Assembly: GCA_029261405.1 (NCBI GenBank)
Contig: JAJDBK010000079.1
Location: 1-64,000, forward strand
Direction: 5' to 3'
DNA: 64,000 nucleotides
Source of the DNA: Nitrospinaceae bacterium
Lineage (GTDB): Bacteria > Nitrospinota_A > UBA7883 > JAJDBK01
Positions 1 to 64,000 of the stretch are shown here, piece by piece (within the stretch, counting starts at the first letter, position 1; each line of letters starts with the position of its first letter). The notes below the pieces were generated by a model, which searched no databases, was not told the DNA's origin, and was given only the letters and a program-made list of their open reading frames with translations. Both the position numbers and the translations under genes were made by a program.

Positions 1-116
1 GCAAGCGGGTACATTCCGGCATCAACTACTTGCCGCCGGTTGAGTTTGAGGATATATTGCAAAATGAAGAACGAAAACAGGAACTAGGACAGATCACCCT
101 AAAACTGTCGGATTAG
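1..116 (+). pseudogene. IS3-family transposase OrfB, C-terminal fragment
   Basis: The third frame codes for about 37 residues and ends at a TAG at 114-116; the gene is cut by the window edge. It contains HSGINYLPPVEFE, the usual C-terminal signature of IS3-family OrfB transposases. Just after the stop, from 117, the sequence TGTCCAGTCCAAGGGGTGCA looks like the terminal inverted repeat of this family. The upstream part lies outside the window, so I cannot say whether this copy is intact. A second IS3 fragment lies at 1428-1823 on the same strand but covers an earlier part of the protein. Confidence 0.7.
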
Positions 117-283
117 TGTCCAGTCCAAGGGGTGCACTCCAGAGTCCTTGTGACGCATAATCTCAACACTCGGCTTAACAAAATAAATCTTCATTTATTC
201 CCTCTGCAACGTAAGTTATAGTCACGAGGGCTGTGGCGATTGAAAATAAAATTATGGCCATGTTCTTTTCTCCTTATGGGTGT

Positions 284-595
284 TCAAAGCAATTCAATTT
301 GTGCAGGGTCTGCCCATGCAGGGCGTGGACCTAAATCCATAAAAACGAAGTCATCTATTTCGGGAAACCATTGGATTGTTTGCGACCTCCCTCCGTTCAG
401 AGAAAGTGTCCACAGATTCCTAGCGATTTTACAATTGCTGATAGTTGGGTCTTTCGATGTCTCTTTCACACCTCCAACGCACCAGGCATAAAACCATTCG
501 CCACCAACGAGTTCTTCAATTTCCACGTCCCATTCTTGCCCGTGCTTTTCGGCTTCTTCCTGCAACCTCAGCTTTTCCGGTGGTTTCCATGTCAA
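284..595 (-). CDS. Small hypothetical protein of the left-end element
   Basis: Unrecognised reading frame of 103 codons starting at a TTG. A GGAAG just upstream is a weak ribosome-binding site placed too close to the start. The product is acidic in its first third (EKHGQEWDVEIEELVGGEW), which looks like a soluble protein rather than a random frame. It follows another small frame (620-736) in the same reading frame after a TAA stop, so the two could be one gene broken by a stop codon. No domain, signal peptide or membrane segment is visible. Its position between an IS3 end and an integrase remnant suggests element cargo. It may equally be non-coding. Confidence 0.3.
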   Translation of the reverse strand: MTWKPPEKLRLQEEAEKHGQEWDVEIEELVGGEWFYAWCVGGVKETSKDPTISNCKIARNLWTLSLNGGRSQTIQWFPEIDDFVFMDLGPRPAWADPAQIELL

Positions 596-619
596 TCTTC
601 CAACGGTTCCACACCCTAT

Positions 620-736
620 TTAATGGTGGTGTCGATTGGCAGGCACGGAAAACTTCACAAATCCCTGAATGCCGTCTCTTTCTATGACCATGTGCAAATA
701 TCGGTAGTCTCGGAATGTGTCGGTCTTTGGTTTCAC
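620..736 (-). CDS. Very small hypothetical protein
   Basis: A 38-residue frame begins with GTG and has a well-placed GGAG about seven bases upstream. It reads MKPKTDTFRDYRYLHMVIE and ends in three histidines before TAA. The next minus-strand frame (284-595) follows in the same phase 24 bases later. The two may therefore be halves of one gene split by a nonsense change, or two coupled small genes. No family recognised. The ribosome-binding site is the main support. Confidence 0.3.
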   Translation of the reverse strand: MKPKTDTFRDYRYLHMVIERDGIQGFVKFSVPANRHHH

Positions 737-915
737 AGCGTTTCTCCGCTGGACAGGTGAATTTGAGAATGAATTTATGCAGAATGGACGCAGAAAACAA
801 ATAAAAGAGCGTTTTAAATAGCGATATCAGAATTGATACTGGAACTGCAAATTGACCGTGACTTGACCGCAGAAGTGTTATGTCAACTTTTTGAGCCAAC
901 AAAAACAATGAGTTA

Positions 916-947
916 TGGTAGCCCCAAGGGGAATCGAACCCTTGTGA
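916..947 (-). other. tRNA 3'-end-like sequence, probable attachment site
   Basis: Read on the minus strand, this segment has a T-arm with the invariant GTTCGATTC, then an acceptor-like strand GGGGCT, a discriminator A and CCA. No matching D-arm, anticodon arm or 5' acceptor strand lies upstream, so it is a tRNA 3' fragment, not a gene. The T-stem has one A-C mismatch. Tyrosine recombinases often integrate at tRNA 3' ends and leave such a copy beside the int gene. A truncated recombinase ends 80 bp away, which fits an att site. Confidence 0.55.
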
Positions 948-1027
948 GCAAAGGGCTTTTCTTATATTATTCAATATGTTATCTCTGAGTTTTCCACAGA
1001 AACCTTGACCGCGGACTTAGTCTAATC

Positions 1028-1424
1028 TTATTTTCGCGCATTTTTCTTTTTCAGGCATGATCCACTGTGAAGATTTATTATGGCCTTTCTTACCGCTGGA
1101 GTTATGTTTGAATATTTCTTCTCAACCATCTCCGCACTGTTCAAAAGGAACATAGACACCTGAGAAAAACTCCACCCTTCCTCTAACCGCTGTGTTGCCC
1201 AGGAATGCCTTCCGAACTCATTTAGCGTGACTTCATACTTTGCCATCTCTCTGGTTCTGCGAAAAATAAGAGAGAGGGCGTTATGCGTATATGGTTTCCC
1301 TTTGTTTAGAAAAACATAATCATCTGGGCCATACACCCTACCCTTCAACGCTTCTGCAATAACAACCCTCATTTCGTCGTTCAAAGGGATTGCGGCTCCT
1401 GCTTTTTCTTTTGATTTGGGAAAG
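1028..1424 (-). pseudogene. int: Tyrosine recombinase/phage integrase, truncated
   Basis: Only the C-terminal catalytic part remains. The frame opens with KSKEKAGAAIPLNDEM, the usual beta-strand region of integrases, and contains FGRHSWATQRL, corresponding to the H-x-x-R or R-H box. It ends with EKKYSNI, which supplies the likely catalytic tyrosine. Coding sequence continues upstream of the ATG at 1384 to about 1424 and is then replaced by an IS3 remnant on the opposite strand. About the first 200 residues of a normal integrase are missing, so it should be inactive. Its 3' end faces the tRNA-like att site at 916-947. It is most likely the integrase that brought in the neighbouring DNA. Confidence 0.7.
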
Positions 1425-1427
1425 GCT

Positions 1428-1823
1428 TTTAACCCTTCTTCATCAAAGAGAGTTTACGACCGAACGTCCGGATCAGGCGTGGGTAACCGACATCACGTAT
1501 GTTCGGACCTGGCAAGGATGGCTTTATTGGCCGTCGTCATTGATCTCTACTCCCGCATGGTCATCGGTTGGTCAATGAAGTCGACGTTGGCCAGGGAACT
1601 CGTGCTGGATGCGTTATTGATGGCGGTTTGGCGACGGAAGCCTGCATCTGAAATGATCATTCATTCGGATCAGGGAACCCAATATGGCAGTAGCGATTGG
1701 GAGCGGTTCTGCCGTTCACACAAACTTCTGCCCAGCATGAGTCGACGGGGGAACTGCTGGGTTGCCGAGTCTTTCTTCAGTAGCCTGAAGAGGGAATCTC
1801 TCGACCGTACGGGATATTCTTAG
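1428..1823 (+). pseudogene. IS3-family transposase OrfB, frameshifted DDE domain
   Basis: Two overlapping frames together encode most of an rve/DDE integrase core. The first reads FTTERPDQAWVTDITYVRTW and gives the first Asp. It shifts frame near 1527, where one base appears to be lost in TTTATTGG. The second frame then reads AVVIDLYSRMVIGW with the second Asp and ends with VAESFFSSLK with the Glu. A premature TAG at 1821-1823 removes the C-terminal tail. The frameshift and truncation make it non-functional. The missing C-terminal end resembles the fragment at 1-116. It cuts the integrase pseudogene on its left. Confidence 0.75.
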
Positions 1824-1849
1824 CGAAACTCAAGTAGCGAGGCTTATGC

Positions 1850-1882
1850 AAAAAAAAAAGACCCAACGATTAAGTTGGGTCT
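1850..1882 (-). terminator. Rho-independent terminator of tracrRNA
   Basis: On the minus strand AGACCCAAC and GTTGGGTCT form a perfect 9-bp stem (1874-1882 with 1859-1867) with a 6-nt loop. It is followed directly by nine or more T residues. This is a textbook intrinsic terminator and fixes the 3' end of the tracrRNA. Confidence 0.9.
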
Positions 1883-1942
1883 GGGTTCGGGTCATCTTCG
1901 TAAGAAGATGCCCTTATTATAGCAACGGCTCTCACCCCGGTA

Positions 1943-1951
1943 TGCTACTAT
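1943..1951 (+). promoter_or_regulatory. Candidate cas9 promoter, extended -10 derived from a repeat
   Basis: TGCTACTAT at 1943-1951 matches an extended -10 box (TGn followed by a TATAAT-like hexamer) and differs by one base from the TGCTACAAT that ends each CRISPR repeat. It lies inside the anti-repeat DNA, read on the opposite strand to tracrRNA. Transcription would start near 1958, leaving a short leader to the ATG at 1983. This is inference from the motif. Confidence 0.4.
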
Positions 1952-1982
1952 TGACGCATACTCTATATCTTTTGGGGGGAAT

Positions 1983-4900
1983 ATGCAATTAAAAAATTCT
2001 AACTATATTCTTGGTCTTGATATCGGGATGGCTTCTGTCGGCGCCGCCCTGATCTCCTATGAGGCGGAAAATATTTGCGATTTGTACGTCCGTACTTTTG
2101 ATAAGGCGGAAGCTCCAAAAACGGGGGAATCTCTCAATAAAAAGAGGCGTGACGCCCGTAGCGTTCGTCGTCGTATTCGCAGGCGCGCCTTTCGCCTTTT
2201 ACGCCTTGCCCGATTTATGTTGCGAATAGGTATTATAGAAGAAGCAGCTCCTGAATCTTTTTGGCTCACCAACGTATCCCTCTGGGATCTTCGCGCAGAA
2301 GGTCTCGACCGGCGCCTTAACGGTAAAGAGTGGGCATCGGTCATATATCACATTGTCAAACACAGGGGATTTCAGTCCAACCGTAAATCTGAGGCAAAGG
2401 AAGACGATAAAGCTGGACAAATGCTTTCTGGAGCGGCAAATAATCAGGCCCGAATAAGGGATAAAGGGTGGCGCACGGCGGGAGAGATGATTGCCAAAGA
2501 CCCCCTCTACCGGGAGGCGAAACGAAACAAGAGAGGGGATTACAGCCACACGTTGTTACGAGCAGACCTTCTTGAAGAACTTACCGTGCTGTTCGAGCGG
2601 CAACGTAGTTTCGGTTCTCCCCATGCCGATTTGGAGTTTGAAACATCTGTACAGAACCTTCTTATGGCGAGGAGACCCACGCATAGCGGTGATAGCATTC
2701 GCCAGATGGTAGGCAAATGCACGCTGGAAAAGGAAGAATATCGGGGCCCCAAAGCTGGTTATCGATCACAGCGGTTTATCTGGTTGGGGAAGTTAAACAA
2801 TCTCAGGATTCGTGGCCCTCAAGGGGAAAGAAACCTGACGGATGATGAGCGATGGCAGATTATCAACCTGCCATTCTTCACATCCAAGCTCACGTTCAAA
2901 CAGGTCAGAAAGAAGCTGGATATTGATCAATCTGAAAGTTTCAACCTTTGTTCCTATGGTCGTAGCAGGAAAAACAAGGGGTCGGAGAACGAGAAAGACC
3001 CGGAAACGTCAACTTTCTTTGAGGCCAAAGAATATCACCTATTGCGCAAAGCCTATGCGGAAGCGGGACTCCTGGCGGAATGGGAGCGAGATTCCGCCGA
3101 TCCAGACCGTCTTGATACCATTGGAGAAGCGCTCACCTGTTACAAGGAAGACGATGACATCCGCACCTGGCTATCAGAGCGAGGTGTCGAGGCTCCGATA
3201 ATCGAGGCCATTCTGGGAGTTTCTTTTACGCAATTCATTCGTCTTTCCCAAAAGGCGATTGAGAAATTACTTCCCTTGATGGAATTGGGACACCGTTACG
3301 ATGAAGCCGCGACATTGGCCGGATATAATCACAGCCAACCGGATGAAGGCTCCGCGAAACATCGTTACCTGCCTCCACCAGACAAAACATCTATTACCAA
3401 TCCTGTGGTGCGTCGAGCCTTGAATCAGGCCCGGAAACTGGTAAATGCCATAATTCGGAAACACGGTCCTCCAATATCGGTTCACATTGAGCTCGCCCGC
3501 GACCTTTCGAAGCCATTCAGCGAGAGGAGGGACATATCGAGTTCCCAGAAAGCGTTTCAGGAAGAAAAGGCCACCATTCGTGAACAGTTTATAAACCATC
3601 ATGGTAACGAACCAAGGAAGGACGATCTTCTGAAATATCGCCTTTTCAGGGAACAGCTGGGCCAGTGTCCTTATTGCCAATCGGCCCTATCCATAGAGCG
3701 ACTCTGCGAACCAGGTTACGCCCAGGTGGATCATATCTTGCCATTTTCCCGCAGTTTCGATGACAGCATGAACAACAAGGTTGCGGTTCATACCCGGTGC
3801 AATCAGGACAAGGGGAATCGTACCCCTTTTGAATTTTTTGGTGGGAAGGATGCAAGCCCCGAATGGCAAAGATTTGTTGCCTGGACACATGGAGCCAAAA
3901 ATATTCGAAAGGCAAAACGGGACAGGATGTTACGCATCAATTTTGGTAAAGAGGAGGCCAGCGGATTCCGTGATCGGAATCTGAACGATACGCGCTATAT
4001 TTGCCGAGAGTTCAAACGAATGCTCGAAACATACTTGCAGTGGCGCCCTGAGAGTGACGCAAAAGAGCGTTGCGTTGTTGTCTCCGGGCGGTTGACCGCC
4101 TTTCTGCGCACACGCTGGGGGCTGTTGAAAGAACGTGAACATGGTGACCTGCACCATGCTCTTGATGCCGCTGTTGTAGCCGCCGCAAGCAGGTCGCTGG
4201 TTAAGCGTTTGGCGGATCATTCACGGCGACGCGAAGTGGAAATGTTGCGTGATTGCGTTGATATGGAAACGGGCGAAATCCTGGACGATGATATGTTGCA
4301 ACTGGCGGAGGAACGTTTTCCGGAACCCTGGCCTCATTTTCGAAAGGAACTTCTGGGCCGTCTTTCACCTGATCCTGCCGCCGCCCTGGAGGGAATATCC
4401 AGATACAGCCAGGGTGAATATCCGCCACCAATGCGTGTTTCACGACCGCCAAAACGCCGGGGATCAGGGGAGGCGCATAAAGAAACCATACGCTCTCTCA
4501 GGGGAAATCAGCAGTCGGTTATCAAAACACCACTCGAAAACCTCAAACTCAAGGATCTTGAGCGGATCGTTGGAGGCGACCGTGACAAAAAGCTTGTGGA
4601 GGCTATCCGTAATCGTCTTGAGCAATATGGCGGAGACGGGAAAAAGGCGTTCGGCAAGGGTAAGGAGCCATTAAGAAAGCCATCCCACGATCCGGAGAAG
4701 GCGCCTGTCATACGCAGTGTAAAACTGGCAAATGATAGCCAGAACAGCGGTATTCCGGTTCGTGGTGGAATTGCTGACAACGGCGACATGCTCCGGGTTG
4801 ACATTTTCCGGAAAAAGAAGAAATTCTATGGCGTTCCGATCTACGCCCACCAGGCCACCCGGAAGGAACTCCCTAATCGCGCCGCTGTTGGGGGGAAGCT

Positions 4901-5213
4901 TGAAATTGATTGGGAGGTTATGGACGAGAGTAGCGAGTTCCTCTTCAGTCTGTATCCGAACGACTGGGTGCGCCTTACCCTGAAAAAGGAAGTTCGGGAA
5001 GGTTATTTCGGCAGTCTGAATCGTAGTACGGCGGCTATTAATATATGGACTCATGACCGTAACAGGCGGATTGGAAAAGATGGACTTATCGAAGGTAACG
5101 GAATCAAAAACGCCATAGCAATTGAGAAGTTCCATGTTGACATAATGGGAAGGCTGTATCCTGCTCGTAACGAACATCGCCGTCCACTCTTTGCCAGAGG
5201 ACAAAGGGCATAA
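1983..5213 (+). CDS. cas9: CRISPR-associated endonuclease Cas9, type II-C
   Basis: RNA-guided double-strand DNA nuclease of 1076 aa, close to Neisseria Cas9 in length (1082). RuvC-I is LGLDIGMASVG with Asp13. An arginine-rich bridge helix follows at about 53-80, then the REC lobe. RuvC-II has HIELARD with Glu503. The HNH domain has a CPYC knuckle, VDHILPFSRS with His584, and RCNQDKGN. RuvC-III has HHALDAAV with His724 and Asp728. All catalytic residues are present. The C-terminal WED/PAM-interacting part (about 930-1076) resembles Nme1Cas9 (VPIYAHQ, SLYPNDWVRL, INIW, GKDGLIEGNGIK). Two PAM-contacting positions differ: Asn1013 and Ala1018 replace His1024 and Asn1029 of Nme1. A G-run at 1974-1979 is an imperfect ribosome-binding site for the ATG. 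It heads a cas9-cas1-cas2 operon. Confidence 0.97.
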   Translation: MQLKNSNYILGLDIGMASVGAALISYEAENICDLYVRTFDKAEAPKTGESLNKKRRDARSVRRRIRRRAFRLLRLARFMLRIGIIEEAAPESFWLTNVSLWDLRAEGLDRRLNGKEWASVIYHIVKHRGFQSNRKSEAKEDDKAGQMLSGAANNQARIRDKGWRTAGEMIAKDPLYREAKRNKRGDYSHTLLRADLLEELTVLFERQRSFGSPHADLEFETSVQNLLMARRPTHSGDSIRQMVGKCTLEKEEYRGPKAGYRSQRFIWLGKLNNLRIRGPQGERNLTDDERWQIINLPFFTSKLTFKQVRKKLDIDQSESFNLCSYGRSRKNKGSENEKDPETSTFFEAKEYHLLRKAYAEAGLLAEWERDSADPDRLDTIGEALTCYKEDDDIRTWLSERGVEAPIIEAILGVSFTQFIRLSQKAIEKLLPLMELGHRYDEAATLAGYNHSQPDEGSAKHRYLPPPDKTSITNPVVRRALNQARKLVNAIIRKHGPPISVHIELARDLSKPFSERRDISSSQKAFQEEKATIREQFINHHGNEPRKDDLLKYRLFREQLGQCPYCQSALSIERLCEPGYAQVDHILPFSRSFDDSMNNKVAVHTRCNQDKGNRTPFEFFGGKDASPEWQRFVAWTHGAKNIRKAKRDRMLRINFGKEEASGFRDRNLNDTRYICREFKRMLETYLQWRPESDAKERCVVVSGRLTAFLRTRWGLLKEREHGDLHHALDAAVVAAASRSLVKRLADHSRRREVEMLRDCVDMETGEILDDDMLQLAEERFPEPWPHFRKELLGRLSPDPAAALEGISRYSQGEYPPPMRVSRPPKRRGSGEAHKETIRSLRGNQQSVIKTPLENLKLKDLERIVGGDRDKKLVEAIRNRLEQYGGDGKKAFGKGKEPLRKPSHDPEKAPVIRSVKLANDSQNSGIPVRGGIADNGDMLRVDIFRKKKKFYGVPIYAHQATRKELPNRAAVGGKLEIDWEVMDESSEFLFSLYPNDWVRLTLKKEVREGYFGSLNRSTAAINIWTHDRNRRIGKDGLIEGNGIKNAIAIEKFHVDIMGRLYPARNEHRRPLFARGQRA

Positions 5214-5216
5214 GCT

Positions 5217-6143
5217 ATGGGCTGGCGAAGTGTCGTTATCACACGCCCGGCCAAACTGTCTCTCAAGAGCGGGTCTCTGGTGATAACCCAGAATGGCGAT
5301 GTGGCTCGTGTTCCGCTGGAAGATATGGGAGTTGTTGTGCTGGACCACAGCGAAATAGAGCTAAACACGGCGCTACTCTCCGCTCTTGCCGAGGAGGGTG
5401 TAACTACCCTCACCGTGGGCCGTTCCCATATGCCCAATGGCGCGCTACTCCCTTATCTGCCACACAGCCGGGCGCTAAAGGTGATGACGGCCCAGCTTGG
5501 CCTCTCCTTGCCAGAAAAAAAGAGACTCTGGCAACGCATAGTTCAGTTCAAGACGCTCAATCAGGCCGAAACGCTGTCGGGGCTGGGAAACGAGGAGAGA
5601 GCCGCCAGACTGCGCAAGTTCTCCAGCGGTGTTCGATCGGGTGATCCGGACAATGTCGAAGCCACAGTAGCCGCTATTTATTTTCGGGCCATGTTTGGAT
5701 CTGATTTTTGCAGGTCGCAGGATCGGTTCTATAACTCAGCCCTCAATTACGGCTACGCTGTGATCCGCGCTACCATAGCTCGCTCTCTTGTCGCCCACGG
5801 GTTTCTTCCCGCCTTCGGTATTTTTCACCACAACGAGCAGGACAGCTTTAATCTGGCTGATGACCTGATCGAACCGTACCGTCCCTTACTTGATGCCCAT
5901 GTTATGAGCCGTTATGGTGATGAACCGCAAAGGAAGCTTGAACCCGACGACAAAGGTTACCTCGTGGCGGCTTTGCATATGGATGTTTTCCTTTCCAGTC
6001 ATACCGGAGAGGGTTGCTGTACGCTACTTTCTTCTGTTGATACGATGGTGGCCGGTTTGTCCGCCATTGTACTCAAAGGGGCCTCGCATGATCGTCTGGC
6101 TCTCCCGCTTTCCGGGAGGGGCAGTGATGATAAAAGCGCATGA
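5217..6143 (+). CDS. cas1: CRISPR integrase Cas1, type II
   Basis: Metal-dependent integrase that, with Cas2, inserts new spacers at the leader end of the array. The 308-aa product has the type II Cas1 layout: an N-terminal beta domain ([14 protein letters not shown]), then a helical catalytic domain. Likely metal ligands are Glu148 (DNVEATVAA), His205 ([14 protein letters not shown]) and Glu219 (LIEPYRP). All are present. The ATG follows the cas9 stop by three bases and no other start fits, so translation is coupled. cas2 overlaps its end by 4 bp. No cas4 or csn2 is nearby, which classifies the locus as II-C. Confidence 0.96.
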
Positions 6144-6472
6144 GCAAGGTAACCAGGAGATTTATGCGGCTCATTGTATTTTTCGATCTACCGGTTACTA
6201 CGAAGGAGAGAAAACGGGCGTACGTTCTTTTTCGCCGTTTTCTGCTTCAGGACGGATATGACATGGTGCAATGGTCGGTTTATGCCCGATTGGTCAACGG
6301 CATAGACGATGCTGGCAAGCATATGAAACGTCTGGAAACCAACCTGCCGAAAGAGGGCTCTATTCGTTGCCTCCAGATAAGCGAGAAGCAGTTTGCCGGA
6401 ATGAAACTTCTCATTGGCAAGGCCAGTTTTCAGGAAAAAAAGGTGACAAGAGACCAGATGCTCCTGTTCTGA
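6140..6472 (+). CDS. cas2: CRISPR-associated protein Cas2
   Basis: Small ferredoxin-fold protein (110 aa) that forms the core of the Cas1-Cas2 adaptation complex. The first strand [11 protein letters not shown] carries the conserved Asp16, and the RxYxxFRRFL helix follows. Its ATGA start overlaps the cas1 stop. It is the last gene of the operon and is followed by a strong two-way terminator and the array. Length and motifs are normal for type II-C Cas2. Confidence 0.95.
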
Positions 6473-6490
6473 GCCTTTTCTCCCGACCGA

Positions 6491-6522
6491 AAACCCGCAC
6501 CAGCCAAAGCTGGCGCGGGTTT
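6491..6522. terminator. Bidirectional terminator between cas2 and the array
   Basis: AAACCCGC-A-CCAGC (6491-6504) pairs with GCTGG-C-GCGGGTTT (6509-6522). This gives a 14-position stem with one A-C mismatch and a 4-nt loop. It has short T-runs on both strands. It sits between converging transcripts: cas2 on plus and crRNA transcription on minus. It should end both. Confidence 0.75.
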
Positions 6523-6532
6523 CGCCGAGATG

Positions 6533-6765
6533 ATTGTAGCACACCGGGGTGAGAGAGGGAGCTACAACTCGGATTCACGTCTCTGCGCCCGATGTTCCAT
6601 TGTAGCACACCGGGGTGAGAGAGGGAGCTACAACCCGTAACCGCCGTTGTGAAGTGATTGATTATTGTAGCACACCGGGGTGAGAGAGGGAGCTACAACC
6701 TCGATATCGGAACAGAGACGGGCATCCTCATTGTAGCACACCGGGGTGAGAGAGGGAGCTACAAC
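6533..6765 (-). CRISPR. Type II-C CRISPR array, four repeats and three spacers
   Basis: Four identical 36-bp repeats lie at 6533-6568, 6599-6634, 6664-6699 and 6730-6765. The spacers between them are 30, 29 and 30 bp. In crRNA sense (minus strand) the repeat starts GTTGTAGCTCCC and ends GTGTGCTACAAT, close to the Neisseria repeat. The orientation follows from the tracrRNA anti-repeat. The repeat 3' end holds TGCTACAAT, an extended -10 box, so each repeat may drive its own crRNA as known in Neisseria. No spacer match was noticed elsewhere in the window by eye. The array is short, suggesting low activity or recent loss. Confidence 0.97.
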
Positions 6766-6918
6766 CGCGGGGCTGACCATATCAATAGCGGTGGCTATTG
6801 ATGAGACAACATCAAAGAGGGAAAGAAGGTAGGCTCCTCCTGTTGTCATGTTACGTTTCATCGTTCGCAGTATAACATCCCGGATATCATTGCGAAAAAA
6901 ATAAATTATGTCTGTAGA
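6766..6918 (-). promoter_or_regulatory. Leader side of the array with a candidate promoter
   Basis: Non-coding DNA between the leader-proximal repeat and a radical SAM gene. On the minus strand TATACT (6874 to 6869) could be a -10 box, with a poor -35, starting RNA about 95 bp before the first repeat. A 9-bp inverted repeat, ATCAATAGC/GCTATTGAT with a 4-nt loop, spans 6781-6802. From 6797 the plus strand begins ATTG and later has AGAGGGAAAG, possibly a decayed fifth repeat 31 bp after the last good one. No terminator for the upstream minus-strand gene was clear. Confidence 0.4.
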
Positions 6919-8511
6919 TCAAGCCGTCTTCGAGCGCAGTTTCGACACATATCGTGCGATCCGGTCGAAGTCGCCCCGGAAAACCGATTTGATACCTTTG
7001 TTAACTACAATCAACATCTCGCCCAGCCGATTTAACGCCAGATAAAACTCCGATAAAGCGCCCCTGTTAAGCAACGAGATAAGCCGCTCGTGAGCCAGCA
7101 GGTTTACAATCCACCGGGGAAAATATGAGAACCCGGCCAGATACATCAGGATGTTCAAGTATGTCCCTTTCGGGGTGTGCAGGTGTTTTGCGTAAATCTC
7201 CCGCCACTCATCCTCTTCGGTCTTTATGATGCCGTCCGCTTTGGCTTTGTAATAAAGCTCGGTCCCCGGAAAACAGACCAGCGACGCTCTTTTGAGCCAG
7301 AAAGGGCGCGGAAGTTTTGTGACAGTCCGCAAAGTCTCCGCCGTATCCTCCGGCGATTCCCACGGGTTATCGAGAATAACGTGGTAACAAGGGGGCGAGA
7401 TCCTGTCGAGATGTTTTGCCAACACGTCAGCGGCCTTGAGGATGGTTCGCTCCGACGTTTTTCGTTTGTATAACTCTTTGCCGTTCTGGCTAGTCGATTG
7501 AATCCCCATCTCGACAAAAACCATTCCCGCATCCACCAGAGCGTCTATCCTCTCGTCCGTAACGGTGCTGGGGCTTGCCTGAATATGAAATGGCATTCCG
7601 ATCTTCTCTTTATACTGTTTGCCAAACTCCACTATCTCCGGCGTAGGCCGCGCCAGAAAAACATCGTCAAACAGAAAGATAGACTCCACAAACGGCAGGT
7701 TCTCCTTGACCCACAAAAGCTCCTCAATGACATTCGGTACGCTTCTGCGACGCAGATATTTTTCCCCCGGATATATGTCGGCCAGCGCTTTCTCCGCGCA
7801 GAACGTGCAATGGTGTGGGCAACCCCTCGTTGTCATCGTTTTGTACGACTTGGTCCGGGTGTAGGAGTCGTTGAAACTCCCTTCGATATGTGGCTCCATC
7901 GGGAACGAACGTTCCAGCAGGTCGAGGGTCATCGGCTCCAATCGACCGGTGGTGTTGTCGTAAATGTAATGTTCGTCCAGACCGAAATCGAAAAACGGAA
8001 GCGAATCGAGATCCTGCACCAGCGGCCTTTTCAAGTTACGTATTATCTCGCCGTCACGTTTTACATACAGGTTTTTTATCCCAGTAAAATCTTCGCCCGC
8101 TTCGATCTTCGTGACAAGTTCCAGAAGGGCTTCTTCACCCTCCCCCACGCAAACTATATCGGCGAGTTGTAAACTCTCTTCAGGCATGACTGTGGGATGC
8201 ACACCACCTAACACCAGCGGTATGTCGAGCGCCTCTTGCAGAACGGAGGTAAGTTGCATCGCACGGTCAAGATAGTTGCTCATGAACGAGAGACCCAGCA
8301 ACCCGGAACCCCGGCATAACTCAATCAACTGCTCGATGATCGCGTCTTCGTATTTGTACCTGAAACCTTCCTGGTATTTGAAACTCTCAACACCGCCGGG
8401 CAGGAATATCACCCGCACATCCTTGCCATGTTTTTTAAGGTAAGCTGAGAGGGTCCGTACACCAAACGCCGCTACATCGGGCGGAGTAGGCGCTATGAGG
8501 GTTGTTCTCAC
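6919..8511 (-). CDS. B12-binding-domain radical SAM protein (second of pair)
   Basis: A 530-aa protein of the cobalamin-binding-like radical SAM class. Residues 1-150 form a Rossmann-like B12-type domain (LVLGGVHPTVMPEE, CVGEGEEAL), though no DxHxxG cobalamin motif is seen. The radical SAM core starts at TTRGCPHHCTFC, with the [4Fe-4S] cysteines at 231, 235 and 238. The glycine-rich and SAM-binding parts follow (IFLFDDVF, EMGIQS). The C-terminal 130 residues are poorly conserved and basic. Such enzymes methylate or rearrange lipids, hopanoids, tetrapyrroles or natural products; the substrate cannot be read here. It lies 34 bp after a similar gene and probably shares its transcript. Confidence 0.8.
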   Translation of the reverse strand: MRTTLIAPTPPDVAAFGVRTLSAYLKKHGKDVRVIFLPGGVESFKYQEGFRYKYEDAIIEQLIELCRGSGLLGLSFMSNYLDRAMQLTSVLQEALDIPLVLGGVHPTVMPEESLQLADIVCVGEGEEALLELVTKIEAGEDFTGIKNLYVKRDGEIIRNLKRPLVQDLDSLPFFDFGLDEHYIYDNTTGRLEPMTLDLLERSFPMEPHIEGSFNDSYTRTKSYKTMTTRGCPHHCTFCAEKALADIYPGEKYLRRRSVPNVIEELLWVKENLPFVESIFLFDDVFLARPTPEIVEFGKQYKEKIGMPFHIQASPSTVTDERIDALVDAGMVFVEMGIQSTSQNGKELYKRKTSERTILKAADVLAKHLDRISPPCYHVILDNPWESPEDTAETLRTVTKLPRPFWLKRASLVCFPGTELYYKAKADGIIKTEEDEWREIYAKHLHTPKGTYLNILMYLAGFSYFPRWIVNLLAHERLISLLNRGALSEFYLALNRLGEMLIVVNKGIKSVFRGDFDRIARYVSKLRSKTA

Positions 8512-8545
8512 AAATCTGTTCCTGTTCTGTTAAGGGAGTCCACGA

Positions 8546-10069
8546 TCAATTATTACAGTTTCTCGACCTTTTCGACTTCACCCACTCACGCATCCTGCCC
8601 GCAATCCGATATGCGAGATATCCCGGATCACGCCTGAGCAGTGTGAGGACTTTTGGTCTGACTTTTCTGTAATACGCCCTGAAACTCATGTTGTAATCGT
8701 AAACGTAAGCGGCGACCTCGTTGCATCTCTCAGTGAAGATTTCCGGGTCCATCCGGGCGGCGAAATGACGGTCGGGCCACAGCGGAAAATCGGCAAAATC
8801 CTGATCCTTCGCCACAACGCCAAGCTCCACCGCCTGATCGAAGAGGTCGCTACCCGGCATCGGGTCCCATACGTTGAGCGAAATATGGGTGGTATCGATG
8901 GCTTTAATCATGTCGAGCGTATCCTGAAGGTCATCATACGTCTCCTCCAGGAAACCGGCCATGAAAAACGCGCTTGATGCGATTCCGCTCCTGTTAATCA
9001 TGCCGACAGCCTTATGCACCATCTCTTTGGTAATGTCTTTTTTTATGATTTTCGACATCCGTTCGGAGCCTGTTTCTATGCCGAGATCGATATATACACA
9101 ACCGGCCTCTTTCATGGCGGCAAGTAACTCCTCGTCCACCTTGTCCACCCTTGTGCCGGTGGTCCAGACAACGTTTAGTTTCGATTCGGAGATGGCCTTG
9201 CACATGGCCATGCCGTAGCTCTTCTTCAAGCTGAAAGTGTCGTCGAAAAACATTATGTGGTTCGTTTTGTGATTCTCCACTAGCGAGCGGATCTCCTCCA
9301 CGACGTTTTCCGGACTACGTTGCCGAAATTTTTTCTCCCACAAGTTTCTGGCGCCACAGAAGGTACATCTGAAAGGACATCCCCGCGATGTCACCAGACT
9401 GCTCAGGTAGAGCGGCTCCCACGATTCCGGGTAGAGCCTCAGGTGTCGGGCCGGGTGCGGGATATCGTCAAGATTTTCTATTATAGGGGTGTGCCCGGTC
9501 GAGTAGACCGTACCGTCCGGCTTTTTCAGGTAGAGGCCCGTTACCTTGTCAAGATCACCTCCCGACTCAAGGGCCTTGCAAAGGTTTACGGTCGTAACCT
9601 CCCCTTCGCCAGCAACCACGATATCAACCTCGTCGTTAGCCAGAGAACTTTCCGGCATCGACGTAGCGTGGAACCCTCCCCATACGATTTTGATGGCAGG
9701 GTTAAACTCCCTGGCGATACGGCTTACTTTGAGCGCCGCCGGATACTCTACAGTCATCAGAGAGACACCCAACATGTCAGGGTTATACATCGCCAGGGTT
9801 TCACGGACCTCGTTCCACACTTCGTGGTTGTCGTCCGCGATGGAGTTCATATAGTTGGTCTGCGCCCGGGATCGTAAATCAAAAACAACCCGCTCATCGA
9901 GGATGGGGGATTTATTGGAGCTTCGGAGAACATCGATATGGTAAATGGCGGATTCAATGCCGTTTTTCTCAAGACTGGCGGCTACATAACCGATTCCCAA
10001 CGGGAAATATGGAATCTGACCCGTGCCTCTCAACCTGGAGTATGGCGGTCTGACAAGCAATACTTTCAC
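8546..10069 (-). CDS. B12-binding-domain radical SAM protein (first of pair)
   Basis: A 507-aa radical SAM enzyme with an N-terminal B12-binding-like domain (KVLLVRPPYSRLRG, LGVSLMTVEY, VVAGEGE) and a core with SRGCPFRCTFC. Its cluster cysteines fall at 231, 235 and 238, the same positions as in its neighbour. The pair looks like an old duplication. The start chosen is a GTG with GAGG six bases upstream; a longer frame to 10111 has no such site. A promoter (TTGCCA, 17 bp, TATAAT) lies about 160 bp upstream. The C-terminal RSKRSRN tail is basic. The substrate is unknown. Gene order gives no pathway, as the ribosomal cluster behind it is unrelated. Confidence 0.82.
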   Translation of the reverse strand: MKVLLVRPPYSRLRGTGQIPYFPLGIGYVAASLEKNGIESAIYHIDVLRSSNKSPILDERVVFDLRSRAQTNYMNSIADDNHEVWNEVRETLAMYNPDMLGVSLMTVEYPAALKVSRIAREFNPAIKIVWGGFHATSMPESSLANDEVDIVVAGEGEVTTVNLCKALESGGDLDKVTGLYLKKPDGTVYSTGHTPIIENLDDIPHPARHLRLYPESWEPLYLSSLVTSRGCPFRCTFCGARNLWEKKFRQRSPENVVEEIRSLVENHKTNHIMFFDDTFSLKKSYGMAMCKAISESKLNVVWTTGTRVDKVDEELLAAMKEAGCVYIDLGIETGSERMSKIIKKDITKEMVHKAVGMINRSGIASSAFFMAGFLEETYDDLQDTLDMIKAIDTTHISLNVWDPMPGSDLFDQAVELGVVAKDQDFADFPLWPDRHFAARMDPEIFTERCNEVAAYVYDYNMSFRAYYRKVRPKVLTLLRRDPGYLAYRIAGRMREWVKSKRSRNCNN

Positions 10070-10235
10070 AATTGACCTCGTTAAAATCGTGAGCGGATGG
10101 TGCGATGTCACCGATTATATTAAAGTGCGGAAATTGAACCGAAGAAATCCCCGGGTTTCCAGTCGGGGTTTTCAACGAACAACCCCGCCGGAATTTGCAT
10201 TGACAACTACTTTCCCTACTGGTATTTAGACCATC

Positions 10236-10264
10236 ATTATAACGTGTTGCACGGTTTTTGGCAA
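10236..10264 (-). promoter_or_regulatory. Sigma-70 promoter for the radical SAM pair
   Basis: On the minus strand TTGCCA (10264-10259) and a perfect TATAAT (10241-10236) are separated by 17 bp. Transcription would start near 10229 and leave a leader of about 160 nt before the GTG at 10069. The leader contains a GGGGTT/AACCCC hairpin. I saw no cobalamin riboswitch consensus. Confidence 0.6.
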
Positions 10265-10370
10265 TGACGGTACCATCAGGAGACTTGTATAGAATCGATA
10301 AGAGGGTCAAAGAAAAACTAAAGCTTCACTGCCTGAACGGGAAGGAGAAAAGGCTTGTCGTTTTAAATCA

Positions 10371-10403
10371 GGGAAGCGCCCTCATGGCATCGGGCGCTAT
10401 CCC
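10371..10403 (-). terminator. Possible terminator after rplQ
   Basis: GGGA-AGCGCCC (10371-10381) pairs with GGGCGCT-A-TCCC (10392-10403): 11 bp with one bulged A. On the minus strand it is followed only by TGATTT, a weak T-run. It lies about 30 bp past the rplQ stop. The stretch from 10070 to 10433 holds this hairpin, the radical SAM promoter and its leader, and no gene. Confidence 0.4.
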
Positions 10404-10433
10404 GGAATATCGGTATGGGTACCCGACTCAGGG

Positions 10434-10847
10434 TCAGGCTTCCTCCCCTTCCTTGATCCTGCGAACACGTTTTTTCGGGGCCGCTTCAAGGTTGCGATCA
10501 ACAAGTTCGATAATTGCCATGGGAGCGTTATCCCCCACCCTGTTACCGAGTTTGTAGATCCTGGTGTAACCGCCGGGTCGTTCTTTATAACGCTCCGCAA
10601 GCTCCGCAAAGGTCTTCGCCACGACACCCTTATCCCGGATAAATCCGAGAGCGCGTCTGCGATGGGCCAATGTGCCTTTCTTTCCGAGGGTGACCACTTT
10701 TTCGGCTACCCGGCGAAGCTCTTTGGCTTTCGAAAGAGTCGTTGTTATCCTCTCGTATTGCAACAGGGAAGTCGCCATATTCCGGAACATGGCTTTCTGG
10801 TGACTCCCGGTCCTTCCGAGAGCTTTCTTTTTATTCAGGTGACGCAT
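10434..10847 (-). CDS. rplQ: 50S ribosomal protein L17
   Basis: Large-subunit protein of 137 aa that sits near the peptide exit tunnel. The N-terminus [20 protein letters not shown] is the L17 signature, followed by the helix-rich RNA-binding part and [20 protein letters not shown] short basic tail ([10 protein letters not shown]) ends the protein. It is the last gene of the ribosomal cluster, 24 bp after rpoA, the usual bacterial order. Length is normal. Confidence 0.97.
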
Positions 10848-10870
10848 TCTTTATCCTAAATTAAGATAGC

Positions 10871-11887
10871 TCAGCTTTCGCCGGCTATCCCCTGCTCTAT
10901 CATTTCAAGCTCTTCGCGGTAATCGTCCACATTCATTCCGAGATGCAGACCCATTTCCGTGAGGATTTCCTTTATTTCGTTCAGCGACTTCCGACCGAAG
11001 TTGCGGGTTTTCAACATTTCGGAGTCCGATTTCGTAACCAACTCCAGAATGCCCTTTATCTCGGCGTTCTTGAGACAGTTATACGACCTTACAGAGAGTT
11101 CCAACTCCTCGACACTCTTCCTGAGGTTCCTTGCAATCCGCATCTTCTCTTCGTTGACCCGTTTGGTAACCGGCTCAACCTCTTCTTCAAAGTTGATGAA
11201 GAGCTGAAGGTGGTCTTTAAGGTTCTTCGCCGCTATAGCCAATGCGTCAACCGGTTTGATCGACCCGTTTGTGGTTACATCAAGGATTAACTTGTCAAAG
11301 TCGGTCGACTGCTCCACACGGGTCTTCTCGATTCTGAAGGAGACCCGCACCACGGGTGACATAACAGCGTCGATCGGTATAATCGCAATGTCCCAGTTAG
11401 GATCGGCGTTCTCCTCAGCAGGGGAGTAACCTCTACCGGTGCTAACAATCATTTCGATCCGCAGATTAGCGTCCTTGCCTGTCAATGTCGCTATATGCAG
11501 GTCGGGATTCAGAACGGAGACATCAGGTGGCGTTTCGATAGACGCCGCCGTCACATCGCCTTCACCTGAAGCGTTCAGTGTGATGGTTCTGTCTTCGACA
11601 GACTCCGTTTTAACTATCAGTTGTTTGATATTGAGAATTATCTCGGAAACATCCTCAACCACCCCATCGATGGTCGAGAACTCGTGATGAATTCCCTCAA
11701 ACTTGACGGCTACCACAGCCGCTCCTGGAATGGAAGAGAGGAGCATACGGCGTAAAGAGTTGCCGATGGTTGTCCCAAAACCTCTTTCAAAAGGCTCCGC
11801 CACAAAGCGCGAGTGAGACGCGGTTGTGGACTGGGAGTCTGTTTCCAGCTTTTTCGGTTTTACCAGCCCTTGCAAAGCCGATTTCAT
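10871..11887 (-). CDS. rpoA: RNA polymerase alpha subunit
   Basis: A 338-aa alpha subunit of RNA polymerase. The N-terminal dimerisation domain includes FGTTIGNSLRRMLLSSIPG and the insert-dimer segments. A linker follows, then the alpha-CTD with two helix-hairpin-helix motifs ending in TRNFGRKSLNEIKEIL and LGLHLG-like GLHLGM, which contact UP elements and activators. The ATG has AAGGAGG-type pairing (cTTTAAGGAGGtttc) just upstream. It stands between rpsD and rplQ, as in most bacteria. Length and domains are normal. Confidence 0.98.
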   Translation of the reverse strand: MKSALQGLVKPKKLETDSQSTTASHSRFVAEPFERGFGTTIGNSLRRMLLSSIPGAAVVAVKFEGIHHEFSTIDGVVEDVSEIILNIKQLIVKTESVEDRTITLNASGEGDVTAASIETPPDVSVLNPDLHIATLTGKDANLRIEMIVSTGRGYSPAEENADPNWDIAIIPIDAVMSPVVRVSFRIEKTRVEQSTDFDKLILDVTTNGSIKPVDALAIAAKNLKDHLQLFINFEEEVEPVTKRVNEEKMRIARNLRKSVEELELSVRSYNCLKNAEIKGILELVTKSDSEMLKTRNFGRKSLNEIKEILTEMGLHLGMNVDDYREELEMIEQGIAGES

Positions 11888-11955
11888 GAAACCTCCTTAA
11901 AGCCTTTGATAGCGTTCATTATTGTGCGCAAATTATACAATTTTGAGGTGGCCTG

Positions 11956-12582
11956 TTATTTGGAGTAGAGTTCGACAATGAGCTGTTCCTGGATGTTAAT
12001 CTCAAGCTGTTCACGCCTGGGAGTCTCCTGGATAACGAATTTCTTCGCATTAGCGTCCACATCGATCCACTCGGGTATCATTTTTCCGGTGGTCCGTTCA
12101 AGAGAAGTGGTGATAGCCTCCAAATTTCTGCTTTTTTCACGGACCGTTATCTCATCACCCTTCTTGACCTGACATGAAGGGATGTTTATCTTCCTTCCGT
12201 TTATCTGGAAGTGATTGTGCCTGATAAGCTGGCGAGCCTGGGCGTGAGAGGCGGCAAAACCGCTTTTCGCCACGACGTTATCCAACCGTAATTCAAGCAA
12301 CTCCAGCAGGTTCTCGCCTGTAACCCCCTTGCGGCGGTCAGCCTTGGAGAAATATCGCCTGAACTGTCGCTCAAGGACACCATACATTCGTTTGACCTTC
12401 TGCTTCTCACGCAACTGCACGCCATACTCTTTGAGTTTAATGCGAGCCTGTCCAAACTGCCCCGGCGCGTAATTGCGGCGCTCCATCGCGCATTTTTTGG
12501 TCTGACATCGCTCCCCTTTGAGGAACAATTTAACCCCTTCCCTGCGGCACAACCTGCATACGGCGCCTATATATCTTGCCAA
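11956..12582 (-). CDS. rpsD: 30S ribosomal protein S4, zinc-binding form
   Basis: A 208-aa small-subunit assembly protein that binds the 5' domain of 16S rRNA. It starts (M)ARYIGAVCRLCRREG and continues to ERCQTKKC, giving the four cysteines of the zinc-binding S4 form. The S4 RNA-binding domain (RLDNVV, QARQLIRHNHF) follows. The true start is a TTG with GGAGG four bases before it. The longer frame to 12624 adds 14 residues not found in S4. It lies between rpsK and rpoA. Confidence 0.96.
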   Translation of the reverse strand: MARYIGAVCRLCRREGVKLFLKGERCQTKKCAMERRNYAPGQFGQARIKLKEYGVQLREKQKVKRMYGVLERQFRRYFSKADRRKGVTGENLLELLELRLDNVVAKSGFAASHAQARQLIRHNHFQINGRKINIPSCQVKKGDEITVREKSRNLEAITTSLERTTGKMIPEWIDVDANAKKFVIQETPRREQLEINIQEQLIVELYSK

Positions 12583-12705
12583 GTTTCCTCCTGTCGTCTC
12601 TGGTCCGGGTATGCTATTCGCCAAGATTCATCGACAAAAAGCCATCACAGCCCCTGCCTGCTTCGCCCAGCGAAACCAAGAATCCCGACCCGAAGAAATA
12701 ATAAC

Positions 12706-13107
12706 TCACACTCTGCGCCTTTTGCACGGGCGACAACCGTTGTGAGGAATCGGTGTTACATCACGTATAATATCTATCTCAAGACCGGCCGCCTGCAACG
12801 ACCGTACAGCCGCTTCCCTGCCAGGGCCAGGTCCCTTAACATATACTTCCACTTTCCGCATCCCCATCTCCATGGCCTTCTTGGCGGCTATCTCTGCGGC
12901 TATCTGCGCCGCAAACGGCGTGCTTTTCCGCGAGCCTTTAAACCCGTTGGCGCCAGCGGTCGACCATGCGACGGTGTTGCCTGAAGAGTCCGTAATGGTT
13001 ACGATGGTATTATTGAAAGTCGATTTTATGTGGGCCACGCCGTTAAGCCCGACTTTTTTTAAACGCTTTTTGGCAGTTGTCCTGCCCGCGCTTTTCTTAT
13101 CAGCCAT
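12706..13107 (-). CDS. rpsK: 30S ribosomal protein S11
   Basis: A 133-aa platform protein that contacts 16S rRNA near the mRNA exit site. The core reads [18 protein letters not shown] and ends in the conserved [10 protein letters not shown]. The N-terminus is slightly extended and basic ([15 protein letters not shown]). It follows rpsM by 41 bp and precedes rpsD by about 120 bp. Length is typical. Confidence 0.97.
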
Positions 13108-13148
13108 TTATTGTTAGCCTCGCTATCAGCCTGTTGGTTTCCGGTTTT

Positions 13149-13532
13149 CTACTTTTTCAGTTCTTTACGTCTGCCAGATCCAGCCGTTCGTTTCGGCCCT
13201 TTTCTGGTTCTGGCGTTGGTGCGTGTCCGCTGACCCCTGGCTGGCAGGTTACGACGATGGCGAAGCCCCCGGTAACAGCCTATATCCATCAAACGTTTGA
13301 TATTAAGCTGGGTCTCCCGCCGCAGGTCACCCTCGACAAGATACTGTTTTTCGATAATGCCCCTGAGCCTGGTCAGGTCTTGATCAGAGAGATCCTTGAC
13401 TCGTATGTCAGCAGAGACACCAGCGTCTTTCAGGATTTTCTTTGATACTGTCGGCCCTATTCCATAAATATAGGTCAAAGCCACTTCGATTCTTTTTTCC
13501 CGTGGGATGTCTATACCAGCGATCCGGGCCAT
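13149..13532 (-). CDS. rpsM: 30S ribosomal protein S13
   Basis: A 127-aa head protein that contacts the P-site tRNA and bridges to the large subunit. It starts [20 protein letters not shown] and contains the helix-two-turn-helix segment and [21 protein letters not shown]. The C-terminal tail is lysine and arginine rich, as expected. It follows rpmJ with 23 bp between them, the usual order. Confidence 0.97.
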
Positions 13533-13555
13533 TTTTTCTCTACCTTACCTGTATG

Positions 13556-13669
13556 TTAACCTTGGCGTTGTTTATGCTTCGGGTTTTCACAAATAACCCG
13601 GATAACGCCTCTACGTTTGATAACTTTGCACTTGTCGCACATCGGCTTAACGGACGCTCTAACTTTCAT
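13556..13669 (-). CDS. rpmJ: 50S ribosomal protein L36
   Basis: A 37-aa protein that is easily missed because of its size. It reads [20 protein letters not shown] and continues to [11 protein letters not shown]. The three cysteines and one histidine form the zinc site of the C+ type of L36. It lies between map and rpsM, where rpmJ is normally found. infA, which often precedes it, is absent here. Confidence 0.95.
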
Positions 13670-13775
13670 ATACCTGATCTCCATAACATCGGGAATTCAC
13701 CCCGGAAAAAGCGAAATATCGCAAGCCAGTAAAACGGAAATTGTAACAGATTAAAGTTCATATGCAAGACAATTT

Positions 13776-14531
13776 TTACGACAACTGAGCGCTAAGGATA
13801 TCCCTGCCATTTTCTGTTATCGCAACCGAGTGTTCGAAGTGGGCCGAAAGCGATCCATCCACCGTTTTCACAGTCCACTTATCGTCAAGCACCCTGACTT
13901 CAGACGTACCGATATTAACCATCGGTTCGATAGCCAGAACCATCCCTTTCCTCAACATCGGACCTCGGCCAGGTCTGCCGTAGTTAGGCACCTGTGGCTC
14001 CTCGTGAGGGCTTGTACCTATACCATGACCAACGAATGCGGTTACCACATAGTATCCGGCGTCTTCCACCAAAGTTTGTATGGCGTGAGAGACATCGGAG
14101 AGACGCCTTCCGGGCGTGATGGTTTCAATTCCCGCCATCAGGGCCCGTTCGGTAACATCCATCAACTCCTTAGCCGATTCTGAAACCTCACCTACAGGTA
14201 ATGTCTGGGCGGCGTCGCCGTAATAACCGTATATTTCGGCCCCAAGATCAAGGCCGATAATGTCCCCCTCAACCACTGTCGTGTCGTCGGGAATACCGTG
14301 AACAACCTGATCATTCACAGCAACGCACAACGTAGCCGGAAAACCCCGGTAACCTTTGAAGGATGGACGTCCACCGAGATCGCGAATGACAGTCTCCGCC
14401 TCTTTATCGAGGTAAGCGGTGGTTACTCCGGGTCGGAGTATCTCCTTGAGCCGTTTATGAGCCGACATCACTATGTGGTTGGCGGCCCTTATCTTCTCTA
14501 TCTCTTCAGCTGACCTGTAGTTTATACCCAT
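13776..14531 (-). CDS. map: Methionine aminopeptidase, type I
   Basis: A 251-aa dinuclear metalloprotease that removes the N-terminal methionine from new proteins. The fold and ligands can be seen: HGIPDD near His79 in the substrate pocket, the metal ligands in DIIGLDLGAEI and YGDAAQT, FVGHGIGTSPHEEP, LAIEPMVN and SAHFEHSVAIT. No zinc-ribbon extension is present. The start overlaps the adk stop by one base (TGATG), so translation is coupled. The adk-map order inside the ribosomal cluster is common. Confidence 0.97.
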   Translation of the reverse strand: MGINYRSAEEIEKIRAANHIVMSAHKRLKEILRPGVTTAYLDKEAETVIRDLGGRPSFKGYRGFPATLCVAVNDQVVHGIPDDTTVVEGDIIGLDLGAEIYGYYGDAAQTLPVGEVSESAKELMDVTERALMAGIETITPGRRLSDVSHAIQTLVEDAGYYVVTAFVGHGIGTSPHEEPQVPNYGRPGRGPMLRKGMVLAIEPMVNIGTSEVRVLDDKWTVKTVDGSLSAHFEHSVAITENGRDILSAQLS

Positions 14532-15175
14532 CAGTGAGCGAGGAACCGTGATATCTGTGAACTGAGTTCATCAATAGAGACTGCGCCATCAAATTTTCTG
14601 TATTTACCACCTTCCGAATAGAAACCGGAAAGGGCCTTCGCCTGCTGGCTATAGACTTCAAATCTTTTGATAATGGTCGCTTCGTTATCGTCGTTGCGGA
14701 TATAGAGGGTTCCACCGCAATCGTCGCATTCGCCATCGCTCTTCGGGGGTGAGGTTTGCACATGATACATTTTGGCGCATTTTTCACAGACCCTGCGGCC
14801 CGTAAGGCGGGAAACCAACGACTCCTGGGGAACACTGATATCGACTACACCGTCAATTTCACATCTGTTCTCGGCAAGAGAATCGCTCAAGGCGACAGCC
14901 TGGGTTACCGTTCGAGGGAATCCATCCAGAAGGAATCCTCCAGAGCAGTCAGGCTCGCTGATTCTCTCGTTGATTATGCCGATTACGACCTCGTCAGGAA
15001 CAAGCTCGCCTGCGTCCATATACTTTTTCGCCCGAACACCGAGAGGGGAGCCGTCCTTAATCGCCTGACGCAGAATATCGCCGGTCGATATCTGCGGTAT
15101 TTTATGCTTATCACAAAGAATTTTGGCCTGAGTGCCTTTGCCGGCGCCTGGCGGGCCTAGCATTATTAACCGCAT
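14531..15175 (-). CDS. adk: Adenylate kinase
   Basis: A 214-aa kinase that interconverts ATP + AMP and 2 ADP. The P-loop GPPGAGKGTQA is at residues 7-17, followed by the AMP-binding region (ISTGDILRQA, FLLDGFPRT). The lid has four cysteines, CEKCAKMYHVQ and CDDCGG, so this is the zinc-binding long form. The gene is directly followed by map and preceded by secY, the usual secY-adk-map order. Confidence 0.97.
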   Translation of the reverse strand: MRLIMLGPPGAGKGTQAKILCDKHKIPQISTGDILRQAIKDGSPLGVRAKKYMDAGELVPDEVVIGIINERISEPDCSGGFLLDGFPRTVTQAVALSDSLAENRCEIDGVVDISVPQESLVSRLTGRRVCEKCAKMYHVQTSPPKSDGECDDCGGTLYIRNDDNEATIIKRFEVYSQQAKALSGFYSEGGKYRKFDGAVSIDELSSQISRFLAH

Positions 15176-15193
15176 GTCTAAACCCCCGATTAT

Positions 15194-16510
15194 TTATCTT
15201 CGACTCTTCAACTGGCCTTTTCTGGCGAAACCTTCATGATGCCGCATTACAAGATGAGACTGGATCTGTGACATGGTGTCCATGCCAACTCCGACAATAA
15301 TCAGAAGACCGGTACCACCAAAGTAGAATGGAACGTTAAGCTGGGAGATCAGTATGTCCGGTATTATACAAACTACCGAAAGATATGTGGCTCCCGTAAA
15401 CGTCAGTCGCGAGAGAACTTTGTCTATATAAGCCGCTGTGGGGGCGCCCGGCCTGATACCCGGTATGTTGGCGTTTGATTTCTTCAGGTTATCCGCAACG
15501 TCCGATGGATTGAATATAATGGCGGTGTAGAAGAAACAGAAGAAGAAAATCATCGCCACATAGATAAGTTCGTAAATTAAGGCGCCTGGTCTCAGCGCGT
15601 CCACCACATACGTTATCCATGGCATAGCTGTTGGGTCAGCAAAGTTTGCCATAGTGGCCGGAAACATGATTATCGAAGAAGCGAATATCGGTGGAATTAC
15701 ACCCGATGTATTGACTTTAAGCGGGAGATGAGACGAAACCCCTCCCACCATTTTCCTGCCCATCATTCTTTTTGCGTAGTTTATGGTCAAACGCCTCTGG
15801 GCCGACTCCATGAAGACAATGGCCGCAATAACTATCACCATCATGATAAGCAAGGCAATCATGATAATAAGGTTAAGCTGTCCAATAGAGACCAGCTGTA
15901 TCGTTTGCAGGATGGCGGTAGGCATATCCGCCACTATACCTGCGAATATTATAAGTGATATACCGTTGCCAATACCTCGTTCTGTTATCTGTTCGCCGAG
16001 CCACATAAGAAAGGACGTACCAGCCGCCAAGGTGATAACTGTTATCAGGCGAAAACTCCAGCCAGGTTCGGTAACCACCATCATGCCGCTTGGGCTGGTC
16101 AGGGACTCAAGCCAAAAGCTGATCCCCAGACCTTGAATACAGGCGAGAATTACCGTTCCGTATCTGGTGTACTGCGTGATTTTTTTTCTGCCCGACTCAC
16201 CCTCTTTTTTAAGTTTTTCCAAGTGAGGTATTACGACCGTCATCAGTTGCAGGATAATAGAGGAACTGATGTAAGGCATTATGCCCAAGGCGAATATTGT
16301 AGCCTGGGAGAAGTTAGAACCGGTAAACATGTCGAACATCTGGAACATCGTTCCTTGCATGTTCCTGAAAAATTCAGCAAGAACCTCGGTATGGACACCA
16401 GGAGCGGGAATATGGGAGCCGACACGAAAAACCGCCAGCATCCCCAGGGTGAAGAGTATTCTTTTTTTAAGTTCCGGGATCTTGCCGATCCCGCTTATTC
16501 CCTCGAACAC
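15194..16510 (-). CDS. secY: Protein translocase subunit SecY
   Basis: The 438-aa channel subunit of the Sec translocon in the inner membrane. Ten hydrophobic segments are evident, along with the early motif RVGSHIPAPGVH and the cytoplasmic loop KMVGGVSSHLPLKVNTSGVI with its following PPIFASS. The late loop NIPGIRPGAPTAAYID contains the conserved arginine-glycine segment that contacts SecA and the ribosome. It follows rplO by 2 bp, as in the spc operon. Length is normal. Confidence 0.98.
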   Translation of the reverse strand: MFEGISGIGKIPELKKRILFTLGMLAVFRVGSHIPAPGVHTEVLAEFFRNMQGTMFQMFDMFTGSNFSQATIFALGIMPYISSSIILQLMTVVIPHLEKLKKEGESGRKKITQYTRYGTVILACIQGLGISFWLESLTSPSGMMVVTEPGWSFRLITVITLAAGTSFLMWLGEQITERGIGNGISLIIFAGIVADMPTAILQTIQLVSIGQLNLIIMIALLIMMVIVIAAIVFMESAQRRLTINYAKRMMGRKMVGGVSSHLPLKVNTSGVIPPIFASSIIMFPATMANFADPTAMPWITYVVDALRPGALIYELIYVAMIFFFCFFYTAIIFNPSDVADNLKKSNANIPGIRPGAPTAAYIDKVLSRLTFTGATYLSVVCIIPDILISQLNVPFYFGGTGLLIIVGVGMDTMSQIQSHLVMRHHEGFARKGQLKSRR

Positions 16511-16512
16511 TT

Positions 16513-16950
16513 CTAAAGCGCCACGGCTTTTCCGCCGGCTTTCTCTATTTTCTCTCGTGCGGATTTGGAGAATTTATTGGCGGTGATTGTAATCTGTTTA
16601 TCGAGTTGGCCATCGCCAAGGATCTTTATCTTGCGGTTTTTCCTGACAAGACCGTTCTGGACCAGCAGTTCAGGCGTTATATCGCCTGCAATTTCCAGCT
16701 TTTGAAGATCGCCGACATTGACGACTTCGTATTCGACCCTGAAGATGTTCGTGAACCCGATTTTCGGAAGACGCCTTGCCAACGGCATCTGGCCTCCTTC
16801 AAAACCTCTTCGCACACCACCACCAGAACGACTGTTCTGGCCATTGTGACCTGAACCTGAAGTTTTACCTGTACCCGACCCAGCGCCACGTCCGACTCTT
16901 TTCCTTGCGGTTTTGGAGCCAGCTGACGGTTTTAATTCATGCAGTTTCAT
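16513..16950 (-). CDS. rplO: 50S ribosomal protein L15
   Basis: A 145-aa protein that binds 23S rRNA late in assembly. The basic, glycine-rich N-terminus ([40 protein letters not shown]) is diagnostic. The globular C-terminal part follows. It directly follows rpsE by 17 bp. The gene for L30 (rpmD), normally between the two, is missing. Confidence 0.97.
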
Positions 16951-16967
16951 ATCGTTTTACGCCTTGC

Positions 16968-17483
16968 TTACGCCCCACGAACGCTTCTTATAGCTTTCGG
17001 GTTCTTGATTTGCTGAAGGCCTTCCATCGTGGCTCTGGCCATGTTGATCTGGTTTGTGGTACCCAGAGATTTGGTGAGAATATCCTTTACACCAACAGAC
17101 TCCAGGATCGCCCGGACTGCGCCTCCTGCAATAACACCGGTACCGCGTGAGGCGGGTTTTATCAAAACACGACCCGCTCCGAATTTCCCGAGGACTTCAT
17201 AAGGAATCGATCCGTTTTCAATATAAACGTCTACCATCTGTTTTTTTGCGTTAGCCACGGCCTTTCGTATGGCTTCGGGAACCTCATTGGCCTTACCCGA
17301 CCCGATGCCTACCTTTCCCTTGCGGTCACCAACGACCACAAGAGCGGTAAAGGAGAAGCGTCTTCCGCCCTTGACGACCTTTGCGACACGGTTTATGTAG
17401 ATAACCTTATCTACAAGCTCCTTGTCCTTCTGGTCGATAGAGTTGTCGTATTTCGGTTTTTTCGGTTTTGCGGCGAAGTTCAC
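16968..17483 (-). CDS. rpsE: 30S ribosomal protein S5
   Basis: A 171-aa protein involved in decoding accuracy. The S5 dsRNA-binding domain reads [18 protein letters not shown] and [16 protein letters not shown]. The C-terminal domain contains [17 protein letters not shown] and [20 protein letters not shown]. Its start overlaps the rplR stop by 4 bp. The normal rpmD does not follow. Confidence 0.97.
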
Positions 17484-17842
17484 TTCAAAAGACCTTTGCT
17501 TCGGATGGCCTCAGCCAATTCCTTTGTTTTACCATGATATTTATAACCGTTCCTGTCAAAAACCACGTTGGTGATTCCAAGACCAGCCGCCTTTTCGGCC
17601 AAACGGGCGCCGATCAGCTTTGCGGCGTCTATATTCTTCCCGGTAACAGGGGTGTCCTTGTCTTTCGTCGATGCGGATACAAGCGTTTTGCCACATGTAT
17701 CGTCAATCATCTGGGCGTAGACATTACGGTTGCTAAAATAGACCGTAACTCTGGGCCTTGCGGAGTCACCCGATATTTTCTTTCGAACGCGGAATTTTCG
17801 CGCAACCCGCTTTTTAAGATTGATATTTTTTAATGTAGCCAT
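17480..17842 (-). CDS. rplR: 50S ribosomal protein L18
   Basis: A 120-aa protein of the central protuberance that binds 5S rRNA with L5. The signatures are [19 protein letters not shown] and [21 protein letters not shown], ending in [20 protein letters not shown]-like helices. It follows rplF by 18 bp and overlaps rpsE by 4 bp. Normal length. Confidence 0.97.
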
Positions 17843-17860
17843 TTTTTTCCTTAAAGAAAA

Positions 17861-18400
17861 TTACTTGGACGCCGCCTTGCCCGACTTGCGGATTATCCGC
17901 TCATCGGAGTACCGGATCCCTTTTCCCTTGTACGGCTCCGGTTTTCTAAGCGACCTTATGTTAGCCGCCACCAGACCCACAACCTCTTTATCAATTCCTT
18001 TAACGGTTACTTCCGTAGGTTTTGTAGTTACAAAAGTTATTCCATCAGGCGGGGGCACCGTGATGCCGTGGGAATAACCGAGAGTGAAATCGAGGTTATT
18101 ACCCTTAAGAGCGCATCTGTATCCGACCCCGGTGATTACAAGGCTTTTTTGAAAACCGATCGAGACACCTTCAACCATATTATTCAAAAGCGACCTTGTA
18201 AGGCCGTGAAGAGATCTTGAGGTTCTGGAGTCGTCCGGCCTTTTCACGACAATGGTGTCGTCAATCTTTTCTATGGACATCGCGGGGTGGAACGTTTTTT
18301 CGAGAGTACCGAGTTTACCCTTTACGGTAACGTTGGAACCATCAATCTTTACGTCTACACCATCAATGATCTTTACGGGAAGCTTACCAATTCGAGACAT
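17861..18400 (-). CDS. rplF: 50S ribosomal protein L6
   Basis: A 179-aa protein near the factor-binding site of the large subunit. It has two tandem L6 repeats and the signature GYRCALKGNNLDFTLGYSH in the second half, ending EPYKGKGIRYSDERIIRKSG. The ATG at 18400 gives the standard MSRIGKLPV start; a TTG at 18409 would add three residues and is less likely. It follows rpsH by 9 bp. Confidence 0.96.
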   Translation of the reverse strand: MSRIGKLPVKIIDGVDVKIDGSNVTVKGKLGTLEKTFHPAMSIEKIDDTIVVKRPDDSRTSRSLHGLTRSLLNNMVEGVSIGFQKSLVITGVGYRCALKGNNLDFTLGYSHGITVPPPDGITFVTTKPTEVTVKGIDKEVVGLVAANIRSLRKPEPYKGKGIRYSDERIIRKSGKAASK

Positions 18401-18409
18401 TACAGGCAA

Positions 18410-18805
18410 TCACCAAACGTAGCAGAGGACTTCGCCCCCGACATTATTTTCACGGGCTTCCACATCGGTCATCAGCCCCTTGTTCGTTGAGATAAAAGCG
18501 GCTCCGATTCCGTTGAGAACTTTCGGCACATCCTTAACATCGGTATAGACACGAAGCCCGGGCTTGGAGATTCTCTTTATACCCCGAATGGCCGAAGCCC
18601 CGTCCCTGTACTTTAACTGAATCATCAAGGTGTCTTGAGGTTTCTTGCGGATTATCTTGAATCCACTTATATAACCCTCGTGACGCAACAGCGCCGCTAT
18701 CTCAGCCTTCAGGCCGGAAGCGGGCATTGATAGCTGATCACGCTTTATCATCACTGCGTTCCTGATCCGCGTCAGCATATCCGCGATGGGATCACTCATG
18801 CTCAT
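18410..18805 (-). CDS. rpsH: 30S ribosomal protein S8
   Basis: A 131-aa protein that binds the central domain of 16S rRNA and often represses its own operon. It starts MSMSDPIADMLTRIRNA, with AAGGA about eight bases before the first ATG. The C-terminal RNA-binding segment includes ISTNKGLMTDVEARENNVGG and ends CYVW, as usual. It follows rpsN by 13 bp. Confidence 0.97.
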   Translation of the reverse strand: MSMSDPIADMLTRIRNAVMIKRDQLSMPASGLKAEIAALLRHEGYISGFKIIRKKPQDTLMIQLKYRDGASAIRGIKRISKPGLRVYTDVKDVPKVLNGIGAAFISTNKGLMTDVEARENNVGGEVLCYVW

Positions 18806-18818
18806 ATTATTAGTTTCC

Positions 18819-19004
18819 TTACCAGCTACTCTTTGTTACGCCGGGAATTTTACCTTCCAGCGCAAATTTCCGGAAGCAAATACGGCACATGCCGAACTTA
18901 CGCAGAAAACCTCGGGGCCGCCCGCAACACCTACATCTTGAGTAGGCCCGCACAGCGAACTTCGGTTTTCGTTTCTGTTTAGCGATCATCGATTTTTTAG
19001 CCAC
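18819..19004 (-). CDS. rpsN: 30S ribosomal protein S14, type Z
   Basis: The 61-aa zinc form of S14, which binds the head of the small subunit. It has [10 protein letters not shown] and CRICFRKFA, giving two CxxC pairs for one zinc. It ends IPGVTKSSW, the usual C-terminus. The short zinc form rather than the long form separates it from most gamma-proteobacteria. It lies between rplE and rpsH. Confidence 0.97.
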
Positions 19005-19020
19005 GTTAAAGCAACCTTTC

Positions 19021-19554
19021 CTAGTTCCGAAACGGCATTCCGAGGCTTTTGAGAAGGCTTTTGCCTTCAGCGTCGGTCTTGGCCGTGGTTACTATCGATA
19101 CATTCAATCCCTTGATCTGTTCAACCTTGTCGAAATCGACCTCAGGAAAAATAAGCTGTTCCTTGACACCCAGAGTATAGTTTCCCCTGCCGTCAAACGC
19201 CTTGCCTGAAACACCCTTGAAATCACGAATTCGTGGAATCGCCGCAGTAATCAGGCGCTCCAGGAACTCGTACATCCGGTCTCCGCGGATGGTCACCATA
19301 ACTCCGATGGGAACTCCCTCCCGGAGCTTGAAGTTCGAGATGGCGCGTCGAGCCTTGGTGACCACCGGTTTTTGACCGGAGATTCTCGTCAAGGTGTAGA
19401 CACCGTTCTCGATAGCTTTCTGGTTCTGCGTCGCCTCACCAAGCCCCATGTTCAGAGTTACCTTGGCAAGACGTGGCGCCTGCATGATGTTGCTGTAGCC
19501 AAACTCCTTCATAAGGGAAGGAACAGCTTCGTTTTTGTATTTAGTCTTTAACAC
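19021..19554 (-). CDS. rplE: 50S ribosomal protein L5
   Basis: A 177-aa protein that binds 5S rRNA and contacts P-site tRNA. The signatures are [36 protein letters not shown] and [13 protein letters not shown]. It ends [16 protein letters not shown], the normal C-terminus. It follows rplX by 15 bp. Length is typical. Confidence 0.97.
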
Positions 19555-19569
19555 TGATTTTTAACCGTT

Positions 19570-19929
19570 CTATGATAAATCGAGCATTTCACCGCAAGAG
19601 CGACAAATCCTGACTTTCTTACCGTCTTCAAGTTTTTTCCCGCCGATCCTTACCGGCTTGTCACACTTGGAACAGATAATCTGCACGTTCGAGACGTCTA
19701 TCGCCGCTTCTTTTTCTATTATGCCGCCCTGTCGTTGTTGCTGAGTCGGCTTCTGATGGCGTTTGACCAACTTGACACCTTCAACAATAACTTTCCTCAC
19801 GGCAGGAATAGAACCGATAACCCTGCCTTTTTTCCCTTTATCAGCTCCGGCGATAACAACTACGACATCATCTTTCCTGATTCGCATCGGTCCGCCTTCC
19901 TTGACTACCGGCGCCTTACCTCTCTTCAT
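19570..19929 (-). CDS. rplX: 50S ribosomal protein L24 with zinc ribbon
   Basis: An assembly-initiating protein of up to 119 aa. The KOW motif is in DDVVVVIAGADKGKKGRV. Two CxxC pairs, ICSKCDKP and ICRSCG, form a C-terminal zinc ribbon found in many bacterial L24 proteins. Two starts are possible. The ATG at 19929 has GGAGG nine bases upstream. The ATG at 19887 (MRIRKDD) matches the usual L24 start and has GGCGG upstream. The shorter form would be 105 aa. Confidence 0.95.
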   Translation of the reverse strand: MKRGKAPVVKEGGPMRIRKDDVVVVIAGADKGKKGRVIGSIPAVRKVIVEGVKLVKRHQKPTQQQRQGGIIEKEAAIDVSNVQIICSKCDKPVRIGGKKLEDGKKVRICRSCGEMLDLS

Positions 19930-19930
19930 G

Positions 19931-20299
19931 CTACAGAACCTCCGGGGCCAGTGAAACGATCTTCATATACTTCTTCCACCTGAGTTCGCGACCAACCGGG
20001 CCGAATATTCGTGTACCAACCAGTTCCTTGTTAGCGTCAACAATGACTGCGGCGTTATTATCGAATTTTACGTATGTGCCGTTGGCGCGGCGAACCTCTT
20101 TTTTCGCCCTGACGATGACAGCGTTGTGTACGGTTCCTTTTTTGACGGTTCCGTCCGGCATGGCCTCTATCACGGAAACCTTTATCAAATCGCCAATTCG
20201 CGCGAATCTTTTGTGGGAACCACCCATAACCCTGATACACCGGACACGTTTGGCGCCGGAGTTGTCCGCAACACTGAGCACAGTGGCAAGCATTATCAT
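19931..20299 (-). CDS. rplN: 50S ribosomal protein L14
   Basis: A 122-aa protein at the subunit interface. It starts [19 protein letters not shown]; the first Met is probably used, though a start two codons later is possible. It continues with [17 protein letters not shown] and ends [19 protein letters not shown], all typical for L14. It follows rpsQ by 3 bp. Confidence 0.97.
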
Positions 20300-20302
20300 T
20301 TT

Positions 20303-20584
20303 TTAACCCACACTCTTCTCTATAATTTCCTTCAACCGCCACCTTTTCAAGCTTGACAGAGGCCTTGTCTCTTCTATCTTCACTCGATCTCCGATATTCA
20401 CTTCGTTTTTTTCGTCGTGAATGTAGAATCGTTTTGAACTGGTAACGATCTTCTTGAACACCCTGTGAGGGGATCTGCTATCGACCTTTACCACTGCGGT
20501 TTTCTCCATTTTGTTGGAGACAACCACGCCGACCCTGGTTTTTGGATTGGTTTTTTTCTTTTCAGTCACTTCAGTCATTTTCAT
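20303..20584 (-). CDS. rpsQ: 30S ribosomal protein S17
   Basis: A 93-aa protein with an OB fold that binds the 5' domain of 16S rRNA. The core [18 protein letters not shown] and [22 protein letters not shown]-like segments are clear. It overlaps the rpmC end by 14 bp. A second ATG two codons in (20578) has better spacing from an AGG and may be the real start. Confidence 0.96.
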
Positions 20585-20792
20585 TTACCTGCGCTGTGGC
20601 GTCAGTCAATCTGCGTTCATTTATGACGGTATTAACCCTTGCAATATCCTTGCGAGCGTATTTCAGCTTCGCAGTACTGTCGAGTTGGGCCGTAGCGTGC
20701 TGGAATCTTAACTTCATATAAGACTCCTTGAGTTCGTTGAGCCTGACATCAAGCTCTTCAGCCGAAAGATCGTGGACTTCGCTTGCTTTCAC
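20571..20792 (-). CDS. rpmC: 50S ribosomal protein L29
   Basis: A 73-aa helical protein near the tunnel exit, a docking site for trigger factor and SRP. The motif [18 protein letters not shown] followed by [15 protein letters not shown] is typical. It overlaps rplP by 4 bp and rpsQ by 14 bp. Length is normal. Confidence 0.96.
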
Positions 20793-21214
20793 AGTGCGAA
20801 ACTCCTTTCATTCTTGTCGAGGAAACGTGTGGGCACGGCGAGCTTGTGCGCCGCCAGCCTCATGGCCTCCTTGGCTACCGCAGGCTCCACACCATCGAGT
20901 TCAAAGAGAACCCTGCCCTGTCTTACCCTGGCGACCCATACTTCCGGAGAACCCTTACCTTTACCCATTCTCACCTCAGCCGGCTTTTTCGTTAGCGGCT
21001 TGTCGGGGAAAATGCGAATCCAGACCTTGCCGCCACGCTTGACATGACGAGTCATGGCGACACGGGCCGCTTCGATCTGTCTGGCTGTAATCCAGCAAGG
21101 TTCAAGAGCCTGCAAGGCGTATGTACCGAAGCTGATCTTGGAGCCGCGCCAGGCGATCCCTTTCATACGGCCTTTCTGGCGTTTTCTGTATTTTACTTTT
21201 TTAGGAGATAACAC
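20789..21214 (-). CDS. rplP: 50S ribosomal protein L16
   Basis: A 141-aa protein that helps place the A-site tRNA. The signatures are [23 protein letters not shown]-like [19 protein letters not shown] and [20 protein letters not shown]. The C-terminus [11 protein letters not shown] is standard. It follows rpsC by 32 bp and overlaps rpmC by 4 bp. Confidence 0.97.
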
Positions 21215-21246
21215 TGTCTATCCAATCAAATATTCTGGAACCGGAT

Positions 21247-22023
21247 TCAACCTGCCGGGGCGTCAGCGCCGACTGCGGGCTCTGCGATTCCGTCACCGCT
21301 CTTCTTAAGATCGGCCTTGGCCGCTTCCACGGCGTCGGCGATCTGCTTTTGGCTTCTTATTTTCCTCTGGGCCTCCAGTCTGCGGGCCTCTTTTCCGAAC
21401 AGGACATCACCCTTGAATATCCAGACCTTAACTCCGATCACTCCGTAGGTGGTACTCGCCTCGGCAAAACCGTAGTCGATATCCGCCCTGATGGTGTGAA
21501 GCGGCACCCGCCCTTCGCGATACCACTCGGTCCTGGCGATTTCCGCTCCTGCGAGTCGGCCTGCGCAGTTGACCCTGATCCCTTTGGCTCCGAACCTCAT
21601 GGTAGAGGCCACGGTTTTCTTCATGGCTCTGCGGAAAGCTACCCGGCGTTCCAGTTGCATGGCGATGTTCTCCGCCACGAGCTGAGCCGAAAGTTCAGGC
21701 TTTCTCTCTTCTTTTATATTAAGGAAGATCTCAAACTCTGGAAGTTTCGATTGCAGGAGGCTCTTGAGCTTGTCCACTTCCTGACCACGCTTACCGATAA
21801 TAATACCTGGACGCGCGGCGAAGATGTTTATCTTGAACTGCTTCCCCTTACGTTCGATGTGCATCCTGGCGACACCGGCGTGAAAAAGACGCTCCTTGAC
21901 AAACTTCCTGATCTCTATGTCGCTATGCAGAAAGTCGGCGTATGAGCCTTCGGCGTACCAGTTAGACTCCCACTGTTTTATTATGCCGACTCTGAATCCG
22001 ACCGGGTGTGTTTTCTGTCCCAT
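21247..22023 (-). CDS. rpsC: 30S ribosomal protein S3 with C-terminal extension
   Basis: A 258-aa protein at the mRNA entry channel. It starts [20 protein letters not shown], carries the KH domain around [18 protein letters not shown], and has the conserved [20 protein letters not shown]. The C-terminal domain includes [17 protein letters not shown]. After about residue 215 it has a 40-residue charged then alanine-glycine-rich tail that most S3 proteins lack. It follows rplV by 5 bp. Confidence 0.97.
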
Positions 22024-22028
22024 ATTTC

Positions 22029-22541
22029 TCAGGACTCTCCTTTTTCTTCGTCAGGCTTATTATCATCAGCGTTCTCTTTTGAAACGCCCGCGTCTTCCGT
22101 TTTCACTTTTTCGGCGGCGGCTTTTCTGGCGGCCCTTTTCTTTTCCCGTTTAGCCTCGATCTCGGCCTGCCGTTTACTGGCCTCTTCCTTCGCCTTAAGG
22201 TCTTCCTGGGCAATGATCGTTATGTGGCTAGTAGGTTTCCGAATGGTATCGGCTCGCCCTCTCGCCCTCGGCAGGTTTCTTCTGTGTACCGGCCCCTGAT
22301 CAACCCATATTCGAAAAACCTTGAGGATCTCCGGATCTTCGACATTCTTGCCCTCAGCGTTTGCTATGACCGATTGCAGGAGTTTGAGAACTATTTCAGC
22401 CCCTTTTCTGGGGGTAAACTGGAGGATACGCTTGGCGTCCTCCACATTTCTGCCACGAATCATATTCGCTATCAGTCTGGCTTTCTGCGGGCTGATTCTT
22501 GCGAACCGCAACCTGGCTACTGATTCTAACGCATCTACCAT
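22029..22541 (-). CDS. rplV: 50S ribosomal protein L22 with charged C-terminal tail
   Basis: A 170-aa protein whose loop lines the exit tunnel. The L22 core ([55 protein letters not shown]) fills residues 1-115. A tail of about 55 residues rich in Lys, Glu and Ala follows, as in some lineages. It is the first gene of the cluster on this strand. rpsS, rplB and the rest of the S10 operon are not upstream. A near-consensus promoter lies about 100 bp upstream. Confidence 0.96.
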
Positions 22542-22638
22542 TTAGCTTCCAAAGCCTTGTTAAGAATTCCTGTTAAACATGCAAACCCCGCAAATACAGG
22601 GCGAACTGGTCGATGCCCTCGAACTCGGGAAAAGGATA

Positions 22639-22667
22639 AATATAGTCAAAGCGATATTTCATGTCAA
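22639..22667 (-). promoter_or_regulatory. Promoter of the ribosomal protein cluster
   Basis: On the minus strand a perfect TTGACA (22667-22662) and TATATT (22644-22639) are separated by exactly 17 bp. RNA would start near 22632, giving a leader of about 90 nt before rplV. It is the only promoter I see upstream of the 23-gene run. The leader could host autogenous control, but no known fold was identified. Confidence 0.65.
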
Positions 22668-22684
22668 GCTAGTTTTCTCTTTTT

Positions 22685-22713
22685 TTGACACAACGCTATC
22701 TGACGGCTATTAT
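22685..22713 (+). promoter_or_regulatory. Promoter of the tsaC-thrS-yajQ-mobA operon
   Basis: A perfect TTGACA (22685-22690) and TATTAT (22708-22713) are separated by 17 bp. RNA would start near 22720 and reach the ATG at 22753. It lies back-to-back with the ribosomal promoter, the two -35 boxes being only 17 bp apart, so the polymerases may compete. Confidence 0.65.
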
Positions 22714-22752
22714 TCCCCGATTGATATTTCCCGATTAGAACAGCAGGATGAA

Positions 22753-23364
22753 ATGAAGTTTATTGAGCTAAACCCTTATAAGGTATCGTACAAGGCGATA
22801 AAAGAAGTCGCCGACACAATTGCCGGTGGGGGCGTTGCCATTTACCCCACCGACACAACCTACGGCATGGGTTGTGATGTCTTCAACAAAAAGGCCATAA
22901 CCCGTATCGGGGAGATAAAAGGCAGGGAAAAGGGGGAGAAACCATTCTCCTTCATTTGCAAGGACATTGCCCAGATCAGCAAGTTCGCGTTCCTGAGTAA
23001 TCCCGATTACCGGCTGATGTCAAGACTCCTGCCTGGGCCATATACATTCATACTCGAGGCGCGAAGAGCCAATCTTCCGAAAAAAATGCTTGGTAAGAGA
23101 AATACTGTTGGAGTGAGGATTCCAGATCACCCGGTCTGCGCCACCCTCCTCGATATTCTCGAAGAGCCGATCGTAACCACATCAGTTAACCTTTCGGGGG
23201 AAGACCCGGTATTGGACCCATCCACTCTACCCTCCGATTTTACACAAAAAATCGATATCATCGTCTCCACCGGACCGCTGGGGGAAAACCCCTCCACTAT
23301 TGTGGACCTGACCGGAGATGATCCGCAGGTTCTGCGGCAGGGACTGGGTAAAATAGACTGGTGA
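22753..23364 (+). CDS. L-threonylcarbamoyladenylate synthase (Sua5/YciO/YrdC family)
   Basis: A 203-aa YrdC-domain enzyme that makes threonylcarbamoyl-AMP from threonine, bicarbonate and ATP, the first step of t6A formation in tRNA. Visible motifs are GGVAIYPTDTTYGMGCD, IKGREKGEKPFSF, LLPGPYTFILEA and VGVRIPDHPV, then TTSVNLSGEDP. No C-terminal Sua5 domain is present. The ATG at 22753 fits both the family start and the promoter; an ATG at 22579 lies upstream of the promoter and is rejected. KRYSS-like contacts were not fully seen, so it may be the YciO branch. thrS follows by 38 bp. Confidence 0.88.
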   Translation: MKFIELNPYKVSYKAIKEVADTIAGGGVAIYPTDTTYGMGCDVFNKKAITRIGEIKGREKGEKPFSFICKDIAQISKFAFLSNPDYRLMSRLLPGPYTFILEARRANLPKKMLGKRNTVGVRIPDHPVCATLLDILEEPIVTTSVNLSGEDPVLDPSTLPSDFTQKIDIIVSTGPLGENPSTIVDLTGDDPQVLRQGLGKIDW

Positions 23365-23402
23365 CACATGAAAATTCGACCATTGAGGAGCGCATTTAAT
23401 TT

Positions 23403-25130
23403 ATGAGCGATATCAAGACAATCCGGCACTCCGCCGCTCACGTTATGGCTTACGCCATAAAACAGCTCTACCCCGACGCCCAGTTTGCGTTCGGCCCCGA
23501 CATAAGCGACGGATTCTACTACGACGTTCTCATTCCGGGCGGCTCCATCGGCGAAGACGACCTGTCGAAGATCGAAAAAGGGATGAAAAAAATCCTCAAG
23601 AAAAAAGCGACTTTCGAGCGACGGGATATAAAAAGGGAAGAGGCGCTCGACCTTTTTGCCGACCAGAAATTCAAGGCGCTGACCATCGAAAACCAGCTTG
23701 CCAATGAAGAGTCGGTCTCCGTATACCAGGTTGGCGATTTCGTCGATCTGTGCCGTGGCCCCCACGTTGAGGATTCGAGGGAAATACAAGCCTTTAAACT
23801 TCATAAGCTTGCTGGCGCCTACTGGCTGGGTGATTCAAAAAACGAACAGTTGCAAAGAATATACGGCTTCTGTTTTGCTTCGAAAGAAGAGTTGAAAGCC
23901 CATCTGGAGATGCTGGAGGAGGCGAAGAAGAGAGATCACAGACTGCTCGCAAAAAAGATGAAACTCTTCTCGTGGCACGAGGAGGGGCCAGGGTTTCCTT
24001 TCATGCTTCCCGGCGGAAAGACCGTCTTCGACAAACTGATAGAATACAACCGGAAAAAAAATATCGAACGCGGATATGTGGAGGTAAGCACCCCCGCCAT
24101 GCTGGCCGTCGATCTGTGGAAAACATCGGGGCACGCGGACTACTTCCGCGAGAACATGTACTTTTCGCAGGTGGACGAACGGGAGTTTGCCATCAAGCCG
24201 ATGAACTGCCCCGGCTCTATCCTTGTCTACAAGGAGGAGGGGCGATCATACCGCGATCTGCCCCTGCGCATGGCCGAGTTCGGGCAGGTGACCCGGCACG
24301 AGTTATCGGGTGTTTTGCACGGTCTGTTTCGTGTTCGCGCCTTCACGCAGGACGACGCTCATGTCTACTGCGAAATGAAAGACCTGACTGCGGAAATCAT
24401 CGACATCGTAGATTACACCGTGGAGCTTTACAGCGATTTCGGATTCGACGAATATGTGATCTATGTGGCCACCCGCCCGAAAAAAGCGATAGGCGATCCG
24501 GCCATCTGGGACAAAGCCACCGAAATACTGAAACACGCCCTCGACGAGAGAGGGCTTGCGTATAAAATCAAGGAGGGGGAAGGCGCCTTCTACGGACCGA
24601 AGATCGAGTTTAACGTGAAGGATTGCATCGGCAGACAGTGGCAACTCGGCACTGCGCAGGTCGATTTTTTTCTCCCGGAAAGGTTCGGACTCGAATATAT
24701 CGGATCGGACGGAGAGCCGCACACCCCCGTAATGGTTCACAGAGCCATTTTCGGGTCGCTGGAGCGTTTCATCGGCATCCTGATCGAAAACACCATGGGA
24801 GCCTTCCCGACATGGCTGGCGCCCACACAGGCTGTAATTGTTCCGATCACCGACGATCAGAACGATTACGCCCGTAGAGCCGTTGATGAACTGAAAAAAG
24901 CGGGTATAAGAGCGAAGGCCGACCTCTCATCAGAGAGGATGCAGAAAAAAATCAGGGAAGCCCAGATCATGAAAGTCCCCTATATTCTGGTAGTGGGAAA
25001 ACGGGAAGCGGACGAGGGCATGGTAGCTGTACGTCTGCGTACAGGAAAAGACCTCGGACCCAAAACCGTATCGGAGTTTATCGAAAATATAACCGCCATC
25101 GTATCGTCCGGGTCGGGCGAACTTTGGTGA
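23403..25130 (+). CDS. thrS: Threonyl-tRNA synthetase lacking the TGS domain
   Basis: A 575-aa class II synthetase that charges tRNA-Thr. It starts in the editing domain with [19 protein letters not shown], holding the HxxxH of that site, and has the second editing motif DLCRGPHV. The catalytic core includes [37 protein letters not shown] and [19 protein letters not shown]. The anticodon-binding domain fills the last 110 residues. Common bacterial forms are about 640 aa with an N-terminal TGS domain; here that is absent and only 38 bp separate the start from the previous gene. Editing and charging sites look intact. Confidence 0.97.
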
Positions 25131-25146
25131 TGCGAAGGAGAGCATA

Positions 25147-25644
25147 ATGGCCAAGGAAAATTCGTTCGACATCACATGTGAAACCAACGTGGAAGAGGTC
25201 GATAACGCCGTTAATCAGGCGGTGAAGGAGATGACTCAAAGGTACGATTTCAAAGGCTCCAAATCGGAAATCACCCTGGATAAAGGGAAAAACCAGATTA
25301 CACTCCTGGCGGACAGTGAAGGCAGACTCAGGAACGTGATCGACATTCTCCAGTCGAAACTGATAAAAAGGAATGTCTCCATCAAGGCGCTTGTCTACGG
25401 CGCCGTCGAGAAAGCCTCCGGGGACATGGTTAGACAAGTCATCGACCTTCAGCAGGGCATCCCGATAGAAAAGGCGAAGGAGATCGTCAAGGTGATAAAA
25501 AACCTGAAGATGAAAGCGCAAGCCTCAATCCAGGGGGATCAGGTCCGGGTAACCGCAAAGAAGATCGACGATCTTCAGGAGATCATGGCTGTCATCAAGG
25601 AGAATGATTTCGGCATAGATATGAAGTTCTCGAACTACAGGTGA
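25147..25644 (+). CDS. yajQ: YajQ family nucleotide-binding protein
   Basis: A 165-aa protein with two ferredoxin-like domains. In some bacteria YajQ proteins bind cyclic di-GMP and act as effectors. The family start MAKENSFDI, the motif [13 protein letters not shown] and the end [15 protein letters not shown] are exact hallmarks. A GGAG lies about seven bases upstream of the ATG. It sits between thrS and a PhzF-family gene with overlapping ends, so it is co-transcribed. Confidence 0.95.
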
Positions 25645-26426
25645 GCCGAGCCGTCCTTCATTGCGTGGACGCCTTTACCGACAAGGCGTTTTCCGGCAAC
25701 CCGGCTGTTGTATGCTTTTCCGACGGGGAGATGGCTGTCGCGTTCATGCAACAGGTGGCGTGTGAAATAAACCTTTCTGAAACGGCGTTTATCAGAAAAA
25801 TCGGTGAGAGTCGTTACACCATCCGATGGTTCACACCGACCATGGAGGTGGACCTGTGCGGTCACGCAACCCTCGCCTCCGCCCATGTTCTTTTCGAAAC
25901 GGGAGCCGAACAAAAAGCTGTCACATTCATCAGCGCCCACCACGAACTCAAAGCGGTTTTATCTGGTGACAGCATAACCCTCGATTTCCCCCTCGTCACA
26001 ACCAGCTCGTGCGAAAGCGTGAAGAACCTTTGCGAAGGCCTCGGAATTGATGACGTGAAAATTTACATGGCGGGGGATGATTACCTGATTGAGCTTGACG
26101 ACGAGAATGCCGTCTTGTCGCTCAGCCCTGATTTTAACGTGTTGGGTACAGTTGCCACGCGTGGCGTGATTGTCACTGCGCGCAGTGCGGGAAAATACGA
26201 TTTCGTATCCCGTTTTTTTGCGCCATCAGCCGGTATTGACGAAGACCCGGTCACAGGATCGGCCCATTGCGCTCTCGCCCACTACTGGTCCGAAAAGCTT
26301 GACAAAGGAGATCTGAAAGCAAGGCAGGTGTCGAAACGGGGCGGCGATATAGATGTAGCCATAAAAGATGAGCGTGTCACTCTCACAGGCAAGGCGGTCA
26401 CTGTATGGCAAGGAATATTACGGTAG
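25641..26426 (+). CDS. PhzF family isomerase-like protein
   Basis: A 261-aa protein of the PhzF/diaminopimelate-epimerase fold, containing two similar halves. Family motifs are [27 protein letters not shown] with the catalytic Glu, [18 protein letters not shown] and [18 protein letters not shown]. It begins with a GTG overlapping the yajQ stop by 4 bp. Most members have no proven substrate; phenazine synthesis genes are not present, so a phenazine role is unlikely. It overlaps mobA by 22 bp. Confidence 0.92.
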
Positions 26427-26986
26427 CGATTCTGTCGGGCGGGAAGAGCCGCAGAATGGGTACGGATAAGGCTTTCCTTCCTTTTGAGGGCGTACCGATG
26501 ATCGAACGGGTTATCGCCACAGCAAAACCGTTCGCCAAAGAACTGCTCATCATCGCCAACGACAAACCGGCTTATGAACGATACGGTTGCCGGGTCTGCG
26601 AAGACATTATAAAAGGGATGGGTCCACTGTCAGGCCTCTACACGGCGTTTAACGTCACCAGATCCGACTTACTGCTTCTCGTAGCCACCGACATGCCAAC
26701 CATCCATCCCGACATCGTCAGGCTGATAAGTGACAATGACGAGTTTGCAGGGGATGTGTTGCTACCTGTGGCGTTCGGTAAGGAGCAGGGACTACTGGCG
26801 GCTTACAGAAGGTCGGCCATCGAAAAATTCAGCGAAAGAATTTTACAAGCCGATATTCAGTTCGACGAGTTCAGGAACGGGCTTGAAAAAACCTTCATCC
26901 CCGAAGAGGAGTTAAGATTGATCGACCCTGCCCTCTCAACGTTCAGGAACGTCAACCGGCCCGAAGACCTACTTCACCTCCCGTAA
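26405..26986 (+). CDS. mobA: Molybdenum cofactor guanylyltransferase
   Basis: A 193-aa enzyme that adds GMP to molybdopterin to form the bis-MGD cofactor of DMSO-reductase-family enzymes. The nucleotide-binding start [21 protein letters not shown] is typical, followed by EDIIKGMGPLSGLYTAF and LLLVATDMPTI with the metal-binding Asp. It ends the plus-strand operon. Its last 18 bases overlap the end of the convergent gene at 26969. It implies the cell makes a molybdenum or tungsten enzyme, none of which is seen in this window. Confidence 0.95.
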   Translation: MARNITVAILSGGKSRRMGTDKAFLPFEGVPMIERVIATAKPFAKELLIIANDKPAYERYGCRVCEDIIKGMGPLSGLYTAFNVTRSDLLLLVATDMPTIHPDIVRLISDNDEFAGDVLLPVAFGKEQGLLAAYRRSAIEKFSERILQADIQFDEFRNGLEKTFIPEEELRLIDPALSTFRNVNRPEDLLHLP

Positions 26987-29008
26987 TCTGGTTACAACCT
27001 CCTCAGGCGACATGGAGGGGGTCAGGCAGATGTTGTCGAGGCAGACGTAGACAGCTGTCTTCTCCGCAGGGTATCGGCCCTCCGTTAACAGTTCGCTGAC
27101 CGATACAGCTCCGAGAGGAATTCGTAACAGTCCCCATCTTCTACCTACACTGGCCCTCAACCATTCGGCCTTTTTTTTCTCATCCGGCTCCCAAGCGTAG
27201 ACAGCCTCGATCCTCGGTTCGTTCGTCTCTCTGTAAAGGTTCATCGCCTCACCGGAAAAGAGATTCGCCCCATTAAGAGCGCCGATGAGGTGATTCGCTG
27301 TCTTGCGGGACGATTCCGCGCGCTCTGGCTCTTCGAGAACGACTGAAAGTCTCCAATCGACCCGCGCAACGGTTCCCGCCGAGGATGGTAATGGATTATC
27401 GGCGATCACTCTCGGTCGGGCGATAAGGTCACCCACATCCTTTGCCACCAGAAAATAACCGCCGTCACCGGCTGAAAAATCGCGCTTTGCCTTATCGACA
27501 TACTTTTTTGCGGCCAGCAGATACTTTTCGCTACCTGTCGCCTCGAAAAGATCCCAGAACGACATTGCCGAGAAAGCAAGATCGTTTAACGTAGCGGCGC
27601 CGGTTGATTTCCCACCTCGCCAGACATGGGAGAACTGAAGTTTATCGAGGATAAAGTCGGCGCCCGATTCGGCCCGTTCAAGAAACTCCGGGTCGTCGAG
27701 CAAAACACTCGCCCTTGCGAAGGCCGAGACCGTCAGACCGTGCCACGACGCTACAACCTTGTCGTCGAGCGGCGGACGATTTCTGGTTTCGTTCCTGTGT
27801 GCAAAAAGTTTGGCAAGCGAATCTTCATGTCTGTTCTTGGAGACCAGTCGCAGGGTGTTCCCGCCGGTCGGTTCGTTAACGGGACCACTTGCGGTAAAGA
27901 CCGTATCGTTTACATTCCCTTCACGAGTAACCTGATAGTCGTTTGTTAAACCGTCATCGCCGGTTATTTTTTTTATATCTTCCAACGTCCATGTATAGAA
28001 CTTCCCCTCCTCCCCATCGCTGTCAGCGTCGAGAGATGAGAGGAAACCGCTATCACTGTTCATAAGCTCCCGCTCGATAAACCGCAAGGTCCCCCTTGCG
28101 ACCTTAGCGTAGTCTGGCTCGTCCAATATCACCGAAGCTCTTGCATAGAGGGAAGCCATCAAAGCGTTGTCGTAGAGCATCTTCTCGAAGTGGGGAACCT
28201 CCCAGCGGGGATCGACCGAATAACGATGAAACCCGCCCCCCACATGATCGTACAAACCCCCATTGGCCATCTTGTCGAGGGTCAGTCGCAAAAATTTATC
28301 GTCCGTCCCTTCGGTAAGCAGAAATTCGAGTACAGGTGTCATCGGGAATTTGGTCGAAGAGCCGAATCCGCCATACTTCATATCCATCGAACCGCGAATC
28401 CGCGCAAGATCAAGATTTTCAGGTTTTTTAAACTCACCCCCCTTTTCGAGCGCTTGTTTAAGGAGGCGACTGTTGTTGGCGGCGTTTATCGACATCTTTT
28501 CCCGGTTGTTTTTCCAATACTCGTCCACCTTCACGAGAATATCCTTGAATGCTGGTCTGCGCTGGTAACCGACGGCGTATACTGGGTGGAGGTCGGGGGT
28601 GAGAAAAACGTTGTTCGGCCAGCCACCCCGCCCGTTGATGGCGGTGGCGGCGCTCATGTAGATCGTGTCGAGGTCGGGCCTTTGCTCCCGATCCACCTTG
28701 ATACTTATATATCTCTCGTTTATTACCTCGGCAAAATCGTCATGGGTAAAACACTCTTTCTCAAGCTCGTTACACCAGTGGCAAGCGGTATAACCGATGG
28801 AGAGGAAGATTAATTTCCCCTCCTTTTTTGCCCTGGCTATGGCCTCGTCCCCCCACTCGTTCCAGTGTACAGGGTTGTCGGCGTGTTTCAGAAGGTAAGG
28901 GCTGTCGGAGTGGCCCAGGAGGTTACCCCCATCGATTTTGTCCGTTTGTCCCGACATGATGAAAGCTCCTGTTATCACCAGAAGAAAAATGAATGAAAAA
29001 ACTTTCAT
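26969..29008 (-). CDS. DUF255 / YyaL-like thioredoxin-domain protein
   Basis: A 679-aa protein with an N-terminal signal or anchor (MKVFSFIFLLVITGAFIMSG), then a thioredoxin-like domain with SPYLLKHADNPVHW, YTACHWCNELEKE and VDREQRPDLD. A six-hairpin glycosidase-like region follows (LSSLDADSDGEEGKFY, GGGFHRYSVDPRWEVPHFEKM). This is the COG1331 family (relative of human SPATA20). The biochemical role is not established. The signal suggests it acts outside the cytoplasm, less usual for the family. It converges on mobA with overlapping ends. Confidence 0.9.
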   Translation of the reverse strand: MKVFSFIFLLVITGAFIMSGQTDKIDGGNLLGHSDSPYLLKHADNPVHWNEWGDEAIARAKKEGKLIFLSIGYTACHWCNELEKECFTHDDFAEVINERYISIKVDREQRPDLDTIYMSAATAINGRGGWPNNVFLTPDLHPVYAVGYQRRPAFKDILVKVDEYWKNNREKMSINAANNSRLLKQALEKGGEFKKPENLDLARIRGSMDMKYGGFGSSTKFPMTPVLEFLLTEGTDDKFLRLTLDKMANGGLYDHVGGGFHRYSVDPRWEVPHFEKMLYDNALMASLYARASVILDEPDYAKVARGTLRFIERELMNSDSGFLSSLDADSDGEEGKFYTWTLEDIKKITGDDGLTNDYQVTREGNVNDTVFTASGPVNEPTGGNTLRLVSKNRHEDSLAKLFAHRNETRNRPPLDDKVVASWHGLTVSAFARASVLLDDPEFLERAESGADFILDKLQFSHVWRGGKSTGAATLNDLAFSAMSFWDLFEATGSEKYLLAAKKYVDKAKRDFSAGDGGYFLVAKDVGDLIARPRVIADNPLPSSAGTVARVDWRLSVVLEEPERAESSRKTANHLIGALNGANLFSGEAMNLYRETNEPRIEAVYAWEPDEKKKAEWLRASVGRRWGLLRIPLGAVSVSELLTEGRYPAEKTAVYVCLDNICLTPSMSPEEVVTRLREVK

Positions 29009-29031
29009 CCGGTCGTTCCAGTTAAAAAGTG

Positions 29032-29793
29032 TTATCGCATGGCCCCGGAGACAAAACTTGCCCTCATTGATTCCACCGGCGCGTCACTCACAAGGCTGTA
29101 GCCAACCCCATGTTCTTCCCAGGCCGCCACAGTATGCCCCATCTCGTATGACGGCTCTTTCTTCACGGCGCCGTTGACACCGAAGGGGGAAGGATCGAAG
29201 GTGTAGAGGGTGCTCCTGTTTCCGTCGATCACCAGATGAACGGCGCCAACCGGATGCTCTCCGAGCGCGCTGGGGCTTGCTCCCACCACCGATCCTGGTT
29301 TGAGGTTTTTCGGTAGCTGTACAACCTTGTTCAACCTGCCGGACAACCATTGCGCCACCTGTTTTTCATCGTCCGATAAAAACTCCGGCGTATTGCGTAT
29401 CTCGTGGTTCTTGACGGAGAAGAGACGAAGTTGCTCCACCGCCGCCTCCATTTTGTATGACTGCCAATACCTGTAGCTCGATATGGTGGAGGTTGCCATA
29501 AGAAGAATTGATGCGGCTATGACACCGTATCTCACCATCCACCTGCCGGGCGACATCTTTTCGGATGGCATATTTTTGACAAAAAGGTTCAGCGACTCCG
29601 GTACAGGGGCGGAGGCCTCCATAGTCAATTTGATCGAATATTCGCTTTTGAGTCTGGAGGCGAGACGCTCCCTGCATGGAGGGCAGATGTTTGCATGGTC
29701 GAGGGCGGGTGTAAAAACAGGGTCGCAACAATCGAACGACGGTACGAGGTCGAGCGGTTCGCGGTATCGGCTACATTCCATGTCGGCCTCCAT
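29032..29793 (-). CDS. Probable anti-sigma factor, membrane anchored
   Basis: A 253-aa protein following an ECF sigma gene with a 23-bp overlap. The N-terminal 60 residues hold a cysteine-rich zinc-finger-like part (HANICPPCRERL, H-x3-C-x2-C) typical of ZAS anti-sigma domains. A single membrane segment (YGVIAASILLMATSTISSY) follows, then a periplasmic domain of about 150 residues with no recognised fold. The ATG at 29793 has GGAG six bases upstream; a longer start at 29829 does not. By context it should hold the sigma factor inactive until an envelope signal arrives. The signal is unknown. Confidence 0.75.
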   Translation of the reverse strand: MEADMECSRYREPLDLVPSFDCCDPVFTPALDHANICPPCRERLASRLKSEYSIKLTMEASAPVPESLNLFVKNMPSEKMSPGRWMVRYGVIAASILLMATSTISSYRYWQSYKMEAAVEQLRLFSVKNHEIRNTPEFLSDDEKQVAQWLSGRLNKVVQLPKNLKPGSVVGASPSALGEHPVGAVHLVIDGNRSTLYTFDPSPFGVNGAVKKEPSYEMGHTVAAWEEHGVGYSLVSDAPVESMRASFVSGAMR

Positions 29794-30295
29794 GAATAAC
29801 TCCGAGGCTCGGTCTGCTGTGCCGCGCAAATTCCTTTTTAACCGTCCTTTTCGCTCTGTGTATTCTGCTCATGACTGTACCTAATGGAATCTCCATGGTG
29901 TCGGCTATCTCCTGATAACTCTGCCCGGAAAGATAGTGCGCGACTAGTGGAAGACGATATTTCGGATCGAGCGATTCGAGCGCGGTTTTAATACCTTCGG
30001 CTGTAACCCCTTCCGGCCACCTGGAATCGTCATCTTCCGGCTCCTGCGCCGGAACATCGGTCAGCTCGACGTAATGTTTTTTGCGACGGTATTCGTCGAT
30101 GAAAATCCGGTAGAGAATGGAGTTGAGCCACGGTTTACACTTGGCCGAATCCTTCAAGGTATGAAATGACCTTCGGGCTTTAACATATGTGTCCTGAACC
30201 ATATCTTCCGCGTCATCACGATTACCGGCAAGGTAGTAGGCCTGCCGGTAAAGTGTTCCCAGGTGGGGAACCGTCAGTTCTTCGAACTTGTCCAT
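29771..30295 (-). CDS. ECF RNA polymerase sigma factor
   Basis: A 174-aa sigma-70-family factor of the extracytoplasmic function type. Region 2 is seen in LYRQAYYLAGNRDDAEDMVQ and TYVKARRSFHTL; region 4 in SLDPKYRLPLVAHYLSGQSY and MEIPLGTVMSRIHRAKRTV. No region 1 or 3 is present. It lies upstream of and overlaps its likely anti-sigma gene. The group cannot be set by eye. Candidate targets include the neighbouring haem and respiratory genes, by proximity only. Confidence 0.92.
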   Translation of the reverse strand: MDKFEELTVPHLGTLYRQAYYLAGNRDDAEDMVQDTYVKARRSFHTLKDSAKCKPWLNSILYRIFIDEYRRKKHYVELTDVPAQEPEDDDSRWPEGVTAEGIKTALESLDPKYRLPLVAHYLSGQSYQEIADTMEIPLGTVMSRIHRAKRTVKKEFARHSRPSLGVIHGGRHGM

Positions 30296-30611
30296 ATGTT
30301 GATTCCGCTGTTGGTCTTCATCATGTTTTCATATTACCTTATATCCGCCACCCCCTCCAAGCGCCCGATTCGGTTGGGGGTAAGGGGGGGGGGTAGGCTC
30401 CGAATCGGGCTTGAGGGGGACCGGTATGGTGGCGACGCCGCCCGGTATCCGAAAAATACTGCTATCCGTAAACCATAAATGCAACGTCACCATTTCTACC
30501 CGTCATGCAGTTAAGACGGACTTGCGCCTCTCTTATTCCCGTTCCAGCTGTTTTTTCTTATTATTTTAACATTACCGAAGGCAACTGGTTGATATTAAAG
30601 CTGTTCATATT
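30296..30611. other. Intergenic region with a G-tract hairpin
   Basis: A 316-bp space between the HmuY-like gene and the sigma gene, both on minus. An 11-bp perfect inverted repeat, GCCCGATTCGG (30363-30373) and CCGAATCGGGC (30400-30410), flanks a loop containing GGTTGGGGG and a run of ten G. The loop could form a G-quadruplex on the plus strand. No clear sigma-70 promoter was found. It probably holds the sigma operon promoter and the 3' end of the HmuY-like transcript. Confidence 0.5.
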
Positions 30612-31325
30612 TCAGAATTCTTTTCCGCCGTCTCCCTGGTAAGCATAGCGGAAGGTGTAACAAGCGGTGGCCGCGCCGCAATAGAAGTCGAGAATCTGAA
30701 ACTTCACATAAGCGCCTTTCGTTGTCCTGATTATGTAAATACGGTCAAGGGGGGTCAGCCTATGGGTCCAGAAGTCGTATCTGTACCATTTATCGAGTAT
30801 GGGACTGTACGGCTCCGCTTTGCTCCTGTCGTGGAGGTCCTCTTTTAGCTCCCCGCCGTCTGGAACTTGCAATAAAGAGTCGAATTTCACCGCATCAACC
30901 GCCATCACTCCGGTTTTACCCTTGCTGGCGCGGCCACTGTTGGTCACGATCTTCGCCCTCCTGAAGGCGATATCCCAGTCAAGGGAGTCGTAGTCGATAT
31001 CTTTTGCCGTGAACAGATCGCCTGTCGCGAAACGAAAATGAACCCACTCGGTCAGGGAGTTTGCGTCGAGAGCGTATTTAAACGGCCCCGCCACCTTTCC
31101 CGATATATCTTCGGGTGGTCTGTTCTTTATAACCGCCTCTTCGATATCTTTCTTCTCCCGCTCCTCGATTATCCGTTTCTGCTCATCGGAAAGCTCCGGG
31201 CGACCATCCATCTGCCAGACCATCAGTCCGAGAAAGGCGAGCAGGTTAAATCCCAGAAACAGCTTTATCCATCTGAGGGCTTTTTTCGATTCTTTTTCAC
31301 TATGGGGGTTGTTCTCTTCGTTCAT
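30612..31325 (-). CDS. HmuY-like haem-binding protein, membrane anchored
   Basis: A 237-aa protein with one N-terminal membrane segment (WIKLFLGFNLLAFLGLMVW), a charged linker (about 45-75) and a C-terminal domain resembling HmuY. The similarity is in the order WVHFRFATGD, WDIAFRRAKIVTNSGRASKG, IYIIRTTKGAYVKFQILDFY and TFRYAYQ. HmuY proteins bind haem outside the cell; the ligands cannot be fixed here. Unlike secreted HmuY lipoproteins it seems held by a membrane helix. It lies 4 bp after a cupredoxin-like gene and so is likely part of the respiratory region. The domain call is by motif memory. Confidence 0.55.
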   Translation of the reverse strand: MNEENNPHSEKESKKALRWIKLFLGFNLLAFLGLMVWQMDGRPELSDEQKRIIEEREKKDIEEAVIKNRPPEDISGKVAGPFKYALDANSLTEWVHFRFATGDLFTAKDIDYDSLDWDIAFRRAKIVTNSGRASKGKTGVMAVDAVKFDSLLQVPDGGELKEDLHDRSKAEPYSPILDKWYRYDFWTHRLTPLDRIYIIRTTKGAYVKFQILDFYCGAATACYTFRYAYQGDGGKEF

Positions 31326-31329
31326 GATC

Positions 31330-32070
31330 CTACTTTGTAAATTCGTGGTCGAACGATAACTCTTCGCCCGCTCCCACTTCGATTTTTTGGGTTGATTTTC
31401 CGAGCAGAGGACTCCAGACCGTCACCTCGTAGGCTCCGGGGGGAATTTTTTCGATAGAGTATGTTCCGTTGTCGCTGGTAATTGCGTAGTACGGGTTATT
31501 CAGGACCAGCGCATGCGCGTGCATGAAGTTATGGACATCACACTCCGCCTTGAAGACGTTGCCTTTGCGCAGTCTTATCTTCTTCTTCACCACCATGCCT
31601 TTAATCGGTTGCGCTTCGTTAAAAATGGTTTTGCGGTCATCGTTGTAGACTTCGTAAGCGTGGATGTTGTGCAGAACCGGATCCTGGTTTGTTACGGCAA
31701 GTTCGCTTTTATTCCGAATCACCTGTATCCACGGAACGAACCTGCATCCTTTCTGTTGCAATTCGGATGATTTTCCATTTTCTGACCACTCTTTGCCCGA
31801 CTCTATCTTTTCAATATAGACAACAGCGTTCTTCAGGCCACCCGCCTCGTCCACCTCTATCTTGCCGACCGCCCGATCCTCCGCTCCACAGATGTCGTGG
31901 CTCTTCATGACGGGGAGCGTCATCGGTTCTGGAGCGGTTCCGTTAAAAGTCACTCTTCCGCTCAATTTTCCTGCGCCTGTGACAGGGCCGACTTTGTACG
32001 CGTAACCTTCTACTGCGTAGAAAACGGATAATATGGTAAAAAGAGTTGGAACAGATCTAATAAAAAGCAT
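31330..32070 (-). CDS. Cupredoxin-like secreted protein, module 1
   Basis: A 246-aa exported protein (signal FIRSVPTLFTILSVFYAVEG). A cupredoxin-like domain supplies copper ligands in VLHNIHAY and AECDVHNFMHAH (C-x2-H-x2-M). It is followed by a carboxypeptidase-regulatory-like domain (SDNGTYSIEKIPPGAYEVTVW). Such proteins may carry electrons or hold copper in the periplasm. The ATG at 32070 has GGAGAG seven bases before it; a TTG at 32085 is less likely. It is divergent from the oxidase gene of module 1, while its homologue in module 2 (37010) reads with the oxidase. It is a likely partner of the complex. Confidence 0.72.
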   Translation of the reverse strand: MLFIRSVPTLFTILSVFYAVEGYAYKVGPVTGAGKLSGRVTFNGTAPEPMTLPVMKSHDICGAEDRAVGKIEVDEAGGLKNAVVYIEKIESGKEWSENGKSSELQQKGCRFVPWIQVIRNKSELAVTNQDPVLHNIHAYEVYNDDRKTIFNEAQPIKGMVVKKKIRLRKGNVFKAECDVHNFMHAHALVLNNPYYAITSDNGTYSIEKIPPGAYEVTVWSPLLGKSTQKIEVGAGEELSFDHEFTK

Positions 32071-32146
32071 AACAACGCTCTCCAAACGGAAAAGCAGGAC
32101 GATACAATACGCGCCTCTTGCGCGTCAACTTTTTAAAGGGGTTCTA

Positions 32147-33886
32147 TTGTTCAGGATCAAAACCTCAGGATTATACCCGACACTGCTTTGTGTCGCCCTC
32201 CTGATTGCATTTACCACGGAGGGTGGCGCTCTGGCTTCCTCTTTGCCGGAAACGCATGAAGGCGCCTATCGTTCCATATGGGGGATAAACAGCCGCATAG
32301 CAGTCTGGATGATCGCCCAGACCCACCTCTTTTTTGCCGCTTTTGTTCTAGGAGTTCCGATATTCTCATTTTGTATCGAGTTAGTCGGCATTATTACAAA
32401 AGACAAACGTTACGATGCGATGGCCCGGGAGTTTATCAGGATCAGCATGACGGCGTTTTCTTTTACCGCAACGTTCGGAGGTATTCTTCTTATCCTGCTC
32501 GTCACCCTCTATCCCGATTTCACGAGTTACTCGCTAAAAATCTTCGGGCCGGTGATGATCGTCTATGCGTTTTTGTTTATAGTCGAGAGTTTCGCCCTCT
32601 ATATATACCATTACGGGTGGAGCGCGATGTCGGACGGATATCTTAAATGGCTCCATCTTTTTACCGGATTGCTCTTGAACCTTACAGGAACCTCGATAAT
32701 GGTCCTGGCAAACTCGTGGGCCTCGTTCATGATGGCGCCTTCCGGTGTCGATCCTGAAACCGGGGAGTTTATGGGCAATCTGTGGGCGGTTATAAACGGA
32801 CCGTTATGGAACCCGCTCAACCTGCACCGCTTCGTAGCTAATATCGCCTACGGCGGGGCCATAGTCGGAGCTTACGCCGGATTTAAATTCCTGACCGCCA
32901 AAACCCGTGAAGGGAAAGCCCACTACGACTGGATGGGGCACACGGCGAACCTTATCGCCGTTATCGGTCTGCTACCTCTCCCTTTCGCGGGATACTGGCT
33001 GGCCAAGGAGATCTACGCCTACAGTCAGCAGATGGGGGTCACGCTGATGGGGGGTATCTTCGCATGGGTATTCATCATTCAGGCGGTGTTGATCGGGGCG
33101 ATTTTTCTGGGGGTGAACTACTACATCTGGGTCGGCCTGGGCAGAGTGTCGGGTGGAGAAAAATACCGGACCGCGATAAAGTTCATGGCCCTGCTTCTTG
33201 TGGCCTGTTTTCTTGTATGGTTCACCCCTCACACCATCGTCATGACAGGCGCAGAGCAGAAAACCCTCGGCGGAGCGCATCATCCGATCCTCGGATATTT
33301 CGGGGTGATGTCGGCGAAGAACAGCGCGGTCAACATCATGATACTGACTACGTTTCTCTCACTTCTCCTATACCAGCGGGTGGGTAAAAGAGCGACCGCA
33401 TCATGGGCTTTGCAGGGAAACGCAGTAATAACCGCCCTGTTCGTCGCTGGCGCCATCAATGTAATCGCCCTCGGAGTATACGGATATCTGGTTCCAGCCA
33501 ATGTGCGGATCGGCCTGTCTGTGCCACAGGTGGCCACCACACTTTTAGTTATCGTGATGGTGTCGGTCATTAACTACGGCATGTATAAGAACCCGGATAA
33601 GGGGCGGGCCGGTCCTGAATGGGGGAAGATGCCGGTCCGTTCCCAATACGCCCTGTTCCTGATCGCCATCTCCTTCACATGGCTGATGGGGTTGATGGGG
33701 TATGTGCGATCCGGGATAAGACAGCAGTGGCATATCTACACCATCATGAAAGACAATTCCGCTGATTCATTCACGCCGACCCTCGGTTATGCGGCAAAGA
33801 TAGTTTCGCTTAACACTCTTCTGTTCATGGCGATGATCGTCTTCATTTTCTGGCTCGACAACATGGGCAAGAAGAGGGCTTCATGA
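32147..33886 (+). CDS. CydA-like bd-type oxidase subunit, module 1
   Basis: A 579-aa integral membrane protein with about 13 hydrophobic helices, homologous to subunit I of cytochrome bd oxidases. AQTHLFFAAFVLGVP gives the histidine equal to His19 of E. coli CydA, and FIVES matches Glu107. Differences from CydA: Glu99 is replaced, the His186 position has Ala with a His four residues earlier (NLHRFVAN), and GRQPW of the quinol site is absent. Conserved with module 2 are VLANSWASFMM, AHYDWMGHTANL, PLPFAGYWLAKE and GYVRSGIRQQWHIY. No CydB or CydX gene is nearby. The TTG at 32147 with GGGG upstream and a following signal-like helix is the best start. It begins the module's operon. Confidence 0.85.
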   Translation: MFRIKTSGLYPTLLCVALLIAFTTEGGALASSLPETHEGAYRSIWGINSRIAVWMIAQTHLFFAAFVLGVPIFSFCIELVGIITKDKRYDAMAREFIRISMTAFSFTATFGGILLILLVTLYPDFTSYSLKIFGPVMIVYAFLFIVESFALYIYHYGWSAMSDGYLKWLHLFTGLLLNLTGTSIMVLANSWASFMMAPSGVDPETGEFMGNLWAVINGPLWNPLNLHRFVANIAYGGAIVGAYAGFKFLTAKTREGKAHYDWMGHTANLIAVIGLLPLPFAGYWLAKEIYAYSQQMGVTLMGGIFAWVFIIQAVLIGAIFLGVNYYIWVGLGRVSGGEKYRTAIKFMALLLVACFLVWFTPHTIVMTGAEQKTLGGAHHPILGYFGVMSAKNSAVNIMILTTFLSLLLYQRVGKRATASWALQGNAVITALFVAGAINVIALGVYGYLVPANVRIGLSVPQVATTLLVIVMVSVINYGMYKNPDKGRAGPEWGKMPVRSQYALFLIAISFTWLMGLMGYVRSGIRQQWHIYTIMKDNSADSFTPTLGYAAKIVSLNTLLFMAMIVFIFWLDNMGKKRAS

Positions 33887-34746
33887 AAACCCTCGCGCAG
33901 GTCATGCTTTTTAATATATCCATTATTTTCGCGTTCACCTGGTTTTCCGGCAGTATCCCCCAGATACGATCAGCGCCACAAAATTTCAGGCCGATATCGG
34001 GCAAAGGTATCTCACCTGAGTCTTACGCGGCCATCGGCGGAAGTATCTACAACGGTAAGGGAACGTGCAACCTTTGCCACGACCGGGTCGGACACAGGGC
34101 GCCGATACTTCTCTCATCGAGTGAAGACGGGCCACATATAGTGTTGAGGGCTGTTGATCGGGTAGCCGAGTCCGGGTACAAAGGTAGCGCGAAAAATGGT
34201 GTTGAATACCTTCGGGAATCGATGACCGACCCTTCCGCATATGTTGTCAAAGGTTTCGGCAAGGTCGGCTCCGACGAGGCCAAAAGCCCTATGCCAAGCG
34301 TCGTTTATGGGCCTATGAATCTTTCCCCTTTCGAGATCGAGGCGATAATAGCGTTTCTGCAAAATTCCGCCGGCATGACAGTGACCGCGAAACCGCCAGA
34401 GCGTAAAGATGAAACAGCAGTCAAACCTGTGGATACAGGCGTGGTAGCGGACATTGACTCGATATTTCGCAAATACGGTTGCACTCTTTGCCATACCGAT
34501 CCTGTCACCGAAGGGAATGAGGATGTAGCCGATACGGGTCCGTCGTTAACCGCTCTGCCGGAAAAGTATATAAACGGCGCTCCCGGCGGTCTCTCGTTGC
34601 AGGAGTATATTCGTCAGTCTGTCATTGCCCCTGAGACCTATATCGTAAAAGGGTATGAAAAGGGTGTAATGCCGGATGATTTCGCCGACCGAATGCGGGT
34701 GTCGGAGCTTGAAATGATCGTCAATAAACTTGGCGGAACACAATGA
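33883..34746 (+). CDS. Dihaem cytochrome c, module 1
   Basis: A 287-aa periplasmic protein anchored by an N-terminal helix (VMLFNISIIFAFTWFSG). Two CxxCH sites, CNLCH at residue 62 and CTLCH at 200, bind haem c in two similar halves joined by a Lys/Pro/Glu-rich linker. Distal Met candidates lie in KSPMPSV and KGVMPDDF. Its ATGA start overlaps the oxidase stop and the next gene overlaps its own stop. It probably feeds electrons to the CydA-like subunit. The homologue in module 2 is 39792-40835. Confidence 0.9.
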   Translation: MKTLAQVMLFNISIIFAFTWFSGSIPQIRSAPQNFRPISGKGISPESYAAIGGSIYNGKGTCNLCHDRVGHRAPILLSSSEDGPHIVLRAVDRVAESGYKGSAKNGVEYLRESMTDPSAYVVKGFGKVGSDEAKSPMPSVVYGPMNLSPFEIEAIIAFLQNSAGMTVTAKPPERKDETAVKPVDTGVVADIDSIFRKYGCTLCHTDPVTEGNEDVADTGPSLTALPEKYINGAPGGLSLQEYIRQSVIAPETYIVKGYEKGVMPDDFADRMRVSELEMIVNKLGGTQ

Positions 34747-35510
34747 AGATTCCTGGCCTCATCAAATCAGTTGTAATCATCTGGGCGGCCTGGTACGGCA
34801 TTGTGTACCTGTTTACAGACCTTCTCGGAGCCCCCATCCCGGCAAGTGTGATGAAGATGTATATGTTCTTCATTATTATCGGAGTCTTCATGGCGTTCAC
34901 AGCCGATGAAGAGACGGCTGAGGAGATATTTGGTCCGTTCAGGAGACTTTTATTCGACAGGTCGCACCGGGTTCTCAGGAGTATCGTCTTTATAGTAATA
35001 CCGCCTCTGGTTTTCATGGTTACATACGAGATCACAAGACCGACTCTCGATGCGCCCGTAGAACTGCGGGCCGTACACCCGGCGCCCCCCTCATCCTTTA
35101 TGGCTTTCGGCAAAAGTTTTAACATGTTGACCCTCGAAAATCCGTACAGAAGCCTTGAGCGGGGAAAACCCGATAAATTCCGGGAGGCGGTGAACGAAGG
35201 GCGAACGGTCTATTACACAAACTGTTTCTTCTGTCATGGTGACAAGCTCGAAGGAAAAGGCCATTTCGTTAAAGGGTTCAACAACCCGGCGCCAGCCAAT
35301 TTCCGGGAGGTAGGCGCCATCGGTCAGTTACAAGAGTCGTTTCTCTTCTGGAGAATAGCCGTCGGCGGACCGGGCCTGCCAAACGAAGGGGCGCCGTGGG
35401 CATCCCCGATGCCTGTCTGGAAAGATTTCCTGACCGAAGATCAGATATGGAAAGTGATTCTGTTCCTCTACGATTACACCGGACACAGACCGAGGACATT
35501 TGGTAAATGA
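34743..35510 (+). CDS. Membrane-anchored monohaem cytochrome c, module 1
   Basis: A 255-aa protein with three N-terminal membrane segments (about 5-25, 35-55, 77-97). A periplasmic cytochrome c domain then has CFFCH at residue 161, in NCFFCHGDKLEGKGHF. The distal Met is probably in ASPMPVWKDFLTEDQIW. It overlaps genes on both sides by 4 bp. Three helices plus one haem c recalls the membrane cytochrome c partners of some quinol and bd-like systems. Homologue in module 2: 40825-41781. Confidence 0.88.
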   Translation: MKIPGLIKSVVIIWAAWYGIVYLFTDLLGAPIPASVMKMYMFFIIIGVFMAFTADEETAEEIFGPFRRLLFDRSHRVLRSIVFIVIPPLVFMVTYEITRPTLDAPVELRAVHPAPPSSFMAFGKSFNMLTLENPYRSLERGKPDKFREAVNEGRTVYYTNCFFCHGDKLEGKGHFVKGFNNPAPANFREVGAIGQLQESFLFWRIAVGGPGLPNEGAPWASPMPVWKDFLTEDQIWKVILFLYDYTGHRPRTFGK

Positions 35511-36994
35511 TAATTCTGGCGCTCCTGTTCATCACATTCGGCCTGTTTCAACCAGAGTTTTCTTACGCCAACGAACCTGTCGGCAAGGAAATATACGACC
35601 GGCTATGCCTCGGTTGTCATGGCATGACAGGAAAAGGGGATGGCCCCGCCGCTTCTGTCCTGCGCCCGAAACCTCGAAACTTCAGGCTTGCCCGATACAA
35701 ATACACACAAACACAATATGGCAAACTTCCGCTGGACTCCGATATATACAAGGCGATAGCCGAGGGGTTACACGGCACAGCCATGCCGGGATGGAGTGAC
35801 ACTCTGAATCATGGGGAGATAGAAAGCCTGGTCGATTACATAAAGAGCTTCTCGAAAAAATTTGCCAAAGCGAAGGCAAAAGGGAGAGAACCTGCGCCGA
35901 TCCCCATCGGAACTCCTCCCCTCTTCAGTGTCAAGGTAATCGAAAAAGGACGAAAACTCTACAACGTCTACTGCAAAAAATGTCACGGCGGTACAGGTCG
36001 TGGCTCCGGCTCTTCGGCTGTGTCGTTAACCCACGACCTCGGCGACCGCATCTGGCCGCGAAACCTTACCGAAGGTTGGCTCTACCGTGGCGGCAACAGG
36101 TCGGAGGATATATTTCGCACAGTGGCCACAGGTATATCGGGAACCCCGATGCCGTCCCATGTCTCTTTTAACCCTGAAGACAAGAGCGCCCTGACTCTTA
36201 AAGACGCTTGGAACGTTACAGCGTTTGTCGATTCAATCATAACCAGAGAAGAGCCGAAGACAAGCGAGGTTCTCGTAGTGAAATTTACAAACGGTGTCGT
36301 CCCGAAAGATCCGACAGACCCGAAATGGAACATTATTTCACCCGGATATTTCCCATTGGCAGGACAGATCATCGAAGGTGAACGTTGGTTCAAAACAACG
36401 CTAAAGTCCGTTTACGCCAGAGCGTTTTATAATGAGAAGCGGATAGCGATTCTTCTGGAGTGGGACGATCCTACCGACAGCCCCCTTGAAAAAACACCGG
36501 AGAACTTCCCGCAAAACGAGCCGGACGCTATTGCAATCCAGTTTCCCGTAAAAATCCCGGAAGGAATGGAGAAACCGTATTTCCTCGGCGGAAGCGCTTC
36601 TCGCCCCGTAACAGTATGGAAGTGGTCCAGCGAATCAGAAGCGAAAATCCTCACCGGGAAAGGTATCCTGAGGAGTGAAAAAACCGATGGCATTATTTCG
36701 GTTAACCACGTTTATCATGAAGGCCGTCATAAGGCGCTCTTTTCAAGATCGCTTGGAGGTGACACACAAAACGGGATAACCTTTGTCCGGGACAGGTATA
36801 TACCAGTGGCATTCAACGGGTGGGACGGTAATAACGGTGAAAAAAACGAACAAAGAGCCGTAAGTGTATGGTACTGGCTGTTGCTTGAAGAACCGACAGG
36901 GGGAGCGTCGGTCTATTATATTCCAGCGCTGGCGGGGTTTGTCATGATCTTCTTTGAGTTATTGATTATCATAAAGACCAGAAATATCGGATAA
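35507..36994 (+). CDS. Dihaem cytochrome c fused to EB-dehydrogenase-like haem domain, module 1
   Basis: A 495-aa exported protein with three parts. Two cytochrome c domains carry CLGCH at residue 34 and CKKCH at 156. Residues of about 285-465 resemble the haem-binding gamma subunit of ethylbenzene dehydrogenase and nitrite oxidoreductase-type enzymes (EGERWFKTTLKSVYARAFYN, AIAIQFPVKI, WYWLLLEEP). A C-terminal membrane helix (YIPALAGFVMIFFELLIII) anchors it. The third domain would bind haem b. It ends the module-1 operon and overlaps the previous gene by 4 bp. It could be the entry point for electrons from a periplasmic donor. Homologue: 41778-43325. Confidence 0.85.
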   Translation: MIILALLFITFGLFQPEFSYANEPVGKEIYDRLCLGCHGMTGKGDGPAASVLRPKPRNFRLARYKYTQTQYGKLPLDSDIYKAIAEGLHGTAMPGWSDTLNHGEIESLVDYIKSFSKKFAKAKAKGREPAPIPIGTPPLFSVKVIEKGRKLYNVYCKKCHGGTGRGSGSSAVSLTHDLGDRIWPRNLTEGWLYRGGNRSEDIFRTVATGISGTPMPSHVSFNPEDKSALTLKDAWNVTAFVDSIITREEPKTSEVLVVKFTNGVVPKDPTDPKWNIISPGYFPLAGQIIEGERWFKTTLKSVYARAFYNEKRIAILLEWDDPTDSPLEKTPENFPQNEPDAIAIQFPVKIPEGMEKPYFLGGSASRPVTVWKWSSESEAKILTGKGILRSEKTDGIISVNHVYHEGRHKALFSRSLGGDTQNGITFVRDRYIPVAFNGWDGNNGEKNEQRAVSVWYWLLLEEPTGGASVYYIPALAGFVMIFFELLIIIKTRNIG

Positions 36995-37009
36995 AGGATG
37001 TATTCATAT

Positions 37010-37681
37010 ATGAGAACCAAACTGCTCATCGCTGTATCACTGACGTTTGTTCCTGTCTTCGCCTTCGCAAACGGAACGGTCACAGGCAAGATCAAAACTT
37101 CGGCAAACCATTCAAGCGTTTCGGTCGTCGTAACGAAAGATACGGCTGTATGCGGTGAGAGCGTTATAAGCGAGAAATTAATCGTGAATGAGTCAGGTGG
37201 CCTGAAAAACGCCGTAGTCATGATCGAAGGGGTGGGCGTGGCTAAACCTGGCGCGGTTTCCATCAATCAGGAGAAGTGCCGGTTTAATCCGCACGTTCTC
37301 GTTGTGGCGCCTGGAACTGAAGTTGCCGTAAACAATATGGACGAGACCACCCATAACTTCCACACATACGCGTTCGAGAACGAACCGGTCAACTTCAGTC
37401 AACCCGCAAGCCTGAAAACAAAAAAAGTAACAGGTGAAAATTTTGAGGAACCGGAAGTTGTGGAGGTGAAGTGTGACATACACGAGTGGATGAACGCCTG
37501 GATAGTTGTAAGCGAAACTTCGGCGGTGGCTGTGACCGGAGCGGACGGTTCGTTTACCATTAATGATATCCCACCCGGCTCGCACAAAATAAGGGTCTGG
37601 CACGAATTTCTAGGCGAAGTGGTAAAAGAGATCATCGTGAAAGATGGCATAACCACCTTCGATCTCACCTTGGGCGAATAA
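37010..37681 (+). CDS. Cupredoxin-like secreted protein, module 2
   Basis: A 223-aa exported protein (signal LLIAVSLTFVPVFAFANG). The copper-type ligands are in TTHNFHTYAF and EVKCDIHEWMNAW (C-x2-H-x2-M). A carboxypeptidase-regulatory-like domain follows (GADGSFTINDIPPGSHKIRVW). The ATG at 37010 has AGGA eight bases upstream; the ATG at 36998 has no spacing. It lies between module-1 and module-2 genes and reads with module 2. It is homologous to the divergent 31330-32070 protein, supporting membership in the same system. Confidence 0.72.
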   Translation: MRTKLLIAVSLTFVPVFAFANGTVTGKIKTSANHSSVSVVVTKDTAVCGESVISEKLIVNESGGLKNAVVMIEGVGVAKPGAVSINQEKCRFNPHVLVVAPGTEVAVNNMDETTHNFHTYAFENEPVNFSQPASLKTKKVTGENFEEPEVVEVKCDIHEWMNAWIVVSETSAVAVTGADGSFTINDIPPGSHKIRVWHEFLGEVVKEIIVKDGITTFDLTLGE

Positions 37682-37692
37682 GCCGACAGACC

Positions 37693-39786
37693 ATGAACCG
37701 GACCGGCCAGATTCTGGCTACCGCAATTTTTCTCTCCACTATCACTGCGGGGGTGGCGTTTAGCGCCGATGGAGACTACCAGACTTATATGGGGTTCTCC
37801 TCCCGGAATATCATATGGTTCGTCGCCCAGACACACCTCTATTTCGGCGCGTTCGTGCTGGGTGTGCCAATATTCGCCGTGATAATGGAATACGCCGGGT
37901 ACAGGAGAGGAGTTTTACAACTCGACGATCTGGCCTACGAGTTCACGGGCCTGCTGTCGGTCGCGTTCGCCTTCACATCCGCACTCGGCGGGCTGTTCCT
38001 GTTCGCTCTTGTTTACCTCTACCCGACATTCTTTTCATATATGCAAGGCGCCTTTACGGAGACCATGCTCCTCTACGCGCTCCTCTTTTTCGGCGAAACC
38101 TTTACGCTATATATCTACTACTACGGATGGCGCCGTTTTAGCTCCACAACCAAATGGCCCACATGGTCAAAATATTCGGGATACGCCATCGGAGGGGTTT
38201 TTGCCGTCACAGCCCTGTTATTCTTTCTTGGGGTGATAGGCGATCAACCATACCTGACGGGAGAGGTGAGGGCGTTCGTGGCGGCTCTATTGCTGTTGGC
38301 GGGAGGAAGTTTTCTACTGCTGACAAATAACAAGGGGATGCACATCTGGTTCGGCGTATGGCTCAACATTTTCGGAACACTCATCATGATGGTGGCAAAC
38401 TCGTGGGCCTCATACATGATGAGCCCCACAGGGTTTAATCCTGATACCGGCGTTTTTACAGGCTCTGTCATGGAGGCTTTTTTCAATCCACTCCTTGTGC
38501 CGCTGGGCGTTCATCGTATTCTCGGCAATATCGCGTTCGGTGGGTTTCTGGCGGGCGCGTATGCCGCAGTCAGGTTTATCGGCGCCGAAACTGACAAGGA
38601 ACGCGCCCACTACGACTGGATGGGTTATACCGCAAACCTCGTTGGGGTGGCCGGTCTTATACCGTTGCCTTTCGCCGGATATTATCTGGGGCGCGAGGTC
38701 TATTCGCACAGCGCAGTCATGGGCGCAAACATGATGGGGGGTGACTTCTCATTTACTTTCATACTGCAGGCTCTGCTCGTCGGATCGATCTTTCTGATCG
38801 CATGTTATTACCTGTGGACAGGCATGACGCGCATTCCGGGGGCCGAGCGGTATCGGGGTTGGGTAAAGTATCTCAATTCGTTTATTCTCATCGGATTCGC
38901 CATCTGGGTGACACCGCACAACATGCCCCTTGGCGGTGCGGAGGTAAGCGCCATGGGCGGCTCCCAATACCATCCAACGTTAAAATATCTGGGACTGATG
39001 CCAGCTAAAAACGCCGTGGTCAACCTGATTATCATATCAACATTCATAAGTTTCCTGCTCTACAGACGGGCCAACATGAAAGGCGTATCGTCCATTGTTA
39101 AACAGGGCGCCACGGCCCGGTTCGGCATTTTGCTCGCAACTCTGTTTTCGTTTCTGATAGTAGGCCAATACGCAATATACCTCCTTGCCCTCGATCCGCA
39201 GGAGCTAAACCTGACATCCGGCAAGGTTACTTATATTTTGCCCGTGGCGTGGCTTTTGCTGGCTACATGTGTAATGTTCGCAGTCACAGCATACCTATCC
39301 CTTATAGATAAAGGTAACCTGGGGCAATACCTGCTTATGGGATGGATCATAATAAGTGTCGTGGTTTTTCCCGGATACTTCGGGTTCATCGTTATGGAGA
39401 AGGCAAACCCGTTCTTGCGTAACATCGCTGTCGCCCAGTTCCTGCAACTTATCGGCGCTATCATTTTGGTATCTGTTATCGATCTGTTTTTATATGCGAA
39501 ATCAGAATCGACCGGATCGATCAGGTGGGGACGAATACCACTACGATCACAATACGCCCTGCTGACCTTATGTATCCTTGTCACACTCACTATGGGGCTT
39601 ATGGGTTATGTGCGGTCAGGATTAAGGACCGACTGGCATATCTACGGTGTTATGCGAGATATATCGGTTGACTCCGCGACCCCCACGAACTTTGACATGA
39701 CCCTCATGGTTTCAGTGACCACGCTGGTTTTTCTTTTCGCCATCGCCATAATTTTCTGGCTCTCCTCCATAGCGAAAAAAGGATAG
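37693..39786 (+). CDS. CydA-like bd-type oxidase subunit, module 2
   Basis: A 697-aa membrane protein, larger than its module-1 homologue by one or two extra helices after residue 160 and in the C-terminal third. A signal-like start (ATAIFLSTITAGVAFSA) precedes AQTHLYFGAFVLGVP with the His19 equivalent. FGETF matches Glu107; Glu99 is lost; the His186 position is Gly with a His four residues earlier (GVHRILGN). GRQPW is absent. AHYDWMGYTANL, PLPFAGYYLGRE and GYVRSGLRTDWHIY are shared with module 1. The late histidines in TPHN and YHPTLKY are conserved between copies and may be haem or metal ligands. No CydB is nearby. Confidence 0.85.
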   Translation: MNRTGQILATAIFLSTITAGVAFSADGDYQTYMGFSSRNIIWFVAQTHLYFGAFVLGVPIFAVIMEYAGYRRGVLQLDDLAYEFTGLLSVAFAFTSALGGLFLFALVYLYPTFFSYMQGAFTETMLLYALLFFGETFTLYIYYYGWRRFSSTTKWPTWSKYSGYAIGGVFAVTALLFFLGVIGDQPYLTGEVRAFVAALLLLAGGSFLLLTNNKGMHIWFGVWLNIFGTLIMMVANSWASYMMSPTGFNPDTGVFTGSVMEAFFNPLLVPLGVHRILGNIAFGGFLAGAYAAVRFIGAETDKERAHYDWMGYTANLVGVAGLIPLPFAGYYLGREVYSHSAVMGANMMGGDFSFTFILQALLVGSIFLIACYYLWTGMTRIPGAERYRGWVKYLNSFILIGFAIWVTPHNMPLGGAEVSAMGGSQYHPTLKYLGLMPAKNAVVNLIIISTFISFLLYRRANMKGVSSIVKQGATARFGILLATLFSFLIVGQYAIYLLALDPQELNLTSGKVTYILPVAWLLLATCVMFAVTAYLSLIDKGNLGQYLLMGWIIISVVVFPGYFGFIVMEKANPFLRNIAVAQFLQLIGAIILVSVIDLFLYAKSESTGSIRWGRIPLRSQYALLTLCILVTLTMGLMGYVRSGLRTDWHIYGVMRDISVDSATPTNFDMTLMVSVTTLVFLFAIAIIFWLSSIAKKG

Positions 39787-39791
39787 GGGAT

Positions 39792-40835
39792 ATGGTCAAG
39801 GCTCTGCTGAAAGTTTCCCTTTACCTCATAACCGTTCTCTCCTTGTTTATCTACGCAGGTTACGCCGTCACCGATATGACCGGAGGATTTGATCGAAAGG
39901 TTATCGTCGAGGGCGTTAACGCAAAAGCTGGTGAGCGTATTTTTTTTGGTAAAGGGAAATGCTCCACATGCCACTCTATCGGCGCCAAAGGAAGCGCCAT
40001 TAGATGTCCCAATCTTGGCATACAGGGCGAGAGTTTCACACAACCCATTGGAGAGAGAATCAAACAGCGGGCGGTGACCCGGTCCGAGCAGACCGGAAAA
40101 AAGTGGAAACCGGTCGATTACCTTTTTGAAGCTTTGTTCGATCCCGGCGCTTACATCGTGGAGGGTTACAAGAACGAGATGCCGATAGTCTATAAACCAC
40201 CCATATCGCTGTCGGCGGACGAAATCAAAGCGGTAATAATCTATCTGACCTCCATTGGTGGCGATATTGCATCCGACGAGATCGTGAACCCATCCGGTAT
40301 CGCCGGGGATATTATCGCGAACGTCGAATCGAACACTGATGAGGATACCAGCAAGCCGCTCCAGATTTATATAAATGGAGATGCGAAAAAGGGCAAAGAA
40401 CTTTTCTGGAACGTTAATGGCAACGCAGGTTGTGCGAAATGTCACTCCGTAGGTCAAATCGGAGGCAAGGTCGGTCCACCCTTGACCGATGTCGCAAGCG
40501 TTCGTGACCTGAAATTTATTATCGAGTCGATAGTCGCACCTTCGGCCTCCATAGCAAACGGTTATCAGTCGATCCTGATTCTCACAAAAACCGGAGAACG
40601 TATAACCGGAACCGTAAAGGCCGATACGGCTGAAAGCATTATTCTACGAACACCGGCAGGCGAAAGTCTTGTCATAGAAAAACAGGGGATAAAAAGATCA
40701 AAGCTCCTGAAAAAATCTATGATGCCGGATAACTTTGCCGAGATTCTGTCCGTAAAAGAGTTTTACGACATTCTGGCTTACGTTCAGACTTTGACAGATA
40801 ACACTCCTTCAAAAGGAGGCAAGTATGAAGAGTAA
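39792..40835 (+). CDS. Dihaem cytochrome c, module 2
   Basis: A 347-aa protein anchored or secreted through an N-terminal helix (ALLKVSLYLITVLSLFIYAG). Haem sites are CSTCH at residue 57 and CAKCH at 214. The second half resembles a haem-domain of the Pirellula-type c-family (GKELFWNVNGNAGCAKCH, SIANGYQSILILTKTGERITG). The segment SMMPDNFAEILS near the end holds a probable distal Met. It starts 5 bp after the oxidase gene and overlaps the next by 11 bp. It is the homologue of 33883-34746, with a longer second domain. Confidence 0.9.
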   Translation: MVKALLKVSLYLITVLSLFIYAGYAVTDMTGGFDRKVIVEGVNAKAGERIFFGKGKCSTCHSIGAKGSAIRCPNLGIQGESFTQPIGERIKQRAVTRSEQTGKKWKPVDYLFEALFDPGAYIVEGYKNEMPIVYKPPISLSADEIKAVIIYLTSIGGDIASDEIVNPSGIAGDIIANVESNTDEDTSKPLQIYINGDAKKGKELFWNVNGNAGCAKCHSVGQIGGKVGPPLTDVASVRDLKFIIESIVAPSASIANGYQSILILTKTGERITGTVKADTAESIILRTPAGESLVIEKQGIKRSKLLKKSMMPDNFAEILSVKEFYDILAYVQTLTDNTPSKGGKYEE

Positions 40836-41781
40836 GAAGACAGGGGGAGGCCAGTTCTGGTGGACAACAATAACTATCGGAATCGTACTGGCCCTGATCA
40901 AATATGGCATCCCGTGGTTATCACGATGGATAACAGGGTCCGACCTGCCGCTACCCGTGCCGGGAACTCTTTTTTTCTTCTACACAATCATCATTCTCGC
41001 CGGAACATTCGTATATATAAGCTCCGACGAAACGACCATTGTCAGTTTCCTCGCTCCCATAAAATCGGTCTTCAGGGGTGATTACGGAAAGTTATTCTTT
41101 TTTGTCGTAATGGCTGTTACACCTGTCGTTGCAGGTTATTTTGTCTTTGCGTGGGTAAAACCCGCTGTCGTCGCATCGGTGACATTAAGAATCCAGCACC
41201 CGTCATCGAACTTCCCAAAAAAGTATGAAGCCCTGAAAAATCCAATGAGGGAGCCGACAGACGCCCAGATCGACGAATTCATCGAACAGGCGAATAACAA
41301 CAGTGTCGAGTATTTCCCACAGGTCCACGATGAGGGTAAACAGTTTACCAACATACGCCATCTCCCTTTCGGGCCGGTGACAAAATTCCTCGCAAAACTC
41401 CATAGTGGAACTACGGACAGAGGGCTTGCACAGCTCGCGTTAATGGAAAAAAGGCTCTTTGAAGGACGCGCCCTCTACCAGATCAATTGCAGACCGTGCC
41501 ACGGAGTTTCAGGTGGCGGAGACGGGCCGATGGCTTACGGTTTTTCGTTACGCCCCATTAACTTTACCGACAGCGGGACCATAGATACGTTGGTCGAAGG
41601 TTATACATTCTGGCGCATAGAAAACGGAGGACCTTCTCTTCCACCCGAATCGACCCCCTGGGATTCGGCTATGCCAGTATGGAAACATGACCTTACCGAA
41701 ATTGAACGATGGACAATCATGTTGGCTGAATACGATATTGCCGGTGTTTCACCCCGTGAACCTGAGAAGGTAGCGAGGTGA
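40825..41781 (+). CDS. Membrane-anchored monohaem cytochrome c, module 2
   Basis: A 318-aa protein with three N-terminal membrane segments (about 12-32, 47-67, 85-107) and a periplasmic cytochrome c domain with CRPCH at residue 222. Between them is a 70-residue insert rich in charged and aromatic residues that the module-1 copy lacks. The distal Met is likely in DSAMPVWKHDLTEIERW. A GGAGG lies just before the ATG. Gene order matches module 1 exactly. Confidence 0.88.
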   Translation: MKSKKTGGGQFWWTTITIGIVLALIKYGIPWLSRWITGSDLPLPVPGTLFFFYTIIILAGTFVYISSDETTIVSFLAPIKSVFRGDYGKLFFFVVMAVTPVVAGYFVFAWVKPAVVASVTLRIQHPSSNFPKKYEALKNPMREPTDAQIDEFIEQANNNSVEYFPQVHDEGKQFTNIRHLPFGPVTKFLAKLHSGTTDRGLAQLALMEKRLFEGRALYQINCRPCHGVSGGGDGPMAYGFSLRPINFTDSGTIDTLVEGYTFWRIENGGPSLPPESTPWDSAMPVWKHDLTEIERWTIMLAEYDIAGVSPREPEKVAR

Positions 41782-43325
41782 GAATATTCATCGCTTCGAT
41801 TCTGGTTCTGGTTATCACATCGGTTATGGCGGTGGCGGGTAATACAAAACATGTAAAGACCGAAGAGCTACTTGAACTCGGCAAAAAAATCTACATACGG
41901 AACTGCTCGTTCTGCCACGGAATAAATGGAGGCGGAGATGGGCCGGTGGCAAAGTTTCTCAATCCTCGTCCACGAAATTTCAGATCAAACGTATTCAAGT
42001 TTCGCACTACAACCTCCGGCTCTCTACCCACCGATGAGGATCTTTTCAAAACCATCTCGCGCGGGATTCCCGGCACGGCCATGCAGTCGTTTGATTCCGC
42101 CACAAACAGACGGGGACTCACGGAAAATCAACGATGGGCGGTCATCTATCATATCCAGACCATGAGCGACGACCCCGATTATAACCTCTGGGTTTTCGAC
42201 GATGAATACGCCGCAAGTGACGATCCCGACGATAGAGCCGACTACCGTTACAACAAGGTTGTTGACATCAAATCGCCACCACCTTCGACCCGTGAGACCA
42301 TCACCAAAGGGAAAGAGGTTTATAAAAAAGCGCAATGCCACACCTGCCACGGAGTCGCTGGCAGAGGAAACGGCCCTTCAGCCTCAAAATTGAAAGACGA
42401 ATGGAAACTTCCTATCCTTCCGCGCGATCTGACTAAAGGATGGAGATACAAAGGTGGTAACGAAGTCGCCGATATATTCACCCGGTTCACCACAGGAATG
42501 AATGGAACGCCGATGCCATCCTACTCAAGTTCTATAGGTGAAGAAGATCGTTTTGCCCTGGCTCACTACGTCAAAAGTTTGCAGGAAAGCGTTACAAAAA
42601 AAAGAGTTCTTACAGCTTTGAGAGTTTCAGAAAAACTGCCAACCGATCCAGCCGACCTATTATGGAGTGGAGTCGAAGGTATCGATATCAGGTTGACTGG
42701 TAACGTCATTACAAAACCGCGCTGGCAGAATATCACCATCGACCTTGTGCGGATAAAGGCTGTTTTCACCGACGATGAGATTGCGTTCAGGCTGGAATGG
42801 AATGATCGTTTCCAAAACAGGGAGGATACTATGGCGCTCCAGTTTCCTGTCAAACAATCGGCAGGAGAAGAGAAACCGCATTTCCTTAACGGCGACGAAA
42901 ATCATCCGGTCAACCTCTGGATATGGAGAGCCGATAAGGACCTGGTTGCAGAACTCAACGCCACCGGTTATAAAAACCCCTTCATTACACAACAAGTAGA
43001 GTCGCAGAATGTAACAGGGGACGCGTCATTCATTGATGGTGTCTGGAGTGTCGTAATGAAACGCTCCCTCGTAACTGATGACAGAAACGATACGCAATTT
43101 AATACAGGTGGTTTTATACCGCTTGCACTGAATGGATGGGACGGCGCGAACGGCGATACGGGTACGATGAAATCGATTTCGTCATGGTACCTGCTTCGCC
43201 TGGAAAAACCGGCGCCACTCAAAGCATTCGGTATAGCCGCCTTGGCGGTATTGCTGGTGATTGCGCTGGAAGTTTATCTGACCCGCAGATGGCGAAGAGA
43301 CGTTACGATTCAAGATCGGGCGTAA
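41778..43325 (+). CDS. Dihaem cytochrome c fused to EB-dehydrogenase-like haem domain, module 2
   Basis: A 515-aa exported protein starting with a GTG that overlaps the previous stop. Haem c sites are CSFCH at residue 43 and CHTCH at 187. The EB_dh-like haem domain follows (about 300-485; ITIDLVRIKAVFTDDEIAF, MALQFPVKQS, SSWYLLRLEKP). A C-terminal helix (AFGIAALAVLLVIALEVYL) anchors it. Homologue of 35507-36994. It is the last gene of the module, and its end overlaps the convergent putA end by 23 bp. Confidence 0.85.
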   Translation: MRIFIASILVLVITSVMAVAGNTKHVKTEELLELGKKIYIRNCSFCHGINGGGDGPVAKFLNPRPRNFRSNVFKFRTTTSGSLPTDEDLFKTISRGIPGTAMQSFDSATNRRGLTENQRWAVIYHIQTMSDDPDYNLWVFDDEYAASDDPDDRADYRYNKVVDIKSPPPSTRETITKGKEVYKKAQCHTCHGVAGRGNGPSASKLKDEWKLPILPRDLTKGWRYKGGNEVADIFTRFTTGMNGTPMPSYSSSIGEEDRFALAHYVKSLQESVTKKRVLTALRVSEKLPTDPADLLWSGVEGIDIRLTGNVITKPRWQNITIDLVRIKAVFTDDEIAFRLEWNDRFQNREDTMALQFPVKQSAGEEKPHFLNGDENHPVNLWIWRADKDLVAELNATGYKNPFITQQVESQNVTGDASFIDGVWSVVMKRSLVTDDRNDTQFNTGGFIPLALNGWDGANGDTGTMKSISSWYLLRLEKPAPLKAFGIAALAVLLVIALEVYLTRRWRRDVTIQDRA

Positions 43326-46263
43326 AACCGTGCCTGAGCGTGTTCTCCGAAACGGTTTGTGGTATCGAAAGCTCCCGCAGAAAATCGGCGGAACCGGCCT
43401 TGGCGTTTCCCAGACCGGAAGCCTTGAATCCCCCAAACGGTTGACGCCTTACCACCGCGCCTGTTATTCCACGGTTAACGTAAAGATTACCAGCGGCTAA
43501 CCTCTCAACAATCTTCTTAATAGTTGAAGGTGTTCTCGAATAGACACCACCCGTCAGGCCGAAACGCACATTGTTGGCAATATCTATCGCCTCGTTTATA
43601 TTCGTCGCCCGGATCACGGAGAGGACCGGTCCGAAAATTTCATCCTGCGCCAAGGGCGAATCGGGGGGCGCGTCACTAAAAACCGTGGGCGGAACAAAAT
43701 ATCCATCGACCGGGATTTTCGCGTAACCTGTCACTCGTGTCGCCTCTTTATCTCCCATCTCAACGTACCGTTTTATCCGCCTGACGGCTGTCTCCTCCAC
43801 CAGCGGGCCAAAGTTCGTTGAAGAATCGAACTGCGATCCGACAATCAGACTCTCAACTGCGTCTTTGAGTCTTTCGATAAACCTGTCGTAAACAGTTTCA
43901 TGAACAATCACGCGCGAGCAGGCGGAACATTTTTGGCCACCGAACCCGAATGCCGAAGCGACTACACCTGCCACCGCCTCATCCAGGTCGGCCGATTCGT
44001 CCACGATAATAGCGTTTTTTCCCCCCATCTCCGCAACGACCTTCATGAATCTTCCTCTACCCTTGAACAACGTACCGCTCTTTTTGACCAAGGACGCGCC
44101 CACATCAAACGAACCTGTGAAAGAGACAAAAGTTGTCTGCGGACTCTCGACCAATACAGGTCCGATAAGGGAACCGGGACCGGGAACAAAATTCACAACG
44201 CCGTCCGGTATACCCGCTGTGGAGAGGATATCTACAAACACGGACGCTGTAACGGCGGAGAGGGATGACGGTTTTATCACCACTGTGTTACCAGCGGCCA
44301 GGGCCGAGGCGGTCTGTCCTGCCAATATGGCTAACGGAAAGTTCCAGGGCGAGATGATTATCCCGGGGCCTCTCGGGATGAAACCCGCAATGTTAGACTC
44401 TCCAAGAATGTCGTCGGTCCGCGATTTCCCAAGAATCTCCAATGCGGATACGGCGTAATAATTTACAAGGTCGATCGCTTCGTCTACATCGGCCAACGCC
44501 TCCGCCCCTGTTTTGCCCACTTCAAACATCTGTAGCGCGGCCAGCTCATGTTTCCGGTCACGAATGACTCCAGCGGCTTTCATAAGGGGTTCCACCCGTT
44601 CGGTAACCGGAACCTTGCGCCACGATGTAAAAGCCATCGCCGACTCGGAAACAGCAAAACCCGCCATCTCTTCTGTGGCCTCCCCTACCCTGCCGACAAC
44701 TCGTGAAGGCGTTGACGGATCGCACGATTCAAAAGAGGTCTCCGTATCGACCTTTACGCCATCTATGACCGGCGAATATTCTCCACCAAGGGTTTCGCCG
44801 ACCATACGAATCGCCGACTCCATAAGACGCCGCTCATCAGGTTCATGAAACTTAGGCGCCGGTTCATTAAAGAATATCTGTTTTTTCCCATCCTCGAACA
44901 GGCAGACGGAAGGCTCTGGCGCCTCTTCGTTTTTCCCATTAATCAGTTTTGCCGGTTTGGCCATCAGCTCCTCTTCAGAGCGATCCTCCACAAACGATCT
45001 TCGCAAAAAAGATTCGTTGGAAGAGTTCTCCAAAACCCGTCTGACGAGGTACGCCATGCCGGGCGCCAGTTCCCCCAACGGCGCGTAGACTCGCACGGGG
45101 ACACCCATATTGATGAGCGCCCTTTTTATTTCGTCACCCATGCCGTGTAGCGCCTGTATCTCGAATTTCTCCGGATCGGCGCCGAGTTTTCGTGAGAGGG
45201 CTATGGCGGTGGAAATGGAGCGAACGTTGTGGGATGCGATGGCGGTTACGATGCCGTCATGCTGTAAAAGTTTTGCAATCATCCGCTCAAACGCCATGTC
45301 GGTGGCAACTTTCGACATCAGCACAGGTGGCGCCCATCTTTTCTGGCTTGCTGTAACAACCTCCTTCTCCCAATAAGCCCCCTTAACCAAACGAATAGTT
45401 ACACGCCGCCCGGTAGAATCAATTCGGGCAAGAAGGTTTTCAAGAGAACTCTCGGCATCGGTCAGATACGCCTGAACCACTATTCCTGCGCCATCGTAAC
45501 CATCAAACTCCGGTTCGGATATAAGGTCCAAAAATATCGAGAGCGTCAGATCGCGAACTTCGTAGTTCTCCATATCGACGGTAAGATTCGCGTCGGTCTG
45601 TTTTGCCGCAACCATTATCCGTCTTAACCTCGTGGTAACGTCGAGAACCGCCCGATCATAATAGAGTGGGGAAAACCGGCTCGACAATGCGGATAGCTTT
45701 ACGGAGATGTTTACCGCTGGTTCGACAGAAGCGCTTCTTGCCGCCATGTAGTTAATAAGATCAACGTATCGCTGGGTAAAAAGCTCCGCGTCTTTCTCTG
45801 AAAGCGTCGCTTCACCGAGCAGATCGAGGGTATATGTAAAACCCTCCCCGCAAAGAGTCGATAAAACACTCGCCGCCGATTCCATGTTTTCTCCGACGAT
45901 AAATCCACGGGCGATTTTGTCGATCACCATGCCAGCGGCTATACCTGCGGTTCCAGGAGTTATCAGAGCCGAGCGCAACGCCCTTCGATGTAACTTTAGT
46001 TCGTCGGGCAACCTGTCGTCGGCGGAGGGCAAATATTCCCTTAAGTGCCGAGCCACCGCCCTGCCAGACTTTAACGATGGAAACACGTCGATAAACCGCA
46101 AGACACCGGTCTTCATCTCACTGTCGCCCGACATCCACTTGATAGCCTGACGCTCCCACCAGGGCAACTCCCAGAAGGAGGGTTCACTGCTCTTCGCCTC
46201 CTGCAATATTTGCGAACCGATGGAGCGGATGGAGTTTTCGAGAGACTCGTCGAATATGGTCAC
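43303..46263 (-). CDS. putA: Bifunctional proline dehydrogenase / P5C dehydrogenase
   Basis: A 986-aa flavoenzyme that oxidises proline to glutamate. The proline dehydrogenase barrel is N-terminal (about 90-430; ALHGMGDEIKRALI, VRVYAPLGELAPGMAYLVRRVLENSSNE in sequence). The aldehyde dehydrogenase half (about 500-960) includes SPWNFPLAI, FTGSFDVGASL, VAEMGGKNAI and FGGQKCSACSRVI with the catalytic Cys. There is no N-terminal DNA-binding domain, so it does not repress its own gene. A GTG with GGAG five bases upstream starts 8 bp after the sucrose synthase stop. It is probably in the same transcript, an odd pairing. Confidence 0.96.
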   Translation of the reverse strand: MTIFDESLENSIRSIGSQILQEAKSSEPSFWELPWWERQAIKWMSGDSEMKTGVLRFIDVFPSLKSGRAVARHLREYLPSADDRLPDELKLHRRALRSALITPGTAGIAAGMVIDKIARGFIVGENMESAASVLSTLCGEGFTYTLDLLGEATLSEKDAELFTQRYVDLINYMAARSASVEPAVNISVKLSALSSRFSPLYYDRAVLDVTTRLRRIMVAAKQTDANLTVDMENYEVRDLTLSIFLDLISEPEFDGYDGAGIVVQAYLTDAESSLENLLARIDSTGRRVTIRLVKGAYWEKEVVTASQKRWAPPVLMSKVATDMAFERMIAKLLQHDGIVTAIASHNVRSISTAIALSRKLGADPEKFEIQALHGMGDEIKRALINMGVPVRVYAPLGELAPGMAYLVRRVLENSSNESFLRRSFVEDRSEEELMAKPAKLINGKNEEAPEPSVCLFEDGKKQIFFNEPAPKFHEPDERRLMESAIRMVGETLGGEYSPVIDGVKVDTETSFESCDPSTPSRVVGRVGEATEEMAGFAVSESAMAFTSWRKVPVTERVEPLMKAAGVIRDRKHELAALQMFEVGKTGAEALADVDEAIDLVNYYAVSALEILGKSRTDDILGESNIAGFIPRGPGIIISPWNFPLAILAGQTASALAAGNTVVIKPSSLSAVTASVFVDILSTAGIPDGVVNFVPGPGSLIGPVLVESPQTTFVSFTGSFDVGASLVKKSGTLFKGRGRFMKVVAEMGGKNAIIVDESADLDEAVAGVVASAFGFGGQKCSACSRVIVHETVYDRFIERLKDAVESLIVGSQFDSSTNFGPLVEETAVRRIKRYVEMGDKEATRVTGYAKIPVDGYFVPPTVFSDAPPDSPLAQDEIFGPVLSVIRATNINEAIDIANNVRFGLTGGVYSRTPSTIKKIVERLAAGNLYVNRGITGAVVRRQPFGGFKASGLGNAKAGSADFLRELSIPQTVSENTLRHGFTPDLES

Positions 46264-46271
46264 CTTTTCTC

Positions 46272-48662
46272 CTACATCGGTACGGTAGAGGCCAACCGCC
46301 GGAACTGCAATCCGTAAAGAAGATCGAGATATCGCCTGGTCTCGTCCCGGTCAAGATTTGTTACATACTTCCAGAACCCGTATATCCGTGAGAGGGTCAT
46401 CATCCGCTCTGCGTAAAGGTCCCAGGTGTATCGGTTCGAAACCCGGTTTATGGCGCCATCGGATATCGTCTTCCAATATTCCTGGTCATCGTGGAGTCGT
46501 TCGAAAAAGCCGGAGATCAACGAGGCGGTCTCATCCCCTTTGTTAGGGTCGATATGAAAACCGGACACTCCGTTTTCGATGATCTCCATCGGTCCACCGA
46601 AACAGGTGGCGAAGGTGGGAAGTCCGCTTGACATCGCCTCCACTACCGTAAGTCCGAACGCCTCGAACAGGGCTGGTTGAACGAAGACACCCCGATTCTC
46701 CGCGATATATCTGTACAGTTCCCCGGCCATTTTCGTTTCGAGTCGGGCGCCAATCCAGCGAACCTTCTTTTCAAGGCCGTAACGGTTCATAAGATCGAGC
46801 ATACAGGCTATCTGGTCACGCTCCTCCTGGTCATCCGATTTTTCAGGATCGACTTCGCCCGAGATTATCAGCAGGTTAGCGCATTTTTGTAACCGCTCCG
46901 ATTGTCCATACCACTCCACAAGTCCAGTAATATTCTTGATCCTGTCAAGCCTGGCCATCGAAAAGATTATCGGTTTATCTTTATCCGCAAACGATCCTCT
47001 TGTATCGTCGCGATCCTCTTCGCCGAAAATCAACTCTTCGATTTCAGGAAGCAGACCGGTCAGTCGGCGGTCACTGGAGTAATAGGGATAATAGACCTCC
47101 GAATCAGCTCCGGGTGAAACAATGTTGAATTTCGGATCGAACATATCAACGCCATTGACCACCCTGTAAAGCCCCGGCATTGTAAAAGCGCTGTAACTCT
47201 CATACTGGCCCACAGAGTCGAGCTTTCCGGCTATCTCCTGATAAGTGCTGGTGATGATAAAATCGGCGGTGTTCATGGCGATCAGGTCGGCTGTGAACTG
47301 GCAGGAGAAGTGGTAGTTCTCTTCGTTCTCCTTCCAGTAGAGGTCGGAGTAGAGATATTTTGTCTTCTCCAACGCATGGGCGATATTACACTGGGTAACT
47401 TTCATACTACCCGCAAGCAACGACGCCACAAGGTTCCCGTCGGAATAGTTGCCGACGATAAGGTCTGGATGTCCAGATAGCTGGGCCACCACATCTTTTT
47501 CCACCTCACCTGCAAACCGCTCCAGGTATGGCCAGACGTTGAACCTCGATATCCAGTGAGGGACCACCTCACCAGCCTCGGTGCGAAACGGAGTTCGCAT
47601 TATGACGGCGTTTTTCGTACCGGCGACGCTCTCTATCCGCTGATCGCATTTGACATCAGTAGCGTCGGGGATAAGTCGGGTAACTATAACGATCTTCGGT
47701 TCGATATCAAGCCCCTGCTCCCGTAGTCTGTTTCGCATCTCTTTTTCGAGAGCGCGTACCTGATCGAGAATGTAGACCACCTGCCCACCCGTGTCGGGAA
47801 GACCCAGAACATTCGACTGGCCGAAATAGCCGTGGGGGGAAAGAATAACTATCGAAAAAATCATCGGTATTCTGCCGAGAAATTTTTCCAGTAACTGGTG
47901 GTCAGGCGCTTCCAAGATGTCTGAGAGCAGACGCAAAGTCTCCCGCATTCTCGCGACAGAATTACCCCATCCCGGCTCGAACCCACACTCCTGCATGGCA
48001 TGGGATACTTCTTCCCACGGCGAGTCTGAAGGCTGTGACAAAAGCCGCTCATCGACCTTCCTGATAGCCATACGCAACGCCGCCACGTCCCGGATACGGT
48101 CGTTTAACATCAGTTGAACGCCCTGACACTGGTGGACTCTCAAAAAATCGAGCAGAAGTCCCGCCCCCTTATCGCTATCCTGAAACAGGTTGGAGGAGAG
48201 TTTACGGTTGAGAAACTCGACCCCCTTGCCTATAGATCTCACCTCTTTTAGTTTCGGGAAATTCCTTGTAAAAGGACCCAGGTCAATCTCAATGGGCCAT
48301 GTTCCGTCTGTAGCGGGATCTATAAGGCGCTCCTTGAATGCGAGGTATTCGGAAGTTGTCGCCTCGGTAACGGTCACCGCATCGGCGTTTATCATCAGGT
48401 AGGTCCATTCGGCGACTCCGGGACGCACAGCCATGTAGATCCAGGGAGCGTCAACGGCGGCGTCCTGGGTAAAATGTATTACATCAGCCAGGGGCGATTC
48501 GAGCATTTCATTGTGGCCCTTTTCAGAGCAGAACACCTGCAATTCGTCCCATAGCTCAGTGCGAAGAAGTAACTTCTTCCCTATGGAAACGAACCTGCGC
48601 AAAAGCATATACGCCTCTTCCCGGTTTTCGGAAAGATAACTATTCAGCAAATCTATATTCAT
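46272..48662 (-). CDS. Sucrose synthase
   Basis: A 796-aa GT4 enzyme that interconverts sucrose + NDP and NDP-glucose + fructose. The N-terminal 250 residues match the regulatory part of sucrose synthases. The GT-B core includes [49 protein letters not shown], and the donor site [16 protein letters not shown] and [19 protein letters not shown] with the E-x7-E motif. Length fits (about 800). Its start overlaps the SPS stop by 4 bp. With SPS and fructokinase it allows sucrose synthesis and breakdown. Confidence 0.93.
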
Positions 48663-50833
48663 TCCCCTTTACCCTCAATAGGTTCGTCGAAGAAGCGGTA
48701 ATGATCCAGCCCCTCAATGATTCCCCACGCAAAGTGGGCGTCGGCGAAGTATACTCCGGGTCTTCCTTTAAGGGAGTTCATCTCCCTCGTATGGTTTCCC
48801 ACCACGACACCGAGGGTTGAACCGGTAAGCATCTCCACGTCGTTGCCAGAGTCCCCCGCCACAAGACATCGTTCCATAGGTATCGACCATTTGTCGGCCA
48901 GGTAACGCAACGCCAGACCTTTCGACGCGCGAACCGGCAATATATCAATATACATCCCGTGGGAATATACTACGTTTACGCTCAATTTGTTCTTGCGTAA
49001 CCTGCGAACAATCTCCCTTACTCCTGGCGCAAAGGCGATATCGTAAAAATAGCTGATCTTGTGTGATCCCTGCCCAACCGGTGGCTGGAGTTTTACGCCG
49101 GGTATATCCTCCATTGTCCGCCGGACCAGATCCGGCCGCCACCTGTGGGAGATGAGTCTTTTCCAGCCCGCATCCTCTACAAGGTTCTCACCGTAAAAAA
49201 TCTCGGACCCAACGGAGGTTATCAATAGGTTCGGAGTCGGTATCCTCCACTCCTTGAGCCCTTTCAAGGTAAGTTCCAGGCTACGCCCGGTGGCCACGCC
49301 AAACGCTACGGAACTTTCTGAATTATAGAGCCTTTCAAGAAGAGCGTTCAAACCCTCCCTGTCGCCTGTCAATGTGTTATCGATATCGCAAACCAGCATT
49401 CTGTCGTGACTGACCAGCCTGTTACTTATCTTCTTTGAGCGTTTTTTTGCGCTCCCCAAGACAACTTTGTCTACAGTTTTGACGTAGGCGTTCGCATGGC
49501 TCTTCCACGAGTAGTTACGGTTAGCTCCCGAGACACCCGCCTTCGACCACTTTTTCCATCTTGCCCGATCCGATATTGCGGCAAGGATGGCCGTCCCCAT
49601 CTCCCCCGCATTCAGTGGATCAACCAGAAGACCGTTCCTGCATTGCTCTACAATCTCCTTCGGCCCACCGTCGTTTGTGGCGACAACAGGCAAACCGCTG
49701 GCGGCCGCTTCTATCAGCGTCAGGCCAAATGGCTCCGTCAACGCAGGGTTGACCAACACCCCACGGCTTCTTGCAACCATCTGATATATATAAGGCACAT
49801 CTTCAGGAAGATGCTGTTTAGGAATCGCCACCGACCCGTACAGGTCGTAATAATCGATCAGATAAAGAACCTGGGTCAGGGTCTCCCTGGACGCCTTGTC
49901 CATCGACCTCAGGTCATCGCGCGAACCGGCCACTATAACCATATTCGCAAGACTTCTGAGCTTCTCGCTCTCGCCGTACGCCTTGATGAGTGTCGGAAGA
50001 TTTTTCTTCCTGACCGGACGCGACATGGCCAGAATCATCGGTTTTTTCGGGTATTTGAGGAACTTTTCGATACTGTCATGTATAGCCGGTCTGGTATGCC
50101 CCCAGTTCATACGCGAAGGAGGGGTGAATCGCTTAAGATCGACACCCGGAGGCCGTACCAGCATTCTTCGGGGTTGGTAGTGATCATACATACCATACTG
50201 CTCTTCGACCTCCTGCCGGGTGCTTGCAATTACGCGCGAGGCGTTCTCCAGCGCGTTCTCTTCGGCTTCTATACGCCGACCGATATGGAAGTCCCCCTCA
50301 ATAGCGGGAGTTTTCATTCCGTCTTCGATCAGGCTTCTTTTTTTGGGTCTTCCCAAGGAATGGCCGGAAAAAAAGAACGGCGCGCCGAGGGTGGCCGATA
50401 ACCTGGATCCGGCGTAGCCCGCATCCGCATAGTGCCCGTGGATAAGGTCAGGGGTTCTCCTGAGCTCCCTCAGATATTTAAGCGTATTGTCGGTAAAAAC
50501 TTCCAGGTAAGGCCACAGTTTCTCCTTGCGAAGATACCTTCTCGGACCGAACTCTATACGAACTATTCCGGCTTTTGCCGTAAGCTCTTCATAAGGTGAG
50601 CTGTAGATAGCATCGATTCTGGAATCGAAAATACGCCGGGTCAACAGATCGACCCGGGCGACTTTCGGATGTTCCCCCAGCGCCGTGGCAAGTTCCACCA
50701 CATATTTGATCTGACCACCCGTGTCAGCGTCCCGACCAAGCTCCAGGTCTCTACCTCGCAAAAGGCCGTGGAGGCTTATCAGGACTATGTAATACCCTTC
50801 TATATCCTCTCTTGGAAGGCGAACCGACTTCAT
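48659..50833 (-). CDS. Sucrose-phosphate synthase with C-terminal phosphatase domain
   Basis: A 724-aa two-domain protein. Residues 1-440 are a GT4 sucrose-phosphate synthase ([59 protein letters not shown]). Residues 470-720 are a HAD phosphatase of the sucrose-phosphatase kind ([13 protein letters not shown] with DxDxT, and [11 protein letters not shown]). It can thus make sucrose from UDP-glucose and fructose-6-P in one chain if the phosphatase is active. The start at 50833 forms an ATGA overlap with the fructokinase stop; an ATG at 50839 is an alternative. Confidence 0.92.
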
Positions 50834-51735
50834 TTCCATTCGTTTGTGACGGTTTTGTAAAAATCCCGGTTCATGGTTGTGGCGCCACGCAACTGGCACA
50901 CCTTGCCGGCAAAAGAGACCGCTCGTTCAAGAATCAGAGGATAAGACCATCCCTTCAGGATTCCCATAATGGTAACAGCGGAAAAAGCGTCACCCGCCCC
51001 AACGCTGTCTACCACTCCGTAGATTCCTTGCGGCTCCAGCGAATATGTTTCGCCTCCTGTCGCTACCAGCGCTCCTTTGGCGCCAAGGGTAACAATCACA
51101 CCGTCAAGACCGTATCGCTCCACCATCCTCAAGGCCGCGTCCCCGACCTTACCCGTGGAGCGCATGGTATCGGAAACCGACACCAGTTCACCCCGGTTAA
51201 GCTTTACCCAACTTGCTCCGGTTATGGCCCGATCAACCCAATCGGCGTTCCACCATGGTGACCTTAAGTTAACGTCCACAAAAGAGGGATTGCCAACAAG
51301 GTGGCGCAACCTGAACAGGGAGTTATTAGACACTTTCGATCGCATAGACAAAGTTCCGTAATAAAAGATTGACGGGCGTGATCTGGCGAGGCTTTTCTTC
51401 GCCTCCCCGTAATCGACAAAATCGTATGCCTGATCCGGCAAAATGGAAAAGGTCGGCTCCATTCCTGCCAGGCTTACCTTTACGACACCGGTGGGGTGTT
51501 TATCATCGACCTGAACACCGCTGGTATCGAGACCCTGATTCCTCATAGCTCCAATAACCGCCTTGCCCAGTTTTTCCGTTCCTATACGACTTATGAAAAG
51601 TGGATCAAGACCCAACCCGGCGAGGTTCCAGGCCACATTAAAAGAAGCCCCGCCAAGGGCTATCTGTCCCTCAGGAAAAACATCGAAAAGGACTTCACCG
51701 AAAATTACGGGACGACTGGCAGCAACGGCGTTCAT
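50830..51735 (-). CDS. PfkB-family fructokinase
   Basis: A 301-aa ribokinase-family sugar kinase. The sugar-binding start (VIFGEVLFDVFPEGQIALGGASFNVAWNL in sequence) and the catalytic DSVGAGDAFSAV with its Asp are clear. Fructose released by sucrose synthase is the likely substrate by context, as in other sps-sus-frk clusters. It precedes SPS with a 4-bp overlap and follows the CheD-receiver gene by 38 bp. Specificity is not shown by the sequence. Confidence 0.88.
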   Translation of the reverse strand: MNAVAASRPVIFGEVLFDVFPEGQIALGGASFNVAWNLAGLGLDPLFISRIGTEKLGKAVIGAMRNQGLDTSGVQVDDKHPTGVVKVSLAGMEPTFSILPDQAYDFVDYGEAKKSLARSRPSIFYYGTLSMRSKVSNNSLFRLRHLVGNPSFVDVNLRSPWWNADWVDRAITGASWVKLNRGELVSVSDTMRSTGKVGDAALRMVERYGLDGVIVTLGAKGALVATGGETYSLEPQGIYGVVDSVGAGDAFSAVTIMGILKGWSYPLILERAVSFAGKVCQLRGATTMNRDFYKTVTNEWK

Positions 51736-51773
51736 ACAGACAGGGCGCTTACACCAGACCAGGACGCGACATC

Positions 51774-52715
51774 TCAGATATCCCTGACCTCATGCGCCTC
51801 CCGCTTTTTAACGTAGGCGCTGGCCGCGCTTACGATTCTGGGGCAAAGAATACTCTTCACCTTGTCTATGCCCTCGTAGAGTTTCAGGTCCTCTTTGTCC
51901 AAAATATCCACGGCGCCGATATCGTCGGCTCGCAACCGCATCTTGCTCCCCTTCTGCGCTACGGAACTGACAATAATCACAGGTTTCGGGTAATGGATCA
52001 TCAGCTTCTTGAGAAACGAAACTCCATCCATCTTGGGCATTATGATATCAAGAGTGATAACGTCCGGATCAAGCTCCAGTATCATGTTACGCGCCACAAA
52101 AGCGTCTTCAGCCTCGCCGACCACATGAATTTTCGGATCGGAGCTGAGCGCCTTGCGAATAATGCTTCGCACAGTAGACGAATCGTCCACAATGAGTGTT
52201 CTGACTCTCCGACCGCTTAAGTCTTTTTTCTTCTCTTCTATCCGAACGGTCAACTCCGACTTGGCTATCATCTTGACATCCACATCGCCAGTATCGTTCT
52301 CAAAGTAAATTTTCAGCCCGGCGGTTCCACCGGTCTTGTTCTCGACAATCTTTACCCCATGTTTTTTCAGGACGTTAAGGCCCATCTCAATATTTCTTTC
52401 GCCGATTTTGAATCCAGACGAGTTCAAATGGCCAACCACGGAAGCGCCACCATATATCCTGGCGGTAAGAGAGGTAAAATCCTTGTCGATCCTGAGCATG
52501 CCTTCAATAAGCTTTTCGGTGGAGTAATCCCCATACTTGCCGCTCTTGATACCGGTTTCGCTGGTGGGAAGCATGAAGTGGTTCATACCACCGAACTTCA
52601 TTCTATTGTTGAAAAGGCAGATGGCGACGCAGGAGCCGAGCAGAGTCGCAATGACGGTCGGATTACGCGCAAGAGCCATTTCACCTGGAAGAATGAAAAT
52701 CTTTTTCTTCTCCAT
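51774..52715 (-). CDS. CheD glutamine deamidase fused to a receiver domain
   Basis: A 313-aa fusion. Residues 1-160 are CheD, which deamidates chemoreceptors; the catalytic Cys29 is in LLGSCVAICLF and His46 in GGMNHFMLP. Residues 170-290 are a CheB-like receiver with acidic pocket TLIVDDSSTVR and phospho-acceptor Asp in DVITLDIIMPKMDG. The CheB esterase domain is absent, and no cheB, cheR or receptor gene lies nearby. The receiver would let a histidine kinase control deamidation. It is followed by sugar genes, so co-transcription with them is likely but functionally unexplained. Confidence 0.9.
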   Translation of the reverse strand: MEKKKIFILPGEMALARNPTVIATLLGSCVAICLFNNRMKFGGMNHFMLPTSETGIKSGKYGDYSTEKLIEGMLRIDKDFTSLTARIYGGASVVGHLNSSGFKIGERNIEMGLNVLKKHGVKIVENKTGGTAGLKIYFENDTGDVDVKMIAKSELTVRIEEKKKDLSGRRVRTLIVDDSSTVRSIIRKALSSDPKIHVVGEAEDAFVARNMILELDPDVITLDIIMPKMDGVSFLKKLMIHYPKPVIIVSSVAQKGSKMRLRADDIGAVDILDKEDLKLYEGIDKVKSILCPRIVSAASAYVKKREAHEVRDI

Positions 52716-52743
52716 ATATCTGGTCCCACGCCCCCTAGTATAA

Positions 52744-52755
52744 AGTTAATTAACT
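52744..52755. promoter_or_regulatory. 12-bp palindrome upstream of the cheD-receiver gene
   Basis: AGTTAATTAACT is a perfect palindrome 29 bp upstream of the CheD start. On the minus strand it is followed by TATACT, a possible -10 box. It could be an operator. No factor can be named. Confidence 0.3.
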
Positions 52756-52810
52756 GTTACCATTATCCATTACTATCGGCGAAAGAGCAAACCTTGTCTG
52801 CACAGGTTGT

Positions 52811-53959
52811 TTATATATGCCTGAAGAACTCTCCAAGACATTTCACTCCTTTTTCCAGATTTTCCATCGAATTGGCATAACTCAGTCGTATGTAACCTTC
52901 GCCACCTTCACCGAAATCGATTCCTGGAGTAACAGCCACTTTCGCCCGCTCAAGAATCTCGTTGGCCAGCTTCATCGAATCGGATGAATAACGTTTGATA
53001 TTCACCATCACATAAAAGGCCGCCTGCGGAGCGTGAGGGACCGTAAGACCTATCGTGTCGAGACCGTGCAAAAGGAATCTGCGCCGACTATCGTAGACCT
53101 CCCGCATTTTTTCCACATATGGCTTCCCTTCACGCAAAGCCGCCAGACCTCCCCACTGAACGAACGAATTGGCGGAGATGTTGAAATTCTGTTGCAGCTT
53201 CCACATGGGGCGAAGGTAGGTCTCCGGTGTTATGGCGTATCCCAGACGAAAGCCGGTCATGGCGTACCTCTTTGAAAATCCATCGATGACTATCGCGTTA
53301 TCGGTAAATTCCAACATCGACCGCGCCTCTCCTTCATACACCAACCCGTGATAGATTTCATCCGAGATAACGAGAGGCCCCAGCTCACCGATCTTTTCCA
53401 AAGTGTCGTCGTCGGTCATCATTCCGGTCGGGTTACATGGCGAATTGATCAGAATCGCCTTGGTCCTGTCTGTAATTTTTTCGGCGATTTTCTCCGGGTC
53501 AAGCTGGAACCGCTCCTCCTCTTTCACCCGAACGTATACAGGCCTGCCTCCGAGAAACGTAACGAAGTTCGGGTAACAGGCGTAACAGGGGTCACTCATA
53601 ATCACCTCGTCCCCCTCATCCAGAATGGCGGCAAGCGAAAGAAAAAGGGCGTTGGAGGTTCCAGAAGCCACCAGAACCCGCTCCGGAGTTATTGTTACAC
53701 CATATTCATCATCCATATGACTTACAACACCGTTGCGAAGCTCCATCGTACCAAGGCTGTGGGTATATTTGGTTTTCCCCTCCATGATGGCGGCGACGGT
53801 GGCTCTCTTTATCGGTTCGGGAGTGTCGAAATCGGGTTCGCCGATCTCCAGATGCACGATATGCTCACCCCGCGCTTCCATCGCCTTCGCTTTTTCCAGA
53901 ATGTCCATCACGATAAAGGAGGGGATATCACGCGACTTGTGGGAAACAGAGTTTTTCAT
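52811..53959 (-). CDS. Class I/II pyridoxal-phosphate aminotransferase
   Basis: A 382-aa fold-type I aminotransferase. The PLP lysine is in IDGFSKRYAMTGFRLGY, with the Asp and Asn contacts in NSPCNPTGMM and VISDEIYHGL. The N-terminal HIVHLEIGEPDFDTPEPI is typical of the aspartate/alanine-type group. The amino-acid substrate cannot be told from the sequence. It is upstream of the CheD-receiver gene on the same strand, separated by 95 bp. Confidence 0.9.
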   Translation of the reverse strand: MKNSVSHKSRDIPSFIVMDILEKAKAMEARGEHIVHLEIGEPDFDTPEPIKRATVAAIMEGKTKYTHSLGTMELRNGVVSHMDDEYGVTITPERVLVASGTSNALFLSLAAILDEGDEVIMSDPCYACYPNFVTFLGGRPVYVRVKEEERFQLDPEKIAEKITDRTKAILINSPCNPTGMMTDDDTLEKIGELGPLVISDEIYHGLVYEGEARSMLEFTDNAIVIDGFSKRYAMTGFRLGYAITPETYLRPMWKLQQNFNISANSFVQWGGLAALREGKPYVEKMREVYDSRRRFLLHGLDTIGLTVPHAPQAAFYVMVNIKRYSSDSMKLANEILERAKVAVTPGIDFGEGGEGYIRLSYANSMENLEKGVKCLGEFFRHI

Positions 53960-53985
53960 AATCGACTTTATTTAATATCTATTTA

Positions 53986-54166
53986 GGAGTCTGGCGGACT
54001 TAGGGTGATTCTGCTCAAAGTGGTGCGACCACAGCGATATGGCCCGGTTTCGGCCAGATTTTCCGCCCTTTTTCAACGAATAGGTCCACTATTCACTTCA
54101 AAAGAGCAATAAATCTGACTCAAAACCGGACTTTTTCGCGAACGAAATCCAAGTCCGACAGGCTCC
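53986..54166. repeat. MITE-like element with inverted ends
   Basis: GGAGTCTGGCGGACTT (53986-54001) is matched by AAGTCCGACAGGCTCC (54151-54166), its inverted copy at 14 of 16 positions. They enclose about 150 bp without a gene. Size, terminal repeats and lack of coding suggest a miniature transposable or REP-like element. It fills most of the 308-bp gap between the aminotransferase and recA. Confidence 0.5.
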
Positions 54167-54227
54167 TGGTTATTCACCTACCGGCGCATTTTTGCTTTTT
54201 ATTCGTTTCTTTTTGCGCCGATTCAGA

Positions 54228-54233
54228 TATAAT
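54228..54233 (+). promoter_or_regulatory. Likely -10 box of recA
   Basis: A perfect TATAAT lies 35 bp before the recA ATG. No good -35 is 16-18 bp upstream. No LexA box of known type was recognised. It is the best promoter candidate for recA-recX. Confidence 0.4.
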
Positions 54234-54267
54234 GACATAAATCAAACAAACCCAACGAGGATTTCCG

Positions 54268-55317
54268 ATGGCTGGTAAAGCTGATAACGATAAAAATAAA
54301 GCATTGAGCAACGCTTTCGCACAAATAGAAAAACAGTTTGGCAAAGGCTCTATAATGCGCCTTGGAGATAGCCCGGCAGGCTTACACAGTGTGGATATCA
54401 TACCGACCGGATTCATATCTATCGATTCCGCCCTCGGGATAGGCGGATTCCCGAAAGGGAGAGTTGTGGAGGTTTTCGGACCGGAGTCGTCTGGTAAAAC
54501 CACGCTGGCTATCCACGTTATCGCTAACTCCCAGAAAAACGGGGGTACGGCCGCTTTCATCGACGCCGAACACGCCTTCGACGCTAACTACGCCCAGAAC
54601 CTGGGTGTGGATATCGACAATCTAATAGTATCCCAACCCGATACGGGAGAGCAGGCGCTCGAAATAACCGAAACCCTTATAAGGTCGGGCGCTATCGATG
54701 TGATCGTGATCGACTCTGTGGCCGCCTTGGTTCCCAAATCCGAAATTGAAGGGGATATGGGGGACGCGCAGATGGGTCTTCAGGCCAGGCTTATGAGCCA
54801 GGCTTTGAGAAAACTTACTGGCGTCATCTCAAAATCGAACACATGTCTCATATTTATCAACCAGATACGTCAGAAAATCGGTGTTATGTTCGGAAATCCG
54901 GAAACAACCACCGGAGGAAACGCGCTAAAGTTCTACTCTTCCATGAGAATCGATATCAGGAGAATCAGCGCCCTTAAAGATCAGGGGGATAACATAGGTA
55001 ACAGGGTCAAAGTTAAAGTTGTGAAGAACAAACTTGCGCCCCCCTTCAAAGCCGCCGATGTAGACATGATATTCGGTGAAGGCATATCAAAAGAGGGAGA
55101 CCTTCTCGACCTGGCCGTTGAACATAGTGTAATCCAGAAAGCTGGCGCCTGGTTCTCCTACGGCGAAGAACGGATCGGTCAGGGAAAAGAGAACTCGCGA
55201 AAATATCTGCGTGACAACCCCGATATCACCCTTGAGATCGAAAACAAGGTCCGGGAAATAATGGGGCTTCCCCTGATGGAAGCGCCAGCGAAGGTGGTTG
55301 CGGACGAGAGTGAGTGA
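54268..55317 (+). CDS. recA: Recombinase RecA
   Basis: A 349-aa ATPase for homologous recombination and SOS induction. The Walker A is GPESSGKTT at residue 71; Walker B and the L1/L2 DNA loops lie in [18 protein letters not shown] and [15 protein letters not shown]. The C-terminal domain ends in an acidic tail. recX overlaps its stop by 4 bp. All motifs are intact and the length is normal. Confidence 0.98.
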
Positions 55318-55787
55318 CCCATAAGTGCCGAAACAAGGCCATCCGGCTCCTGGCCCGCAGGGACCATTCCGTAGCCGAACTTGCAAGGAAACTTGCCTCG
55401 GCTCACTATTCAGAGTCGGAGATAGAGGAAACTACAGAATACCTGACAACAGCCGGATACCTTGACGATGAAAAATACGCCACAAAATACGCCAGAGCGC
55501 GCCTTGAGTCCATGAATCCCGGCCCGGGAAAACTCGCGTTCGACCTTGCCAGAAAAGGTTTTGCAAAACCACTGATAGAACAGACCGTTAGCGCGCTCTT
55601 CGCCGACGATGACTCTGAAATGAAAATCGCGCTCAATGCGGCAAAAAAAATAGGACGTTCGTTAAAGAGTGGAACTGATCCCGAGAAAATAAAGCGAATC
55701 TATTACGAACGCCTTCTCCGAAGAGGTTTCTCCATGGAAACAGCCAGAGATGTGGCGCTTAACCGTTTGGAAGATCTTGCCAAATGA
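55314..55787 (+). CDS. recX: RecA regulator RecX
   Basis: A 157-aa helical protein that modulates RecA filaments. It has the repeated three-helix tandem motifs, e.g. [14 protein letters not shown] and [18 protein letters not shown], and [16 protein letters not shown] at the end. The ATG overlaps the recA stop. Length is typical. Confidence 0.93.
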
Positions 55788-56557
55788 GCGTCGCTACAGA
55801 CCCCGCCCTCCTCGTCTATTTCACCATCGTCGGGTTTTGCGTCGGCAGTTTCCTTAACGTTGTCATCTACAGGCTTCCCGCCGGTGTTTCAATAATTTCA
55901 CCCCCTTCCCACTGCCCCGAATGCGGTAGTCCGGTCAGGTTTTACGACAACATACCGCTCTTAAGCTGGCTTTTATTGTGGGGCCACTGCCGAGACTGCG
56001 GAGGGTCGATCTCATCCCGATACTTTTTCGTCGAACTGCTTACAGGCGTTCTAACGCTTCTGGTGGTAATGAAATTCGGAGTCAGCATTGCCAGCGGAAT
56101 TTTTCTGCTCTTTGTATGGGGTCTTGTGGCGGTAACCTTTATCGACCTCGATCTTCAGATCATTCCTGACGAAATTTCGATCGGGGGCGCCATTGCGGGG
56201 CTGATGATATCTCCTTTCATGCCAACCGGTTTTGAAAACGCCCTGATAGGCGCCATCGCCGGAAGCGGTTTCTTTTACGGACTGGCGATACTCTATCCGG
56301 GCGGCATGGGTGGTGGAGACATAAAACTGATGGCGGCTATCGGAGCGTTTTTGGGCTGGCAATGCGTAGCCCTGACCATACTGTTAGCTTCACTACTCGG
56401 ATCGATTATCGGTATCTCCGGGATGCTGTTTTTCGGCCAGGGGCGAAAAAGCAGGGTGCCGTTCGGTCCTTTCCTCGCCTTCGGCGCCATCGTATCCCTT
56501 CTGGCTGGTGATATGATGATCTCCGCCTACCTATCGAACCTTACTCCACATTATTAA
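55784..56557 (+). CDS. pilD: Prepilin peptidase (type IV leader peptidase)
   Basis: A 257-aa membrane aspartic protease that cleaves and N-methylates type IV pilin-like signal peptides. It has the cytoplasmic cysteine pairs CPECGSP and CRDCGG and the two catalytic Asp regions FIDLDLQIIPDE and GGMGGGDIKLM. Six or more hydrophobic segments are visible. The ATG overlaps the recX stop by 4 bp. No pilin genes are in the window. Confidence 0.94.
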   Translation: MSVATDPALLVYFTIVGFCVGSFLNVVIYRLPAGVSIISPPSHCPECGSPVRFYDNIPLLSWLLLWGHCRDCGGSISSRYFFVELLTGVLTLLVVMKFGVSIASGIFLLFVWGLVAVTFIDLDLQIIPDEISIGGAIAGLMISPFMPTGFENALIGAIAGSGFFYGLAILYPGGMGGGDIKLMAAIGAFLGWQCVALTILLASLLGSIIGISGMLFFGQGRKSRVPFGPFLAFGAIVSLLAGDMMISAYLSNLTPHY

Positions 56558-56614
56558 CTGCAAAACAGTGATAGAATAAGCCATCATTAGTTTAGTTAAC
56601 CTGGGGAGATGAAC

Positions 56615-57391
56615 GTGAACCTGAAAAACGCCCGGATTTATATCGCCTTACTGTTTACCTTTGCGATCCTGAGTACTTCCACAGCCGATGCCGATGTTAC
56701 CGCGACATGGTCTACCGGCAATGGCAAAGAGAAGATAAAACTGGAATACAAAAACGACAAGACCATGCGTCTTTCCGCGTTCAAGGACAGGTACACCTTC
56801 ATTCTGAAAGGTCGCCAGTATATGGTGGTCAAAGACAAGGAGAAGTGGCGAGTCGTCGATCTCGATAAGATGCGGAAGAAAATGAAGAAGTTGGGTGTAT
56901 CCCGTTTTCTGGCCGAATCGGAGGGTAAGGGGGATGTGGCAAAAGAGAAAAAACCGACATTCAGCTTTGCGGATACAGGCAAAAAGGAGACGGTAGCCGG
57001 GCTGGAGGGGACAGTTTACACCATAACGGAGACCGATCCAGAGACAAAAGAGGTGAAAAATGTCACATCTTTGCTGACTGCGAACAAAGCGTACCGGAAA
57101 GCGTGGTACGGCTGGATGAGCGCCATGACCAGCGGATTGCGTGACATGGGAAGTACGTTCAAGATGAAAAGTCGCGGGCTACGGATGGAGGCGAGCCTCA
57201 AACAACTCAAAAAGATGGGGCTTGCGCCGATCCGGATAGAAGATGAGATGACACTTCAATCCTTTAGTGAGAAAGATATCCCCGACGGATGGTTCAAACT
57301 GCCTGCGGAGCCGACGGATGGTTTTGAAAACGCACCGGCTCCACCAAAAAATGGATCGGCAAAGAAAGGCGACAGTAAAGATAAAAAGTAG
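56615..57391 (+). CDS. Exported protein, DUF4412-like
   Basis: A 258-aa exported protein of unknown function (signal ARIYIALLFTFAILSTSTADA). The mature part starts with beta-rich repeats typical of LolA/DUF4412-like proteins (KIKLEYKNDKTMRL, GRQYMVVKDKEKWRVVDL). The C-terminal tail is charged and Pro/Lys rich (APPKNGSAKKGDSKDKK). GTG at 56615 has GGGGAG six bases upstream; the ATG at 56609 has no room for it. Family assignment is weak. Confidence 0.6.
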   Translation: MNLKNARIYIALLFTFAILSTSTADADVTATWSTGNGKEKIKLEYKNDKTMRLSAFKDRYTFILKGRQYMVVKDKEKWRVVDLDKMRKKMKKLGVSRFLAESEGKGDVAKEKKPTFSFADTGKKETVAGLEGTVYTITETDPETKEVKNVTSLLTANKAYRKAWYGWMSAMTSGLRDMGSTFKMKSRGLRMEASLKQLKKMGLAPIRIEDEMTLQSFSEKDIPDGWFKLPAEPTDGFENAPAPPKNGSAKKGDSKDKK

Positions 57392-57407
57392 TTAATTGGC
57401 CCCAGCC

Positions 57408-58580
57408 ATGACCTTTTTCATAATAATAACCGTCGTCTGGTCACTGATTAATTTTTATCTGGGCGTACGGTATGGAGGCAGGTTACGCCTTTTCGGAAAC
57501 AACCGGGTCGCCGTTTATGCGCTCCTCTCTTTCCTGGCCCTGCTATTGCCTCTGACCTTCTACGCCCAGAAGGTGGGGGCAGACCACACCGGATACCTGT
57601 CGTGGATTACATTTACATGGGCCGGTTTCGCCCTGACCCTCTTCCCGCTCCTGCTAGCCATCGACGCTCTCACTGCGACCGGTCTCCCAATTTACAGCCG
57701 GTTTCAAAGATGGCGAGCCGTTGGAAAAAATTTCGATCCTGACAGAAGAGTGTTTCTTCTAAACGGTGTTGACGCGGGCGTTCTGGTCACAAGCGGATTT
57801 TTGGGAGGATACGGAACTTATCTTGCCAGATCCGGCCCGAAGGCGGTTAATGTATCGATTCCAATAGAGAACCTGAGCCGTGATCTTGAGGGTTTTTCCT
57901 TTGCCCAAATCACCGACACTCATATCGGTAAAACCATCCGCAGGAACTATATCGAAAATATCGTCTCAATGGTGAACGGATTTAACGCCGATGTAATCTG
58001 CGTTACAGGTGATATCGCCGATGGATATGTTCGGGATCACGCCGGGGATGTGGAGCCTTTTTCAAGTCTTCGTTCAAACTACGGCGCCTATTTTGTGACG
58101 GGAAACCACGAGTATTACTGGGACTGTCAAGCGTGGCTTGTGGAAATGCAACGCCAGAACATGCGGGCGCTGATGAACGAACATGTGGTTATCAACAAAG
58201 GCGGCGCAAATCTCTGTCTGGCGGGAGTAACAGACTACTCCGCCGGAAATCATCTGCCGTCTCACGAGTCCGCCCCTGAAAAAGCGTTGAAAGGCGCCCC
58301 TGAAAGCGATGTAACGGTAATGATGGCGCATCAACCCAGAAGCGCTCCCGCTGTGGCGATGACAAAGTGTGACCTGATGATTTCTGGCCATACTCATGGA
58401 GGGCAGTTTTTTCCGTGGAACTATATTGTCCCGGGATTTCACCCTGTTCCCACAGGATTTTCTGAATACCGTGGAATGAAAGTTTATGTAAGCAGAGGTT
58501 CGGGTTACTGGGGACCTCCTATGCGGACCGGCGTTACCCCGGAAGTAACCCTTCTGACTCTGACAAGGAAAGCGGCGTGA
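57408..58580 (+). CDS. Membrane-anchored metallophosphoesterase
   Basis: A 390-aa protein with about four N-terminal membrane segments and a calcineurin-like phosphoesterase domain. Metal-binding motifs are in order: QITDTHIGK, VTGDIADG, VTGNHEYY, and SGHTHGGQFFPW. The substrate is unknown; relatives of this layout (YkuE-like) act on lipids or nucleotides. The ATG at 57408 is preferred over a TTG at 57396. It is followed by a folate gene with a 4-bp overlap. Confidence 0.85.
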   Translation: MTFFIIITVVWSLINFYLGVRYGGRLRLFGNNRVAVYALLSFLALLLPLTFYAQKVGADHTGYLSWITFTWAGFALTLFPLLLAIDALTATGLPIYSRFQRWRAVGKNFDPDRRVFLLNGVDAGVLVTSGFLGGYGTYLARSGPKAVNVSIPIENLSRDLEGFSFAQITDTHIGKTIRRNYIENIVSMVNGFNADVICVTGDIADGYVRDHAGDVEPFSSLRSNYGAYFVTGNHEYYWDCQAWLVEMQRQNMRALMNEHVVINKGGANLCLAGVTDYSAGNHLPSHESAPEKALKGAPESDVTVMMAHQPRSAPAVAMTKCDLMISGHTHGGQFFPWNYIVPGFHPVPTGFSEYRGMKVYVSRGSGYWGPPMRTGVTPEVTLLTLTRKAA

Positions 58581-59110
58581 TAAAAGATAAAATCAGGGAA
58601 GAGGCTCTGGATAAAAGAAGAAGCCTGCCACCATGGGAGCGAGAGGAGGTGTCAATCAGGATATCTGGAGAAGTAACGAACCTGCCTGAGTACAAAAACG
58701 CCTCCTCCATAGGACTCTATGCCCCGAAATTTGATGAGGTCTCCATATGGGCCATCATGGAAAAAGCCCTTAACGAGGGGAAACTGGTCTCTTTTCCCCA
58801 AGTGAAAGGGAAAAGTCTGGTATGGCGTGTAGTAGGCGACAGGAACTCTCTTCGACAAGGTTCATTCGGGTTGTTCGAGCCGACCGACTCTTCGCCACAG
58901 ATCAGTTTGACACTCCTGGACATCATTTTTGTACCCGGAGTCGCCTTCGATGGAGATGGAAACCGGATCGGTTTTGGCAAGGGTTATTACGACAGGACGC
59001 TCAAGGGATACGGTGGACGAACGGTAGGTCTTGCCTTCGGTTGCCAGATGTTCGAAAACCTTCCAGTGGACAAATGGGATATAAAACTTGATCGGGTTGT
59101 GTCGTCGTAA
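58577..59110 (+). CDS. 5-formyltetrahydrofolate cyclo-ligase
   Basis: A 177-aa enzyme that converts 5-formyl-THF to 5,10-methenyl-THF with ATP. The family motif FVPGVAFDGDGNRIGFGKG and YYDR are present. It starts with a GTG overlapping the upstream stop by 4 bp. Length is normal for the short bacterial form. Confidence 0.92.
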   Translation: MIKDKIREEALDKRRSLPPWEREEVSIRISGEVTNLPEYKNASSIGLYAPKFDEVSIWAIMEKALNEGKLVSFPQVKGKSLVWRVVGDRNSLRQGSFGLFEPTDSSPQISLTLLDIIFVPGVAFDGDGNRIGFGKGYYDRTLKGYGGRTVGLAFGCQMFENLPVDKWDIKLDRVVSS

Positions 59111-59184
59111 CGATCTTGTTTTTTTATGGAACATCGGTTTATATTATCGTTTGAGGATTAAACGAACTGAATACGGGGGTTAAT

Positions 59185-59871
59185 ATGGTCACGCTACGAT
59201 ATCATGGGCACTCTTGCTGGGAGCTTTACGACGGGAATCACAGGATCCTGATAGATCCCTTTTTTACCGGGAATGAGCATACCGACGTGGATCCTGGCTC
59301 GTTTGACAGGCTCGACGGCATCGTTGTTACCCATGGGCACGCCGACCACATTGGTGACTGCGTGGCCATTGCAAAAAACAGCGGCGCTCTTATAGTCGCA
59401 AACTTTGAGATTGCAAACTACCTTGGAGCCAAAGGGGTCACCACCCATCCACTTCATATCGGCGGCGGAAACGATTTTGTGTTCGGCCACGTCAAACTTA
59501 CCATAGCCCATCACGGATCCACAGGACCTGAAGGAGAGTCGCTCGGAGCTCCGGCCGGAGCCATCGTGACAATGGACGGCAAGAAGGTCTATCACGCCGG
59601 CGATACAGGTCTCTTCCTCGACATGAAACTGATAGCGGAAATGAACGGGCCTTTAGACGTCGCCCTGTTACCGATTGGCGATAACTTCACCATGGGTGTG
59701 GACGACGCCGTAAAAGCCACACAGTTTCTTGCCGCTAAAATGAATATCCCCATGCATTACAACACCTGGCCACCGATCAAAGCCGACCCCGACTCGTTCG
59801 TTGAGAAAGTCAAAAACCGAGGGGGAGAGGCGGTGGTAATGTCAGCCGGGGATACATACGACATACCGTAA
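59185..59871 (+). CDS. UPF0173-type metal-dependent hydrolase
   Basis: A 228-aa metallo-beta-lactamase-fold protein. Ligands are in VTHGHADHIGD (HxHxDH), AHHGST, YHAGDTGLF and MPMHY-like IPMHYNTW. The start MVTLRYHGHSCWEL is typical of the UPF0173 (YtkL) group. The reaction is unknown. A separate leader of about 75 bp suggests its own promoter. It is the last host gene before prophage DNA. Confidence 0.9.
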   Translation: MVTLRYHGHSCWELYDGNHRILIDPFFTGNEHTDVDPGSFDRLDGIVVTHGHADHIGDCVAIAKNSGALIVANFEIANYLGAKGVTTHPLHIGGGNDFVFGHVKLTIAHHGSTGPEGESLGAPAGAIVTMDGKKVYHAGDTGLFLDMKLIAEMNGPLDVALLPIGDNFTMGVDDAVKATQFLAAKMNIPMHYNTWPPIKADPDSFVEKVKNRGGEAVVMSAGDTYDIP

Positions 59872-59881
59872 TATCTGATAA

Positions 59882-60823
59882 TTATTCAAGTATCGACAAA
59901 CGGATATTCGTCAACACAGGTGAAGTGAAAAGTGACGGGTAGTGCGAACTCGGATAAGCTCCGTTACCAATCGTGACGAGGTGGGTTCGGCTATAAGCCC
60001 CCGGTTTGTTCAGTGAATAGACGGCCACGGCAACGTATCCCCTAGCGGTTACTTCCCAGACCTGGGCGAAAGCGTTGTATTCGGTCCATTGCAGATCGAA
60101 CCGGTACGTCTTGCTCGGGTCAAACTGGGGCCCGTTGTGCCTGCTCTGCTCCTCGAAGAACGGATCACGGTCGAAATGTTGGGAGACGAGAGCTGTCTGA
60201 GAACTCGTCGCTCCCCATATCAGGTAGTGAAGGTTAAGCTCTTTTCCTGATGCGTCAAGAGCGTGTATCCAGATCAGAAAAGTTTCCCGTTCCGCATACG
60301 ATTCATCGGCGTTCAGATTAGTTACCTCAAAAGCCAGCATCCCGGCGACCGGGGTGGGTGAGCCTTCTGTTGAGATCGTTAACAGGTTGTCGGCGGAACA
60401 TGTCTCCGTGGTCCACGCTACCCGCCGCCCGGTGGTGTGTTCGTAATTGTCCGGCAGGTGATTCTCGGCGCACCCCGTTACAACAGGGTCGTCTATAACC
60501 GGCGGGTCTACAGGTTTGGTCGGCTCTTCATCGACAACGGGCGGTTCAGTAGGTTCCTCGTTTACAGGTAATGGCGCCTCTGGAGGTGGTACCTCGTCGT
60601 CACCTATTCCATATTCATCTTTTATAGCCTGGACGCATTCCGGATCGGACGCGCAAGCTTCAATGCCCACCGCCACAGCGTCACCGTATTTCCCGGCAAG
60701 TGTGTCAAGCTTTCCAACTGTTAAGCATGACGAAAGAAGAACCAGCGTTATGGCGCCAAGGAGAAAAAACGTAGCCGCCCACGTCCATGCGTCGCCATCG
60801 TCTTTCGGGTTTCGCATGTTCAT
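59882..60823 (-). CDS. Prophage lipoprotein with Pro-rich hinge and C-terminal domain
   Basis: A 313-aa protein. An N-terminal membrane segment ends in LLSSCLT, a possible lipobox. A Pro/Glu/Asp-rich hinge (about 85-125) leads to a beta-rich C-terminal domain of about 180 residues with two cysteines near its start. No family recognised. It overlaps the holin-like gene by 4 bp and ends the phage transcript, a common place for morons expressed in lysogens. A surface role is inference. Confidence 0.55.
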   Translation of the reverse strand: MNMRNPKDDGDAWTWAATFFLLGAITLVLLSSCLTVGKLDTLAGKYGDAVAVGIEACASDPECVQAIKDEYGIGDDEVPPPEAPLPVNEEPTEPPVVDEEPTKPVDPPVIDDPVVTGCAENHLPDNYEHTTGRRVAWTTETCSADNLLTISTEGSPTPVAGMLAFEVTNLNADESYAERETFLIWIHALDASGKELNLHYLIWGATSSQTALVSQHFDRDPFFEEQSRHNGPQFDPSKTYRFDLQWTEYNAFAQVWEVTARGYVAVAVYSLNKPGAYSRTHLVTIGNGAYPSSHYPSLFTSPVLTNIRLSILE

Positions 60824-61056
60824 ATCACATCCTCATCATTAAAGTAAGTGGAAGATGTTTTTCCATTTGAAAACCCGTCGGCAATGCCTTGCCCAACGTT
60901 GTAGGACGCTACAATCGTGAATATCCCTGTCACTATCGGCTCCACCATGTCGGCGGTTACCCATGGCAGGTAGGGTGTCAGCAGGATCGCCACGAACCCG
61001 GATATTGTCGTGGCCATCTTTTTTGTGGCGAATTTTTTAATAAGAGTTTCGATCAT
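60820..61056 (-). CDS. Holin-like small membrane protein
   Basis: A 78-aa protein with one or two hydrophobic stretches (TISGFVAILLTPYLPWV, VEPIVTGIFTIVASYNVGQG) and a polar tail. The ATG overlaps the preceding stop and has GGAGAG upstream. Size, position between a DUF5675 gene and the end of the phage operon, and charged ends suggest a holin. No sequence family is certain. Confidence 0.5.
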   Translation of the reverse strand: MIETLIKKFATKKMATTISGFVAILLTPYLPWVTADMVEPIVTGIFTIVASYNVGQGIADGFSNGKTSSTYFNDEDVI

Positions 61057-61508
61057 TGTGTCTCTCCTGAAGTTGGGGTGTACTGTTTTAGTTTTAAAGT
61101 GAAAGTTTCACTAAAGATGGCTTCTTTAAATTCATTTATAGCCAACCGACTTTCCCGAACGGCCCATACTCCATCGACATACCCGAACCGCATCCCAAGC
61201 CCGATACAGCCCTGAAAATCTTCCGGCCTGTTCCCGACGTGAAAAAGTATGTGGCTACGTCCGGGAACTTGTGTAACCTCGTAGGTAATTCCGAATCGTC
61301 CGGATATTCTTTTCCGACAGATATAAACGCCTTCAGGAATACAGGACAAAAATTTTCTGTTGCTCTCCCAGGGACGTTCCACCGTAACAAGCCGAACGTT
61401 TCCGTTTGGTGAGGCGATGAGAAGCTCGCCGAAGGTTCCAAAAGCCATGTAGGCCCGACGAAGAAGGGTTACTTTTCGGGTCGGTTTTGCTGTAGTTGGT
61501 TGACCCAT
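61053..61508 (-). CDS. DUF5675 family phage protein
   Basis: A 151-aa protein with GELLIASPNGNVRLVTVERPW, IPEGVYICRKR, HILFHVGNRPEDFQGCIGLG and TLKLKQYT, the features of DUF5675. These proteins sit in phage lysis regions and may act on the cell wall, which is not proven. The start overlaps the preceding gene by 40 bp. Confidence 0.75.
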   Translation of the reverse strand: MGQPTTAKPTRKVTLLRRAYMAFGTFGELLIASPNGNVRLVTVERPWESNRKFLSCIPEGVYICRKRISGRFGITYEVTQVPGRSHILFHVGNRPEDFQGCIGLGMRFGYVDGVWAVRESRLAINEFKEAIFSETFTLKLKQYTPTSGETQ

Positions 61509-61774
61509 GTCTCTATTTTCGATATGCGTTCGTCCAGCATATTCCGATCCTCCTTTGCGTCGTCGGATGTATACCGTTTGTAGTTGGCCCTGTCGAGCCT
61601 GATCTCCAGTTTTTCGATCACCCTGTTGATACCTTCAACATGAGCGTGAACCAGCGCCATCTCTTCCCGCAATCCGATATATCCACCCGATGCGGCGATA
61701 ACCATTACTACGAAAAGCGACCAGATGGCCCGCTTCAGATCCTTTATGAAGGTGTCTCGTTCCTCGATCATCAT
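61469..61774 (-). CDS. Phage membrane protein with coiled coil
   Basis: A 101-aa protein with one membrane helix (AIWSLFVVMVIAASGGYIGL) and a C-terminal coiled coil (GINRVIEKLEIRLDRA, DERISKIETWVNQLQ). The layout resembles XhlA-type lysis helpers or spanin-like proteins. Its ATG overlaps the stop of the 46-aa gene by 4 bp and it overlaps the next gene. Function by position only. Confidence 0.55.
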   Translation of the reverse strand: MMIEERDTFIKDLKRAIWSLFVVMVIAASGGYIGLREEMALVHAHVEGINRVIEKLEIRLDRANYKRYTSDDAKEDRNMLDERISKIETWVNQLQQNRPEK

Positions 61775-61911
61775 TCACCGTTGAGGGCGGCTGTGAGGTC
61801 CTCGAATTTTGCCGCTGATTTCGGATTCTTCTTCCTCTCCTTTTCGGCGTCGGTCTTCTTATCGCGTCGCGCCTTGTAGAGCGCGTCGTTGAATTTCACT
61901 CCGTTGGGCAT
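61771..61911 (-). CDS. Small phage protein, 46 residues
   Basis: A very short gene with GGAGATAAGG before its ATG and an ATGA overlap to the next gene. The product is highly basic and charged (YKARRDKKTDAEKERKKN). It has no family. The ribosome-binding site and overlaps support it as real. Confidence 0.65.
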   Translation of the reverse strand: MPNGVKFNDALYKARRDKKTDAEKERKKNPKSAAKFEDLTAALNGE

Positions 61912-61923
61912 ATCCTTATCTCC

Positions 61924-62337
61924 TTAAATTATGGGGGTGAAACTGTAGGTGTAGGCCCGCACTTCAGCGATTGTCGCAAGGCTGATAACATCGGCTGTAA
62001 AGCTGTTGCTCTCTGATATCACCCGGGCTATATCGTTGTTCCGTTGTGTCGCAAGTTCCGGGAAGAGACCACTTGCGATGTTTAGTTGCGTCTCAATCTC
62101 CCACTTGTCGTAGATCAGCCTTTTCGCGGTAGCGTTGATCTTTTTCACCAGCGCTGTTTGCGCGTCCGCCAGCGTGTAGGTCGGGTCGGGCGCAATGGTG
62201 TTGCCCGTCTGAACCCATTTGTCATACTCCTTGAAATCTTCGTTATCAGGATCGATAGGAATAAAAACGCCGTCACTCTGCCGGACGATGGAGTCTTCCT
62301 CTTCGCCCTGTTCGTCATGTTTTTTTTCGTAACTCAT
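61924..62337 (-). CDS. Phage protein, possible tail-fibre assembly factor
   Basis: A 137-aa protein directly after the tail-fibre gene, where fibre chaperones usually lie. It has an acidic N-terminus and the part YTLADAQTALVKKINATAKR, similar to DUF4376-like phage proteins. The ATG is 2 bp after the fibre stop; the longer frame to 62457 overlaps the fibre and is rejected. Confidence 0.55.
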   Translation of the reverse strand: MSYEKKHDEQGEEEDSIVRQSDGVFIPIDPDNEDFKEYDKWVQTGNTIAPDPTYTLADAQTALVKKINATAKRLIYDKWEIETQLNIASGLFPELATQRNNDIARVISESNSFTADVISLATIAEVRAYTYSFTPII

Positions 62338-62339
62338 GT

Positions 62340-63803
62340 TTAAAGTTCCGCCTCCAGTTGGATTGATGCGTTTGTGGTTCCGGCGACATGGCGAAGTTCG
62401 CCGCACTGACCCACGCCGTATGGTGTACCGGCGACACCGGTACGAAGCCGGAAACATGTCTTCGAGATATTCGCCGCAGAAACGGACGATCCTGTATTGA
62501 TACCCCCACCAACTTCTGTATCAAAAGTGTTACCCGCGGAGAGGGTGACGGTTGGGGCTGATCGCATTTCCGGGTAAAAAATATCGACATCGAGATAGTT
62601 TGTATTTACCGCCGTCCCTGTGCCGAATACACCGTTCACCGCCGAAGGTTTGATGACGTTGAAATAACGTTCACACAACGCCTTTTCTACCCGGTAGGGT
62701 CGTTCTGTGAATGGCGTTGCGATATTCCCCATCTCGAATTTCACCAGCGCAAGTTGGAAATTATTGGCGATGTTGTCGCAGGCGTTGACCTGATTGGCGG
62801 TAGCGAAAACCGCCGAGGAGTTCCACTGATCCGCTGTGCCGTGATGGTTTGTCCCTGCGGCCAGAACCCATTTGATGGTGAGTCCGGTTCCGTTGGTGAA
62901 ATCCCACGTTCCGCCGCTGTAATCGAACGGGATCTGGATAACCTTTAACTCCCATGTGTCGGCTGTGTTGACTCTGTATTCCGAGATAAACGTTCGGTCG
63001 CCCCCGGAGTTCTGGAACGCCGCGCAGTAGGTTCCGGTCTTTGTCGCCTTTACCAGGAATGGCAAGACACCTGACCTGCCGAGGAAGCGGGCAAAGTCGT
63101 ACCCTTCGATTTTGTAATCTATCGAGCAGAAATCGGTGGCGGCCATCGAGGTATCCGCTGTTGTGCAATCTGCCAGCAGGGAATATTCCGCAACCGCTCC
63201 AGCTTCCGCCACTGTTGGCACGTCGGCGGACCGGCTGACATCGTGAACCATCGTTCCCGATTTTCGATAAGCGAACCGGTCGGCTGTATATTTACCGTCG
63301 GCGATGGAGGTGAACGATGTTCCCCTGTTCCAGAATTTCAAGGCTCCGTTGATGATGGCACTCTCCCCGGCGAGAAGAGTGGAGAGAGGTGTGACCAGTG
63401 AGACCGCGACGGCGCTGATCGGGTCGGTCAACCCGGCGCTGGTGGTGACGCCATCCTCACGGAAGATGCCGACGAGGATTACCGTGGTTTCGCCTGCTGT
63501 TGTGGTGGCGCTCGATACCAGACCGATGACCGGGAGTGTCTGAGAAACTTTCACCTTTCGATCAGGGATAAAAACGGTGGTCTCCGGGACCTTGAACGAG
63601 GTCGCCGATAACCGTGTCACCGGGCCTGTGACAGCCTGCCACGGTGAGGCTGTGACACCTGCGAGCAACGCCCCTGTGCTGTCGTGAGCCTGCGCGTTAA
63701 AATCGGTCTGCGCCTTGAGCGCGTTTAAAAGGTTGTCGCCCCAGTTGCTCTCCCCCTTCTGCGGGAGGGTCATCTGCGGCGTGTTTCCGTAAGTTGTTGT
63801 CAT
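62340..63803 (-). CDS. Phage tail-fibre/receptor-binding protein
   Basis: A 487-aa structural protein. The N-terminus (TLPQKGESNWGDNLLNALK) is typical of fibre attachment regions. Middle and C-terminal parts show the ADTWELKVIQIPFDYSGGTW type of jelly-roll segment and ERPYRVEKALCERYF common in fibres. The N-terminal end would join the baseplate and the C-terminal end bind a host receptor. Confidence 0.75.
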   Translation of the reverse strand: MTTTYGNTPQMTLPQKGESNWGDNLLNALKAQTDFNAQAHDSTGALLAGVTASPWQAVTGPVTRLSATSFKVPETTVFIPDRKVKVSQTLPVIGLVSSATTTAGETTVILVGIFREDGVTTSAGLTDPISAVAVSLVTPLSTLLAGESAIINGALKFWNRGTSFTSIADGKYTADRFAYRKSGTMVHDVSRSADVPTVAEAGAVAEYSLLADCTTADTSMAATDFCSIDYKIEGYDFARFLGRSGVLPFLVKATKTGTYCAAFQNSGGDRTFISEYRVNTADTWELKVIQIPFDYSGGTWDFTNGTGLTIKWVLAAGTNHHGTADQWNSSAVFATANQVNACDNIANNFQLALVKFEMGNIATPFTERPYRVEKALCERYFNVIKPSAVNGVFGTGTAVNTNYLDVDIFYPEMRSAPTVTLSAGNTFDTEVGGGINTGSSVSAANISKTCFRLRTGVAGTPYGVGQCGELRHVAGTTNASIQLEAEL

Positions 63804-63804
63804 A

Positions 63805-64000
63805 TTAATCTCCCGCTTGTTCCGCCAGCTCCAGCGCGAATTGCGCCTTTGGGCTGTTGGGGTTTTTGAGTTGAGGTGGTTTTGTTATCGAGCCGTAAAG
63901 AGTGGTCCACGGTTCCGCCGCCGAACCGTAGCCGGGGTGCATGGCGATTGTCACCGGTGTTGATTGACCGACCGGGCGCAGGTTACGGAAGATCGTCCAG
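63805..64000 (-). CDS. Phage structural protein, partial
   Basis: The last 64 residues of a gene cut by the window edge. It ends QFALELAEQAGD before TAA, one base before the fibre ATG. No family can be told from this part. Position before a fibre gene suggests a baseplate or tail protein. Confidence 0.6.
   Translation of the reverse strand, partial: WTIFRNLRPVGQSTPVTIAMHPGYGSAAEPWTTLYGSITKPPQLKNPNSPKAQFALELAEQAGD

Follow-up and report, generated by a model that had tools for sequence, protein, structure and literature searches.

A two-module operon for a possible paired cytochrome bd-like complex of the OR-N kind in a Nitrospinota genome

Bd-like proteins of the OR-N type are regarded as the probable terminal oxidases of Nitrospira and of numerous Nitrospinota, although to our knowledge nobody has yet demonstrated their subunit composition, electron donor, or activity. 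The window analysed here, a stretch of 64,000 nucleotides from a Nitrospinota contig of 139,894 bases (genome of 3.27 Mb, 99.5% complete), carries a double set of genes for CydA-like proteins and their haem c and copper partners, and raises the question of what the two sets build and which acceptor they serve. It appears, with a probability of about one half, that they encode a paired cytochrome bd-like complex of the OR-N (CydAA′) kind that most likely reduces O2. The conserved two-module operon would thus supply a concrete subunit list for such a system.

Organization of the operon

Positions 31330–43325 comprise cupredoxin, CydA-like, dihaem cytochrome c, membrane monohaem cytochrome c, and dihaem c–EB_dh fusion genes, each present twice (Table 1). 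All ten ORFs were recovered, in the same order in both modules and with the Pfam domains that a preliminary description of this DNA had claimed. That description had also called the module-1 cupredoxin divergent; the gene indeed lies on the opposite strand, is transcribed away from the operon, and encodes a protein with all copper ligands. The nine plus-strand genes (32033–43325) follow one another with gaps of −4, −4, −4, +3, +11, +5, −11, and −4 bp and look like one transcription unit, i.e., a tightly coupled operon, among whose genes the ORF list and Pfam reveal no CydB. As called, the ORF of cupredoxin 1 overlaps the first-called ORF of CydA-1; the likely real starts are given in Table 1.

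Table 1. Genes of the two-module block and its HmuY-like neighbour (window coordinates)
Position	Strand	Feature	Evidence
30612..31325	-	HmuY-like periplasmic protein, N-terminal membrane helix	Pfam HmuY, E=1.8e-16
31330..32070	-	Cupredoxin 1, divergent subtype, CDVHNFM loop, C-terminal CarboxypepD_reg-like domain; called ORF reaches 32085 from TTG, ATG at about 32070 likelier	
32033..33886	+	CydA-like, clade M1; called ORF from 32033, start probably at about 32147	PF01654, E=9e-22; trees; 11 hydrophobic peaks in a simple scan
33883..34746	+	Dihaem cytochrome c, N-terminal anchor, module 1	2 CXXCH, 1 membrane helix
34743..35510	+	Monohaem cytochrome c, three membrane helices, module 1	Cytochrom_C, E=5e-7; 1 CXXCH
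35507..36994	+	Dihaem c–EB_dh fusion, C-terminal helix, module 1; axial Met replaced by Gly	
36998..37681	+	Cupredoxin 2, CDIHEWM loop	
37693..39786	+	CydA-like, clade M2, about 14 helices, some of them without counterpart in M1	PF01654, E=1.8e-10
39792..40835	+	Dihaem cytochrome c, N-terminal anchor, module 2	Cytochrom_C, E=2e-13; 2 CXXCH
40825..41781	+	Monohaem cytochrome c, membrane helices, module 2	Pfam; CXXCH count
41778..43325	+	Dihaem c–EB_dh fusion, C-terminal helix, module 2; axial Met replaced by Asn	

The two copies are clearly diverged, as had been noted, with identities between modules of 25–37% (CydA, 37%; dihaem c, 25%; monohaem c, 28%; EB_dh fusion, 33%; cupredoxin, 32%). These values, together with the two deep CydA clades described below, rule out a recent local tandem duplication. 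The arrangement recurs in other Nitrospinota genomes: it is entire in one (G005), present with some genes masked by overlapping ORF calls in a second (G009), and retained for the most part on a short contig of a third (G021). Chance is excluded for a block that is found complete and in unchanged gene order in further Nitrospinota. Conserved clustering, on which the preliminary description had made its reading depend, was examined and is strong.

In Nitrospinota loci, the HmuY-like gene regularly accompanies the block, and it holds the same position in two sister loci (L031 and L032); a role of its product in haem handling would fit. On the other side of the block, 43303–46263 was judged by eye to encode a proline dehydrogenase/aldehyde dehydrogenase fusion, and the adjoining 46272–48662, also by eye, resembles a sucrose synthase/glycosyltransferase gene. 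A long run of short minus-strand genes at 64000–83900 of the same contig, more than 20 kb beyond the operon, looks prophage-like by eye.

The CydA-like core and its haem c and copper partners

Both CydA-like proteins match Cyt_bd_oxida_I (PF01654) above cut-off, and all significant PDB matches of the AlphaFold model of the M2 protein (pLDDT 85.4) are CydA chains of bd oxidases. By CydA sequence and fold, they belong to the cytochrome bd oxygen reductase superfamily. WD40 matches of CydA-2 were dismissed as repeat artefacts of the signal peptide region.

At the positions of E. coli His19 (haem d) and Glu107, the same residues are kept almost without exception in clades M1 and M2, and likewise in the anammox proteins. 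The invariant His of an HRxxxN motif aligns with the mycobacterial counterpart of His186, while the multiple alignment pairs His186 with another invariant His; tentatively, a His186 equivalent is probably kept in both clades. Five further His residues are invariant in a seven-sequence set. Anammox bacteria are strict anaerobes, and because their M2-type members share these residues, the conserved His and Glu cannot alone prove O2 reduction.

In the C-terminal half (the Met393 and Glu445 region), sequence alignments are unreliable for ligand placement. Within this weak alignment, neither clade has a conserved Glu at the position aligned with Glu445, the haem b595 ligand of E. coli, and in both M1 and M2 the canonical Q-loop is absent and its region replaced. 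The proteins therefore do not qualify as canonical quinol oxidases (qOR) by Q-loop and Glu445, as far as that weak alignment goes. It was also reported that the quinol-site residues of canonical CydA are missing in the bd-like family (PMC3578206). The earlier choice of a periplasmic rather than a quinol donor is judged right. Overall, the likeness to canonical CydAB comprises the N-terminal half of CydA with the His19, Glu107, and probably His186 equivalents, whereas CydB, the Q-loop, and a conserved Glu445 are lacking and many haem c partners are present.

With regard to these partners, the anchored dihaem protein and the EB_dh fusion of each module have two CXXCH motifs apiece and the membrane monohaem protein has one, so that five haems c are predicted per module, as the preliminary description had counted. 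Among related proteins, these numbers are kept in 90/93 dihaem proteins, 95/96 monohaem proteins, and 92/95 EB_dh fusions. Both cupredoxins retain the type-1 copper ligands His, Cys, His, and Met, a set found in all 66 relatives, and share a C-x2-H-x2-M spacing that we take to be that of amicyanin. The AlphaFold model of cupredoxin 1 (pLDDT 91.6) matches amicyanin, plastocyanin, and the NirK cupredoxin in the PDB. By ligand set and fold, these are type-1 copper proteins.

The EB_dh domain is matched by Pfam in both fusions (E=3.8e-9 in module 1 and 8e-17 in module 2), and one haem b had been expected from it in each module. This expectation was not borne out. The ethylbenzene dehydrogenase gamma subunit and NxrC structures (2ivf_C and 7b04_C) define a Met, preceding a conserved Gly, that is presumably the haem b ligand of ethylbenzene dehydrogenase. 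Since both EB_dh domains of the window are without this axial Met (Table 1), their binding of haem b is doubtful, judging from these alignments. The Met is retained in most of the anammox M2-type and most of the Pseudomonadota M1-type proteins sampled; Arg takes its place in 34 M2-type proteins, most of them from Pseudomonadota, and His does so in a third module of the source genome and its relatives in the class. This third module, a single M1-like one on contig C1 (L030:2398-12761), stands ahead of genes for cytochrome c and cytochrome b (PF00033), an arrangement conserved through much of the class.

Two CydA clades and their pairing across phyla

Trees of 69 and 74 CydA-like proteins split M1 from M2, with SH-aLRT support of 96 for the M1 clade in the former and 100 for both clades in the latter. 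Each clade contains Nitrospinota, Pseudomonadota, Nitrospirota, Gemmatimonadota, and SAR324. Because the named relatives are only the best 80 of at least 572 matches, this set is biased toward relatives of M2. An M1-type CydA or module occurs in 21/21 Pseudomonadota loci with at least 9 kb of downstream sequence, and the order dihaem c, monohaem c, and EB_dh after the M2 CydA holds in 24/27 Pseudomonadota and 15/15 Planctomycetota loci with room for it. Pairwise distances of the M1 and M2 CydA proteins correlate (r=0.97, 28 pairs), a value that still includes shared species history. No M2 type was found among the plasmids of the collection searched. As far as trees and gene neighbourhoods indicate, the M1–M2 pairing is ancient and spread over many phyla.

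One operon and two ancient CydA clades standing side by side across phyla favour one paired complex, and it is probable that the M1 and M2 modules assemble in this way. The preliminary description had each module build a membrane complex of its own; such separate complexes are the less likely arrangement. Two independent complexes, one per module, co-expressed but separate in function, would account for the complete accessory set in each module and for the existence of lone modules, such as the M2-type ones of anammox bacteria and the M1-like one on contig C1. However, the two clades are kept adjacent in several phyla and here lie in one operon, and most genomes that lack an M1 next to M2 encode one at another site, which makes such independence quite unlikely.

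The distribution of M1 also bears on the acceptor. Among 26 genomes with M2 and no adjacent M1, most of them draft MAGs, an M1-clade protein is encoded elsewhere in 10/13 non-anammox genomes but in only 2/13 anammox genomes (Fisher p=0.005, with genomes treated as independent despite kinship). It is thus absent from 11 of the 13 anammox genomes in this largely draft set, and the two exceptions are Scalindua genomes with a haem-c-fused form. The three non-anammox genomes in which M1 was not found are draft MAGs of Poribacteria, the marine Nitrospinota ARS89, and KSB1. Which half reduces O2 thereby becomes testable.

The balance of evidence inclines towards O2 as acceptor. O2 reduction is likely but unproven, because the M2-type half and its haem ligands are also present in anammox bacteria, which are strict anaerobes. 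An O2-reducing paired complex is further opposed by the lack of a conserved Glu445, by the three MAGs with M2 and no M1, and by an aa3/caa3-type oxidase that the source genome also encodes. A non-oxidase function has in fact been proposed for NXR-linked copies in Nitrospina and Nitrospira (PMC3578206, PMC6606698), namely reverse electron transport, in which the proton motive force would drive high-potential electrons to the quinone pool for CO2 fixation. It would suit anammox bacteria, in which reducing O2 would be pointless and whose single M2-type modules adjoin NxrB/NxrC genes; of the nine loci with an NxrB-like gene close to M2, most are from these bacteria. On the other hand, the reported absence of the quinol-binding residues of canonical CydA (PMC3578206) speaks against such a path, and M1 goes with non-anammox genomes instead of accompanying M2 wherever it occurs, so that reverse transport is unlikely here.

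Related systems and possible electron donors

The operon belongs to an already known kind of system, because its gene set has been described beside NXR and its CydA type corresponds to OR-N. The earlier suggestion that it may be poorly described needs changing, in that the system is not an undescribed one; the kinship proposed with bd-like proteins of nitrite oxidisers is correct. Nitrospina gracilis, Nitrospira defluvii, and Kuenenia have the same gene set next to their NXR genes (PMC3578206), all Nitrospira have a duplicated bd-like gene downstream (PMC3578206, PMC6606698), and in N. moscoviensis, whose cluster has bd-like_3/bd-like_4 with alt_NxrC_2, bd-like_3 is duplicated downstream and strongly expressed (PMC6606698). 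The NXR-linked cluster and the window share a bd-like oxidase, mono- and dihaem cytochromes c, cupredoxins, and an alternative NxrC, i.e., an EB_dh protein with two haem c motifs and a membrane helix. What sets the window apart is a host without nitrite oxidoreductase, an operon that contains two complete modules, and EB_dh domains that have lost the axial Met.

According to PMC10839748, Nitrospinota CydA proteins fall in OR-N1 and OR-N2, which are proposed to pair and to take electrons from cytochrome c; PMC10839748 and PMC12342949 present this pairing and cytochrome c oxidation as hypotheses. The window, from the same phylum, has two distinct CydA-like subunits together without CydB, lacks the canonical Q-loop, and putatively oxidises cytochrome c. 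Its CydA type is thus most likely that of the OR-N family of the cytochrome bd superfamily, as described in papers that cite Murali et al. 2021.

We infer the direction of electron flow and the identity of the donor as follows. High-potential electrons from a periplasmic oxidation would pass to a cupredoxin or a soluble cytochrome c, the two type-1 copper proteins being candidate soluble donors, and then through the five haems c of each module to the CydA-like core. Two different subunits, M1 and M2, would together form this core, each served by a separate set of dihaem c, membrane monohaem c, and dihaem c–EB_dh proteins; in this two-CydA form, O2 would most likely be reduced with cytoplasmic protons. 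In hosts other than this one, nitrite oxidoreductase or an Aio/Idr-type molybdoenzyme would act upstream.

In the source genome, a MopB search found only four proteins (NuoG-like, formate-dehydrogenase-like, PhsA-like, and QrcB-like), none of which fits a nitrite oxidoreductase, and NXR was rejected as partner. AioA was not found there either, which removed an Aio/Idr partner, present in two sister genomes, from consideration. As the source genome is without both enzymes, the donor is probably fed by another route, such as sulfur oxidation. The source branch was described as sulfur oxidising, and the non-Nitrospinia classes as lacking nitrite oxidation (PMC10839748).

An AioA-like protein is encoded near the block in 22/34 Pseudomonadota loci, where AioB, a HEAT-repeat protein, and a pair of dihaem peroxidases usually accompany it; AioA, AioB, and two peroxidases make up the iodate reductase idrABP1P2 (PMC8692401). 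In the sister genomes G005 and G009, the Aio/Idr set lies directly beyond the HmuY-like gene, in the order block-HmuY-P1-P2-AioB-AioA. The source genome has the block and the HmuY-like gene without AioA, and its EB_dh axial Met is lost, as might be seen in a decaying remnant of an Aio/Idr-type respiratory island that had lost its molybdoenzyme. However, the ORFs are all intact and the haem c and copper ligands are retained. Because the sister genomes that still have AioA also lack the EB_dh Met, its loss is not a sign of decay, and a remnant is highly improbable.

The Aio/Idr-type link suggests that the same machine serves several oxidations besides that of nitrite. A broader role for the M1–M2 block, speculative and rather unlikely as a whole, would be that of a general-purpose receptor for high-potential periplasmic oxidations in many phyla, i.e., a bd-type oxidase with ten haems c fed by cytochrome c or cupredoxin. 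In this view, the M2 half would be the older one, functioning in anammox bacteria without O2, and the ability to reduce O2 would come with M1; the block would serve the Aio/Idr-type enzyme of marine Pseudomonadota and Nitrospinota, possibly in the oxidising direction.

Parts known from nitrite oxidisers and anammox bacteria are thus found here without nitrite oxidase. New in this analysis are the absence of M1 from most of the anammox genomes, the position of the block beside Aio/Idr-type operons, including those of sister Nitrospinota, and a source organism with neither enzyme. The open literature searched yielded no description of the breadth of the two-module pairing, the anammox/non-anammox split of M1, the Aio/Idr linkage, or the EB_dh Met loss, and no Idr paper found there mentions cytochrome bd.

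Aio/Idr-type sets, consisting of two CCP_MauG peroxidases, a Rieske AioB, an AioA-like MopB protein, and often a HEAT-repeat protein, were located at L080:1068-9040, L109:2494-7996, L143:1585-9402, and L144:2336-10054. Hosts of such sets adjoining M2/M1 blocks are Pseudomonadota, SAR324, and two Nitrospinota genomes. No bd-like genes surround an Idr-like set on an Azonexus plasmid.

A bd-like protein is also part of TO_1 and TO_2 of ‘Ca. Manganitrophaceae’ (PMC9040806). TO_1 has a periplasmic cytochrome b and a proposed periplasmic electron intake, whereas TO_2 has MrpD-like ion-pumping subunits that the window block lacks (PMC9040806). TO_2 was called restricted to Ca. Manganitrophaceae (PMC9040806). 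A locus in another genome of the same order (L038:475-8722, G010) resembles it, with a bd-like–cytochrome c fusion, two MrpD-like proteins (PF00361), and a trihaem EB_dh protein.
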